Assembly: GCA_905250025.1 (NCBI GenBank)
Contig: CAJNOJ010000356.1
Coordinates: forward strand, 1-64,000
From: Adineta ricciae
Lineage: Eukaryota > Rotifera > Eurotatoria > Adinetida > Adinetidae
Reading direction: 5' to 3'
Length of the DNA stretch: 64,000 nt
The position numbers and the translations under genes were made by a program. Positions 1 through 64,000 of this stretch are shown piece by piece (positions within the stretch are counted from its first letter, which is position 1; the number at the start of each line of letters is the position of its first letter). Under the pieces are notes generated by a model that saw nothing but the letters and a program-made list of their open reading frames with translations, had not been told where the DNA came from and searched no databases.

Positions 1-118
1 AAAGTGATTTTACTTTAACTTTAAAGTTAAAGTTAAAGTGCTTTACTTTGCTTTAAAATTTTAAAGTTAAAGTTTTACTTTAAACTTTAAGCTTTAAAGT
101 AAAGTTAAAGTCCCACCC
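1..118. repeat. AT-rich TTAAAGTTAAAG low-complexity array
   Basis: Degenerate repeats of the words TTTAAAG, GTTAAAG and ACTTTAAA occur on both strands, making the tract partly self-complementary. It stops abruptly at the run of C near 112. Nothing coding is visible. It may be a satellite fragment or a mobile-element end, and it is cut by the window edge. Confidence 0.6.
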
Positions 119-119
119 C

Positions 120-1759
120 TAACTGAAACTGGCGACAATATCTTAACAATACAACAATCGTGGATTGAAAAGATACAACAAAAAATTAACAATCCTTCTA
201 TTTTAACCAAACGTACAGGTAAGATGTTTTCCTTAACAGTTATTTTCGAGAGTCGAAAAAAGTCATCGAACGCATGCCAAAAAATACGTGTGTTTCTCAT
301 ACATAGCGTTTCGATTTGATCAATGTGAAACTAAATTATTTCGGAGGTTGAATAAGTTTTGTTTTTAAATATGTTATTTTTACACACACTTATCTTCCTT
401 TTCAGGAAGACATTGTACCACTAAATTAATAGATTGAAATAGAACGTGAAGATTATCGGGACTAAATAAATTTTTCTCATTTAGAACCAACAACTGATTC
501 ATCTTTTATCTTACCACAAATTCAACGAACACGTTCATATACCAGTAACGACAGTATTTCAAGCACACATAATTTATTTGTTTTCTCTAACGATCATTCA
601 GATGTTGTCGAAGATATTGCTGATTTAATCAATCATAGTACGACAAGTGAATCCATTGATATCATTCAAGATGTTAATATTCCATCAGTATTCGAAGATA
701 CTTCTGGTACGATATTCATCAATTTATGCACCTAGTACCTTGCATTTGTGTTTAGAATCTTTCATCGAAAATAATCCAACCACATTCAATAACACTATGC
801 GTCTTACAAGTGTAATTGAGAATTGTTTATCGAATATTGTTGAACAAGTAATTCAGTCAGCCGATGCAAATAATAAACAATTAGCTGATTCAATTCGATG
901 TGAAACCGATCCAGGTAAAACGTGCGAACAATACACAATGTATATAAATTTCTTATACCACATAGTTTCTTCATCTATCATTTCGAGAACGTGTGTGGCA
1001 TTGTCGGATGCACTTATTCCGGACGATATGAAGGCATTATGCAAAAAAATCTTATTATGCGACTCGATTGTTTTATCCAGTACCAAACTAAATAAAGTAT
1101 GCAAAACAAATATGGTTGACGTTCATAAAGCATGCCAATTACTCATTGATAATAAATTATTAACCAAAGAAGACAAAATGTTAGCGAACAAATCTTCTTA
1201 TCATGAATGTTATTTGAAAACAATTCCACAAAATAAATCAGCATTGGTCGAATTTTCCATTACATTGGCTAAGTTTGGAATCTACGATATACACACATAT
1301 TATGATACATTGAAAACGAGTAAGTGTGACTGAAACGATCGCCATTTCGAATGAATGATCATAATTCAAATTTTAGTTGATACGAAAAACACCACCTATT
1401 TGTCACCATATGGAGTATCAATCTTGGAACAAAAACCATACAATGATTTCCAAATAATTCTGAATAAAGATGCCATTGTACAACCATTAAAAGAACGACA
1501 TCGTAAACTAACAGATGCGTCCGGTGTTACTCAAAATGGTGATAAAGAGAATCGTGAGTTGGTATTTGTTTTTCATAGCGATTAGTACGGTGCATTTTTT
1601 CCTTTAGTGACATGTGAAGTAATTAATAGTTCAACAGATGTTGAGCATAATCTTGATCATGAAATTTCCAATACAAAGCGACGTCGTGAATTAACCGGAA
1701 AAGCAAAAGCATATATTCAAGAGCAATCCAAATCAAAAAAGAAAAAGAATAACGTTTAA
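120..1759 (+). CDS. Unrecognised five-exon gene with basic C-terminal tail (5' end not found)
   Basis: I can follow one protein through five exons: about 120-218, 485-706, 756-1319, 1377-1553 and 1608-1759. Each junction has GT and AG and keeps frame (all phase 1): donors at 219 (GTAAGA), 707 (GTACGA), 1320 (GTAAGT) and 1554 (GTGAGT); acceptors ending at 484, 755, 1376 and 1607. Introns are 49-57 nt except the first at 266 nt. The start lies upstream of 120 or in an unseen exon, so the model is 5'-partial. The product is rich in Ser, Asn, Thr and Ile and has several cysteines in the third exon. It ends in a lysine/arginine-rich tail (KRRREL, then KSKKKK before the stop at 1757-1759), suggesting nuclear localisation. 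I recognise no domain. Neighbours are a G-rich repeat array and a KDZ-type cysteine-cluster gene. Confidence 0.6.
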
Positions 1760-2040
1760 CATGTTCAGAGATTGACCTGCCATATCAACCGATTTAACTG
1801 TTACTTCTCTCATTCGTTTCGACAATAGGAAGTGACCAATGTTTTATATTTGTGTGATTATGTGTGTGTTTTGTCTGACGATTTTTATTTGTTAACTGCA
1901 TATTGTTCATCAGTAAAAGAACCACAAATTGATATCTCTTTATCATGTTTCTTTTCTCACGAATTGCACTGATCAGAATTGTAAAGGGGTACATCATTAC
2001 TGCCTATCCCTCAAGATTGGACTGAATGTCGCCGGACAAG
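1760..2040. other. Intergenic, no gene seen
   Basis: AT-rich spacer between the end of the first gene and the G-rich array. Short reading frames here lack splice partners or recognisable similarity. Confidence 0.5.
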
Positions 2041-2141
2041 AAGTCGCAGGGTGAGGGTGAGGGTGCAGATGAGGGCGATGGTGAAGGTGATGGTGAGGGT
2101 GCAGATGAGGGTGATGGTGCATAGGATGGTGAGGGTGCATA

Positions 2142-2180
<39 letters not shown>

Positions 2181-2430
2181 GGGTGAGGGTGAGGGTGAGG
2201 GTGAGGGTGTGGGTGTGGGTGAGGGTGCAGATGGGGGTGATGGTGAGGGTGAGGGTGCAGATGGGGGTGATGGTGAGGGTGTGGGTGCATATGAGGGTGA
2301 GGGTGAGGGTGTGGGTGTGGGTGCAGATGCGGGTGTGGGTGTGGGTGAGGGTGCAGATGGGGGTGATGGTGAGGGTGAGGGTGTGGGTGCAGATGTGGGT
2401 GCAGATGCAGGTGAGTGTGCAAATTAGGGG
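2041..2430 (+). repeat. G-rich hexamer minisatellite with telomere-like units
   Basis: About 390 bp built almost wholly of GGTGAG hexamers mixed with GGTGTG (a rotation of TGTGGG) and longer units GGTGCAGATG and GGGGGTGATG. The top strand is G-rich throughout. All reading frames stay open because the unit is a multiple of three: the top strand would read Val-Arg or Gly-Glu repeats, the bottom strand His-Pro repeats. I treat these as by-products. TGTGGG-type repeats are, from memory, the telomeric repeat of Adineta vaga, so this may be a degenerate interstitial telomere tract or an ordinary minisatellite. Confidence 0.85.
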
Positions 2431-2829
2431 GTATCGGTAATGTGTTGTCGGGGCAAAATGTGACCATGGACATTTCCTTATAGCGGCTATTTGTTTGGAT
2501 TACACTTTCTGTCTCCGATTGTTTATTCGTGCGAGTTTTCTCAACAATAATTTGTGCGCAACCTTTCATTCGGCTGCATTGTGTCGTATCGCTCTATCTT
2601 TTCGCCTGCTCATGTCATAGAATACGTCCATGGCAGCTTGAGCGGTATGCATTGTTTATTGCCGTCTATAAAAGCATATGTTTTGAAGTGGAATAGCAGT
2701 TCGATACGTGAATAAACGAAATACAGTTTATCTTTGTCGTATATCAATTGTCACCTAAAGTTCGTTACAATAACATTTGCTCAATTGATGTAAAATAGTT
2801 TACTGGTGATCTTTTCTTTTTATTCATAG
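2431..2829. other. Intergenic region upstream of the cysteine-cluster gene
   Basis: No gene seen. TTTTTATTCATAG directly before the ATG at 2830 looks like a splice acceptor, so an upstream non-coding or short coding exon may exist in this stretch, but I could not place a donor. Confidence 0.35.
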
Positions 2830-4063
2830 ATGAATTTTACTAATGGTATTAATAATATCAATGACGATGAATTGTTTCTGGTTTCATTAAATCGGCGAAT
2901 ACCATTACAACATTTGAATTTGATGTTTCTTCTTGATTCTAAGTTGGACGAACTTATCTCGTTGAAATATGATGATATATCGAACATGGTTCAATTGACG
3001 TATGGTGTAAAATATGATGGCTCAATGGTAGAATCTATTTTAAATTTATTGAAATCCGATAACATCTCGTCACAACTATTTTCATCACACAATGTCGATA
3101 AAATAATCAGTAACTATTCTAGAGATCATCATTTTCTTACAAAGGCATCATTACATACTATAAAACCATTTACACCATCGTGTTTACATTGTCATCTCCC
3201 ATTGAAATTACAATTCAAAGAGAAAATTAACGTTTTTCTCATGGACCATGTGGATGATGGTGTTATTTTTGCTGCTCGTTGTTGTCATATAGAATATCAT
3301 ACGAATAGTTACATCAAAAATTCAAAGCGTTACGTTCTTCGTCAATCTTTGTACAACCAAAAATATATTCATTTTGGTGGTAAATGCGTTCTTCATATTG
3401 ATGTTCTATTACGATATGCGTCAGACTTGATCAATATGGTAAGTTAAGGATATTCTAATTAACTTTGTATATCATACATAAATATTCATTTTGAATTAGA
3501 GCGAATTCCTCTCATACCTTATCAAAATCTGTTTACTATAAAGTTTTATTATAGTACGCCGGCTTCGAAAACTTTTGTGGTGCTTACAACGATACAATAA
3601 CGTCAGTGGCAATGCAACATAATCGGAATAATGCTTTAGAAATAGAAGATATACCATTGCTGGAACGCCGACTATTTGAGAATATCTGGTTAATTTACTC
3701 AACACCATTATTGAAGTTCTTTTTGTCAACAGATACAGAAATTGAAATTCCATATCATATTAGCAATCGTGAAGAACGAAACCATTTTTTTGCTTCTCAT
3801 TTACCTCAATTAGAACGTGATTTTGTTTTGTATTGGTCAAATCATATGGTGAAATTTAGTTGTGGTAGTCAATGTTGTAAAGCCATTGTTATTGATGGAT
3901 TCCAAAAGCCTGATCGTTATATTTGCAACTTTATGCAAGAGTTGATTCATTCGGAAGAATTGGGTAAGATTTTTTGTAAATAATTTTGAAGTTCTTCTCA
4001 TGATATTTTCAGGTGATATTGAATGGGGTTGTGGATTTCGTCCAGAAATGGTCCCAGATAAAC
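2830..4063 (+). CDS. CxC5/CxC6 cysteine-cluster protein of the KDZ-transposon-associated type (3' truncated)
   Basis: Three exons are visible: 2830-3438, 3555-3963 and 4013-4063, with introns 3439-3554 (GTAAGT..ATAG) and 3964-4012 (GTAAG..TTCAG), all in frame. The third exon runs into the single N at 4064, where the sequence jumps to an unrelated fragment, so the C-terminus is missing. The protein starts with about 110 residues of helical, Leu/Asp-rich sequence. It then has CLHC (Cys118, Cys121) and RCCHIEYH (Cys151-152), fitting the CxC5 pattern of a Cys pair, about 30 residues, then Cys and YH. The second exon ends in CGSQCCKAIVIDGFQK then RYIC, the CxC6-like pattern of Cys pairs around a V/I-DG turn. 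These clusters were described beside or within KDZ (Kyakuja-Dileera-Zisupton) transposases and are presumed zinc-binding. No transposase is seen, so this may be a domesticated or orphan gene. The family call rests on remembered motifs. Confidence 0.6.
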
Positions 4064-4064
4064 N
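4064..4064. other. Single-N assembly junction
   Basis: One N interrupts the third exon of the cysteine-cluster gene. The bases after it match the 5' exon of the F-box gene at 20749 onward and 23693 onward, so adjacency across this N should not be trusted. Confidence 0.9.
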
Positions 4065-4124
4065 ATGCATCCATATGATTAACACAAGTTCATTAGGTAA
4101 ATCGGTAAAACGAGTAGGTGTCAT
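4065..4124 (-). pseudogene. F-box gene 1, first-exon fragment (contig edge)
   Basis: The first 20 codons of F-box gene 1, beginning MTPTRFTDLPNELVLI with ATG at 4124-4122, read leftward and are cut by the N at 4064. The sequence matches 20746-20805 and 23693-23752. It is probably a normal gene 5' end on a contig edge rather than a genuine relic, but as given it cannot be expressed. Confidence 0.75.
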
Positions 4125-5817
4125 CCGTGTTCTATGTTGTATATTAAATGAACAAGGTCAGTCAATTGTGGCGAGCGTTCTTCTTCGTTTATCAATGGTC
4201 GAGCAGATGCGCTTTATATCAATACTGATTTGAGCTATTCATATTTAGTTTAGTTATTTTCTTTTAATTAAAAGCAGAAAGAGAGATTTCTCCAGTCCGA
4301 ATCCAGCTTAATGCACAAAAAAATAATCGCTGATGTTGTGTTTTTCATTTATCTCTCTTTTAGTGTTGAAAATAGAGATCAGTATGTATTCCACTGATTT
4401 CATATGGCTGTTTATTTGATGTTCATGATGGAACGCTGGAAAAGAAAGAAATTCACTATGAATTGAGTTTATAACATCTTGGGTCGGTGTGAAAAAACGC
4501 AACGAGAAAATACTGGAATTGTTTTTTTTAGAGAAGGTTGATATTTTAGTTTTGATATTTTCCGATCGTGGAAATAATAAGTGAAAAATTGAAATCACAC
4601 GTTCGAAAATATAAAATGAATTGCTTCTACTGAAATTTATCAAATAAAAGCTTTCATAAACTAGAAAAAGTTTGCCATAAGAATGTATCGACGCCGAGAC
4701 TCTCGAGCTTCCCTACTTTTAGTTTCAACTATTTTTCTGCCTCAATGCCATAGGATACGTTTGAAAGTGAAACAGATCAAAACGGTGCGCATCTTAAGTT
4801 TAATTTAAAAGGTTAGAGGCTCGGTCTCTTTCAACACATACTTAGTTTGTTGAATGGATTGAAAAATTGATCGATTTTCTCCAAGGAATTTCAAAGCAGA
4901 TATAATTATATATGAAGAGAATAAAAACGTGCCAACAACACTACTCGGTATATATCTATTCCAGTACTTTCTAAAAAGATACTATAGAGCTAATTAAAGC
5001 TACGAGGTTATTCTCAGAGTGAATGGAATGGAGAGAACACTTTTTCATTCCATTACAACTCGCATAAAACGATATCACTCATACACATTTACGAGGCTAT
5101 CAAAGCACATGGAGCGATGAAATAGTATCGCACCACTACTGATGTACGTTTGGATTTGTTCTTTTGTTATCATAAGGCTATTTCATTGTGGACATATATG
5201 CCACTGTGCTACACGTTCCTCTTTCTTTTTTTCTACTGTTCTCTTTTCATTCCTCGTGTTTATACTTATGAGAGCTTAACAGAAAGACTCCCACCATTAT
5301 TTACACTCTATATTGCATTAATACTTTTTGTCTTTTGATTGAAATCGATTTAAAGTATGTTTTGAAATGTACCCTACTTATACGATTCACACGTCATCTT
5401 ATTATCAATAACCTTAACAAATATTTGACAAACTAGGATGCAAAACAGGCTGTTTATCGGCTTGGTTCTGCGTTTTCATCAATGCCAACTGATTCCATGT
5501 TTTCCGCTTCATTCACATTTGAATCAACGATTTACTTAATGTAGTCACATTTATTATCAACTTCGTGAGTATCGTTATTGTAAGAGATGTTTGGGCTACT
5601 CAGAGGATGCTCATGCTTTTCCATTGAAACACTTTGTTTTACTCTTGAAGTGATCTCATGTTGTAATACGTTTATTGACGAAATATCAATCTTTAACAAA
5701 AAAAATTTTCCTTGGCGCATGCAAAATTTGATAAGCAAAAGGTTGTAATAAACGAAACGAGAAATATTGTTCTTTGTGTTCTGATAAAACAAGGTTACCA
5801 TAATTGAGAGGACTATT
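4125..5817. other. Gene-poor upstream region of F-box gene 1, copy A
   Basis: No supportable gene. The sequence is colinear with 11165-13000 and, over shorter stretches, with the intergenic regions at 20806-21600 and 23753-24540 (for example the tract ending with GAGTTTATAA). Small reading frames here are not shared intact between copies. Confidence 0.55.
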
Positions 5818-6010
5818 GCCCAAGTCAATCAATCCCGTACTCGGATCCCATCGGATCCGAAACATAAATTTTCCAGCTTTTCTAAGGGCCATCATAGAAT
5901 ATAGCTAGAAAGATCGGTCATAAAATTTGCAATAACTGACGGAATTTTTTCAGTCGGATTCCAATGTAATTCCGCTTCCAGGAATCCGATCGGATTTGTT
6001 GACCTGGGTC
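5818..6010. mobile_element. MITE with GCCCAGGTCAA-type inverted ends, copy A1
   Basis: About 193 bp beginning GCCCAAGTCAATC and ending TTGTTGACCTGGGTC, giving imperfect terminal inverted repeats (the copy at 13001 has the perfect GCCCAGGTCAA end). The inside is full of GGATCC, GGATTCC and ATCCGATCGG words that pair with each other, so the strand could fold into a long hairpin. No reading frame of interest. It shares ends with the elements at 7038, 7872, 14234 and 55101. Confidence 0.6.
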
Positions 6011-6079
6011 GTTTGGTCTATATTTGCCATAAATACCTAAATATGAAAACGACAAAGTAAATTTCTATCTATTCAAGAA

Positions 6080-6590
6080 AACAATGTTCAAGACATTGTA
6101 CTTAACCAATTTCTGCGATACTTCTGAAATGATGCTAAAACCGATCAATTTCTTGCAGAACTGGAAAATCATCTACTCATTTTTCACGGTTCCACATCGA
6201 TTTCTAAGACGCGATTCCTACTCCAACACTACACCTCAATATCTATCTATATTCGAGTAGCTGCCTAATTCGACCTATAATATAAGTGCCAAACTCCTAT
6301 AATACTAATCCTTTCATAGGAATAGATAGAAATAGTTTTAGTTATAACTGCACCTTCACCCTTCATTTATATTCGAATTGATAGTAGTCTGTTAGCTGTC
6401 CATTTATAATGTAATTCGTATTAGGCAACTCATGTGTAGTGTTGGAGTAGGAATAGCGTCTTAGAAGTTTATGTGGAATTGTGAAAAATGAATAGATGAT
6501 TTCGCAGTTCTGTAAGAAATAGATTCATTTAGCATAGTTTCATAGGAACTACAGGAATTCGTAAAGTACAATCCCATGTAAAGAAAATCT
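6080..6590. mobile_element. Foldback element with arms of at least 110 bp, copy A
   Basis: The left arm (at least 6121-6234) and right arm (6434-6546) are reverse complements. The inner 31 bp, CTAAGACGC through the ACACTACAC end, match at about 30 of 31 positions. Outward, the match continues with more mismatches past ATTTCTTGCAGAAC / GTTCTGTAAGAAAT and probably to the quoted limits. The centre of about 200 bp holds smaller partial repeats (ATAGATAGAAATAG). No protein is encoded. Colinear copy at 13280-13780. Confidence 0.65.
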
Positions 6591-7037
6591 GCGAAATTGA
6601 GACTTTGCCTGAGAAACCTGGTGGAACACCGATTTTAATAGCTTGGGAGTCCGTTAAGTTGAAAATAATCAATCCAAATCGATTAAATCCTGTTAGAAAA
6701 CCAATTAGGTTATCAAAAATTGATGATAATAAGAAAATATGTGTTCTTTTTCTTGAAAAAGTGGATTTAATAGACTTTAGTTGTTTGTTTTCAACTTGAT
6801 CGATTACCACGCTATTTAAATCAATTTTCCATCCGATTTCTGATGCAAAATCTGATTTTTACAGCTTTTTTTACATGAGTCTTTATAATGTTCATCAATG
6901 ATTTTCACTTACTTGGACCCACATCGACACCTTCATCGGCAGTTGCTGCTTCATAACCCGGGAGGATGGCAGGCTGATGAGTAGTTGTTTTCCCAGCCAT
7001 GTTTAACTGGTAATCAACATAGTCCTGTTGATTAGAT
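6591..7037. other. Spacer, no gene seen
   Basis: A 64-codon open frame at 6605-6799 has no recognisable domain. In the second copy (about 13798-13997) it is altered by in-frame stops and indels, so I do not call it a gene. Confidence 0.4.
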
Positions 7038-7230
7038 CCTATCCCAGGTCGATCATTCCGGCGACTGGATCCGTTGAAATCTGAGTCGGTTTCGGCAGGT
7101 TCCTTGCCGCCGGATTTGCACAGGAAATATCCGATCAGTTCCTGACCGTTTTCAGCTCGAAGTTTGCAGGAAATGGTCGAAAAACGAACCTAACCGGCCG
7201 GAACTGACCGTGCCATAATAACCTGGGTAG
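7038..7230. mobile_element. MITE with CCCAGGTCGATCATTCC / ATAATAACCTGGGTAG ends, copy A
   Basis: Begins CTATCCCAGGTCGATC and ends CATAATAACCTGGGTAG. The interior has inverted CCGGCG/CGCCGG-like words and repeated TTCCGGC motifs. The homologous element at 14234-14399 has perfect 10-bp ends and a different internal length. It is non-coding and typical of a non-autonomous DNA element. Confidence 0.6.
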
Positions 7231-7871
7231 GCTTTTATACACACTAGAATAAAATGCAACAACGCACTTTCTATAAAATAATACTGATAAACTCACGTAT
7301 CTTTCTCTTGCTTCCTTCTCGCTATTGCGCATTCTATCTTTGATAAAATAAGTCGAATCGTTTTCTTTTTTTATTGTATTACGAAACTGTAACCATAATC
7401 AAATTGAATAAATGAGTACACAGACTAAATCTTCGCACCAAACAACACTCAAATCAAATATCGACTTTGCGACATCGAATTTGACCAAAAATAGTCTCCT
7501 TAAATCAGTATCTGTCAATCTCAATTCAATCCTTTTATGGACTTTGAAAAACGATTGAGTCAACAAATTGTTTTGTTAAAACGACTTTTCCCTTTCTTCG
7601 TTTGATAAAAAAAATCACGTCTGTGAAATCAATTCGACGCATTCAACTAATGACATATCTACTTTTCAAGTCGTCTGCCTCTGCTAAAACTAAAAGATGA
7701 GTTTTTTAAATATATTGTTCTAGCCGATATCGAAAGAATATAATAAGACAAGACGATAACAGTTTAGCATCCAACTGCATATTCTTTAATACAATTGATA
7801 AACTGAATACAACGAAACTCTGATGATGATTGAGACTTTCACCCATTCAAATGATTAATCGTGTTGAAAGA
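7231..7871. other. Spacer, no gene seen
   Basis: Colinear with about 14570-15200 in the second copy. A 65-codon bottom-strand frame at 7135-7332 overlaps the MITE and shows no domain. No coding evidence. Confidence 0.45.
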
Positions 7872-7942
7872 TCCAGGTCGATCATTCCGGCGGCAAGAAA
7901 ATGGTCGGAAAACGAACCGACCGCGCCATAATAACCCGGGGA
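7872..7942. mobile_element. 71-bp minimal MITE, present in one copy only
   Basis: Starts ATCCAGGTCGATCATTCCGG and ends CGCCATAATAACCCGGGG, the same ends as the elements at 7038 and 14234. The other copy of this locus (near 15200) reads GTTGAAAGAATTCAAT straight through, so the 71 bp look like an insertion polymorphism. I see no clear target-site duplication. Confidence 0.6.
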
Positions 7943-8015
7943 ATTCAATCGTTTCAACTTCGTCATTTTGATTCCACTAATAGCTTGTTCTTCATAGTTA
8001 TACCTTTAGCTTCTT

Positions 8016-8705
8016 TCTTTTTACTTTATGCTTAGATTTATTTCCTTACGTCGTTTCGCTCGGAAGCGTTCACGACTTTTTGTAATATTGAGATGATCGC
8101 GTACAAGAAATCAAGCATAGTTACTTGACATAAAAATAAACATTGAGCCAGAGTAAGACAATTCTATACGCTATAGCGATGAACTTGTTTAGAAGAGACA
8201 AAGAAAAAACAAAAACAAAAGAGGAGAAAAAAGTTAAAAGTTAAAATAGAAAATAGATAAAAGACGAGAAAGGGAATGCACATCAACAATGTTTTGCTTG
8301 AGAGAGAGTTATACATATAAAACTAATGAGAGAAAACAGAACATGTAGTTACGTACTTTAATTTTTGCATGCAAAGTTAAGCTGTCTCCGATCCATTATG
8401 ATATCAGATAAAGAAAGAAGGGGAAAGGGCTTAAAGAGTCTATACTTCTTGTAGTTCCTCCTTAACTAGCTGGTTATTTCTATCTCTCATGTATACGATA
8501 AATGGTTGATCTTTTGTTTCGTTCTGCCCTTTTTTCATCTGCTTCTGTGTATGAGTATTTTTAAAGTTTTCCAGAGCTGTATGCGGATGTAGTAGCAGCC
8601 TATGATCAAAGATGCTAAGGATCCCAATGATAACTAATTTTGCTACGTGTGACCAGTTGTTCAGATTAAACTTATTTTGCTTCTCTAGCATTCCTTTAGC
8701 TTCTT
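8016..8705 (-). mobile_element. 690-bp insertion flanked by 13-bp direct repeats, one copy only
   Basis: The 13-mer CCTTTAGCTTCTT occurs at 8003-8015 and again at 8693-8705. The other copy of the locus (about 15258-15285) has one version of this site and no insert. The insert contains an 83-codon bottom-strand open frame (8440-8691, starting MLEKQNKF) and an A-rich end in that orientation. A 13-bp duplication suits a LINE- or SINE-like retroposon better than a DNA transposon. I recognise no reverse transcriptase or other domain. Confidence 0.6.
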
Positions 8706-10374
8706 AATGGTCTTCGAATTGTGCAAAAATGATGTTAAATATATCAATTCAGTTTAATTGTTTGCAGTAACCTCGATTGTTCGACTTTCATTCTGTTTTA
8801 TTTATTTTCATCAATCTGAGTGTATTTCTAGTCTTCATCAGCGAGTAATCTCATCCATGTAAAAACTAAAACAAAATTCGTCCTACTAATAACGATACAT
8901 TTAAATATTTTGAATCGAATTGAACGATCAACTGACAGAAGAATACGATGTAACGGTTTGCTTCACAAATGTGTTTCAACATTTTCTATCGACATTTCTT
9001 ACTTTAAATAAACCTAAATATCGTATAACGAATACTTTGTTAACATACCAGCACGCATCTTTTTCGACTGATGTCTTATCTCGTGTTATTTACATGTCTG
9101 GGAGTCATTTTCCCCACACATTGTATACTATGGGCTTTTCTTTTTTCAATTCTTATCTTAACGTCGCATGAAAAGGAAACAGTTTTGCAAATAGTGTGAG
9201 ATCGTTCTTTCTTTTCATTGTTGGTGAAAGAAATCTCATAGCTCATCTCTTTCTCTAGTATTAAATACGGCACAATTAAAAATTTTACTATATTCGTTAC
9301 CGCTGATGAAACATCTTTGCTAATCTTAATCTCTACAATGATCACAAAGATTCTAAACTCGATGAACAATCGACTTTTTTCTATTCTAGTTATTTGCCTA
9401 ACAAAGGAAAATTATATGGGGCAAGTACATATGCAATGAGTACATTCATAAATAGACGGTGACTCTCTTTTCAATACCCAAAGGAGAAGTTAAGAAAACA
9501 AAAAAACGATTATTTTATGTAGCTATTAAATGTTCGTCTTACTTCGGAAATGTCTGATTTTATTTCGGATTCGTCGAAAATAGCTGAATTCAGTAAACTA
9601 ATTCAGTATTAATACATATCCAGAATACAAAATTCTTTATGTTAAAAATGAAATAGAACTATTTGATGGCTAAATTAAGATGAACTTAGGTCGCTGTGCT
9701 AATGTCATTTATCATCTTTATACTGATGAACAACATCTTATTACTTTCGAACGGTTCTGTTTGCTTCAATATCTTTTCTCGATAGGACGCGCGGTGGCCT
9801 TGTATTCGTATTTGATGAATATCAAAATGATTATATTCCGAATAGATTCACCAAATAAAGACAAGTGGAACAAATTGATGAATTTCGATATTTAACAGCT
9901 TAAATTTGATTAGAAAATGTTCTTTAGAAATTTTCGTTCGAGATGTCAAAGCAAAGCTGAAACAAAATCGATTTCGTTTCAGAGTCAGCCCGAAAGCATA
10001 TAATTAGCACTTCTCGTTCTTTACCTTAATCCTTTCGAGATGAGTGGTACATCACAAGTTATTACAAGATTCTTATCGCTTTCATAAAACTTATCTATTA
10101 CCAACCTGTTGAATCTATTTCAAAATTTAATTCCAAAGCAAATCTCTACTTGAGTCTCAAGTGCTTCGCATTCTTACTGATTCAAGAAAGTTCCTACGAA
10201 ATTTCCAAGAAAAAGGCTATACTGTTGACATTCTTGGATTTCTTTCAGAGTATTTTGCAGAAACGAAATCTGATCGCAAATACAAAAAAAAGGAAAATCA
10301 TCATTCTCCGTTACAATAAGACAAACAGATTCCTTTTATTTAACTTGACAATCATACAATGAATGAAGTTTAAA
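8706..10374. other. Gene-poor stretch, copy A
   Basis: Colinear with 15270-16870. Candidate frames at 8920-9171 and 9680-9895 are not conserved: the copy at 16250-16465 acquires a stop early in the second one, and the first changes frame. No splice-linked gene could be built. I see nothing else here. Confidence 0.45.
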
Positions 10375-10774
10375 TTAGGCACTAAACCATAATTCAACAT
10401 AAGAGTTCGTCGCATGAAAATATTCTAGACGACAGTTTTCCTTCTGCACAGCCGTCAAGCTATCCATTATTTCAACACCAAACGCACCATCTTTGTCGAA
10501 GTCGATTGTCAACATTTTCAATGCAGACAGGTCATGGTGCATTTTAGATACACCCAAGAACAGATCGTTCATTGTTAATTCAGCATTCAGTTGATACTTT
10601 TTTATATTTATGGTGTGTAACGACGATGATTTACCAAGACGATTAACAATACTTAACGAATCATTACCGACAGAATGAGCTATTTGACGAATAATAAGAA
10701 TTTCTATCGACAATAACTGATCTATACGAAAATGATGATTGGTGAGTTGAAACAACAGTTCATTGTCTATATTC
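10375..10774 (-). pseudogene. F-box gene 1, last-exon fragment
   Basis: Carries the C-terminal part of F-box gene 1, ending VELWFSA before the stop at 10375-10377. It matches 16871-17270 and 18628-19027. The single N at 10775 cuts it and joins it to an unrelated mariner element, which produces a false fused reading frame. The truncation is therefore probably an assembly effect. Confidence 0.75.
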
Positions 10775-10775
10775 N
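10775..10775. other. Single-N assembly junction
   Basis: Joins the F-box last exon to the 5' half of a mariner transposon, and creates a chimeric open frame of 212 codons that should not be annotated as one protein. Confidence 0.9.
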
Positions 10776-11140
10776 TCACCTCTGATGGTCTCCCGGTATG
10801 AGGTAAATCGTCGAGTTCGAAGTTGCCATTCTTGAACCGATGGAACCAATGTTGCGCTGTGCGGATAGAGAGTGCACCCTTGCCCATCGTGCTACATATG
10901 TTGCGTGTTGCTTCCGTTGCTTTGCTACCCAAACGGAATTCATGAAGCAAAAGCACTCGGAGTTCCCTACGTGATATCTTCATTTCTAATTCGAGATCAA
11001 CATCCATATCCATAGTTTTGTTGTCGTTCGAAAGACATTTGTACCCCTTTTATATACTCTTAATATGGAAACTTCTAGAACATTCTCGGATGTTCAAGAA
11101 AATTTGAGAAAAAAACGCAAAAAATTTCTTGCCAACCTAA
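10776..11140 (-). mobile_element. Mariner transposon, 5' half (inverted repeat plus transposase N-terminus)
   Basis: On the bottom strand the element starts at 11140 with TTAGGTTGGCAAGAAATTT, a mariner-type terminal inverted repeat, preceded by TA at 11141-11142 (the target dinucleotide of this superfamily). A TATATA-like word lies upstream of an ATG at 11013. The open frame then encodes the paired HTH DNA-binding region of a mariner transposase: ISRRELRVLLLHEFRLG, then TAQHWFHRFKNGNFELDD and the linker HTGRPSEV. The catalytic DDD part is absent because the contig ends at the N. The inverted repeat resembles cecropia-type mariners (from memory). The N-terminal half is open, so the insertion may be fairly recent. 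Confidence 0.85.
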
Positions 11141-13000
11141 TATTATTATTCGAATCAGATGTACTTTGTATCAATACTGATTGGAGCTATTCATATTTAC
11201 TTTAGTTATTTTCTTTTAGTTAAAAGCAGAAAGAGAGATTTCTCCAGTCCGAATCCAGATTAATGCACAAAAAAATAATCGCTGATGTTTTGTTTTTCAT
11301 TTATCTCTCTTTTAGTGTTGAAATAGAGGTCAGTATGTATTCCACTGATTTCATATGGGTGTTTATTTGATGTTCATGATGGAACACTGGAAAAGAAAGA
11401 AATTCACTATGAATTGAGTTTATAATATCTTGGATCGGTGCGAAAAAATGCAACGAGAAAATACTGGGATTGTTTTTTTTTAGAGAACGTTGATATTTTA
11501 GTTTTGATACTTTCCGATCGTGGAAATAATAAATGATAACGTGTTTCAAGAAGAGCATTGATTTTCTGTATTGTCTTCACTGCTTTGATTCTGTGGCAGG
11601 AACTTTTTAGATTTTGAGAATAAAACGTTGTTAGATACAGATATAGATGGAAATTATCTAAGTGACCGTATATGAAAAACATTCTTCAACTGTTGTCTTC
11701 ATTTGAAAACATTAATAATCGATCGTGTTTTTGCTCAATCGTAATACAAATATAAATATAAGTGAAAAATTGAAATCACACGTTCGAAAATATAAAATGA
11801 ATTGCTTCCACTGAAATTTATCAAATAAAAGTTTTCATGAACTGGAAAAAGTTTGCCATAAGAATGTATCTACGCCGAGACTCTCGAGCTTCCCTACTTT
11901 TAGTTTCAACTATTTTTCTGCCTCAATCCCATAGGAGAAGTTTGAAAGTGAAACAGATCAAAACGGTGCACATCTTAAGTTTAATTTAAAAGGTTAGAGG
12001 CTCGGTCTCTTTCAACACATACTTAGTTTGTTGAATGCATTGAAAAATTGATCGATTTTCTCCAAGGAATTTGAAAGCAGATATAATTATATATGAAGAG
12101 AATAAACACGTGCCAACAACACTACTCGGTATATATCTATTCCAGTACTTTCTAAGAAGATACTATAGAGCTAATTAAAGCTATGAGGCTATTCTAAGAG
12201 AGAATGGAATGGACAGAACACTTTTTTATTCCTTTACAACTCGCATAAAACGATATCACTCAGACACATTTACGAGGCTATCAAAGCACATGAAGCGATG
12301 AAATTGTATCGCACCACTACTGATGTATGTTTGGATTTGTTCTTTTGTTATCATAAGGCTATTTCATTGTAGACATATATGCCACTGTGGTACACGTTCT
12401 TCTCTCTTGTTTTCTAGTATTCCCTTTCCATTCCGTTTTTTTATACCTATGAGAGCTGAACAGAAAGGCATCCACCATTATCTACACTCTATATTGCATT
12501 AATACTTTTTGTCTTTTGATTGAAATCGATTTAAAGTATGTTTTGAAATGTACCCTACTTATACGATTCACATGTCATCTTATTATCAATAAACTTAACA
12601 AATGTTTGACAAACTAGGATACAAAACAGGCTGTTTATCGGCTTTGTTCTGCGTTGTCATCAATGCCAACTGATTCCATGTTTTCCGCTTCATTCACATT
12701 TGAATCAACGATTTACTTAATGTAGTCACATTGATTATCAACTTCGTGAGTATCGTTATTGTCAGAGACGTTTGGGCTACTCAGAAGATGCTCGTGCTTT
12801 TCCATTGAAACACTTTGTTTTACTCTTGAAGTGATCTCATGTTGTAATACGTTTATTGATGAAATATCAATCTTTAACAAAAAAATTTTCCTTGGCGCAT
12901 GCAAAATTTCATAAGCAAAAAGTTATAATAAACGAAAAGAGAAATATTGTTTTTTTTTGTGTTCTGATAAAACACCGTTGCCATAATTGAGAGGGCTATT

Positions 13001-13210
13001 GCCCAGGTCAATCAATCCCGTACTCGGATCCCATGTCCGATCTCATCGGATCCGAAACATGAATTTTCCAGCTTCTCTAAGGGCCATCACAGAATATAGC
13101 TGGAAAGATCGTTCATAAAATTTGCAGTAGCCGACGGAATTTTTCCAATCGGATTCCAATGTAATTCCGCTTCCAGGAATCCGATCGGATTTGTTGACCT
13201 GGGTCGTTCG
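13001..13210. mobile_element. MITE with GCCCAGGTCAA inverted ends, copy A2
   Basis: Starts GCCCAGGTCAATC and ends TTGTTGACCTGGGTC, perfect 11-bp inverted ends with the same GGATCC/ATCCGATCGG-rich interior as the element at 5818. It has an extra CATGTCCGATCT segment that copy A1 lacks. Confidence 0.6.
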
Positions 13211-13279
13211 GTCTATATTTGCCATAAATACCTAAATATGAAAATGACAAAGTAAACTTCTATCTATTCAAGAAAACAA

Positions 13280-13780
13280 TGTTCAAGACACTGTACTTAA
13301 CCAATTTCTGCGGTACTTCTGAAATGATGCTAAAACCGATCAATTTCTTGCAGAACTGGAAAATCGTCTATTCATTTTTCACGGTTCCACATCGATTTCT
13401 AAGACGCTATTCCTACTCCAACACTACACCTCTTATTTTCGAGTAGCTGCCTAATTAGACTTATAATATGAGTGCCAAACTCCTATAATACTAATCCTTT
13501 CCTAGGAATAGATAGAAATAGTTTTAGTTATAACTCCACCTTCACCCTTCATTTATATTCGAATTGATAGTAGTCTGTTAGCTGTCCATTTATAATATAA
13601 TTCGTATTAGCCAACTCATGTGTAGTGTTGGAGTAGGAATAGCGTCTTAGAAGTTTATGTGGAACTGTGAAAAATGAATAGATGATTTCACAGTTCTGTA
13701 AGGAATAGATTCGTTTAGCATAGTTTCATAGGAACTACAGGAATTCGTAAAGTACAATCCCATATTAAAAAAAATCTGTG
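13280..13780. mobile_element. Foldback element, copy B
   Basis: Same structure as the element at 6080-6590. Arms at about 13318-13428 and 13620-13732 meet across a slightly shorter centre. The inner repeat CTAAGACGCTATTCCTACTC matches the right arm perfectly here, where copy A carries one mismatch. Confidence 0.65.
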
Positions 13781-14233
13781 AAATTGAGATTTTGTCTGAG
13801 AAACCTGGTGGAACACCGATTTAAATAGCTTGGGAGTCCGTTAAGTTGAAAACAATCAATCCAAATCGATTAAATCCTGTTAGAAAACCAATTAAATCAA
13901 TTAGGTTAACAAAAATTGATGAAAATAAAAAAATATGTGTTCTTTTTCTTGAAAAAGTGGATATAATAGATTTTAGTTGTTTGTTTTCAACTTGATCGAT
14001 TACCGCGCTATTTAAATCGATTTTCCATTCGATTTCTAATGCAAAATCTGATTTTTACAGCTTTTTTACATGAGTCTTTATAATGTTAATCAATGATTTT
14101 CACTTACTTGGACCCACATCGACACCTTCATCGGCAGTTGCTGCTTCATAACCTGGGAGGGTGGCAGGCTGATGAGTAGTTGTTTTCCCAGTCATATTTA
14201 ACTGGTAATCAACATAGTCCTGTTGATTAGATC

Positions 14234-14399
14234 CTACCCAGGTCGATCATTCCGGCGACTGGATCCGTTGAAATCTGAGTCGGTTTCGGTACAGTTCTTC
14301 TCGATTCCGGCACAGTTTTCGTCGATTCCAGCAAGTTCCGGCAGGTTCTTTGCCGCCGGATTCCGGCCGGAACCGACCGTGCCATAATAACCTGGGTAG
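14234..14399. mobile_element. MITE with perfect CTACCCAGGT / ACCTGGGTAG ends, copy B
   Basis: A 166-bp non-coding element with perfect 10-bp terminal inverted repeats. The interior carries repeated TTCCGGCA and CGATTCC words. It corresponds to the element at 7038 but differs internally, so either one copy decayed or internal repeats recombined. Confidence 0.65.
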
Positions 14400-16870
14400 C
14401 TGTTGTGCATTATTGGTCCCTGCCACTGCACCTGCCCCTGGAGAATTCATCTTATGAATGAAACAATTAATTAAACTAGCAAAAATAAATAAACTACACC
14501 TACTTCTGTAATAGTTTCTTCGTTTGATTGAAAATACAATTTGTACCTGATTTGTTTGCTAGGCTTTTATACACAATAGAATAAAATGCAACAACGCACT
14601 TTCTATAAAATAATACTGATAAACTCACGTATCTTTCTCTTGCTTCCTTCTCGTTATTGCGCATTCTATCTTTGATAAAATAAGTCGAATCGTTTTCTTT
14701 TTTTTTGCATTCCGAAACTGTAACAATAATCAAATTGAATAAATGAGTACACAGACAAAATCTTCGCACTAAACAACACTCAAACCAAACATCGACTTTG
14801 CGACATCGAATTTGAACAAAAGCAGTCTCCTTAAATCAGTATCTGTCAATCTCAATTCAATCCTTTTATGGACTTGGAAAAACGATTGTGTCAACAATTT
14901 GTTTTGTTAAAACGACTTTTCCCGTTCTTCGTTTGATAAAAAAAATCACGTCTGTGAAATTAATTCGACGCATTCAACTGATGACATATTTACTTTTCAA
15001 CTCCTCTGCTTCTGCTAAAACTAAAAGATGAGTTTTTTAAATATATTCTTCTGGCCGATATCGAAAGAATATAATAAGACAAGACGATAACAGTTTAGCA
15101 TCCAGCTGCATATTCTTTAATACAATTGATAAACTGAACACAACGAAACTCTGATGATGATTGAGACTATCACCTATTTAAATGATTAATCGTGTTGAAA
15201 GAATTCAATTGTTCCATCTTCGTCGTTTTGGTTCCACTAATAGCTTGTCCGTCACAGTTATACATTTAGCTTCTTAATAGTCTTCGAATTGTGCAAAAAT
15301 GGCGTTAAATATATCAATTCGGTTTAATTGTTTACAGTAGCCTCGATTCTTCGACTGTCATTCTGTTCTATTTATTTTCATCAATCTGAGTATGTTTCTA
15401 GTCCTCATCGACGAATGATCTCATCCAGGTAAAAACTAAAACAAAATTCGTCCTACTGATAACGATCCATTTGAATATTTTGAATCGAATTGAACGATCA
15501 ACTGGCAGAAGAATATGATGTAACGGTTTGCTTCACAAATGTGTTTCAACATTTTCTATCGACATTTCTTACTTTAAATAAACCTAAATACCGTATAACG
15601 AATACTTTTTTAACATACCAGCACGCATCTTTTCGATTGATGTCTTATCTCGTGTTATTTACATGTATGGGAGTCATTTTCCCCACATATTGTATACTAT
15701 GGGCTCTTCTTTTTTCAATTCTTATCTTAATATCGCATGAAAAGGAAACAATTTTGCAAATAATGTAAGATCGTTCTTTCTTTTCATTATTGGTGAAAGA
15801 AATCTCATAGTTCATCTCTTTCTCTGGTATTAAATACGGCATAACTAAAAATTTTACTGTATTCGTTACCGCTGATGAAACATCTTTGCTAATCTTAATC
15901 TTTACAGTGATCACAACGATTCTAAACTCGATGAACCATCGATTTTTTTCTATTCTAGTTATTTGCCTAACAAAGGAAAATTATATGGGGCAAGTTGCAT
16001 ATACAATGAGTACATTCATAAATAGACGGTGACTCTCTTTTCGATACCAAAAGGAGAAGTTAAGAAAACAAAAAAACGATTATTTTATGTAGCTATTAAA
16101 TGTTCGCTTTATTTCGTAAATGTCTGATTTTATTTCGGATTCGTCGAAAATAGCTGAATTTGATAAACTAATTCAGTATTAATACATATCCAGAATACAA
16201 AATTCTTTATGTTAAAAATGAAATAGAACTATTTGATGGCTAAATTAAGATGAACTTAAGTCACTGTGATAATCTCATTTATCATCTTTATACTGATGAA
16301 CAACATCTTATTACTTTCAAACGGTTCTGTTTGCTTTAATATCTTTTCTCGATAGGACGCGCGGTGGCCTTGTATTCGTATTTGATGAATATCAAAATGA
16401 TAAAATACCGAATAGATTCACCAAATAAAGACAAATGGAACATATTGATGAATTTCGATATTTAACAGCTTAAATTTGATTAGAAAATGTTCTTTAGAAA
16501 TTTTCGTTCGAGATGTCAAAGCAAAGCTGAAACAAAATCGATTTCGTTTCAGAGTCAATCCGAAAGCATATACTTAGCACTTCTCGTTCTTTACCTTAAT
16601 CCTTTCGAGATGAGTGGTATATCACAAGTTATTACAAGATTCTTACTGCTTTCATAAAACTTATCTATAATCAACCTGTTGAATCTATTTCAAAATTTAA
16701 TTCCAAAGCAAATCTCTACTTGAGTCTCAAGTGCTTCGCATTCTTACGGATTCAAGAAAGTTCCTACGAAATTTCCAAGAAAAAGGCTACACTGTTGACA
16801 CTCTTGGATTTCTTTCAGAGTATTTTGCAGAAACGAAATCTGATCGCCAATACAATGAATGAAGTCTAAA

Positions 16871-17788
16871 TTAGGCACTAAACCATAGTTCAACATAACA
16901 ATTAGTCGCATGAAAATACTCTAGACGACAGTTTTCCTTCTGCACGACCGTCAAGTTATCAATTGTTTCAACACCAAACGGAACATCTTTGTCGAAGTCG
17001 ATTGTCATCATTTTTAATGCAGATAAGTCATGGTGCATTTTAGATACAACCAACAACAGATCGTTCATTGTTAATTCAGCATTCAGTTGATACTTTTTTA
17101 TATTTATGGTGTGTAACGACGATGATTTACCAAGACGATTGACAATACTTAACGAATCATTACCGACAGAATGAGTTATTTGACGAATAATAAGAATTTC
17201 TATAGACAATAACTGATCAATACGAAAATTATGATTGGTGAGTTGAAACAATAGTTCATTGTCTATATTCAATACACGTATTTGTGACATCCAACTCAGC
17301 CAAGTCATCGTTGCATCAACATACTCTCCAGCTAAAACACAAAATATCAACTGAATCATCATTTCTCTTCGAATTCAATCTTACCTGTTTGATCCTCCTC
17401 AAATCTTTTCATTTCAACTGTATCGAACTGGAACATGTTTCTATTCACTTTTTCCAACTGGTATGGACCACATGCTTTGATACTAATCGCTTTTTGTGAA
17501 AGCAATCTAATTATAAGAAACGCTTCAAAACTGGAAGGTGACTATTGACTTCGTCGAGTTATTGAATTTAACATGTTCAAGAACGGCTGTTTAACACATT
17601 CATTTTTCCACATCAGTACTGCTAACCTTGATACTCCCGTCATCAACATTGGCATCAAACAATTTATACGATCATCACGATGATTAAATTGAGTATGCAG
17701 AGTTTCAGTTGTGATCATAGAAGGAACATCAAAGATATAAGGCAATGTAAATATTACATAGATGTGGCTGGTAATATCATAGTGACAT
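16871..17788 (-). pseudogene. F-box gene 1, 3' part with damaged splice sites
   Basis: Contains the last exon (16871-17331), the preceding exon (from 17385) and most of the exon before that (to the N at 17789), matching the complete gene at 18628-20805. At the intron between the last two upstream exons, the donor reads GTCAAT instead of GTAAAC and the acceptor reads TTTCAC instead of TTTCAG. The splice pattern of the intact copy cannot work here. Either this allele is damaged or it splices differently. The 5' half is absent at the contig end. Confidence 0.6.
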
Positions 17789-17789
17789 N
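17789..17789. other. Single-N assembly junction
   Basis: Separates an F-box gene fragment from a truncated palindromic MITE; the two sides are not shown to be adjacent in the genome. Confidence 0.85.
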
Positions 17790-17918
17790 TAAAAATGTCA
17801 CCATTGGACTCAGAATTAAATTCTGCATCGAATAAACTCGGTTTTATTGACCGGAATTCGTTTTCAGAAAATCCTTAGTTTGATGGTGCTAGCTCGATGG
17901 TGCTAGCTTCACACCGAT
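17790..17918. mobile_element. Palindromic MITE (CAGAATTAAATTCTG centre), truncated
   Basis: Shares the palindromic core CAGAATTAAATTCTG and the tail of two GTGCTAGCT words before TTCACACCGAT with the elements at 54879-55047 and 57336-57505. The left part is lost at the N. More diverged than the other two. Confidence 0.55.
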
Positions 17919-18627
17919 GCTTAGAAGATTGTTCGTAGTGATAAATAAAGAAAATTATTTATTTTCTCTTGTGAAAGCAGGTAATAGTGAATTGTGACAA
18001 CCATGTAATGATTAACACACCAGAAACAAAACATCACATGGCTTAGTGCCGAATTCATACTCTACTTTGCGAAACAGCTAGTCGTTCGTTAGCGTCACTC
18101 TCATTCAGCGGCCCCGAGCACTCTACCCTTTCCCTACACTTCTAATATAGTATGTATGGACACAGAAGTTCTGCAACACGCTAAACCGTCCTTTTCGTAT
18201 AATAAAACTTTCACTGTCAAAGCACACGAATCGAAAGTAACTTGGCAGAGATAAGGAGCAACTCAATCTATGTAATTATTAGTTTAGTTCCGCGGAAATA
18301 CTGAATTCGTCCATCCTCAAAGTCTGTTACGAGTAAATGCATATCTTTTCAATTAACTCACTTTTTATATAATATCACGAAATTTCAATAATGATATCGT
18401 CCTAGATCTAAATACAGTTAAAGTCATTATATTGCCAAAAACTTGAAAAATCCACATCTTAAATCCCTTGGGATTTGTTCAAGTCTATTATCTACATCTT
18501 CCATAAGATAGAGGGTTAAAGGTGACGAATCATTCCGGGTAGCACTCTCGTAAGAGTTAACAATTGAATAGCATAAAAGTCCTCATTTTTATTTAAGCTG
18601 ACAATAATACAATGAATTAAGTTTAAA
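17919..18627. other. Intergenic, no gene seen
   Basis: Spacer downstream of F-box gene 1. It holds one GC-richer tract (GCGGCCCCGAGC near 18110) but no open frame, tRNA-like structure or repeat that I can support. Confidence 0.45.
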
Positions 18628-20805
18628 TTAGGCACTAAACCATAATTCAACATAATAATTTGTCGCATGAATATATTCTAAACGACAGTTTTCCTTTTCC
18701 ACGTCTGTCAAATTATCAATTATTTCAACATCAAACGGAGCATCTTTGTCGAAGTCGATCGCCATCATTTTCAATGCAGATAGGTCATGGTGCATTTTAG
18801 ATACAACCAACAACAGATCGTTCATTGTTAATTCAGCATTCATTCGATATTGTTTTATATTTATGGTGCGTAATGACGATGATTTACCAAGACGATTGAC
18901 AACACTTAGCGATTCATTAGCGACAGAATGAGTTATTTGATGAATAATAAGAATTTCTATAGACAATAACTGATCAATACGAAAATTAAGATTGGTGAGT
19001 TGAAACAATAGTTCATTGTCTATATTCAATACACGTACTTGTGATATCCAACTCAGCCAAGCCATCGTTGCATCAACATACTCAACAGCTAAAACACAAG
19101 ATATCACTGAATCATCATTTCTCTTCGAATTCAATCTTACCTGCTTGATCCTCCTCAAATCTTTTCATTTCAACTGTATCGAACTGGAATATGTTCTTAC
19201 TCACTTTTTCCAACTGGTATGGACCACATGCTTTGATACTAATCGCTTTTTCTGAAAGCAATCTAATTATAAGAAACGCTTGAAAACTGGAAGGCGACTA
19301 TGTTTACTTCGTCGAGTTATTGAATTTAACATGTTCAAGAATGGTTGTTTTACACATTCATTTTTCCACATCAGTACTGCTAACCTTGATACTCCCGTCA
19401 TCAACATTGGCATCAAACAATTTATACGATCATCACGGTGATCAAATTGAGTATGCAGAGTTTCAGTTGTGATCATAGAAGGAACATCAAAGATATAAGG
19501 CAATGTAAATATTACATAGATGTGGCTGGTAACATCATAGTGACATCCAATATGCATTGTCAGCCAATAGTCTATAAGTCATCCCTAGGCGTTTCTTTTC
19601 GATAATCACAAAAGTTTACCATTACCTGTTCGAAATGATTCGATGATTTTATTCGTCTGTTGGTCACAAAGACAAACTGTTTCAATCCAAAAAGAAAACT
19701 CTTTCATCTTTTTCATTTGAATGACAATGTTATCATAGAGATAATGACCATCAATATAAGCTAGTTGACGCTCACAGTTTGGATCTTGATGCATAAGAGT
19801 TAAGTGTAAGATTTGCAGACTATTTTGAAATAAATGAATACATTTGACAACACTGGATATATCCAACACAATCGCAGAGGGGAATCTAACTCAAAACATG
19901 AAATTCAAATTCAGATTGACTTTTAAGAATCTTTTACTTCATGACTAGCTTCGTTAAATTGCAACATGGATTAAACGACGTTGGAAATAATTCTTGCGCT
20001 TCTTTTATCACACGTGTGCCAACTTCAACATCTATTTCAGTGAAAAAAAACACATTTCTAGAGTTATTGAAGCATATTTGAGAACCTCACCAAGTGTCGT
20101 TAAGTTCGGAAGAAACATCAACAAATATTTCAGCGTAGCCAAGTTTCGAACGTGGATTTTAAGATATATGAGAGAATGATGAGAGCGATATGAGGATGGA
20201 AGAGGTTCGCCAAGAAATAAACCATCTTTGGTATCACAGTGACTCATTGTACAGCTCTTCAATCGATGTTGCGCTGAGTTGCTAAAGAGATGTTCACAAA
20301 GGAGAAGAGATATTTTGTCCAATGGACATTTATGCAATGTTAATTGATCGAGATATGGAATTGTTGAGAGATATGGCAAAACATCATTGGCATCGGAATC
20401 ATGAACATTACGCAACACAATTGTGTGCAATTGTGGAAATATGTCATGAAGTGATGAAGAACCTTGTACAAAATATCATTAGAGAGACGAATTCCACAAA
20501 AAATATCACTCACTGAGACAATAATGAGAGAAAAGGCGAATCTGGGAAAAAGAATCTTGATGGCCCAGCTTCAAAATTTGTACATTGAAGCGAAATTGAT
20601 CTAAGAATCGAGTACAACAGAGTTGAAATGTTGAAAGCGTTGTCGTGTAGAAATCAATTGTCTTGTAACAATAACTTTGTAACAGTCGATTGTATCGTTG
20701 AGATTTGATCAAACTAAAACTTCGAATTGTTTCAGCATGAGTTAAATGCATCCATATGATTAACACAAGTTCATTAGGTAAATCGGTAAAACGAGTAGGC
20801 GTCAT
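18628..20805 (-). CDS. F-box gene 1: complete seven-exon F-box/LRR-like protein
   Basis: Exons in order: 20805-20514, 20462-20091, 20031-19938, 19885-19626, 19571-19308, 19251-19141 and 19088-18628. All six introns are 51-59 nt, GT-AG and keep frame, giving about 617 residues. The start at 20805 (MTPTRFTDLPNELVLIIWMH) opens directly into an F-box: LPxEL, hydrophobic helices, then a tryptophan, to about residue 48. The rest is a series of short leucine-rich, amphipathic segments (LPYLSTIPYLDQLTLHKCPL, SSLRTINIKQY) like the irregular leucine-rich repeats of F-box/RNI proteins. Such proteins bind SKP1 through the F-box and recruit substrates to an SCF ubiquitin ligase through the repeats; the substrate is unknown. 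It is the only copy of this gene with every exon in the window. Partial copies lie at 4065, 10375, 16871 and 22886. It is divergent from F-box gene 2, which starts at 21618. Confidence 0.8.
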
Positions 20806-21617
20806 CCTTGTTCTATTTTGTATATTGAATGAACAAGTTCAGTCGATTGTGACGTGCGTTCTTCTTTGTTTATCAATGGTCATCGAGAGAACGTATTGCA
20901 TTATTCGAGTAGATGCGCTTTATATCAATACTGATTTGAGCTATTAAGTTTAGTTCTTTTCTTTTATAATTGAAAGCAGAAAGAGAGATTCTTTTACGTC
21001 GAAATGGAGAGCGTTTTTTGTCATTTGTGTCTCCTTTTGGCATTGAAAATAGAGGTCAGCATCTACTCCACTCATTTCATATGGGTGATGTTTATAAAGA
21101 AACGCTCGAAATGGAAGAAATCCACTAGGAATGGAGTTTATAAGGTTTGCGATCATGACGATGATAACGTGTTTGACGAAATACTCGGTAATATCTGTTC
21201 AGGTGCTCCTCAAAATAAATAGTATGAAGCTAATTGAAGCTATATGAGATTATTCTCGGAATGAATGGACAGAACACACTTTTTTGTTCCTTTACAGCTA
21301 ACATAAAACAATATCACTTAGATACATTTACGGCGCTATCAAAGGACATGAAACAGTGAAACTATATCGCTTCTCTACTCACGATGTCCTACGCATTTAA
21401 ACAACATAAAAAAATTATTTTGTTGAGAGCAAATTTTTCGAGGTGAATCGATTATATTAAAGTTTATTATAGCTTTCAAGAGCACTGTATTCTCAGTAAT
21501 TCAGCATAGCTCGTGTAAAATTTCCAACTAAAACTTATACTACCGAGAATTGCTCTGAAATTCCTTGAAGAAAGGAAAGAAAAAGAAACCAAAACAGCTC
21601 GTATTTTCTTGCCCAAC
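20806..21617. promoter_or_regulatory. Shared intergenic region between divergent F-box genes
   Basis: About 810 bp between the start codons of F-box gene 1 (leftward) and F-box gene 2 (rightward), so it should contain both promoters. It is colinear with 23753-24551 and partly with 4125 and 11160 onward. I cannot name a specific promoter element; 21560-21600 is A-rich just before the second start. Confidence 0.4.
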
Positions 21618-22872
21618 ATGAGTCTCGAGTTGCTGTCGAACGAACTGTTAATCGAATTTTTCGAGTATTTATCAACTGGTGAGATTTTTCATGCGTTTCA
21701 CGGACTTAATTATCGATTTAATTCGGTTCTTGCTAATCATTTTCGAATGCATGGCTTTGATTTGCGATGCATATCTCGATCTGACTTTGACGCAATCGGT
21801 CGAATATACTTTTCATCAACACCCCAACAAATCACTTCGATCTGTTTTTCTAATAATGAACAAACTCCAGCGCAAATCAATCGTTTTTTCAACCAAGGAT
21901 TCGAATTTTCAAAATTTACGTACTTAAAGTCACTTTCGATATATTATTTGTCTCCAGGACCGTTAGCTCATCGGATCATAGGCGAACTTGGAAATTTACC
22001 CAATTTCTCTCGTCTTGTCTATAAACCTGTGTATCGATCAACCAATTCCTTTTGCGCACATCGTTTCATCAATAGCATTTGGCATTTACCAAACTTGAAA
22101 TATTGCTGTTTACAATTCAAATTTGGACCGCTCATGGTTTTTGCTATACCACTCACGGTTTCATCAAGTATTGAATATCTCACCATAGAAGATATCGATA
22201 TATCACCCAACGAATTCATTCAGCTATGCAACCAAACACCAAATTTACAGTATTTATCCTTGCGACTTGCCTTTGAACTTCCTTTCTATGGTGCGCTGTC
22301 TTTTGCTCCGAAGATCACGAAATTGTATATAACTTACACCGTTCGATCTGATCAACTGTTCTCGATACTAAAAATGCTGCCAATGATAACCTACTTGAAA
22401 TTAAATGTTCAAAGTTTTGCCATTGATGGATATCAAGCAGAAATACTTCTCCGGACAAGTTTACCACAAGTGAAACACCTGCATTTCCGCATGGTACATA
22501 CGCTCGATGATGATGATAATAAAGAACAAGAAATTGAGAAAATATTGGATACATTTCGTCGTCCGTTTTGGATTGACGAGCATCGTTTGTTTCTGCAATG
22601 CGAATGGAAGACAGATGACCGAAGCTGTGTTTTCTATACATTGCCATATGTGTTCGAAGGTTATGATTATGCAAAAGCAACTTTATTCAAATCAACGTAT
22701 CCTGTTGAAAACAAACGATGGCTGAATAAGACGGTATATGCACTCAATTATCATCTATTAGAACTCGATTGTTCTGCACCATTGAACATTCAGTTTGACA
22801 ACGTTATAGTTCTTTCTATTAAACTTCCTGTTGATGGAAAGCTTTGGTCTACAGTTGCAAGTCTTCCTCGAG
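21618..22872 (+). CDS. F-box gene 2: intronless F-box/LRR-like protein (3' cut by contig end)
   Basis: Starts at ATG 21618 (MSLELLSNELLIEFFEYLST), an F-box of the LSNELLIEFFEYL type in the first 45 residues. About 370 residues of leucine/isoleucine-rich repeat-like sequence follow (SSIEYLTIEDIDISPNEFIQ, NLQYLSLRL, KITKLYITY). No intron is needed. The frame is open to the N at 22873 at a point matching 25711 in the other copy, so about 160 C-terminal residues are missing here. Likely role is SCF-type substrate recognition, as for gene 1, but the sequence is only distantly similar to it. The other copy (24552-26190) is broken, so this may be the functional version. Confidence 0.75.
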
Positions 22873-22873
22873 N
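22873..22873. other. Single-N assembly junction (haplotype switch)
   Basis: Left of it the sequence ends inside F-box gene 2. Right of it the sequence restarts inside F-box gene 1 at the equivalent of 19926. The two contigs overlap as alternative copies of one locus. Confidence 0.9.
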
Positions 22874-22885
22874 AGAATCTTTTAC

Positions 22886-23752
22886 TTCATGACTAGCTTC
22901 GTTAAATTGCAACATGGATTAAACGACGTTGGAAATAATTCTTGCGCTTCTTTTATCACACGTGTGCCAACTTCAACATCTATTTCAGTGAAAACAACAC
23001 ATTTCTAGAGTTACTGTAGCATATTTGAGAACCTCACCAAGTGTCGTTAAGTTCGGAAGAAACATCAACAAATATTTCAGTGTAGCCAAGTTTCGAACGT
23101 GAATTTTAAGATATGTGAGAAAATGATGAGGTTGATATGATGACAGAAGAGGTTCACTAAGAAATAAACCATCTTTGGTATCACAGTGACTCATTGTACA
23201 GCTCTTCAATCGATGTTGCGCTGAGTTGCTAAAGATATGTTCACAAAGGAGAAGAGATATTTTGTCCAATGGACATTTATGCAATGTTAATTGATCGAGA
23301 TATGGAATTGTTGAGAGATATGGCGAAACATCATTGGCATCTGAATCGTGAACATTGCGCAACACAACTGTGTGCACTCGAGGAAATATATCACGAAGTG
23401 ATGAAGAACCTTGTGGAAAATAGTTTGAGAAAAAAGTCTCACATAAAATAGATTACTCACTGAGACAATAATGAGAGAAAAGGCGAATCTGGGAAAACGA
23501 ATCTCGATGACCCAGTTTCAAAATTTGTACATTGAAGCGAAATTGATCTAAGAATCGAGTACAACAGAGTTGAAATGTTGAAAGTGTTGTCGTGTAGAAA
23601 TCAATTGTCTTGTAACAATAACTTTGTAATAGTTGATTGTATCGTTGAGATTTGATCAAACTAAAACTTCGAATTGTTTCAGGATGAGTTAAATGCATCC
23701 ATATGATTAACACAAGTTCATTAGGTAAATCGGTAAAACGAGTAGGTGTCAT
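22886..23752 (-). CDS. F-box gene 1, second copy, exons 1-3 only
   Basis: Exons 23752-23461, 23409-23038 and 22979-22886 have exactly the lengths of exons 1-3 of the complete copy (292, 372 and 94 nt) with the same splice phases. Substitutions are scattered (for example SSYQPHHF in place of SSYRSHHS). The fourth exon onward is missing because the contig begins here. No stop or frameshift is seen in what is present, so it may be an intact allele cut by assembly. Confidence 0.7.
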
Positions 23753-24551
23753 CCGTGTTCTATGTTGTATATTAAATGAACAAGGTCAGTCAATTGTGGC
23801 GAGCGTTCTTCTTTGTTTATCAATGGTCAAGTAGATGCGCTTTATATCAATACTGATTTGAGCTATTCATATTTAGTTTAGTTCTTTTCTGTTATAATTG
23901 AAAGCAGAACGAGAGATTCTTTTACGTCGAAATTAAGAGCATTTTTTGTCATTTGTGTCTCCTTTTGGCATTGAAAATAGAGGTCAGCATCTACTCCACT
24001 CATTTCATATGGGTGATGTTTATAAAGAAACGCTCGAAATGGAAGAAATTCACTAGGAATGGAGTTTATAAGGTTTGCGATCATGACAATGATAACGTGT
24101 TTGACGAAATACTCGGTAATATCTATTCAGGTGCTCCTCAAAATAAATAGTATGGAGCTAATTGAAGCTATATGAGATTATTCTTGGAATGAATGGACAG
24201 AACACACTTTTTTGGTCCTTTACAGCTAAGAAAACAACATCACTCAGATACATTTACGGCGCTATCAAAACACATGAAACAGTGAAACTATATCGCTCAT
24301 TCTCTACTCAGGATGCCCTACGCATTTAAACAACATCAAAAAATTATTTTTTTGAGAACGAATTTTTCGAGGAGAGTTAGTTATACTTATACTAAGTTTA
24401 TTACAGCTTTCAAGTGCACTGTATTCTCAATAATTCAGCTTAGCTCGTGTAAAATTTCCAACTAAAATTCATACTACCGAGAATTGCTCTGAAGTACTTT
24501 GAAGAAAGGAAAGTAAAAGAAACAAAAACAGTTCGTATTTTCTTACCTAAA
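23753..24551. promoter_or_regulatory. Intergenic region between F-box genes, second copy
   Basis: Colinear with 20806-21617, with about 30 bp and several single bases lost or gained. No gene seen. Confidence 0.4.
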
Positions 24552-26190
24552 ATGAGCCTCGAGTCGCTGTCGAACGAACTGTTAATCGAATTCTTCGAGT
24601 ATTTATCAACTGGTGAGATTTTTTATACGTTTCACGGACTTAATTATCGATTTAGTTTGGTTCTTGCCAATCATTTTCGGATGCATGGCTTTGATTTGCG
24701 ATGCATATCTCGATCTGACTTTGACGCAATCGGTCGAATATACTTTTCATCAACACCCGAACAAATCACTTCGATCTGTTTTTCTAATAATGAACAAACT
24801 CCAGCGCAAATCAGTCGTTTTTTCGATCAACGATTCGGATTTTCAAAATTTACGCACTTAAAATCACTTTCGGTATATTATTTGCCTCCAGGACCGTTAG
24901 CTCATCGGATCATAGGCGAACTTCGAAATTTACCCAATTTCTCTCGTGTTGTCTATAAACTTGTGTATCGATCAACCAATTCCTTTTGCGCACATCGTTT
25001 CATCAAGTATTGAATATCTCACCATAGAAGATATCGATATATCACCCAACGAATTCATTCAGCTATGCAACCAGACACCCAATTTACAGTATTTATCCTT
25101 ACGAATTGCCTTTGAACGTCCTTTCTATAGTACGCTGTCTATTGTCCCGAAGATCACGAAATTGTATATAACTTACATCGTTCGATCTGATCAACTGTTG
25201 TCGATACTAAAAATGCTGCCAATGATAACCTACTTGAAATTAAATGTTCAAAGTTTTGCCATTGATGGATATCAAGCAGAAATACTTCTCCGGACAAATT
25301 TGCCACAAGTGAAACACCTGCATTTCCGCATGGTACATACGCTCGATGATGATGATAATAAAGAACAAGAAATTGAGAAAATATTGGATACATTTCGCCG
25401 TCCGTTTTGAACTGACGAGCATCGTTTGTTTCTGCAATGCGAATGGAGGACAGATGACGGAAGCTGTGTTTTCTATACATTGCCATATGTGTTCGAAGGT
25501 TATGATTATGCGAAAGCAACTTTATTCAAATCAACGTATCCTGTTGAAAACAAACGATGGCTGAATAAGACGGTATATGCACTCAATTATCATCTATTAG
25601 AACTCGATTGTTCTGTGCCATTGAACATTCAGTTTGACAACGTTACAGTTCTTTCTATTAAACTTCCTGTTGATGGAAAGCTTTGGTCTACAGTTGCAAG
25701 TCTTCCTCGAGTAAAACAACTTTATGTCTCACTAGCTAATGATGATGATGATGGAAATAATCGAAATCAGCTACAAAGTATACTGGGTCATATGCCTCAT
25801 CTATTAATATTTTACATTCGTGAAGACCCATCGAGAGTCTTGAATATCTTATCATTTCAAAGCGAAAACCTATCTGTATTCTTCCTAGATTTAATTTCAG
25901 CTAATTTAATATATAATAATGATCAATGTGCTCAATTGAGTCAACTATCGTTTGTTATTAATTGTAAAGCTCTTGGTATTGCTGTTGAAAATCGAACATG
26001 TGTTATAAGTCTCATTAATGCATTAAATAATCTTCAAGCATTAACGATTGTCAGTCTAGATGATAATTGGAATAGCGCATCAGTATCGGATAATGATGAA
26101 CTTGTTCGATGGTTTCAAACACAGTTACCATCTGCATACGTTATGCGAAGAAGTAATGCGCCACGAGTCATCAATTTTTGGCTACAGTGA
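24552..26190 (+). pseudogene. F-box gene 2, second copy, broken by a 95-bp deletion and a stop
   Basis: Same start (MSLESLSNELLIEFFEYLST) as the copy at 21618. At 24997-25005 the word GTTTCATCA occurs once, where the other copy has it twice, 95 bp apart (22063 and 22158). Losing one unit plus the intervening sequence shifts the frame, and translation stops at about 25013. Further on, 25408-25410 reads TGA where the other copy encodes tryptophan. Downstream, the frame runs to a stop at 26190 with the repeat region and the C-terminal part intact, ending VINFWLQ. It could still make a shortened product from an internal start, but as a full-length gene it is dead. Confidence 0.75.
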
Positions 26191-26367
26191 CTTTTTTTCC
26201 GAATTCCTTCTCTTTTACATTAATAAACATGATTCATTGCTTCGAAATGACAGAACGCGCAATTACCTACTTGTAAGTATGCGCACGTAAAACATCGAGA
26301 GAAAGAAAAAAATATAGCAAAACACACGTGTTTCACCATTTTTGTTCTTATTTTTGTAGATACATCG

Positions 26368-27273
26368 ATGTCTGACGTATCTAGTATTATTACTTTGCTA
26401 CAAAACTTTTTCATTCATCTACGTCTGAAATTTAGTCTATTTCTCGCACCTATTTATCTGTATGGTATTATCGTAGCGAATAGGAATATTTTTACATGGG
26501 AATTCTTCGTTGAATTTGTTATTCTTCATGTTTTTGTGTATGGTGGTGTGTATGCATTAAATGATTATTACGATCGAGATGAACAAGGACCGATTGGTGG
26601 ACTTGAAAATCCTCCGGCAATGAGAGGTGACACACTTTTCTATTTAGCATGGGCATGGAAATTAATTGGATTAACTCTATCGATCTTCTATTCAGCATCT
26701 ACACAATTTATTGTCAGCTGTTTTCTCGATGTTCTCATGTCAGTTGCCTATTCACATCCAAAAATTCGTCTAAAAGGTAGTCCGTTCGGAAGTGTTCTGT
26801 TGGTCATCTTCTTACAAGGTTTTCTTACTTATTATTTGGGGACAATTCTCAACAATAGTAATCTTAATGGAATCTCGTTGGTTAAATTTTGGTTAGGAGC
26901 ATTTGTTATCATTTTTCTGGTTCTCGGCACGTATCCTTTGACTCAAGTCTATCAAATCGAACAAGATAAACGTCAAGGTGATTGTACGCTCGCTATCGTC
27001 TTTGGCATTGAAAAGACTTTCCAATTTGCGTCATTATGTCTATTTGTTAGTGGCACGTTGAATAGTTTAGTTATCGGATACTATTACCATTGGTGGGAGG
27101 GTGTCATCATTCTCATCGGTTCGTTGTTATTTCAATATGATCTTCGAACATGGAGAAAGATCTTTTCCAAACAATCAGTGAATGAAAATTTTCAGACTTT
27201 ACATCGATTGTTTTCTGTTCAAACTGTTTTTCCATTTGTTTTTTGCCTTGCACATTTACTACACATTTTGTAG
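26368..27273 (+). CDS. UbiA-family membrane prenyltransferase, bacterial type
   Basis: An intronless 301-residue, strongly hydrophobic protein with about eight membrane segments. The two Asp-rich prenyl-diphosphate/Mg2+ motifs of the UbiA superfamily are present: NDYYDRD (Asn65, Asp66, Asp69, Asp71) and YQIEQDKRQGD (Tyr195 to Asp205). A YSHPKIRLKG loop (128-137) resembles the YSxPPxRLK of 4-hydroxybenzoate-type enzymes. Such proteins join an isoprenoid chain to an aromatic or other acceptor in the membrane; the acceptor is unknown. The ATG at 26368 follows a TTTTTGTAG acceptor-like site, so a 5' leader intron is possible. Lack of introns and bacterial-looking motifs suggest horizontal acquisition. 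This copy has Cys206 where the copy at 34317 has the Arg expected after the second motif. It is followed after 225 bp by a second bacterial-type gene in the same direction. Confidence 0.8.
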   Translation: MSDVSSIITLLQNFFIHLRLKFSLFLAPIYLYGIIVANRNIFTWEFFVEFVILHVFVYGGVYALNDYYDRDEQGPIGGLENPPAMRGDTLFYLAWAWKLIGLTLSIFYSASTQFIVSCFLDVLMSVAYSHPKIRLKGSPFGSVLLVIFLQGFLTYYLGTILNNSNLNGISLVKFWLGAFVIIFLVLGTYPLTQVYQIEQDKRQGDCTLAIVFGIEKTFQFASLCLFVSGTLNSLVIGYYYHWWEGVIILIGSLLFQYDLRTWRKIFSKQSVNENFQTLHRLFSVQTVFPFVFCLAHLLHIL

Positions 27274-27498
27274 CAATTATTCTCATGGCGCAAATATCGT
27301 TTGATATTCAACAAAAGTTACGTTTGCCGTTGTTTAGCTCCCAAGACTGCTAAAAAAACGGGATCACACGAAAGATTGTGTCCGATAGATGTCATTCAAA
27401 TGCGTTTCCAATACTGCGTGTCTGTCTTTTTGGGAGAGGTCATTATATGAGAGAATCATGATGGACTTCCCTATCATATTCATCTATTTAAAACATCA

Positions 27499-28311
27499 AT
27501 GTCGAACAATACTGAAAGTGCAATAACATCTATTAGACGTCTTTATGTTTTGTTATGTGGGTTTGAAATAATTCCGAAAACAATTTCAACGAAAAATCTG
27601 GGTGGGAATATTATAATGAGTGAACCTATTAGTGCATATTTACTCGACACGACTGCTGGTTGGATACTTATTGATAGTGGCATTGATGAAACAAGAATTG
27701 ATGATCCAGACTTAGCGAAAACATACTTTTTGGATCGCGGTTGGAAACCACTCCCAGTCGTTCTCCCGATGCATCGTTTAACATATCAACTATCACTGAT
27801 TGGCGTTGAACCACAAATGATCAAGTCTATTATACTAACTCACACACATGCTGATCATACGGGAAATTTAAAACATTTTCCCAATGCAAAAATTTACATT
27901 CAACGTCAAGAATACGCATATGCATTCCAATCTCAAGAAACCATAGGTAGTGCTTGGTTTCGTGATGATTATGACAATCGTCCAGAGACTGATTGGTATT
28001 TAGTAGATGGTGATATGAATATTCTTCCTGGTTTAGATCTGATATCAACACGTGGTCATACGCCCGGTCATCAATCTGTTTGTGTTCGATTACCGAGTGG
28101 AATGATTGCTATTTTGACAGGTGATGCTGGAGATTTGTTGGAAAACTATGAGAAAGAAATCTTACCAGGAGAAACAGTCGATGATCAAGCTGCACTCGAA
28201 TCAATCCGACGATTGAATCAGTTGGCATCTTTGCCTAATTCACATTTATTTATTGGCCATGATCCAATTCTTATTCAAAAACTTAAAATTGTACCGGATT
28301 ATTATGATTAA
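27499..28311 (+). CDS. AHL-lactonase-like metallo-beta-lactamase hydrolase, bacterial type
   Basis: Intronless, 270 residues, metallo-beta-lactamase fold. All metal ligands are visible: HTHADH (His115, His117, Asp119, His120), His187 in STRGHTPGHQS, Asp209 in LTGDAGD and His254 in FIGHDP. Their order and spacing closely track those I remember for Bacillus AiiA N-acyl-homoserine lactonase (104/106/108/109, 169, 191, 235). The likely reaction is hydrolysis of a lactone ring, perhaps quenching bacterial quorum signals; other lactones are possible. No signal peptide is obvious, so it is probably cytosolic. The start at 27499 (MSNNTESAITSIRR) is the one shared with the other copy. Same-strand pairing with the UbiA gene is kept in both copies. 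Convergent with the MACPF gene downstream. Confidence 0.85.
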   Translation: MSNNTESAITSIRRLYVLLCGFEIIPKTISTKNLGGNIIMSEPISAYLLDTTAGWILIDSGIDETRIDDPDLAKTYFLDRGWKPLPVVLPMHRLTYQLSLIGVEPQMIKSIILTHTHADHTGNLKHFPNAKIYIQRQEYAYAFQSQETIGSAWFRDDYDNRPETDWYLVDGDMNILPGLDLISTRGHTPGHQSVCVRLPSGMIAILTGDAGDLLENYEKEILPGETVDDQAALESIRRLNQLASLPNSHLFIGHDPILIQKLKIVPDYYD

Positions 28312-28584
28312 CTGCAGCATTTTTGCATGTGCGTGGCAAGTAAACGAATCGTCTTCGCATTCAAAACATTTATCCAATAGACAATCATTCGAAACCTTGT
28401 CTATAAAAACTGTTGATTTCGTGTCAATTTGAACTGATTTTTCATGAAAATCTTGAGGAGAAAGGCGTAAGTGACATATATTCTCATGATCTATCTAATT
28501 ACTTTTATTTCGAAATCATCTTGAATAAAATATATTCTTTATGATAAGAAGCAATCCAAAAAAGCACAAGATAGTGTTTTACTA

Positions 28585-30468
28585 CTAGATCATTTGAGTA
28601 GTTATTGTATCATAGGCTGTTGTTTCGTTTGTTGATATATCGTCTGTTGATGTTTCATTTGCGCCAACTTGTGAATAGATGGTATCGATTGAAAAGAATG
28701 GTGGTAAAGCAACAGATGGTAATTCCCGTTGATCACTGGTAGTCTCAAACTTTAAACACACTTCTAGAGCACAGTTTCCATCGATAGATCCGATAGCATA
28801 GGCGCTATAACCTTCTGAACAGCCTTTTACATGCGTTCGAGTAGCCATATTGCCATATTGGCATGAATACATACCACCATAACGAGGAAGATCTTTTCTG
28901 CTTGTTGGTGTTCTTTCAGCAAGACATACTCTGATGCCATTGATATCGTAAGCTACGAATAGGCTATCAGGACAAGTAAAAGCATTAGTTACAGGATTAA
29001 CTTTCTGCGATGCGTATGAACCACCGAACAGATAGGTCGATTGGACATCAATACTACTGTAAGAGCCAGACCGTTGAGTAGCATTACGATTGCAAACATA
29101 CAAATAAAGTTCACGTCGTCCTTGGCCTACGTAAACGTCTTCACAACATGTTTTCAACCACAAAAATCCACATTTCCAGCAATTTTGACGATATAGTGAT
29201 TGATATTGAGATGAAGTATGCAACAAATACTTATTGAAACCGTATACACACTGATCGTTGCCAGTATAGTAATTATTCTGTCGCAGATAATAGCAGTGTC
29301 TAAACAAAAACAACTTCGCTAAACATTTCTCACTGATCAGACTCGCAACTCACGACGACATGCGAGAATCTTCTGAGCAAGTGCGAATAAATCCGCCAAA
29401 TTGTGTCGATTGTGAAATTGGAGCACAAGAGCTATCCGCAACATTTGAAACCCAGTTAAAAGACGGCGAATTTCGATCCATGCATCCTCGAATCGTATTC
29501 ATTTCCACATAAGAATTAACTGCCTGCTCAATTTCTTTTCGGACGTTCGTTAATGCAACTTCGGTCATCTCAGGAAACTGGTCTGTTTGGATGAAATATG
29601 TAATGTTCTCAATACTTCGTCGAACAATAGCTGGATTCGTTTTTATCGAGGCTTGCCACGCTTCCATGTGACCGCCTAATATGAATACGTCACCACCTTT
29701 GGAACTTACCACTTTCCGTTGAATTCTGTTTTTATGTTCATTGACCGTAGCTTAATTTTGACTGGAGCTAGAACTGAAGCTTGCTGATATGCTGAATATA
29801 CCTCTGAAAGAAGCTTCTGCTGCTGCCTTGTAAGCATTTTTCGACGTAGTACTCGAATAGTAATCTGAATGAGATATGAAATTTTCTTCAACAATTGATC
29901 CACCCAAATACAACCGACTGGTAACATGTGTGCCATACTTTTTGACAAATAACTGTGCGTAATAAGTGGCCAAGAGACTCTCGTTATTCGATTGATGTTT
30001 AGCAATATTAGCTATATCCTTCTTCACTTGGGGATGTACGGGGCATGACGACTGAATAATTGCATCTACCATCAGATAGTTAATTTCATTTCGAAGAACG
30101 ACGGTCTTCTCTTGGCCTTGCTCCTTTTTTGCTGTCTGATATTCTTTGGAATAAGAGCCACTGATCTTGAAACCTAAGTAACCAGCACTGCCACCTATCA
30201 TCAGATTTGATGAATAATCACTGCTGTGCGAATTATACATGTCCATCTCTGTTGATGCCAATTCAATCTTGTTCTCATGTAAAGGAATTAGTTCAATACA
30301 TGATTGAAACTTGTCTGAATCATTAAAATTTGACACATCATAGATTGGAGACATATCCAGAAATCGTAAGTGATCCCAGCCAAAGCCTGGATACACCTGC
30401 ACTTTCAACGATCTTTCGCCGCGACAACCCAATAGTAGTAACAACCAAAGGTTGAGATAAATCTTCAT
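28585..30468 (-). pseudogene. Mpeg1/perforin-2-like MACPF gene, copy with a premature stop
   Basis: Two exons, 30468-29354 and 29299-28585, with a 54-nt GT-AG intron (29300-29353). The protein would begin with a signal peptide (hydrophobic residues 5-15), then a MACPF domain with the signature KYGTH and a Ser-rich stretch, then in the second exon the cysteine-rich C-terminal region typical of Mpeg1 (a NPxTxxFxCP-type motif). MACPF proteins oligomerise and make membrane pores; animal Mpeg1 acts against bacteria. An in-frame TAA at 29752-29754, just after the serine-rich stretch, truncates this copy at about residue 238. The remaining frame is open. The copy at 36534 is uninterrupted at this point. 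Either this allele is null or there is a sequencing error. Confidence 0.75.
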
Positions 30469-31465
30469 ATTTAACCACCGATCAATCTCTAAATCCAGGG
30501 ACTGTACTTTAAAAAAAAGGATGTTCAGGAAAGCTTTAGTAGCAAAATCTGTATGTAGTATATTTTCGCTTCGAAAATTTATTCAAGCGACCAGTACGAG
30601 GCTTAAATATTATCAATCGATACTTTAACAGTTTGTCTGAGATTGTTATATGTTTTGATCGAATTCTAAAGATTAACGGCTCATGTTACTGTTTTTCAGG
30701 TATGTATGGATCATTTTATTATATCATTATCGCAAATAATCGTAGTTTATCTATCTTTCTCCGATTTCAAAATACTTAACTAAAAAAATCATGCACAAAA
30801 ACAGGTACATGTAGGTCATACTTTTTCTCGGTGCTTTTTCTGTTACTTATCAGTATGTTTAATCATTCGATGGAAATTCGGTTAGCCGCCATTAGGTCGA
30901 AAGGACAAATGTCAAAAATTTCATTAAGAGACTTTCTCTATTCTTCAATTAATAGCATAAAATAATCACTAGGGTAGACATAGGTAAGACAGAAAAATGT
31001 AGCATTATTGTCGCTAGGCAACTATGAATGACAGACCATCAATATTTCCCATAGTTGCGATAGCACGACCACAATGTCATTCATTAAAATAACTTATATG
31101 ATGTTGGATAGCAATCGTGTTTAGCTTCTTTTTTCTTGCACATAAACCAGCAATAAATTGAGTATAAAATATGGAAAGAACGGTTTTTCTTCTAAAATTT
31201 AACGAAAGCTCAAATATTTAGATATTCTGTACTCAGCGCAACTATGAAATGCTTAATGAACATTTAGTCATTAGAACTAATTTCAGTTTCGCACGAATAG
31301 ACTCGTCAGAAAAGATTGCATATCGTGGAGGGTAACATCTGATGTTGGGTAGACAAATGTCATCTTTACATCTCTCTCTTTTCGATCTTTTCTCTCCTTC
31401 GATTTTCGGCCTAATGAGGGCACATCAGAATAATATGTGTATGACTCGGACGAGAGTCGACTGAA
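30469..31465. other. Upstream region of the MACPF gene and spacer
   Basis: No gene seen. The first 350 bp or so, adjoining the MACPF start, recur not only in the allelic copy (38440-38790) but also at 46258-46610, in front of a different gene. The rest is AT-rich spacer shared with 38790-39440. Confidence 0.5.
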
Positions 31466-32051
31466 ATGGAAGAAGAAAAAGATACCCTCACTACCGCTCG
31501 TTCGTATCGAATGAGAATTGATCGAAATAAACAAGCGTGCACGCACATCCGTCTTGTTCAACTAGGTGAGTGGTCCAATTTTGGAGACGGCACATAAGAG
31601 TGAATCTGCTTTCATATATTGAAATTCTATCGGAAGGACTATTCCAAATTCGACTATTTTTATTTACGTCATTTCTCACCATTCAAAATAAGATATAGAC
31701 AATATTTCGAATCAGTTTAAATAGGTCCATGATCAAGATGTGTTGATAGCTTGATAAACGTTTGTGTTCCTCGCAATGTCTCTACAGTTTTCTTGATGGG
31801 ATGATTCAGTGGGACGGAAAGGTGGTCAGTATACAGTTTTCGAACGGGCAAGTACACGCTTTTTCCTAGAGATGAACAAATCTTTGATGGGGCGCGCCAG
31901 ATATACGGGACTCGTGACATCCGTCTGGATAAAATACTCGGATGATCAGATTCGTAAAATTTTTCCTCTCATTTTTTTTCTATATATGTACACAAGCGAA
32001 ATCTACGCAGATCTTCTCCCGAACGAGATGGTAATAGAGCTTTTTCGTTAG
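31466..32051 (+). CDS. Small two-exon gene of unknown function, first copy
   Basis: The first exon, 31466-31565, starts MEEEKDTLTTARSYRMRIDR and ends at a GTGAGT donor. The second, 31810-32051, follows a TGATTCAG acceptor and continues in frame (phase 1), giving about 113 residues with KGGQYTVFERASTRFFLEMN in the middle. The end, LPNEMVIELFR, looks like the first helix of an F-box and stops there. Both exons, splice sites and stop are kept in the copy at 39442-40023. The 244-nt intron is longer than most here. I recognise no domain. It could be the truncated front of an F-box gene, since a full F-box gene starts 209 bp downstream. Confidence 0.5.
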
Positions 32052-32259
32052 GAGTCACCTTTTAAGATGAGATCTCTTGACTTTTCTTTCGAATGAGGTG
32101 CTTGTCTAAATGATTTTTTTGGGAAAAAATCGAAGACTACTAATTGAAAAGCTCAAAAATTTTGAGGAAAATTTCATTGGAATGATCATCACGATTCTTT
32201 GAGCTAAGATTCGCGTCAATTCGAATAAAGATTTTCTATTTAGAACTTGTGTTAATACC

Positions 32260-33639
32260 ATGCTTGGCGATCTACCTACAGAACTTTGGATGACAATAAT
32301 TGGTTACCTCTCATCATCAGATGCACTTCTAGCCTTCGCTCATACAAATAATCGTCTTAATACAATCGCTTGTCAACATATCGCTCGATGTCTTACGTTT
32401 GCCAGCAACATGTCGCTCGCTCGCTTTCGTCACTATTTTCAAGTGGAACATCCACGCGTTCGTCATCTCGTCACTCGACTTCGCATCGACGACTATATGC
32501 ATTTGAATGAACTCGTCCTTATTCTCCTCGCGAATGATCAGAACAATAATGACATTCTATTTCCTCGACTCAAACGATTTGATTTGTGGGGCTGGTATGA
32601 AGACACACATTTGAGCACATTTCTCTGTCATCCTTCTCTATTCACACTTCGTCATGTTAATATCAATATGGATCGGTGTTTGTTCAATTATCTGAATATG
32701 AACATTCTTCTCCAGTGTACCTCACTCCAATTGAAAATAGCGCCTCTTGAAACGCTAAAACTGATCTATCGGACTGGTACGTAATAATCTACTGATAAAC
32801 TCTTTTCATTTAGATCAAAAAAAGACATCTAACAAGCGACTTGTATGCACAAGATTTTAATTTTTTTTTCGAATTTCACTAAAAGAAAGCCATATACCAA
32901 GTCTAAAATGACTATTTTCCCTTTTTCAGCATGCTTTGTTCTGCAAAGAAGAAAAATATTACCCCAGACTTTTCCGTTTCGCGCAACGTTTTATAAACTC
33001 TACAATTTGATTGATTAATGAAGTTTAGTTCCTGTTCTGGAAGTTTCTGTTAACTTTTAATTTTGATAATAGTAGTGCGCTGTTTCAGTGTGATAAAACA
33101 CAACTCTGGAAATAATCGAAAAAATTAAGCTGCAAACGAAAATTGCAAATCTTTCTCGAAATGAATACGTTAACATTCTAGTTAGTGTAGCTACACGTCA
33201 TCGTTTCATTTTTCTAGTTAATCCACCCCCAATCGCGGAACGAGTTAAAACATTCCAGACTACTATTGGCTCTTGGTTACGGGTATTACCCATCGATCGA
33301 CCAATTATGGTATGGAATTCACTGGTTCAGCTGACACTATCGATCAGTGAACGGACTATTTTGTGGTTGCTTTTGGACACTTGCCCGATGCCGTCGCTTA
33401 TTCTACTTGATGTCACCTTCGAGTATGATGCTAATCCTCGTTATCCTGTCGACAAACTGACGATCATGAATGGTACAAGTAATTTCGTCGAATTGCGTAC
33501 CCTTAGGCTAAAAAATAGTCCGTTTGGTTTCATTCAACGTTTACTTGACAGCTTTAACATGTCTCGAATCGATACTGTTTCCTTTATTAATATTTATGAC
33601 AATGCTCAAGCAAATTCTGGTGAGTACGAATGCAGTTAG
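32260..33639 (+). pseudogene. F-box gene 3, first copy, 5' half with splice-site and frame damage
   Basis: ATG at 32260 opens into an F-box (LPTELWMTIIGYLSSSDALL) followed by leucine-rich sequence to a GTACGT donor near 32777. Compared with the copy at 40231, the second exon (26 nt) has lost its donor: AAAAATATT where the other has AAAGGTATT. The third exon has two extra bases near 33106, shifting its frame. From 33307 the frame is open again and ends at a GTGAGT donor (33620). The contig ends at 33915, so the two final exons are not shown. It is damaged if the exon model from the other copy is right; an alternative splice pattern cannot be excluded. Confidence 0.5.
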
Positions 33640-33915
33640 TTATTGTCATATTCTTCATCTGGTACATCCACGATGTAAATCGGATTTTTGACGTCGAAGA
33701 TGTATTCATTTCGGCTTTCAGACACCATTTCATAAATACGTCTGGTTCAGTGAATTCGACTAATCTAGACTAGAGCATGACACAACCAAAGTCAGTCCCA
33801 GTGGAAGATTTGGTCGCGTTTTTATCTAATATCGAATACTATCGTTCGGAAGAAATTCATCGCTAAGTTGAGCTAGTACATAAGACCTTTATTTCCACCA
33901 CACAAGTCTACACAG
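33640..33915. other. Intronic sequence of F-box gene 3 (contig end)
   Basis: Matches 41589-41792 and 41811-42106. It is part of the long intron before the fourth exon. Nothing coding. Confidence 0.6.
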
Positions 33916-33916
33916 N
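33916..33916. other. Single-N assembly junction (haplotype switch)
   Basis: After this base the sequence restarts at the equivalent of 25973, and the whole block to 41792 repeats 25973-33799 at high identity. Confidence 0.9.
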
Positions 33917-34134
33917 TTGGTATTGCTGTTGAAAATCGAACATGTGTTATAAGTCTCATTAATGCATTAAATAATCTTCAAGCATTAACGATTGTCAGTC
34001 TAGATGATAATTGGAATAGCGCATCAGTATCGGATAACGATGAACTTGTTCGATGGTTTCAAACACAGTTACCATCTGCATACGTTATGCGAAGAAGTAA
34101 TGCGCCACGAGTCATCAATTTTTGGCTACAGTGA
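33917..34134 (+). CDS. F-box gene 2, C-terminal fragment at contig start
   Basis: Encodes the last 72 residues or so of F-box gene 2, ending VINFWLQ before the TGA at 34132-34134. Nearly identical to 25973-26190, with one silent difference. The rest of the gene lies outside this contig. Confidence 0.7.
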
Positions 34135-34316
34135 CTTATTTTTTTCCGAATTCCTTCTCTTTTACATTAATAAACATGATTCATTGCTTCGAAATGACAG
34201 AACGCGCAATTACCTACTTGTATGTATGTGCACGTAAAACATCGAGAGAAAGAAAAAAATATATAGCAAAACACACGTGTTTCACCATTTTTGTTCTTAT
34301 TTTTGTAGATACATCG

Positions 34317-35222
34317 ATGTCTGACGTGTCAAGTACTATTACTTTGCTACAAAACTTTTTCATTCATCTACGTCTGAAATTTAGTCTATTTCTCGCACCG
34401 ATTTATCTGTATGGTATTATTATAGCGAATAGGAATATTTTTACATGGGAATTCTTGATTGAATTTGTTATTCTTCATGTTTTTGTGTATGGTGGCGTAT
34501 ATGCATTAAATGATTATTACGATCGAGATGAACAAGGACCGATCGGTGGACTTGAACATCCTCCGGCAATGAGAGGTGACACACTTTTCTATTTAGCATG
34601 GGCATGGAAATTAATTGGATTAACTCTATCGATCTTCTATTCAACATCTACACAATTTATTGTCAGTTGTTTTCTCGATGTTCTCATGTCAGTTGCCTAT
34701 TCACATCCAAAAATTCGTTTAAAAGGTAGTCCGTTCGGAAGTGTTCTGTTGGTCATCTTCTTACAAGGTTTTCTCACCTATTATTTGGGGACAATTCTCG
34801 ACGATAGTAATCTTAATGGAATCTCATTGGTTAAATTTTGGTTAGGAGCATTTGTTATCATTTTTCTGGTTCTCGGCACATATCCTTTGACTCAAGTCTA
34901 TCAAATCGAACAAGATAAACGTCAAGGTGATCGTACGCTCGCTATCGTCTTTGGCATTGAAAAGACTTTCCAATTTGCGTCATTATGTCTATTTGTCAGT
35001 GGCACGTTGAATAGTTTAGTAATTGGATACTATTACCATTGGTGGGAGGGTGTCATCATTTTCATCGGTTCGTTGTTATTTCAATATGATCTTCGAAAAT
35101 GGAGAAAGATCTTTTCCAAACAATCAGTCAATGAAAATTTTCAGACTTTACATCAATTGTTTTCTGTTCAAACTGTTTTTCCATTTGTTTTTTGTCTTGC
35201 ACATTTACTACACATTTTGTAG
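34317..35222 (+). CDS. UbiA-family membrane prenyltransferase, second copy
   Basis: A 301-residue intronless protein aligning without gaps to the product of 26368-27273. Both Asp-rich motifs are intact (NDYYDRDEQG; YQIEQDKRQGDRTLAIVFG), and here the second is followed by Arg as in typical family members. Differences are few and mostly conservative (Ile36, Leu47-Ile48, His81, Asp162-Asp163, Phe, Lys and Gln near the end). The frame is open upstream to 34122, but the shared Met at 34317 is the better start. Bacterial-type origin is inferred from the lack of introns and from motif style. Confidence 0.8.
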   Translation: MSDVSSTITLLQNFFIHLRLKFSLFLAPIYLYGIIIANRNIFTWEFLIEFVILHVFVYGGVYALNDYYDRDEQGPIGGLEHPPAMRGDTLFYLAWAWKLIGLTLSIFYSTSTQFIVSCFLDVLMSVAYSHPKIRLKGSPFGSVLLVIFLQGFLTYYLGTILDDSNLNGISLVKFWLGAFVIIFLVLGTYPLTQVYQIEQDKRQGDRTLAIVFGIEKTFQFASLCLFVSGTLNSLVIGYYYHWWEGVIIFIGSLLFQYDLRKWRKIFSKQSVNENFQTLHQLFSVQTVFPFVFCLAHLLHIL

Positions 35223-35449
35223 CAATGATTCTCATGGCGCAAATATCGTTTCGGTATTCAACAAAAGTTACGCTTACCGTTGTTTAGCTCGGAAGACTGC
35301 TAAAAGAACGGGATCACACGAAAGATTGTGTCCGATAGATGTCATTCAAATGCGTTTCCACTACTGCGTGTCTGTCTTTTTGGGAGAGGTCATTCTATGA
35401 GAGAATCATGGTGGACTTTCCTATCAATATTAATCTATTTAAAACATCA

Positions 35450-36262
35450 ATGTCGAACAATACTGAAAGTGCAATAACATCTATTAGACGTCTTTATGTT
35501 TTGTTATGTGGTTTTGAAATAATTCCGAAAACAATTTCAACGAAAAATCTGGGTGGAAATATTATAATGAGTGAACCTATTAGTGCATATTTACTCGACA
35601 CGACTGCTGGTTGGATACTTGTTGATAGTGGCATTGATGAAACAAGAATTGATGATCCAGACTTAGCGAAAACATACTTTTTGGATCGCGGTTGGAAACC
35701 ACTCCCAGTCGTTCTCCCGACGCATCGTTTAACATATCAACTATCACTAATTGATGTTGAGCCACAAATGATCAAGTCTATTATACTGACTCACACACAT
35801 GCTGATCATACGGGAAATTTAAAACATTTTCCCGATGCAAAAATTTACATTCAACGTCAAGAATACGCATATGCATTCCAATCTCGTGAAACCATAGGTA
35901 GTGCTTGGTTTCGTGATGATTATGACAATCGCCCAGAGACTGATTGGTATTTAGTAGATGGTGACATGAATATTCTTCCTGGCTTAGATCTAATATCAAC
36001 ACGTGGTCATACGCCCGGCCATCAATCTGTTCGTGTTCGATTACCGAGTGGAATGATTGCTATTTTGACAGGTGATGCTGGAGATTTGTTGGAAAACTAT
36101 GAGAAAGAAATCTTACCAGGGGAAACAGTCGATGATGAAGCTGCGCTTGAATCAATTCGACGATTGAATCAGTTGGCATCTTTGCCTAATTCACATTTAT
36201 TTATTGGCCATGATCCGATTCTTATTCGAAAACTTAAAATTGTACCGGATTATTATGATTAA
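35450..36262 (+). CDS. AHL-lactonase-like metallo-beta-lactamase hydrolase, second copy
   Basis: A 270-residue intronless protein with every predicted metal ligand conserved (HTHADH, GHTPGHQS, TGDAGD, FIGHDP). It differs from the 27499 copy at a few surface-type positions (for example Thr91, Asp102, Arg146, Arg195). The upstream in-frame extension to 35339 is not shared with the other copy, where a TGA interrupts it, so 35450 is chosen. That both copies keep all ligands and an intact frame argues that the function is under selection. Confidence 0.85.
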   Translation: MSNNTESAITSIRRLYVLLCGFEIIPKTISTKNLGGNIIMSEPISAYLLDTTAGWILVDSGIDETRIDDPDLAKTYFLDRGWKPLPVVLPTHRLTYQLSLIDVEPQMIKSIILTHTHADHTGNLKHFPDAKIYIQRQEYAYAFQSRETIGSAWFRDDYDNRPETDWYLVDGDMNILPGLDLISTRGHTPGHQSVRVRLPSGMIAILTGDAGDLLENYEKEILPGETVDDEAALESIRRLNQLASLPNSHLFIGHDPILIRKLKIVPDYYD

Positions 36263-36533
36263 CTGCAGCATTTTTGCATGTGCGTGGCAAGTAAATGAAT
36301 CGTCTTCGCATTCAAAACATTTATCCAATAGACCACCATTCGAAACTGTGGCTATAAAAACTATTGATTTCGTGTCAATTTCAACTGATTTTTCATGAAA
36401 ACCTTGAGGAGAAAGGCGTAAGTGACATATATTCTCATGATCTATCTAATTATTTTTATTTCGAAATCATCTTGAATAAAATGTATTCTTTATGATAAGA
36501 AGCAACCCAAAAAAGTACAATAGTGTTTTACTA

Positions 36534-38417
36534 CTAGATCATTTGAGTAGTTATTGTATCATAGGCTGTTGTTTCGTTTGTTGATATATCGTCTGTTGAT
36601 GTTTCATTTGCGCCAACTTGTGAATAGATGGTATCAATTGAAAAGAATGGTGGTAAAGCAACAGATGGTAATTCCCGTTGATCACTGGTAGTCTCAAACT
36701 TTAAACACACTTCTAGAGCACAGTTTCCATCGACAGATCCGATAGCATAGGCGCTATAACCTTCTGAACAGCCTCTTACATGCGTTCGAGTAGCCATATT
36801 GCCATATTGGCATGAATACATACCACCATAACGAGGAAGATCTTTTCTGCTTGTTGGTGTTCTTTCAGCAAGACATACTCTGATGCCATTGATATCGTAA
36901 GCTACGAATAGGCTATCAGGACAAGTAAAAGCATTAGTTACAGGATTAACTTTCTGCGATGTGTATGAACCACCGAACAGATAGGTCGATTGGACATCGA
37001 TACTACTGTAAGAACCAGACCGTTGAGTAGCATTACGATTGCAAACATACAAATAAAGTTCACGTCGTCCTTCGCCTACGTAAACGTCTTCACAACATGT
37101 CCTCAACCACAAAAATCCACATTTCCAGCAATTTTGACGATATAGTGATTGATATTGAGATGAAGTATGCAACAAATACTTATTGAAACCGTGTACGCAT
37201 TGATCGTTGCCAGTATAGTAATTATTCTGTCGCAGATAATAGCAGTGTCTAAACAAAAACAACTTCGCTAAATATTTCTCACTGATCAGACTCGCAACTC
37301 ACGGCGACATGCGAGAATCTTCTGAGCAGGTGCGAATGAAGCCACCGAATTGTGTCAATTGAGAAATTGGAGCACAAGAACTATCCGCGACATTTGAAAC
37401 CCAGTTAAAAGACGGTGAATTTCGATCCATGCATCCTCGAATCGTATTCATTTCCACATAAGAATTAACTGCCTGTTCAATTTCTTTTCGAACGTTCGTT
37501 AATGCAACTTCGGTCATCTCGGGAAACTGGTCTGTTTGGATGAAATATGTGATGTTCTCAATACTTCGTCGAACAATAGCTGGATTCGTTTTTATCGAGG
37601 CTTGCCACGCTTCCATATGACCGCCTAATATGAATACGTCACCACCCTTAGAACTTACCACTTTCCGTTGAATTCTGTTTTTATGTTCATTGACCGTAGC
37701 TTGATTTTGACTGGAGCTAGAACTGAAGCTTGCTGATATGCTGAATGTACCTCTGAACGAAGCTTCTGCGGCTGCCTTGTAAGCATTCTTTGACGTAGTA
37801 CTCGAATAGTAATCTGAATGAGATATGAAATCTTCTTCAACAATTGATCCGCCCAAATACAACCGACTGGTGAAATGTGTGCCATACTTTTTAACAAATA
37901 ACTGTGCATGATAAGTGGCCAAGAGACTCTCGTTGTTCGATTGAAGTTTGGCAATATTAACTATATCCTTCTTCACTTGGGGATGTACGGGACATGACGA
38001 CTGAATAATTGCATCTACCATCAGATAGTTAATTTCATTTCGGAGAACGATAGTCTTTTCTTGGCTTTGCTCTTTTTTTGCTGTCTGATATTCTTTGGAA
38101 TAAGAGCCACTGATCTTGAAACCTAAGAAACCAGCACTACCACCTATCATCAGATTTGATGAATAGTCACTGCTGTGCAAATTATACATGTCCATCTCTG
38201 TTGATGCCAATTCAATCTTGTTCTCATGTAAAGGAATTAGTTCAATACATGATTGAAACTTGTCTGAATCATTAAAATTTGACACATCATAGATTGGAGA
38301 CATATCAAGAAATCGTAAGTGATCCCAACCAAAGCCTGGATAAACCTGCACTTTCAACGATCTTTCGCCGCGACAACCCAGTAGTAATAACAACCAAAAG
38401 TTGAGATAAATCTCCAT
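36534..38417 (-). CDS. Mpeg1/perforin-2-like MACPF protein, intact copy
   Basis: Exons 38417-37303 and 37248-36534, with a 54-nt intron, encode about 609 residues. Start ATG at 38417 is followed by a hydrophobic signal peptide. The MACPF domain occupies roughly residues 25-350, with the KYGTH signature near residue 180, flanked by two Ser/Thr-rich beta-hairpin regions. The second exon supplies a cysteine-rich region with the NPxTxxFxCP-type motif seen after the MACPF domain of Mpeg1. No hydrophobic C-terminal anchor is visible; the end is acidic and Thr-rich, so the product is probably secreted or vesicular rather than membrane-anchored. The family forms ring-shaped pores, and in animals Mpeg1 is an antibacterial effector. 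Convergent with the lactonase gene (stop codons 271 bp apart). Confidence 0.8.
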
Positions 38418-39441
38418 ATTCAATCACCGATCACTTTCTAAATCTGGGACTGTACTTTTAAAAAAAGGATGTTCAGGAAAGCTTTAGTAGCAAAATCTGT
38501 ATGTAGTATATTTTCGCTTCGAAACTTTATTCAGGCGAACAGTATGAGGCTTAAATATTATCGATCGATACTTTAACAGTTTGTCTGAGATTGTTATATA
38601 TTTTGATCGAATTCTGAAAATTAACGTCTCATGTTACTGTTTTTCAAGTATGTATAAATCATTTCAACATATCATTATTGCAAATAATCATAGTTAATCG
38701 ATCTTTCTCTGATTTCAAAACACTCAACAAAAAAAATCATGCACAAAAACGAGTACATGTAGGTCATGCTTTTTCTCGGTACCTTTTCTGTTACTTACCA
38801 GTATGTTTAATCATTCGATGGAAATTCGGTTGGCCGCCATTAGGTCGAAAGGACAAATGTCAAAAATTTCATTAAGAGATATTCTCTATTCTTCAATTAA
38901 TAACATAAAATAATCACTAGGGTAGACATAGGTAAGACAGAAAAATGTAGCATTATTGTCGCTAGGCAACTATGAATGACAGACCATCAATATTTCCCAT
39001 AGTTGCGATAACACCACTACAATGTCATTCATTAAAATAACTTATATGATACTGTATGGCAATCGTTTTTAGCTTCTTTTTTCTTGCACATAAACCAGCA
39101 ATAAATTGAGTATAAAATATGGAAAGAACGATTTTTCTTCTCATTAGAGGAATTTAACGAAAGCTCAAATATTTAGATATTCTGTACTCAGCGCAACTAT
39201 GAAATGCTTAATGAACATTTAGTCATTACAACTAATTTCACTTTCACACGAATAGACTCGTCAGAAAAGATTGTATATCGTAGAGGATAACATCTGATGT
39301 TGGGTAGACAAATGTCATCTTTACATCTCTCTCTTTTCGATCTTTTCTCCTTCGATTTTAGTCCATTTGGTCTTATTATTTTCGGCCTAATGAGGGCACA
39401 TCAGAATAATATGTGAATGACTCGGACGAGAGTCGACTGAA
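38418..39441. other. Upstream region of the MACPF gene and spacer, second copy
   Basis: Colinear with 30469-31465. No gene seen. The segment next to the MACPF start recurs at 46258-46610. Confidence 0.5.
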
Positions 39442-40023
39442 ATGGAAGAAGAAAAAGATATCCTCACTACCGCTCGTTCGTATCGAATGAGAATTGATCG
39501 AAATAAACAAACGTGCACGCACATCCGTCTCGTTCAACTAGGTGAGTGATCCAAGTTTGGAGACGGCACATAAGAGTGAATCTGCTTTCAAATATTGAAA
39601 TTCTATCGGAAGGACTATTCCAAATTCGACTATTTTAACGTCGTTTCTCACCATTCAAAATAAGATATAGAAAACATTTCGAATCAGTTTAAATAGGTCC
39701 ATGATCAAGATGTGTTGATAGCTTGATAAACGTTTGTGTTCCTCGCAATGTTTCTACAGTTTTCTTGATGGGATGATTCAGTGGGACGGAAGGGTGGTCA
39801 GTATACAGTTTTCGAACGGCCAAGTACACGCTTTTTCCTAGAGATGAACAAATCTTTGATGGGGCGCGTCAGATATACGGGACTCGTGACGTCCGTCTGG
39901 ATAAAATACTCGGATGATCAGTTTCGTAAAATTTTTCCTCTCATTTTTTTTCTATATATGTACACAAGCGAAATCTACGCAGATCGTTTCCCAAACGAGG
40001 CGATAATAGAGATTTTTCGTTAG
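39442..40023 (+). CDS. Small two-exon gene of unknown function, second copy
   Basis: Exons 39442-39541 and 39782-40023 with the same splice phases as 31466-32051. Substitutions near the end turn LPNEMVIELFR into FPNEAIIEIFR, keeping the F-box-helix-like pattern and the stop. No known domain. Conservation of both splice sites and the frame in two copies is the main reason to call it a gene. Confidence 0.5.
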
Positions 40024-40230
40024 GAGTCACCTTTTAAGATGAGATCTCTTGACTTTTCTTTCGAATGAGGTGCTTGTCTAAATGATTTGTTGGGAAAAAA
40101 TCGAAGACTACTAATTGAAAAGCTCAAAAATTTTGAGGAAAATTTCATTGGAATGATCATCACGATTCTTTGCGCTAAGATTCGCGTCAATTCGAATAAA
40201 GATTTTCTATTTAGAACTTGTGTTAATACC

Positions 40231-43200
40231 ATGTTTGACGATCTACCTACCGAACTTTGGATGACAATAATTGGTTACCTCTCATCATCAGATGCACTTC
40301 TAGCCTTCGCTCATACAAGTAATCGTCTTAATACAATCGCTTGTCAACATATCGCTCGATGTCTTACGTTTGCCAGCAACATGTCGCTCGCTCGCTTTCG
40401 TCACTATTTTCAAGTGGGACATCCACGCGTTCGTCATCTCGTCACTCGACTTCGCATCGACGACTATATGCATTTGAATGAACTCGTCCTTATTCTCCTC
40501 GCGAATGATCAGAACAATAATGACATTCTATTTCCTCGACTCAAACAATTTGATTTGTGGGGCTGGTATGAAGACACACATTTGAGCACATTTCTCTCTC
40601 ATCCTTCTCTATTCACACTTCGTCATGTTAATATCAATATGCATCGGTGTTTGTTCAATTATCTGAATATGAACATTCTTCTCCAGTGTACCTCTCTCCA
40701 ATTGAAAATAGCGCCTCTTGAAACGCTAAAACTGATCTATCGGACTGGTACGTAATAGTCTACTGATAAACTCGTTTCATTTAGATAAAAAAAAGACATC
40801 TAACAAACGATTTGTATGCACACGATTTTCATTTCTTTTTCGAATTTCACTAAAAAAAAACCATATACCAAGTCTAAAATGACTATTTCCCCCTTTTCAG
40901 CATGGTTTGTTCTGCAAAGAAGAAAGGTATTACCTCAGACTTTTCCGTTTCGTGCAATGTTTTATAAACTCTACAATTTTATTGATTAATGAAGTTTAGT
41001 CCTTGTTCTGGAAGTTTCTGTTAACTTTTAATTTTCATAATAGTAGTGCGCTGTTTCAGTGTTATAAAACAACTCTGGAAATAATCGAAAAAATTAAGCT
41101 GCAAACGAAAATTGCAAATCTTTCTCGAAATGAATACGTTAACATTCTGGTTAGTGTAGCTACACATCATCGTTTCATTTTTCTAGTTAATCCACCCCCA
41201 ATCGCGGAACGAGTTAAAACATTCCAGACTACTATTGACTCTTGGTTACGGGTATTACCCATCGATCGACCCATTATGGTATGGAGCTCACTGGTTCAGC
41301 TGACACTATCGATCAGTGAACGGACTATTTTGTGGTTGCTGTTGGACACTTGTCCGATGCCGTCGCTTATTCTACTTGATGTCACCTTCGAGTATGATGC
41401 TAATCCTCGTTATCCTGTGGATAAACTGATGGTCATGAATGGTGCAAGTAATTTCGTCGAATTGCGTACCCTTAGGCTAAAAAATAGTCCGTTTAGTTTC
41501 ATTCAACATTTACTTGACAGCTTTAACATGTCTCGAATCGATACTGTTTCCTTTATTAATATTTATGACAATGCTCAAGCAAATTCTGGTGAGTACGAAT
41601 GCAGTTAGTTATTGTCAAATTCTTCATCTGGTACATCCACGATGTAAATCGGATTTTTGACGGCGAAGATGTATTCATTTCGGCTTTCAGACACCATTTC
41701 ATAAATACGTCTGGTTCAGTGAATTCGACTAATCTAGACTAGAGCATGACACAACCAAAGTCAGTCCCAGTGGAAGATTTGGTCGCGTTTTTNTGCTCAA
41801 GCAAATTCTGGTGAGTACGAATGCAGTTAGTTATTGTCATATTCTTCATCTGGTACATCCACGATGTAAATCGGATTTTTGACGTCGAAGATGTATTCAT
41901 TTCGGCTTTCAGACACCATTTCATAAATACGTCTGGTTCAGTGAATTCGACTAATCTAGACTAGAGCATGACACAACCAAAGTCAGTCCCAGTGGAAGAT
42001 TTGGTCGCGTTTTTATCTAATATCGAATACTATCGTTCGGAAGAAATTCATCGCTAAGTTGAGCTAGTACATAAGACCTTTATTTCCACCACACAAGTCT
42101 ACACAGAACGATCCGATGAGATTTGTATTTAATGCAATATATCCAAAACTTGGAGAAAAGTGCATTCTATAACTGGGACTATGAGTAAACAGGTTAATTT
42201 GTGTTGCTTGGATTCGGATGCCTTTAGTATTCTCGATTAATGTTGAAATGAAATGTACCATTAGATTTGAACAATCGTCTAAGAATGCATGCATATCAAT
42301 TTTAGTGTGCTCAAACGACGCTTGGTCTCGGCTTATCACCAGTCGATTACCTCATCTTCATCAATTCGAATTGAAAGTGCTCATCGATCCAATTCCTCTA
42401 CCTGCTGCCATTGATCGTCTCATTCAATCATTTTGCTTTGATCCTGTTCTAAGCAGTTGGCCAGTGAGCGCTTTTATCGACGAAAGATTTAACCACAGTC
42501 GCGATTTTGCACATTTGAAAGAGGCTAGTCGACTTGTTCTGCACACTCTTCCCTATCCAGGAAGGCGCGATGTGATGGACGAACTTTGGAATTTTGATAT
42601 TGTTTCAAAGCGAAGAGAGGCATTGCGTACTGCTTCTCATATTGGTCGACATATCAACTGGTACGTCAACGAAACCATCCAGTACGACGAATCTTTCAAG
42701 CTCTTGTCGAAATTAATGACTCGTCGAGTTCGATCAATTCGTCTCGTCTATTCGGCCGTGGACGAAAGCGAACCGAAGGTAATTTCTTCTTGTGTGCCCA
42801 CAAAATCGATTTGGAGCTGACCGCATATGGCAATAGCTCAAAAGTTTTCTATGAAAATCTAGACATGTTTTTAACCGAACGAACTTACATAGTTATTCAC
42901 TCAAAAATATCTCTGGAGAATACTGCAAGGCGTCCATAGCAAAAGTTTCAGCTTTATCACACAAATTTGAATAGGGGTCGTAACGTAGCTGCAATTTAAA
43001 AACTCGATATTTTACGCTGAGCACATGAAAAGACGTTCGAACCATTTCTAGATTTCCATAGGAAGCTTTGAGCTATTGCTCTATATGATCAGATTTTCTT
43101 TAAACATACAAGAGGGAGGGGAGCGAGGTATTCTTAAATCTTCAATAGTATGTTTAGATTTCTTCAAGATTACGCAGAGAGTGGAAATTATAAAAGTAGA

Positions 43201-44014
43201 GTAAAATAGTTGTTCACTCCCACAACCACATGCACTGATAAGTAGCAAGAGTGTTTAATTTGGAACCAATTCTTCAAGATGAAAAGAAGAATAAAAAAGT
43301 TGTTCCTCAAATATCCATAGATTGGTCGTTCTACTAAGAGCGAGAATTGATAGAGCATGCAGGTTGCTCATATCTTAACCTCATGGTCTCACCCACCCTC
43401 AAGACTGGATGTGAACGATCACGTAAACTTTGTTGTTTTTCCTACAGGAGAAACAACAAGAGAATGGAATTGGATCCTTGCCAACTTTGTGTTGTGATAT
43501 AGTGGAACTCAAATTGAAATTCGATCGTACGCCGTCGGCAACTAAGATCAATCTCGTTGAGTGTCTATTCGCTCAATTGGCACCATTCATTCGAAAATTG
43601 GAGCTTGACGCAGCTGATATTGAAGATGGCCGATGGTTATTATGGCAAGCATTGCTTGCGCGACAACGCATTACTCATCTAGACATTCGTTTTAAATCCG
43701 CATTGAACAATGATTTCTCACCTGTCAAACAAATCTCGTCGACTTTTCCGTATCTCACTCACCTTTCTGTAACGGGCATTTATATGCAACCTGACTCACT
43801 CGTTCGAGTTGCCGTCGAACTACTCTGTCTCTGGCCTCACACCACTCACATACAACGTCTTCGCCTTGGCTATCTCTATCCAAAAAAGAATTATTTTCAA
43901 TATGAGAATGTTAAGTACATAAACACGGCCTTATTGCGATCATTGGCTGTCTATGAACCCTCAACACAGCTGTCTCATCGTTTTCACCAGAACTCGTTAT
44001 TGATTTGGCGGTGA
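40231..44014 (+). CDS. F-box gene 3: long F-box/LRR-like protein across two contigs
   Basis: Proposed exons: 40231-40747, 40901-40926, 41060-41588, 42228-42778 and 43448-44014. Junctions keep frame and use GT-AG (donors GTACGT, GTATTA, GTGAGT, GTAATT; acceptors TTTTCAG, TTTCAG, TTTAG, CTACAG). About 729 residues. The F-box is at the N-terminus (DDLPTELWMTIIGYLSSSDA); the remainder is leucine-rich (SLVQLTLSISERTILWLLLD, SNFVELRTLRLKN, LTHLSVTGIYM), as in F-box/RNI adaptors of SCF ubiquitin ligases. The 26-nt second exon is the weakest part. The third and fourth introns (several hundred nt and 669 nt) are far longer than the usual 50-60 nt, so extra exons may hide there. The N at 41793 and the repeated 221 bp after it fall in the third intron and should be collapsed. 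Confidence 0.6.
41793..42014. other. N junction and 221-bp duplicated contig end
   Basis: Bases 41794-42014 repeat 41572-41792 with two substitutions and no gap. The right-hand copy agrees base for base with the other haplotype (33620-33840 region) at those positions. An unmerged overlap rather than biology. Confidence 0.85.
42779..43447. other. Long intron of F-box gene 3
   Basis: GTAATTTCTT donor and TTTTTCCTACAG acceptor bound 669 nt without any open frame I would support. Confidence 0.5.
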
Positions 44015-44187
44015 ACACAATACTCGTCATTCGAAAAATTCACATACCTCTCAATTGTATACTTTACATTAATAATCACAATAAACTCATGTGTTAAGAA
44101 ATTCAAGAAGTGACTTCACAGTCGCGCACGAAACTATCAATAACGTCTCCAAAAATGTTCATTGCTTGAAACATTGTTTGGAGTGCG

Positions 44188-44409
44188 NCAGCTGTCTCAT
44201 CGTTTTCACCAGAACTCGTTATTGATTTGGCGGTGAACACAATACTCGTCATTCGAAAAATTCACATACCTCTCAATTGTATACTTTACATTAATAATCA
44301 CAATAAACTCATGTGTTAAGAAATTCAAGAAGTGACTTCACAGTCGCGCACGAAACTATCAATAACGTCTCCAAAAATGTTCATTGCTTGAAACATTGTT
44401 TGGAGTGCG
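44188..44409. other. N junction and 221-bp duplicated contig end
   Basis: Bases 44189-44409 repeat 43967-44187 without difference that I can see, including the last codons and the AATAAA-like sites of F-box gene 3. The same 221-bp length as at 41793 points to an assembler overlap setting. Confidence 0.85.
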
Positions 44410-45182
44410 GACGCATACATGGAAAGTCGGCGAAGGTGCTTATGTTTCACTGCTGCTATGGCGATTTTCAAAAGATTTCTGAATACGTCTATTGTGTCTC
44501 ACATATTGGATGTCACTCGATGATACTCGTTGACAAGGCCGTTAGCGAATGACCTGGATGGAAGTCAAGTGATAAGACGTTGAGCTAGATCGAATTAGCG
44601 CAAGATTGAACTTGCTCTTACCTAAATCTGAATTTTCTTATTCTCTGGTTCACGATCAAGTCTTGCCTTATGTATGTCTTCGCTCTAATGTAAATGTTGC
44701 ATATTGCGTTGAATTCATTTATCGTCTGCTTCGAAATAATAGTGTAAAATAACGACGATGGACAGTCGACCCGACCCAAGAGTTTAAACTCAAAATTCCA
44801 CGTAAGTATATATTGAAAATTGGAAATCGTACACAAGCTCTTCACGTGACGATCTTATTTTTTCGATAAACGTCACCTCGGCATATACTTGTCCTTTTCT
44901 GGCATGTGAGATCTCACAAGGATTTTTTAAACACTTATTGTTCACCGGTTAAGTTCAAAGGCAAAGTTATCAACAACGAATCATTTTTATCATAATTGAT
45001 GATATCCATGAAATTTTGATCGATTATGTCTGATTATTTAGCTCATTCCTAAGATCGAATTTAACCGATTATTGACGATTAAGCAATCAAGAATAATCAA
45101 ACGACTTTTATTTACCGTATGAAATTATTTTTACCTGGACAATTTACTCATGTTATCAGTCGATTACTTAGATAAAATGCAT
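44410..45182. other. Intergenic, no gene seen
   Basis: A 79-codon frame at 44313-44552 lies across the 3' flank of F-box gene 3 and shows no domain. Nothing else is supportable. Confidence 0.45.
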
Positions 45183-46130
45183 CTACTTAGAAATGATCTT
45201 CTCTTTTTTTAGTTGTATCTCATCAGAACATAAAAATAGATCATCATGAAAATCGATCGACGAAAGCAGAGAGTTCAGCGAGAGATCCGCCATCGTTCTT
45301 GTTGTTTGATGCACTGTGTGACAATTCATTCGATTGATTATACTCAGTGATCGTCGCTTTCGGTACGTGATCATCGGTATTGCGTTTTTTTATCCTCCCG
45401 ATATTTTCCAAAAGACGATGTAATTGAGCTAGATCATTGATTTTTTGCATTGATCAATACCAATACTTTCTTGAACCTGTCGAAGAAGGTGATCCCGTAC
45501 TTTGATTAGATCATGATTTGTACCATCGTAAACAAAAAACACCTCTGCGGACCAATCAGTAACCAGAAGTCTAATCAATGACGCAAGCGTGTCATTGTCA
45601 CATGTATGATCACGAACATTAGTGGCGATCGTAACGTAAGGTACTGAACATTGATCCACCAGCTACAATAGAAAGAAGAAAAGCTAGATAGCGAAAACAT
45701 TGTGTCTTGTCCTTCCTTCGTATTCACAAAGAACGGTCGAATGTGATTCATACTGTTCACCCTTTAAGTTTGTTTCCAGAACACAGATCTATGAGGCATC
45801 CTGTTGTGACTTCTCTTTTAATTCGATCGCTACTCTAGCACTGAGATCGTCATTAGCCAGCATACCAAAATACAATGATGCATCGATGTTTGCCGTCGAC
45901 TTAATAGCCGCGCGGGTATCACGTAAGAGTTCATTGATCGCTGAGAAATGAACCGGTGAAGTATGACGCAGGAGAACTTCTTCAACACCATTTTCATTGT
46001 AAAAATAAATGATAGCAAGACACGTATTGACAGCAATGCTACCAAACTCGCAATTTGATATCCACAAGTGAAAGTCTTCATCTTCCATTTCCACATTACG
46101 AACAAAACTAGATGAATTTCCATTCGACAT
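45183..46130 (-). CDS. Unrecognised gene, at least two exons, structure unresolved
   Basis: A first exon starts at ATG 46130 (MSNGNSSSFVRNVEMEDEDF) and stays open to 45789. It contains FGSIAVNTCLAIIYFYNENG and LLRHTSPVHFSAINELLRDT, which read like a compact alpha/beta domain. A second coding block follows a good acceptor at 45663 (TTCTATTGTAG) and reads LVDQCSVPYVTIATNV through FFVYDGTNHDLIKVRDHLLR. A third block, 45244-45450, is in another frame. I could not find donors that join the three cleanly, and the only fitting intron between blocks two and three would be under 40 nt. It may be degraded or mis-sequenced. I recognise no family. Confidence 0.4.
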
Positions 46131-46257
46131 GATACAGCGAATATAATCGAATTCGAATAGCTCGGTGGATGTTATACACGCATTCGAACAGTCAGTGTAT
46201 TTAAATGAAGAAGAGAAAAATAACATGCCATCTTTTCTCTTTTCTTTCTCTACTTCC

Positions 46258-46610
46258 AGGGACTGCACTTTAAAAAAAAAGGATGTTCAGGAAAGCTTTA
46301 GTAGCAAAATCTGTATGTAGTATATTTTCGCTTCGAAAATTTATTCAGGCGAACAGTATGAGGCTTAAATATTATCGATCGATACTTTACTTTAACAGTT
46401 TGTCTGAGATTGTTATATATTTTGATCGAATTCTGAAAATTAACGTCTCATGTTACTGTTTTTCAAGTATGTATAAATCATTTCAACATATCATTATTGC
46501 AAATAATCGTAGTTAATCAATCTTTCTCTCGTTTTAGAACACTCAACAAAAAAATCATGCACAAAAACGAGTACATGTAGGTCATGTTTTTTCTCGGTGC
46601 TTTCCCTGTT
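46258..46610. repeat. Dispersed copy of the MACPF upstream segment
   Basis: From GGGACTGCACTTTAAAAAA to GTACATGTAGGTCATG the sequence repeats 30497-30835 and 38444-38770, which lie directly upstream of the two MACPF genes in the same orientation. Here it sits upstream of the unrecognised gene at 45183-46130, also read leftward. It could be a small transposable element used as a promoter or a duplicated promoter. I see no inverted ends. Confidence 0.65.
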
Positions 46611-46944
46611 GCCACTTCGTTTGGTGAAAAATCGACAACAATGTCGCCCTCTTCAAGTAATGTTTAATTTAAGTATCAATACTTATCTTTACAAATTTGA
46701 CGGAAATGTCAGATCTTCGTTTTTTTCACGTTACAAAAGCAATTACATATAAGCTATCCGTGAAATAGCTGATCGATGATTAGTAATTATTGCGTTTAAT
46801 TCGCAATCTGGTCATGTAACATGACTAACAAGGAACGAGACACTCGAATCTTTTCTTTTAATTTACACATACTGGGACATACAGAGAAAAGTGAAAGAAA
46901 ACGCATACATTTCATTGTTCTTTCATCAGTTTTTTGTAAAGTCT
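46611..46944. other. Intergenic, no gene seen
   Basis: 3' flank of the GPCR gene. Its last 80 bp are similar to 63750-63820 near the truncated GPCR copy. Confidence 0.45.
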
Positions 46945-48066
46945 TCATCTCGTCGTAATTACAACTCTGTTCGTTGCTACGGGACGAATGGCATTTAGTC
47001 TAATGTCTGACATCGTTCGTCGTCGAAGAGTATCGATCAAAACCCTCATCTTCTGTTTGATTTCTGGCAATGCAAACACACACACAACTGGATTTCCCAA
47101 CACTGATAAGTAAATGGTATTGATCAGCACAAAACTTGTTTGCAATTCAATTAACAAATCAGATGGTCTTTCACTGGTTACTACAAGCACTAAAACAATA
47201 GTTACAGGTAGCCAAACTATCGTATGTAACACCGATACTGATAACAGTTGTCTAAGCATCCCAACATTCTTTTTCCACACGTTTTTCTGTCGCATTCGAC
47301 GTCTCTGCAGCATCACTCGCATGCAAAGCAAAATGTTGAAAAAAATTATGCATGATAATGGCATATAAACGGTGAAGATTATATCAAATGTGCCAATAGC
47401 TGCTTCTAGTTGATAACATGAACCACCACATAACTGATCAACATACGAGAAATGCTCTTCACATGGATAAAATAGAACTGTACTGCAAGAATACATGATT
47501 GCAATTAGTGTGAACATCGCTATTGGAGCATAATGAATCCAAGTCTTGTATCTAAATGTAAAGAAGACGAGAATGTTCGGTTCGTGGAAGACATGGAACA
47601 TGTGTGCGTTTACTTATTTAGAATATTGGGATGTATGATGAACAGATAACGATCGACTGAGAGATGAGCATTGAGAAACAAGAGAGTTGTATTTAGACTG
47701 TAGTTGAAAGCAATCCAGAACTTACAAAAACGATAAGTCTCGAATGGAACACGGCCACTCCTCAGAAACGCCAACAAGAATGGCATTTCACATGTTTCCT
47801 ATGAGGTCAGTTCAATCAAATGATTAGAACGAAAGATTCCTTACTTGAATTAAACTGATGATGAAGATGAAAATAACTGAATGATTGGTCAAACGAGTTC
47901 GCAATTCGTCTAGGCGATAGATCCAATAACAGATATACAAAGCTAATAATGTTGATGGAATGATGAAGATGCTGAACAAGATCAAACAAACAAGTCGATT
48001 GAGAGCGACGTTGATGTATGATGATGCTGGTGAGTCGACATCTGCTGAGTCGTTCATTTGGATCAT
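46945..48066 (-). CDS. Rhodopsin-like GPCR, three exons
   Basis: Exons 48066-47845, 47798-47614 and 47551-46945, with introns of 46 and 62 nt in frame, give about 337 residues. Seven hydrophobic segments fit: TM1 in LVCLILFSIFIIPSTLLALY, TM3 ending with the DRY-like SVDRYLFIIHPN, TM4 in APIAMFTLIAIMYSC, TM5 in IIFTVYMPLSCIIFFN, TM6 in LLSVSVLHTIVWLP, and TM7 with GNPVVCVFALPEIK (an NPxxx-like end). A basic third intracellular loop (RRRMRQKN) is present. This is a bdelloid-type orphan receptor of the peptide or chemosensory kind; the ligand cannot be guessed. A truncated relative begins at 63822. Confidence 0.75.
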
Positions 48067-48404
48067 ATAAATAGAACTTGTTCGTAAAGTGTTTCTAGTG
48101 GCTGAAAGAAGAAAACGAGTTGTGAATGGGAGAAGAAATTGTGGGAAGTGATTCTCTACTGTTGAAGATGGTGGAAAGGATTTGTTGTCGCTTGAATGAA
48201 ATCCTTAATCTCATTTATTATGAATATTTGTGACAGATATAGAGCACAGCTTGCCCTAAACTTGGGATTTATCTCGCCCCTTTTTCTTACCAATCATTCT
48301 CATGTGGATTAAATTATCTCGGGTCAAAATCTGTCGACCAGAAAAATATCGCAAGTGCGTCTTTTCACTAGCAAAAAAACTACATCCTGCACTTGTCGCA
48401 CAGA
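48067..48404. other. Intergenic, likely GPCR promoter
   Basis: Spacer upstream of the three-exon GPCR. No gene or named signal seen. Confidence 0.35.
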
Positions 48405-48510
48405 TCTCCATCTTTTCATATATACTACGTCGTATACAAAAGTATCGGTAATATGATAACACCCTCAAGATTTCTAAAAGATAATAATACGCGATGCAGA
48501 AGTCTTTGCA
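48405..48510. repeat. Short dispersed repeat (ATACTACGTCGTATAC...)
   Basis: About 100 bp resembling 53745-53830 and 57040-57120, including TATCGGTAATATG and TCTAAAAGATAATA. The start ACTACGTCGTATA is palindromic. Function unknown. Confidence 0.45.
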
Positions 48511-48605
48511 CAAATGTCAAGCTTTATAGTTCGATTATTTTATTAGCTTACGATCTGGTTCTTTTTCATTATGAAGAGTGTAGAAAATACTACAAAAATC
48601 TTTGC

Positions 48606-49010
48606 TCACAAAACCGTATACAGGCCTTCTCGCCAGATAGATCGAAGCTTGCTTTTGACACCCTCAATCATACCTTGCAACATTTTTCGATCAAATTCTT
48701 TCGATTTTTGTTTGATTCTTCGAGCTAAAACATCCAAGTTTTTTTGTTTACCAATTGTTCTCGTACACTTTGTGTTCGAGTAAAGTCCAGCCGATTTCGA
48801 TTGGACGGGCTTGTGGTATATTTAGAGAATTATCTTTACGAATAACAAATGGTACGTTTTTCTCAGTTAAACGTTCTTGTACAGATTTGGAATAATGAGC
48901 ACTGCTAAAGCAGACCAGAACAAATAATTTCCATTAGAATGATGTGTTTCGATAAAAGGAAGACGTCTTTCGTTGATACACTTATGTAAACAAGTAACGC
49001 TCGTCAAGGC
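48606..49010 (-). mobile_element. Tc1/mariner-type DDE transposase C-terminus, decayed
   Basis: Read leftward and allowing at least two frameshifts, the segment encodes CINERRLPFIETHHSNGNYL, then SAHYSKSVQERLTEKNVPFV, then the characteristic ARPIEIGWTLLEHKVYENNW, then a helical end (LARRIKQKSKEFDRKMLQGM) and a stop at 48606-48608. These match the last catalytic-domain portion of IS630/Tc1/mariner-superfamily transposases, where RPIExxW holds the final acidic residue. No N-terminal half or inverted repeats were found, so it is a dead remnant. It is a different family from the mariner at 10776. Confidence 0.7.
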
Positions 49011-49356
49011 AGACTCGCTTAGCTCTTTCTCGTAGAAATATCGCTTGCGAATGTTATATTTTTAATGCATTATTGTGTATATAAGTTTATTTTCAGCATA
49101 GATTAGATATTTTCAAGAAATACCAATACAATTAGAAAGATTATGGATGATTACATCAAAAAACGAAACAAAGAAAACACGATAGGCAATATCTGGTACA
49201 ATGGCAGAAAACAGATAATTATATAATAATTAACATAAGTGTAAATAGAGATAAAGAAATTTATAAATAATTATTTTAAGATAATTTCAAATTATGTTAC
49301 GTTTTATATGCCTACCATGAAACTAGACTGTTAGGAAAGTATCGATTTACACATAT
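49011..49356. other. AT-rich spacer, no gene seen
   Basis: Very AT-rich (runs such as ATAATTATATAATAATTAAC). Nothing else to report. Confidence 0.45.
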
Positions 49357-50000
49357 TTACGAAATGAAAGAGGCACACTCTCGCTTTGTCTTTTTGTCAA
49401 GTTCATCCAGACGTTTCAGTTCAGCATCTTGCACAGAAGAAGGTGGAACTTGTAGAACATTCGTATCAAAAAGCTGAAGAATGACTATATCTTCCACTTT
49501 CTTCACTCTGCTGAGTGGTACATATACTGACGCTACCTGCAATGTCTGAAGTGGAACTTGCATATCGACTACAATTTTGTTCATTGTGAGTTCTTGCGCT
49601 TTATATTGTAGTTATTGCGAAGGCAGGTACAATTGGTAGTTGGGTTCGTGTGACTTGAATGAATTGTGGAATTTTTCTCTCATTTTGCATTCGATCGAGT
49701 AGATGTCCGAAGAGTTGCTTTATAGGAACAGTGAATTGCTTCTTGATTAATGGAATATGGAATAGGAATTAGTTTGGGACGAAGACCATCGAGATTTATT
49801 TCTACTTGTGATGTATTAATTTCTTCGAGTGCATATAATGGTTTTCGCATGTATACTGTATTAGAGAGAAATACATCGCTCTTTATCTTAAAACCCCCTG
49901 GCTCCTCCTGATCATCGTATACAAGCTCTCGAAAAATTCCTTGGGTACTACGGGAAAGCCCTATTTCACACGCAATGTTATCGATGAGAAGTACAGACAT
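49357..50000 (-). mobile_element. Pif1/Helitron-type helicase C-terminal remnant, decayed
   Basis: From 50000 leftward: SVLLIDNIACEIGLSRSTQG and IFRELVYDDQEE, the NxxxxLGLANGTxGIFRxLVYD region of Pif1-like helicases. After frame changes comes QVPLQTLQVASVYVPLSRVK, equivalent to the final motif (SAxYVALSRVK) of these SF1B helicases, and an end rich in charged residues. At least two frameshifts and one stop separate the blocks. In animals such pieces usually come from Helitron transposons or from degenerate Pif1-like families. The Rep nuclease part is not seen. Confidence 0.65.
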
Positions 50001-52003
50001 GTTTGGTACTAAAGGTAAAAGACCGGGAAGAAGTTTAGTCTTATTGTCAAGTATATGGATGTTAATTCAAAGTTCGTTTATGAAGACCAGTTGTTAATTA
50101 TTACGTCGATAGACAATTAACACCATGTTTTGTTTATCATACTAATACGCTTGAGTATAGTCGGTATCCTATGGTTATACATTTTTCCTCGATAATCTCT
50201 ACCATATGTTTAAAAAAACTGAAACCAAATTCGAGCTCCTCGCACCAAAAAAAACTTTGTTCGAATTTGATAAAAGAAGTTTTTCTAAAAAAAATGGCCA
50301 GTTGTCTAAAAATATGTTTTTTTTAATTAAAAAAAAATAACATCAGATTCGAATTTTTCGCATCGAAATACCTCTGAAAACGTCTTTTTTTACAAAAATT
50401 GATTTTCGATGTTTTTTCCCCTGCAGACATACAAGCAAGCAAACAATTTATGTTTCTAAGACTCTTCTCTACGAGAAAGAGAATAGCTAGCTGATTATAG
50501 TTACTCTCTCAATCACCGTTATCTGAGACCAATTCCCATACACTTTTGGCAACGGATTTCTTCCTCAGTCCACAGTGAATTCAAGACTTACAGCTCCCTA
50601 TCGCCTCCATCACGTCTAATCACTTGGGTATACTTTTACTTTCATCCAAGAGCTGTTCGTCTCGATTATATCGACTTCGACCTCTTTTCGATGTTCTCAC
50701 CTCACTGATCCGTAACACACCTCATCCTATCTAGTCCTTCTCACAACAACTTATTATTGAGGTACAGACTGCTTTTCCATACAAAGTTCGTTTTCTCGTT
50801 TAGCATGGCTTTAGTTTCGTTCATGCTATCCGTTATTAGGCTGCGTGAAATGCTCGTTTTGATTGTTTAGGATAGGTCTCATTCTTCGTTCACATGTTTG
50901 CCAGTAGTTTATAGAAAGTTCAGCTTATTCATAGTTTTGCACGCTTGGTAGATATTTATTTGTGACCCTACAATAATAATGGAAAGGTATCCTCTTAGGT
51001 AAAAGGCCTAATTCTGATGCGTATGGATTAATGGTCCGAACAGCAGAGGCACGGAAGTTATACTAGTAGGCGACGAGCCAATTAAATGATTTGTACATGT
51101 GTTCGTGTAGAATCTGTTCGGTGTGAAATCTGTCTGATTATGAGTAAAATTTTTTACAGAACGAATGATTTATTTACCCTATGTGTGTTGAAAATATTGT
51201 TGTTTATTGCGAAGGGCATTCCGCAAAAACGACTGCGCTTGGTGCGTTTTACGTTGAGGGAAAATAGTGAAGCTGATAGGTTTCACTTCTAATGATTCTG
51301 ATTGTTTTTGGCACGTTTTTATTGTTCTGGATTGTGAGGAGAATAGCTGACGGAAACTGTTATCGATAAAGTGATTCTAAAATTGGATCGTTTAAACTGT
51401 CGAATTATAGTATTTAACTAGAGTAAACTGTTTAGACTTATATTTTTTACGGCCATGTTTAATATGTAATTGGCGGTCCAAACTGTCGTCAAAATCGCTG
51501 AAAACTGATAATAAAGACATATTTCAACTTGTGAAGCATGTCTACTACGAACGTTTTCCATTGCGCTTTCATATTTGGTTTTTATATTCGTGATTGTTCG
51601 TTGGTTGTGGTTCTTGATGAAGAGTCAGAAGCGTGTTAGAATTACTGTCAATTAAACGAACTGAATTTTTTATGTGTCCGTTTCAAATAGTCCCACAGAT
51701 TTACTCGAGTGAAATACAAGCAAAAGCGAATTCCCGCACGCTTGGGCTCCCCTTCATATAAAACCATAGCACTGTACTTTTCAGTTCCACATTTCTTGAT
51801 GAAACCTTTTTTGCAGTGTGATACTTAAAAGGGCTTTGTAGTCGATGTTTCGGAGCGTATATCCGCGAATAAGTCCTTTTCAGATCTGACAGATTTTGAA
51901 AATCATTTCTTTCCATATGTTCGTGCATTTGGAAAGCATTCGTCAGCTATGAATCCTTTTTCGATGGGTTCGGTAGTATGTTTTTATTTATAGGACAGGA
52001 AAA
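50001..52003. other. 2-kb intergenic region, no gene seen
   Basis: Contains a tract at 50215-50420 of repeated TCGAATTTGA / TCGCACCAAAAAAA and AAAAAA words, then unique AT-rich sequence. Frames at 51086-51292 and 51701-51928 lack domains and splice context. No RNA gene recognised. Confidence 0.45.
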
Positions 52004-53017
52004 TTATTGACGAGGAGCAATACGTCGATTAACACGGTTTTTCGTGAAGATTTTAGCTAATTCACGACGAAAGAAAACACTCACTAATGTGTAGATGTAA
52101 AACGAAAATATTTTGTCGAATAAGTTAAGCCAGACAGCTAAGTTGAGAAGAAGGCTTTCTATAGCAATTTGTTTGCTACTTTTCACAAAAAAAGCCGAAA
52201 CGCTTGAATAAATTCTGAACATGAATAGTGGAAGTGAGAAGAAAATTAAAATGATCACTTGTACACAGAGCATAAGTAAGACGTTATTGTTCTGATTGTT
52301 TCGACCGTTTGGATTAATTTGATTGTTGTTTCTAGTATAGCCACCACTATTCGCGTTGGTTCTCACAGTCGCCTTTTCTATTGGCACTACTAGCTGTTGT
52401 TTAGCAATACGAATATGATTGTATGTACCGATACCAAAAACAAACATAGATATAGGTGGTCCAATTGCTTGCAAGATGAAAGCAAATACTGAATTAATAA
52501 TGTTACATGTATTGTTTATTGGATTGCACAATGCTCCACCAGGTTGATTGGCGTCATAACAATAGAATATTTGTGAATATAGAAAAATAATAATGCTAAT
52601 AACAATGATGATTACACGATATGCATTTTTCATATTGCTATATCGTCGTACGTCAGCATTACGTGATGATGAACAGAATCGATCAATACAACAACAGGTC
52701 ATAAGCCAATTCGATAGAGCGATTGATATATTGTAAATAAATATTTGCAATTTGCACAAAACTGACGAATAATAAGCTGGTGTGATATTGAAGCCAATCA
52801 ACATGCGTAACACGACGTATGTAGAGATATTCAACATGTTGACTATAGAAGCAAACAACATGAAAGGAATGCATGGCGATATTGCTCGTAAAGTGCGCCG
52901 TGTAAAAAGGAAAATATTCAGCACATTACCCGCCGTTCCTAAGACAATATAAATGATACCCATTGATATAGCCAGCTTGTTCCTAATCTCATTGATAAGT
53001 AAAACTGTCGAAGACAT
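52004..53017 (-). CDS. Rhodopsin-like GPCR, intronless, first copy
   Basis: A 337-residue single-exon protein with seven membrane segments: TM1 LAISMGIIYIVLGTAGNVLN (with the GN of class A), TM2 SPCIPFMLFASIVNMLNIST, TM3 ending in the DRY-equivalent CCIDRF, TM4 near VIIIVISIIIFLYSQIF, TM5 near AIGPPISMFVFGIGTY, TM6 VQVIILIFFSLPLFMF, and TM7 LFDKIFSFYIYTLVS. The third intracellular loop is Asn-rich (NNNQINPNGRNN). A cysteine before TM3 and others in the second extracellular loop could form the usual disulfide. Class A orphan receptor; no ligand assigned. Start ATG 53017 is shared with the second copy. Confidence 0.8.
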   Translation of the reverse strand: MSSTVLLINEIRNKLAISMGIIYIVLGTAGNVLNIFLFTRRTLRAISPCIPFMLFASIVNMLNISTYVVLRMLIGFNITPAYYSSVLCKLQIFIYNISIALSNWLMTCCCIDRFCSSSRNADVRRYSNMKNAYRVIIIVISIIIFLYSQIFYCYDANQPGGALCNPINNTCNIINSVFAFILQAIGPPISMFVFGIGTYNHIRIAKQQLVVPIEKATVRTNANSGGYTRNNNQINPNGRNNQNNNVLLMLCVQVIILIFFSLPLFMFRIYSSVSAFFVKSSKQIAIESLLLNLAVWLNLFDKIFSFYIYTLVSVFFRRELAKIFTKNRVNRRIAPRQ

Positions 53018-54878
53018 GGTGACAATGACAGTGCTGCATTGAAACGACAGTTAATTAAACGAGATCACGATATTAAATTGTCGTTCATCTCTTTTTCTCT
53101 AGCTACAATGAAAACAAAAAAGACTTCGGTCGAAACCGAGAAGTGTTTCGCGCACTTAAAAAGGATTTCATAGGAAATAAAGGCCTTGTTAAAAATGTTT
53201 TCCAGGCCAAATGGATCTTTTGAGGGATTTCGCACTTTGCAACGAATTCTAAACCGTTTAAGGGCTTGGTAGGAAAACTACGAAACGTTCAAGAAAGATA
53301 GCGCAGCTTGTAATAACTCTAATGAAAGCCTCTTAGGTTTATACGAAACATTCAAAGGGGTTTTGATTTCATTGCAAAAATAGTTTCGTATAAAGGGGTC
53401 TTGGTGTGAGAGTGTGAAGGTGAGGGTAGATGAAAATTTTTTTATGATTCGAATCTATAGAGCTCACCGAATTGTAGCTGGAATAAGTGTCGAAATGGTA
53501 GCTGGAAATAAAGAAACGAATCCGTGCGTGTTTTTCTGAAATTTTCATGTTTGTCTGGTTTTTCTGGCAATTTTCCTGCATTTTTATGGACAAGGAAGGA
53601 TATTTCCCGGAATTTTATCCTTGGAATAGATTGAGTTCACCGAGTTCCACTTGGAACAAATGTGATAAGAGTTGGAATACACTCGTGTTCGAATCCGTTC
53701 AAGAAAAGGTCGAATTCATGTCCAAAATATCTTACATCGGATCTCTATCCTTTCATACATACTACGTCGTATAGAAAAGTATCGGTAATATGGTAATTAC
53801 TCACTTCTAAAAGATAATATACTTTTTCTGCCGAGAATCAATACTTTTATTTCACTAAACTCGATGTTTTTACACATTCGACTTCACTTAAAATAAGTTC
53901 TAACAGGCGGTTTTCTAATAAGATCAATCTAGCTGATACACAAATTCAAATAAGCAGACTTATCAAGGTACGCACTCATGGTATCGTGTCACTCGTCAAA
54001 CAAACAAAATGTTCTAAATCATCTCTGGTAGAAGCGAAAACGATGCTTATCAACACTAACATAGGATCAGGGTGCATCTTTCTTAAGAAAAAAACTGCAA
54101 AGTACGGCTGATAAGTCAGGTATGTCATTTCTTTTTCGAGTGTTTTACGAAGTATTTCACGAGGACACGCGGATGAATGCATCGAAAAGATGCCTAACTA
54201 TCCGTCAAGTTCCCACTTTTCTCTCTTTTTTCTCAGCTATTCACATTACCAAACAACATCTCGTTTTACCGCTCCTCAACTCCGACCGACTTGTGCAGAA
54301 ACAGAAAAACATTCTATAAACATCCGGCACTGGATTCTCGTGCGGATAGAAATCAGATTTTTAATGCACCCATCTGTGAACTCCTCCTGTACTGAATTTT
54401 CGGGCCAGTTTCGACCCTCTCACAAATCTTCACTAAAAATCGAGAAGTCAGAGACAGGAATAGTTAATTAGCTGTCGGATTAAAATTCCAAGTTCAATCC
54501 TCACTCAAAATGGAGAAGTCAGAGCTTAGAGCGGGCATCGAGATTCTGGATTAAAAATCGCATTTTGAGCTTCTCCCAAATTCGCTCCTCATGATTGGAC
54601 ATTGGTTTTCGTTAATTCTGGGATGTGGTAGAGGGATTAATGCTGAGGTTGTATTCGGATTGCTAGTGGCAGATGATAGTTCATGTGTAATAAGGTGTTT
54701 TAGGGCGGAAAGATATCACTTTAGATCGGATTTTCGGGGAAGTCATCATAACGGTTTGGAAATGATCGGAACTTCTGGGAATAGGCTGGGTTCAATCACT
54801 AGGATTCGGGCGTTGTAGCGTTATGTATATGTATGCTCATCAACTCATTACCAGTTCATATACGTATGCCTTCTTCCT
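53018..54878. other. Intergenic region upstream of the GPCR, no gene seen
   Basis: The stretch 53018-54012 is colinear with 56328-57301. Short frames (for example 54122-54319, 54591-54818) have no domain and are not preserved. Two imperfect repeats of a TCACTxAAAATxGAGAAGTCAGAG unit occur near 54430 and 54500. Confidence 0.45.
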
Positions 54879-55047
54879 ATCAGTGTGAAGCTAGCACGAA
54901 GGAGCTAGCACGAAGAAACTGTGTGTAAGCTAAAAACTTTTTTCCAGAGTTTGTTCGGTCCATAAAACCTAGTCCCTTTGATTCAGAATTTAATTCTGCA
55001 TCGAATGGTGGTATTTTTATTCACCGGACAAACTTTGGAAAAAAATT
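54879..55047. mobile_element. Palindromic MITE, inverted copy
   Basis: The reverse complement of 57336-57505 with few changes. The core 54934-55047 has inverted ends AAACTTTTTTCCAGAGTTTG / CAAACTTTGGAAAAAAA and a central palindrome CAGAATTTAATTCTG. On the outer side it carries the AGCTAGCAC pair and ATCAGTGTGAAG. Confidence 0.65.
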
Positions 55048-55099
55048 ATCGGAAACATAAATAGACCTATATGAGGCAAACAAAGATGTAGTTAAACTT

Positions 55100-55100
55100 N
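55100..55100. other. Single-N assembly junction
   Basis: Joins the end of one contig to a truncated MITE. The following 2 kb repeat 51930-54012. Confidence 0.85.
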
Positions 55101-55248
55101 TCGGATCCGAGACCGTCGGAATCCAATGCGATTCCGTCACCAGGATTGCATCGGATCCGTCGAATTCCTGTAGGATCCGGTAAAATTCAGTATTGGATCC
55201 GATGGGATTCGATGGGATCCGAGTATGGGATTGTTCGACCTGGGAAGC
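55101..55248. mobile_element. CCCAGGT-type MITE, left-truncated
   Basis: A GGATCCGA-rich sequence of inverted and direct repeats (TCGGATCCGAGACCG, GCATCGGATCCGTCG, TTGGATCCGATGGG) ending GGATTGTTCGACCTGGG. The end matches the 3' end of the elements at 5818 and 13001; the left end is lost at the N. The colinear copy at about 51925 lacks it, so it may be a polymorphic insertion. Confidence 0.55.
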
Positions 55249-55313
55249 ATTCGTCAACTCTGAAACCTTTTCGATGGGTTCAGTAGTATGTTTTTATTTA
55301 TAGGACAGGAAAA

Positions 55314-56327
55314 TTATTGACGAGGAGCAATACGTCGATTAGCACGGCTTTTCGTGAAGATTTTAGCTAATTCGCGACGAAAAAAAACACTCACTAATGT
55401 GTAGAGGTAAAACGAAAATATTTTGTCAAATAAGTTAAGCCACACAGCTAAGTTGAGAAGAAGGCTTTCTAGAGCAACTTGTTTGCTGCTTTTGACAAAA
55501 TAAGCTGAAATGCTTGAATAAATTCTGAACATGAGTAGTGGAAGCGAGAAGAAAATTAAAATGATCACTTGCACACAGAGCATAAGTAAGACGTTATTGA
55601 TCCGATTGTTTCGACCGTTTTGATTAATTTGATTGTTGTTTCTGCTATGGCCATCACTATTCGCGTTGGTTCTCGCAGTCGCCATTTCTATTGGTACTAC
55701 TCGCTGTTGTTTAGCAATACGAATATGATTATATGTACCGATACCAAAAACAAACATAGATATAGGTGGTCCAATTGCTTGCAAGACGAAAGAAAATACC
55801 GAATTAATAATGTTACATGTATTGTTTATTGGATTGCACGGTGACCCACCAGGTTGATTAGCGTCATAACAATAGAATATTTGTGAATAAAGAAGAATAA
55901 TAATGCTAATAACAATAACGATAATACGATATGCATTTTTCATATTGCTATATTGTCGTACGTCAGCATTACGTGATGATGAACAGAATCGATCAATACA
56001 ACAAAAGGTCATAAGCCAATCTGATAGCGCGATTGATATATTGTAAATAAATATTTGCAATTTGCACAAAACTGACGAATAATAAGCTGGTGTGATATTG
56101 AAGCCAATCAACATACGTAACACGACGTATGTAGAGATATTCAACATGTTGACTATAGAAGCAACTAACATGAAAGGAATGCATGGTGATATTGTTTGTA
56201 AAGTGTGCCGTGTGAAAAGGAAAATATTCAGCACATTACCCACTGTTCCTAAGACAATATAAATGATACCCATTGATATAGCCAGCTTGTTCCTAATCTC
56301 ATTGATAAGTAAAACTGTCGAAGACAT
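55314..56327 (-). CDS. Rhodopsin-like GPCR, intronless, second copy
   Basis: A 337-residue protein from ATG 56327, aligning end to end with the product of 52004-53017 without gaps. Changes cluster in the Asn-rich third intracellular loop (SDGHSRNNNQINQNGRNN) and at membrane edges; GN, CCIDRF and the TM6/TM7 segments are kept. The frame is open 17 codons upstream, but that extension is not shared. Both copies being intact suggests two working alleles or paralogues. Confidence 0.8.
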   Translation of the reverse strand: MSSTVLLINEIRNKLAISMGIIYIVLGTVGNVLNIFLFTRHTLQTISPCIPFMLVASIVNMLNISTYVVLRMLIGFNITPAYYSSVLCKLQIFIYNISIALSDWLMTFCCIDRFCSSSRNADVRQYSNMKNAYRIIVIVISIIILLYSQIFYCYDANQPGGSPCNPINNTCNIINSVFSFVLQAIGPPISMFVFGIGTYNHIRIAKQQRVVPIEMATARTNANSDGHSRNNNQINQNGRNNRINNVLLMLCVQVIILIFFSLPLLMFRIYSSISAYFVKSSKQVALESLLLNLAVWLNLFDKIFSFYLYTLVSVFFRRELAKIFTKSRANRRIAPRQ

Positions 56328-57301
56328 GGTGACCATGACAGTGGTGCATTGAAACGACAGTAAAATAAATGTGATCACGATATTAAGTTGTTCTTCATCT
56401 CATTTTCGCTAGCTACACTGAAAACAAAAAAGACTTTGATCGAAACCAAGAAGTGTTTCGCGCACTTAAAGAGAATTTCATAGGAAAGAAAGGCCTTGTT
56501 AAAATGTTTTCCAAATGGAGCTTTTGAGTGATTTCGGACTTTGCAGGGCTTGATAGGAAAACTTCGAAACGTTCAAGAAAGATAGCGCAGCTCATAACAA
56601 CTCTAATGAAAACATCTTAGGTTTACACGAAACCTTCAAAGGGATTTTGATTTCGTTACAAAAATAGTTTCGTATAAAGGAGTCTTAGTGTGAAGGTGTG
56701 AAGGTGAGGCTCGATGAAAATTTTTTTTTGATTGGAATCGATAGAGTTCGTCGAATTGTATCTGGAATAAGTGTTGAAATGGTAGCTGGAAGTAAAGAAA
56801 CGAATCCGTGCGTGTCTTGCTGAGATTTTCATGTTTGTCTGCTTTATTTTGGCAATTTTCTTGCATTTCTTATGGATAAGGAAGAATATTTCTCGGAATT
56901 TTATCCTTGGAATAGATTGACCGCGCCGAGTTCCATTTGGAAAAAAAGGTGATCAGAGTTGGAATACACTCGTGTTCGCATCCGTTCAAGAAAAGGTCGA
57001 ATCCATGTCCAAAATGTCTTACATCGGATCTCTACCCTTTCATATATACTATGTCCTATACAAAAGTATCGGTAATATGGTAATTACTCACTTCTAAAAG
57101 ATAATATACTTTTTCTGTCGAGAATCAATACGTTCATTTCACTAAACTCGATGTTTTTACACATTCGATTTCATTTAAAATAAGTTTCAACAGGCCGTTT
57201 TCTAACACGACCAATCTAGCTGATACACAAATTCAAATAAGCGGACTTATCAAGGACGTACTCATGGCTTCGTGTCACTCGTCAAACAAACAAAATGTTC
57301 T
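56328..57301. other. Intergenic region upstream of the GPCR, second copy
   Basis: Colinear with 53018-54012; ends at the gap. No gene seen. Confidence 0.5.
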
Positions 57302-57335
57302 NNNNNNNNNNNNNNNNNNNNNNNNNNNNNNNNNN
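57302..57335. other. Assembly gap (34 N)
   Basis: Undetermined bases; true size unknown. Confidence 0.98.
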
Positions 57336-57505
57336 AAACTTTTTTCCAAAGTTTGTCCGGTGAATAAAAATACCACCATTCGATGCAGAATTAAATTCTG
57401 AATCAAAGGGACTAGGTTTTATGGACCGAACAAACTCTGGAAAAAAGTTTTTAGCTTACACACAGTTTCTTCGTGCTAGCTCCTTCGTGCTAGCTTCACA
57501 CTGAT
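57336..57505. mobile_element. Palindromic MITE, direct copy
   Basis: Core 57336-57450 has near-perfect 26-bp inverted ends (AAACTTTTTTCCAAAGTTTG and CAAACTCTGGAAAAAAGTTT, 24 of 26 paired) around GCAGAATTAAATTCTG. It is followed by two GTGCTAGCT words and TTCACACTGAT. The 115-bp core can fold on itself almost completely. Non-coding. Confidence 0.65.
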
Positions 57506-59403
57506 CTTCTTTCCTCGCTTTCCTATGAAATGCATCTGTTCATTTATCTTCATAATGTGTCTATCCTATAACACGTTTCTCTTGTGGCGTCTCTCGCTTT
57601 CCTCCTCTCTCTCATCGTGCTCGACGAATAAGTCGAAGGAAAGAGAGATGAGTAGTTCCCTTTTCTGAAAGAAAGGGTTACAGCCGCGTTGAAAATCGTT
57701 AAAAGTTTGTTCGTCCAAGCCAATCAGAAATGAGGAGTTCGTAAATCATCGAAATTTACCCCTATCAACTATGACCGACTACTAGATAGGTAATCGGGGT
57801 TGAGGATCTCGAATGCAGTGTTAGTTTTCCAAAATGCGAATTCGATAATTAGTTAATTACTTCAGTAACTAATTATAAGTTCTTAGTGGCGAGCAAGGGT
57901 CGATCGAAGGATAATCGGAGTAGAAGATATCGAATCTGGTGTTAGATTTTCAGTAGAAAAATGCTGTTCTTTTTTTCAGGCAACGAAGTTTTTTAGGCGA
58001 TAGTGTTTGAAGCAGCAATATGTAGAACTGAAACGAAATAGCTGATTAACGTCCGATTGTTGGATATTCATACTCATCAGCATATTAATAAAATTACACT
58101 TATACAAACAGTTTTATTACACAAACATTATCTGATGCTAACCACTCAAAATAATACTTCCTCTGACAAATGTTGTTTTGGACAGTCACAATGGCACAAA
58201 GCTGGTGATTCTTCAGCAGGGAGTGGAAGGAAATGGTTTGATTCATTCTGAAGGACATTGTAAACTAGATGAGAGAATGAAAGTCGGACATGTAACGGCT
58301 AGTCGTGAGTGGCCGACCGGAGGCAGCTCGACGAACGACTAGGCGTTTGTTTTAGTGGTTCAGAAAAGATAAAATAAGTGTAAATAAATTTTTTTTAATT
58401 TTAAATAGTGGGAAGAGAGTGGATTAATAAATGTTTAGAAACAGTGTTCCTTTTGCTGACATCTTTGGATAAATGAATTGAAAGTAGTTTGACATGAATA
58501 AAGTAGAAAAGGATTGAAAGAAAAGAATGTGCATAAAAGTGACTTTAATTCGAAGCGGATTAGAGTGAGATAGAAGTTGGAGTTTTTATCGAAAAATCTT
58601 GCAATTCTCTCAGAAAAGGATCAGCGAATCCAACAGATGAGCGCAACTTGTATATAAGGAGGACCTGGTTGAAATGAAGCCAGTTCATAACCTTAAACAA
58701 AGTTTGTTGCTACAGGCGTATTTCATTGGAAGGGGGAGGACTTAGAAGGAATGGGTTAGAAAGCTGATCGCTATTTCTGGCGGCTCCGAAGGCCGGAACG
58801 TTTGTCCTGGAATATGTGTAGAATTCTACGTTTCCACTTCATTGAGTGCATTGCTAATGAATTGAAATTAAATGTACGAAAATGATTCAAATCGCTCAAT
58901 ATCAGTCACTATGTTGTGTTTGCAATACTTTTCAGATTTTTAAGTGCTAAATGAAGAAATATTCTAAACGCAACTCTCAGTATAAAAGTCATGCTGTTTA
59001 GACACTAATGCACTGTCTACGTGGTAGGAAATTTCGTTTGAACAGTTAGTCGGTTATTAAACTTCGTTTTACTCTTAATGATCCAGTCTACTCTCTTGAA
59101 AAAAGTTCGGAAAAATACAAAACTCTTTTTCTCGCACCGTATTTAGTAGTCCCTAAAATTGCATTGAAACTAGTTGCAAACAGAAAAGCCTTGATTTTCA
59201 AAGGCAAAGATCATTGTTGAATATTTTGTAGTACTGAAAAAAAGATAGTGTCTTTTTCAATCAATCAATAGTCATCCAACAAGGTAATTAGTTTTACATG
59301 ATCATTTAAATTATCAGAAACACAGAAAATTTTCTACAAAAACAGAGATGATTGTAGTCTTTTTAGATAGCTTACAAGAAGAAAAAGACAGTAATCATTT
59401 GTA
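57506..59403. other. 1.9-kb intergenic region, no gene seen
   Basis: Unique AT-rich sequence. A 64-codon frame at 58057-58251 has no domain. No tRNA or rRNA gene was recognised. Two similar words near 57790 and 57910 (GATAxTCGxxGTxGAxGATxTCGAAT) suggest an old local duplication of about 120 bp. Confidence 0.4.
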
Positions 59404-60431
59404 CTATGTTCGTCGTCTTCTGCAAATTCGAAAAAAACGATTCTTTGAAAGTTTTTCGGTACGAATTCGACGGAAGGACAAATACGATAAAGATAAGCAT
59501 CGACGGGGTGAATGAAATAAAACATCCGCCAACATATAGCCACACATGACTAGATACATCTACGCAACCAGATAACAAAGAGATAACTAGACGTGGTGCT
59601 GATAGAAAAAGTAAATTTGTCGGACTGATGACGAGTTGTGTATGTTCATTCCATTGTTCACGAATATGTTGCCCATAAGTCTGTCGCTTATGAATTTCTG
59701 CTCGTCGTCATGCACTTCCAATAATAATGAACATTGCAGAGGAAAGATTTGCAATGAATGGGCCGAGTAGATGAACGAAGAGAATAGCTATGTTATAATC
59801 CTGAACTGATTGCGGATGAGTAGTTACACACCATGTATAACTGACTATCACGGTTTCTTCTGTAGGATTTTTCCTTTATTTCATGCACGAATATTCCGCG
59901 GTAGAGTAGCTCATGAATGATCGTGCACATAATCACAATCGGTAAGATGAAGATGATCCATTGAGCAAAACGTTTGCGCTTCTCTTTATCGAAACTAATT
60001 CCTCTGTAAATACTCATCGCACGTTCAATTGCTACACATGCGCACAGCCAGGCGTCCCAGTAAAAGAAAAATTTGAGAAGAGACTCAATCCACTTGCAAC
60101 CACCTGCGAGAACATACTGGAGAATAGATGTATTCATCTGTGTGACGACAACAAACCAAAACTTGATCGTAAACATTGTAATTGTTAACAGAGAAGTCAC
60201 TGACGATGCAAAAAGATACAATCCACATCCAACTTGTTGCGAAATTGCATCGTGAAAATTTAAAATCGAACAAACGCTGCTGATGACACCCGCAAGAAAC
60301 ATAATTATACGGTCAAAGCGCCACTGATTTTGATCAGAAGTGGTTGATAGTGTATGCCCGCATTTCGATTGACTTCCAAACGTAAAATATCGTCGAGAGT
60401 GAGACCAATACTTTTCACTTGAACATTGCAC
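59404..60431 (-). pseudogene. Rhodopsin-like GPCR with frameshift and in-frame stop
   Basis: From about 60431 leftward the sequence encodes TM1 (FDRIIMFLAGVISSVCSIL), TM2, TM3 with a CVAIERAMSIYRG (ERY-equivalent) end, and TM4 (WIIFILPIVIMCTIIHELLY). Near 59866-59873 an A/T run shifts the frame; the following part (VSYTWCVTTHPQSVQDYNIA) continues one base off into TM5. A TGA at 59708-59710 interrupts the third intracellular loop. TM6 and TM7 follow (LLFLSAPRLVISLLSG; YVGGCFISFTPSMLIFIVF) to a stop at 59404-59406. Two independent breaks make it a likely pseudogene, unless one is a sequencing error and the stop is spliced around. No second copy is in the window for comparison. Confidence 0.7.
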
Positions 60432-60562
60432 GGACCATCGACATAAAAAGAAGTAGAATTATGTTAACTAAGCAAATTGATGAAAGGAAAACAATCAAAG
60501 AGTACTCTATTTAAAGAAAGAACAAAACATGTGTACGTTCTGTCTTCGTAGGTAGTTACTTA

Positions 60563-63257
60563 CTAAAGCGTTGTAAAGTAACATTTGACGGCAAGTAATG
60601 TGTATATGATGTCTGACCGAAGATAAACGGTATGTTTTATTTCGCCACCATTGGAACATATATGTTCATCGATTGAAATTAAATTTTTCTTTGGATTCAG
60701 CGGATCGAAATGATTTTCGTAGATGTAAATGTTTATATCCGAGCTCTGCATAATGGAAAAATCATAGTATGTATCGGCGAATACAGTTAATTCTATGGTT
60801 TCGTAGTAATAATTTACACGAGTACACTCTTTGTCATACTTTTGATTATCTGTTGTTAGTTCTGATGAATACGTCGAGTAAATGACTGGTGAGGCATCTA
60901 TTCAGAAACAATGTTAGGTTTGGTTTTTCAGTACTCGTGAAGATTACGTGGAGTACTCACCCGTGCGTTGAAAATAGACATGACTTTTGCCAAAAATTTT
61001 GAACGAGAAATCCCACATTTGGTCCAGCATACATACGGTCACAACAAATACGTAGCGAATATCGCTAAGAAGCTCAAGAGTAATTGTACGCGATTCATAA
61101 CGTTCACAAGTATCTTTTCGTTTCAGTAAATATCCAAATGGAATAAGTGCATAAAAATCATGCTCATAGATATAAAGTTTCATACCCATCTCCGTAATTT
61201 CATCTATCATAATAGTGTAGAAGCCACTTTCGATGACATTTACATGTATTGCTTCATAATATTCTCTGGGAACTGCTTCACAATCAATAGGAGAATATTT
61301 TTTGCTGTCGTGTGTCAGTGAGGAAGTATATGTTGATTCAATGAATTGTTCAATATCTAATCAACACAAAGAGTATTGTGAACATACATACTCTAAGTCA
61401 TGTTTTCAATCTATTTAGTGTTAAAAATGACTGTTCAACGTGTCTGAATTTTAGGAATAAATACAAAACGCAAAAGAAGCACATAGCTTGATTCGCATTT
61501 TTGTAACAAAATTTATAGAATGATCAAGTAACACTTTATTTCTTAGTTGCACGCTTCATCAAATACAGTATGTTACTTACCGATGTGTTTCAGCTGAACT
61601 GTAGGTGATCCGAATACTGTGATTGAGAACGGACCTGTTACAAATGGATTGTATGTTGTTACAACCAATATGTACTTCGCATAAGCATGAAGTTCAAGTG
61701 TAAATTCGAATTGATCGTTACTGTAGCGTTCGCCATTCCATGCGATCAGATCGCGACTTGTAGGATCAAATGAGTGAAAACGATCTTTGTAGACATAGCC
61801 GTATAGCCCGATACTGCTGACACTAGTGATGATGTAAAAACCATTTTGACTTACAAACATTTCAATGACTTCGTAGAAAAAAGCGGAGGGATAAAATGGA
61901 GCGCGTGCAAATCTCTCATGATCTTCTGTTAATGTTGATGAAAAGGTTGCTTGAATCGTTGTTGGGACATCGACTAAATAGAAACAAAATGGTTTGTACT
62001 TGAATCATGAATAGCAACAATTTTGTCACAGTTATTATCGTTGTTACAGAGCTTTTCCTAAGATTACTCAAAATATTAGTCGAACAATAAACTTACAATC
62101 CATGAATTCTACTTTTAATTTAGAAAATGATTTCAACTCTTCAATGGTAGTTAAAGTAAAAGAAATGTGTGTTGAAAATACTATTCCAATTGGAATATCG
62201 GATTCTTACCACAAGAATCTTCGAGCAAATCGAATTTTTGGATTCGGCTATTTCCTTTATCAACAACAAACAGGTTCCCATAGATATCAAAGCGGAGTCT
62301 CTGTGGTGATTTCAATTGATGAGATCGTGTGCCGCCTCCATCACACCCAACTAAACATCGAAAACCATTGGGTCCAGACGCAACGATACGATTGTTTCCG
62401 TCATCGGAGATGAAAAGATAATTGTAAGCGTCTAATATAATTGAGTGTGGTTGAGAGAGTCCAATTGTAATATCTGATGAGCTTTGTCCTGCAACTGTTT
62501 CTCCAACAGTTTCATCTAACCGAAAAAGCTGAATCCGATCATTCATAGAATCCGCGACATACAGATCGCTATCAGTATCAACAAAGATCCCTTCGGGGTC
62601 ATCTAGTTCAATATCACTGGAACCGTCACGGCCTGTACCAGTTACAACTACCATTTCCATCTCATCGTCGAGCGGTGTCTTCCAAACTATATCTTCCAAA
62701 ACTGACGCACAATATAAATAACCGTTAGAAGTAACGAAAAGACTAGCGCATTGTGTTTTAACTTCCATGATATTACCAGAATTATTCGCACTTGACACCC
62801 ATTTGAGGATTTTATTCTCAGATATATCAACACCAACATAAACTTCACCAATGTTTGAAACAAATATCGATGGAGACGCCGACCACCTTGTTCTCAGAAT
62901 CTTCGTAGCATGGATACTATTCGGATTCCAAATTAAAATTTGATGTTTTTCAGAAGGAGCGACATAGATTGTATTGTTTCTATCGATAAATATGTCGGCA
63001 CCCTTCGTTCCAAGTAAATCGCTATTGACAAAAGTGGTTGCAGTTTGGCTCCATTTGACTGTTGAACACAGTGCCGGTTGATTGGACGAAAGAGCTACAC
63101 AACAAAAACAAGTGATCTGATGAGAAATTTCATAAGTTTCTCTAAACAGCCGTCGAGTGACAGGCACTCTCGAATTGAAATGGTTACCTGATATTCTTTC
63201 ATTGAAGACAATCAGTAAAAAGATCGTGAGCACAAAAAAACGACGATTTAATAACAT
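60563..63257 (-). CDS. Secreted NHL beta-propeller protein with exon-encoded repeat domains
   Basis: Exons 63257-62210, 62138-62097, 61973-61581, 61357-60961 and 60897-60563. All internal junctions are phase 1. The first exon encodes a signal peptide (FFVLTIFLLIVF) and an NHL-repeat propeller of about six blades (LDDPEGIFVDTDSDLYVADS, LSQPHSIILDAYNYLFISDD, LKSPQRLRFDIYGNLFVVDK). A 42-nt linker exon follows (its acceptor is the weakest site). Each of the last three exons encodes one about 110-130-residue repeat: a Y/F-S-S-x-L-T-x-D start, a YYEAI or FYEVI strand, an LYIYEHDF-type turn, and a VFVVTV strand, like a bacterial pre-peptidase-C-type beta-sandwich. The last repeat stops early (TAG at 60563), at a place that also reads as a GTAAGT donor, so more exons may have existed. 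Likely an extracellular recognition or adhesion protein. Confidence 0.7.
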
Positions 63258-63821
63258 ATCAAATGAGCTTAGAACATTAAAACCGTCTTCTGTTCGTGCT
63301 CTCTCCAGTATCTATGTCTCTCTTGCTTTTCATGATTAATACAAGTAAATACCTCTTTTTATCACGATTCACTTTGATGACGTTATTTCTTTTCTCCTCG
63401 CATTCACGATAACTCTATAATCAACATCGATTCATCATTCATTCATGACAACGCTATTGAAGATGACTGAGCGTAAGCATAACAGAAATGATTAAAACTT
63501 TTCACACATTCAAGAAAATACTCCATCCGTCGATCTTGAAAATTCATAGAATAATTCAATTGTCTTTCTTTTTATCGTAGCTATATTATGAGATATAGGC
63601 AAATGTCAATTCCAAAATAAGAATCATTTCTTTAATGTATGTATGTGAAACACAATAGAATACGTAACTTAGAACGACTTCAATCTAGTTATTTTGTTCC
63701 TTTCTTTTCATTTTATAGGAAAGAATGAATATGTTATATTCATTAAAACATACAGAGGAAATTTAAACAAAATATATACATTTCATTATCTTTTCATCAA
63801 CTCTTGTAAAGTCCTTATTAG
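63258..63821. other. Intergenic, no gene seen
   Basis: Promoter side of the NHL gene and 3' flank of the GPCR fragment. 63750-63820 resembles 46860-46945. No clear signals. Confidence 0.4.
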
Positions 63822-64000
63822 TATTGGAGCATAATGAATCCAAGTCTTGTATCTAAATGTGAAGAAGACGAAAAGGTTCGGTTACTTATTTAGAATATTT
63901 GGATTTATGATGAACAGATAACGATCAACTAAGAGATGAGCATTGAGAAACAAGAGAGTTGTATTTAGACTGTAGTTGAAAGGAATCCAGAACTTGCAGA
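63822..64000 (-). pseudogene. Three-exon GPCR, internally deleted copy (runs off window)
   Basis: Contains the second exon (63886 to the window end, with the DRY-like SVDRYLFIIHPN coding sequence, ATAACGATC on the top strand) and only the first 31 bp of the third exon (63822-63852), then jumps to sequence matching the 3' flank at about 46945. About 570 bp encoding TM4 to TM7 are missing compared with 46945-47551. The intron is 29 bp shorter than in the intact copy. Non-functional as a receptor. The first exon lies beyond the window. Confidence 0.65.

Follow-up and report, generated by a model that had tools for sequence, protein, structure and literature searches.

Why do genes for a lactonase of bacterial type and a membrane prenyltransferase sit side by side in an animal genome, and do they share an origin or a function? 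We address this in the window, the whole 64,000-nucleotide stretch of Adineta ricciae DNA analysed here, in which both reading frames are open, run in the same direction and lie 225 bp apart, as the initial annotation had described:

26368..27273, + strand, UbiA-family prenyltransferase, a hydrophobic membrane protein of 301 aa (ORF, Pfam UbiA, NCBIfam)
27274..27498, + strand, UbiA-lactonase spacer, 225 bp, without AATAAA or ATTAAA in either haplotype
27499..28311, + strand, AiiA-like MBL-fold lactonase, 270 aa (ORF, Pfam, NCBIfam, structure-sequence matches, alignment)

The first product matches Pfam UbiA (E 4.6e-18; 65.8 bits against a cut-off of 34.2) and the second Lactamase_B (E 2.6e-22; 80.2 bits against a curated cut-off of 22.7). 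The reading that we favour, and hold to be probable with appreciable room for doubt, is a single bdelloid locus represented by two alleles, in which a transferred lactonase gene and an older UbiA gene are accidental neighbours.

The pair occurs a second time in the window (34317-36262), in what the initial annotation took for a preserved second copy. Both frames of that copy are open, and the proteins are 96% (UbiA) and 97% (lactonase) identical between copies; the pair is in this sense preserved, but little argues for an independent duplicate, since its edges are single Ns:

34317..35222, + strand, UbiA gene, other haplotype (ORF, alignment, dS/omega)
35450..36262, + strand, lactonase gene, other haplotype (ORF, alignment, dS/omega)
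33916..33916, no strand, single N, contig join at the left border of the second copy (N scan)
41793..41793, no strand, single N, contig join at the right border of the second copy (N scan)
33917..41792, no strand, probable alternative-haplotype contig in tandem, 95.9% identical to 25973-33823

Ns stand alone at eight positions of the window and form one run of 34. In a comparison of the window with itself, the second member of the repeated pair of segments fills exactly the interval between the Ns at 33916 and 41793, starting and ending at the bases next to them, and the two outer contigs carry an identical 313-bp end (33603-33915 and 41794-42106). A similar layout is found on contig C614, where two versions of a ~16-kb segment, 90-93% identical, are separated by a single N (16076). 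Because of the single-N edges, the identical outer ends and the same layout on C614, we read the second copy as most likely the other haplotype, a contig set between two overlapping outer contigs.

Divergence between the copies, calculated by the Nei-Gojobori method with our own script, points the same way. The dS is 0.096 (UbiA) and 0.0975 (lactonase) in the window, and 0.095 between the UbiA copies on C614; the alleles thus fall about one SD short of the mean KS of 0.135 (SD 0.036) that PMC5916493 gives for A. ricciae homologues, with ohnologues at 1.27 (SD 0.146). Published excerpts also provide comparison values for A. vaga (homologue KS 0.05, ohnologue KS 0.61, GC 30.8%) and a GC content of 35.6% for A. 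ricciae; the whole window has 35.8%. By these KS and GC values, the host is more like A. ricciae than A. vaga. Omega between the copies is 0.18 for UbiA and 0.14 for the lactonase, and both proteins are therefore maintained by selection. A true tandem duplication of ~7.9 kb, rather than another allele, is improbable in our estimation: both copies do share one scaffold, and near-identical pairs of other UbiA-family genes sit on separate contigs, so that not every allele is placed in tandem, but this has to be set against copy borders that are single Ns flanked by outer contigs with the identical 313-bp end, the likewise arrangement of C614, and a dS that is equal in three gene pairs (0.095-0.098) and allele-like by the published homologue mean. 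Apparent tandem duplications of this assembly probably represent alleles linked through single Ns, and gene-copy counts would be misled by them. We give both the second copy and the pairing less weight than the initial annotation gave them.

A 23-base query, which we take to be the bdelloid spliced leader, has 46 matches in the genome at three or fewer mismatches, 41 of them in the same one-mismatch form, and the reversed control has none; the 23-mer has no exact match in the genome, the query being one base off the genomic form. On these matches, the host is a bdelloid rotifer, a group in which, according to passages of PMC1925144, a 23-nt spliced leader is present on more than half of the transcripts, unlike in a monogonont. 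Two neighbours frame the gene pair:

24552..26190, + strand, copy of an upstream gene with broken frames, judged LRR/F-box-like solely by eye
28585..30468, - strand, MACPF-domain gene, convergent neighbour, with a GT-AG interval at 29300-29353 (54 bp); Pfam MACPF on the other haplotype

The last ORF of the upstream copy has no Pfam match, and a related ORF (21609-22892) has only an LRR_14 match, below the cut-off. The MACPF domain is found at E 5.2e-21 in the first ORF of the other haplotype's gene, the second ORF there being without a Pfam match, and this haplotype carries a premature stop where the other is open. The 54-bp GT-AG interval contains a stop in both haplotypes, so that the MACPF gene looks intron-bearing by prediction, in agreement with the intron-bearing animal genes that had been reported nearby, and we infer that the ORFs flanking the interval belong to one gene. 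A single N-free stretch (22874-33915) contains the UbiA, lactonase and MACPF genes, which places a lactonase of bacterial type inside an animal locus, as had been proposed. The initial annotation had named a bacterial contaminant, unlinked to the flanking animal genes, as the finding that would overturn it; the pair is instead linked to the intron-bearing MACPF gene without any N in both haplotypes, a contaminant is very unlikely on this evidence, and we reject it as an explanation.

The active site of the lactonase indicates what kind of enzyme the gene encodes. Residues H115, H117, D119, H120, H187, D209 and H254 supply 7 of 7 ligands of the two-metal set (HxHxDH, His, Asp, His), and all seven are kept in 38 of 38 alignment rows. 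The metal ligands of AiiA and the role of its Tyr194 are described in passages of PMC12388617 and PMC11958948. Asp212 of the rotifer protein aligns with this Tyr194, a position at which the 38 rows carry Tyr (21), Asp (nine) or His (eight); two of the nine Asp rows are the rotifer alleles themselves, and two fall outside the rotifer's wider clade. In passages of PMC11958948, a Glu of a PTE-family lactonase is equated with AiiA Tyr194, and the residue can therefore vary among active enzymes.

Among solved structures, AiiA-type chains are the closest in sequence (E 9.8e-33), and AiiA (PDB 2br6; NCBIfam NF045699) resembles the rotifer protein over nearly its full length, with HxHxDH, GHxxGH and all seven ligands in common, but identity is 30%, Asp212 replaces Tyr194, and the AiiA model, the best in NCBIfam, gives 152.4 bits against a cut-off of 375. 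AttM/BlcC of Agrobacterium (NCBIfam NF045700) shares the fold family, ligands and length at 31% identity, but belongs to another clade of the tree described below, and its model scores the rotifer protein at 133.7 bits against a cut-off of 390 (486.4 for AttM itself, as a control); the bacterial relatives L003, L004 and L028 likewise fall below both the AiiA and AttM cut-offs. A lactonase-like function is likely from these sequence features. Since Asp replaces the catalytic Tyr194 and the protein falls far short of both cut-offs, AiiA and AttM, AHL degradation is a possible activity that we treat as one candidate. No hydrophobic segment is found in the lactonase by Kyte-Doolittle analysis. An AlphaFold model of the protein (mean pLDDT 47.9) was set aside.

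The origin of the lactonase gene was judged from homologue searches that covered prokaryotes, plasmids and viruses. A genome scan for exact peptide patterns in bacteria and archaea, which may overlook closer relatives, finds three loci (two full, one partial); counts across whole genomes are minimum values. Among 376 Alphaproteobacteria (289 at first), a sharp gap separates three genomes with matches of 1e-71 to 1e-78, counting the search centre, from the fourth best at 1e-28, and 31 of the 376 match at 1e-22. The rotifer protein is 50% identical to L003, 46% to L004 (Devosia), 44% to L028 and 46% to L029. Plasmid records yield 508 matches, all below 60% identity, with a top value of ~33% among the best 40 of the 508. 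The order of the Sphingomonas MAG gives 0 of 246 at 1e-40, a result that says little, since a contig end truncates the gene of the centre itself.

The phylogeny that the initial annotation had proposed as a check was built, for bacterial rows, as a 38-row tree; it uses 26 of the 27 loci L060-L086 (L064, with an internal stop, is too short), excludes the partial L005, and leaves out two matches of the Alphaproteobacteria search that are without a locus. Here the two rotifer alleles and the four alphaproteobacterial rows (L003, L004, L028, L029) form a clade (96/88), within which an unresolved fork leaves the rotifer as one branch beside the bacterial rows, not nested in a bacterial genus. A Paraburkholderia row comes next (95/90), then AiiA (92/83), both on long branches. 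Support was weaker in an earlier 12-row tree, where the rotifer and the four alphaproteobacterial rows grouped with a single Paraburkholderia row (88/89) and AiiA and AttM were neighbours (77/67). The unnamed alphaproteobacterial MBL-fold subfamily is thus like the rotifer lactonase in its clade membership, in its 44-50% identity and in a common D-x-G-D-L motif; it is unlike it in being bacterial, in the GC3 of the two genes measured (0.794 for L003 and 0.788 for L004, against 0.233 for the rotifer gene), and in its neighbours, which by eye are transporter, oxygenase and housekeeping ORFs, not UbiA. The five other window ORFs have a GC3 of 0.326-0.385, so the lactonase, being lower, matches its own neighbours imperfectly.

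Judged among prokaryote, plasmid and virus sequences, the lactonase gene is a probable case of horizontal transfer from bacteria. It resembles the horizontally acquired genes of bdelloids in its host, in having bacterial sequences as the closest ones found, in its linkage to an intron-bearing gene and in its A+T-richness, and differs in that the terms lactonase, lactamase, prenyltransferase and quorum are absent from the main text of each of PMC3499245, PMC11258130 and PMC13342648. The gene may also belong to a family spread more broadly among eukaryotes. An indirect route, by way of a fungal or other eukaryotic host that had itself acquired the gene from bacteria, with fungal lactones and not AHL as substrate, seems to us unlikely, though not negligibly so: passages of PMC13342648 describe genes of fungal origin as abundant in Rotifera, and PMC8537011, by its title, concerns a bacterial quorum-quenching lactonase that hydrolyses a fungal mycotoxin, yet the closest sequences among the prokaryotes, plasmids and viruses searched are alphaproteobacterial.

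All of the motifs that the initial annotation quoted as textbook bacterial ones are found in the pair, and NDYYDRD, the first Asp-rich motif (ND..D) of UbiA, is present in 4 of 4 rotifer copies; YQIEQDKRQGD, however, is a variant of the second Asp motif, where TQVYQIEQD aligns with NDFKAVEGD and similar stretches, E198 and D200 being kept but Gln193 occupying a position that is Asp in 4 of 4 bacterial UbiA relatives in the alignment. The best NCBIfam model for UbiA, PRK12884, scores it at 48.9 bits (cut-off 269). The rotifer's own genome holds at least 17 match pieces to Pfam UbiA, and UbiA genes of the window type occupy at least two loci, the window (two alleles) and C614 (two copies), which are 60-61% identical; the dS between these loci is 1.53, nearly two SD above the ohnologue mean and within the ohnologue range. 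When six-frame ORFs of C614 are compared with 94 kb of contig C356, UbiA is the only match.

Among 299 Pseudomonadota, UbiA matches occur in five genomes and are distant (E 4e-12 to 3e-6); three of the five look by eye like bacteriochlorophyll synthases in photosynthesis clusters, the name BchG reflecting proteins and neighbours judged by eye. At E 0.01, none of 72,556 plasmid records matches UbiA; there is no match among viral contigs, and none among solved structures by single sequence, where a profile retrieves only a glutathione S-transferase (E 0.07) and a COQ2 exon, as a control, does retrieve UbiA structures; across the plasmids, viral contigs, solved structures and 299 Pseudomonadota, no close relative was found, and for this gene the label of bacterial type is not established. 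The rotifer protein is like the bacteriochlorophyll/chlorophyll synthase-like members of the UbiA superfamily in the aligned ND..D motif and AYS.P..RLK stretch, and unlike them in an identity of 18-21% and in Gln193 for Asp in the second motif.

Does the pairing reflect a joint acquisition? The lactonase has one locus among the genome matches found, against two for UbiA, and the UbiA gene at C614 is without a lactonase. Each of the five bacterial genomes with a lactonase relative holds one or two UbiA-family genes, which in G002, G035 and G546 lie on different contigs from the lactonase; in the other two, the short lactonase contigs L003 and L005 show no UbiA ORF by eye, and the rotifer UbiA alignment finds nothing in three of the five genomes. 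The same two genes as neighbours, which the initial annotation had suggested looking for in bacteria, are found in 0 of these 5 genomes, a small sample that consists partly of fragmentary MAGs. Neither the joint acquisition nor the shared lipid/lactone pathway that it had put forward is borne out, given the single lactonase locus beside two UbiA loci, the lone UbiA at C614 and the lack of bacterial pairing in the five genomes. Co-location without a common origin fits the sequence data best.

A stronger form of the joint model, in which one bacterial donor supplied both genes, the two products serve one lipid/lactone pathway and the lactonase destroys the AHL of food bacteria, is highly improbable as we see it. 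Adjacency on the same strand with a 225-bp gap, no AATAAA between the genes in either haplotype, and a lactonase that is closest to AiiA both among solved structures by sequence and in NCBIfam are what such a model would build on. It is opposed not only by C614 and by the five bacterial genomes, but also by a UbiA without a match on the 72,556 plasmid records (E 0.01) and with only distant ones in 299 Pseudomonadota, by Asp at the position of AiiA Tyr194, and by a lactonase with no hydrophobic segment that could serve export. The joint bacterial donor was rejected as having no support, given the separate UbiA locus at C614 and no bacterial pairing.

Transcript signals bear on whether the two genes are expressed together:

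26273..26359, + strand, candidate 5'UTR intron of UbiA, GTAAGT...TTTTTGTAG, 87 bp (prediction)
28524..28529, + strand, AATAAA following the lactonase, with a counterpart at 36475 on the other haplotype

The description of both genes as intronless holds for their coding parts but perhaps not for the 5'UTR of UbiA, where the candidate intron stops 8 bases before the start of the coding part. Its counterpart in the other haplotype (34220-34308, 89 bp) reads GTATGT...TTTTTGTAG; the two versions are 97.7% identical and the coding parts 96.7% and 96.9%, so that divergence alone is no argument for an intron, and the AG before UbiA could be a spliced-leader acceptor instead of an intron end. We regard it as unlikely, though not negligibly so, that the rotifer itself made an operon of the pair, co-transcribed and split by spliced-leader trans-splicing, without a common bacterial origin. 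Such an operon is a prediction that draws on the absence of canonical poly(A) signals from the spacer and on the AATAAA after the lactonase, both in two haplotypes, on the acceptor-like TTTTTGTAG upstream of UbiA, and on the spliced leader's presence on more than half of bdelloid transcripts (passages of PMC1925144); it is weakened by the lack, by eye, of a strong acceptor directly before the lactonase start and by a poly(A) scan of canonical signals only, as variants could exist. A spacer without AATAAA suits a joint transcript, hence a functional link, and this counts against accidental neighbours, the reading that we nonetheless prefer.

On this preferred reading, the lactonase gene would have come from a bacterium by horizontal transfer, most likely from a carrier of the alphaproteobacterial subfamily with which its product groups, and would since have acquired an A+T-rich animal base composition and come under purifying selection. 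The predicted product is a two-metal hydrolase, soluble and probably located in the cytosol, which would act on a lactone or similar ester that has entered the cell by opening its ring, AHL being one candidate substrate. The UbiA gene would give rise to a membrane prenyltransferase that is older in the lineage, as its second locus and ohnologue-like divergence suggest, and the two would be unrelated enzyme genes brought side by side by chance. Quite unlikely, in our view, is that a working intracellular lactonase of a still unnamed Asp-type subfamily breaks down diffusible lactones, whether signals or toxins, of bacterial (or fungal) origin and shares one transcript with the membrane prenyltransferase; if true, this would amount to signal-quenching by an animal through an acquired gene.

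Bdelloids are known for their foreign genes. A bacterial-type gene in a bdelloid is thus of a known kind, and this lactonase case is not met in the literature searched: the titles, abstract starts and passages covered contain no animal AiiA-type gene and no report of a bdelloid lactonase or UbiA, and the main texts of PMC3499245 and PMC11258130 are without UbiA too, although supplements could list such genes. The rotifer gene points to a bacterial lactonase subfamily with Asp at the catalytic Tyr position and, seemingly, no NCBIfam model of its own. An AiiA-like lactonase under selection in an animal would offer a concrete and cheaply testable case of an animal enzyme that would act on microbial lactones.

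We find that the edges of several tandem repeats (~90-96% identity), both in C356, the contig that holds the window, and in another contig of the same genome, C614, fall on joins marked by N, and in these two contigs, the two examined, alternative haplotypes seem to have been scaffolded in series. The joins are as follows:

Window, single Ns: 4064, 10775, 17789, 22873, 33916, 41793, 44188 and 55100
Window, run of Ns: 57302-57335
Outside the window: C614:16076 and C356:78222

A 169-bp inverted repeat (99.4% identity; window 54879-55047 versus 57337-57505) adjoins the run of Ns and is perhaps a further scaffolding artefact. The open frame at 10375-11013 (-) starts with a stretch that by eye we take to be mariner/SETMAR-like and DNA-binding; a single N lies where this is fused to other sequence. 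Another open frame contains a His-Pro-rich, low-complexity repeat tract (1997-2569).

The MACPF-domain gene is present as two haplotypes, one interrupted by a stop and the other open, and relatives with 47-53% identity are carried by contigs C139 and C879. The genome also holds a further UbiA-family gene (L016, L017) with an open frame of 297 aa, clearly distinct in type from the UbiA of the window; it presumably resembles fungal UbiA proteins, and may be an additional foreign gene.

Window 28585-30468 (-): MACPF-domain gene, first haplotype
Window 36534-38423 (-): MACPF-domain gene, second haplotype
C70:12714-13391 and C633:3953-4630: further UbiA-family gene

A few contigs (C6, C8, C77 and C99) carry numerous spliced-leader sequences, frequently as inverted pairs ~150 bases apart.

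Because haplotypes are apparently scaffolded in series, tandem copies in this assembly should by default be counted as alleles until proven otherwise.
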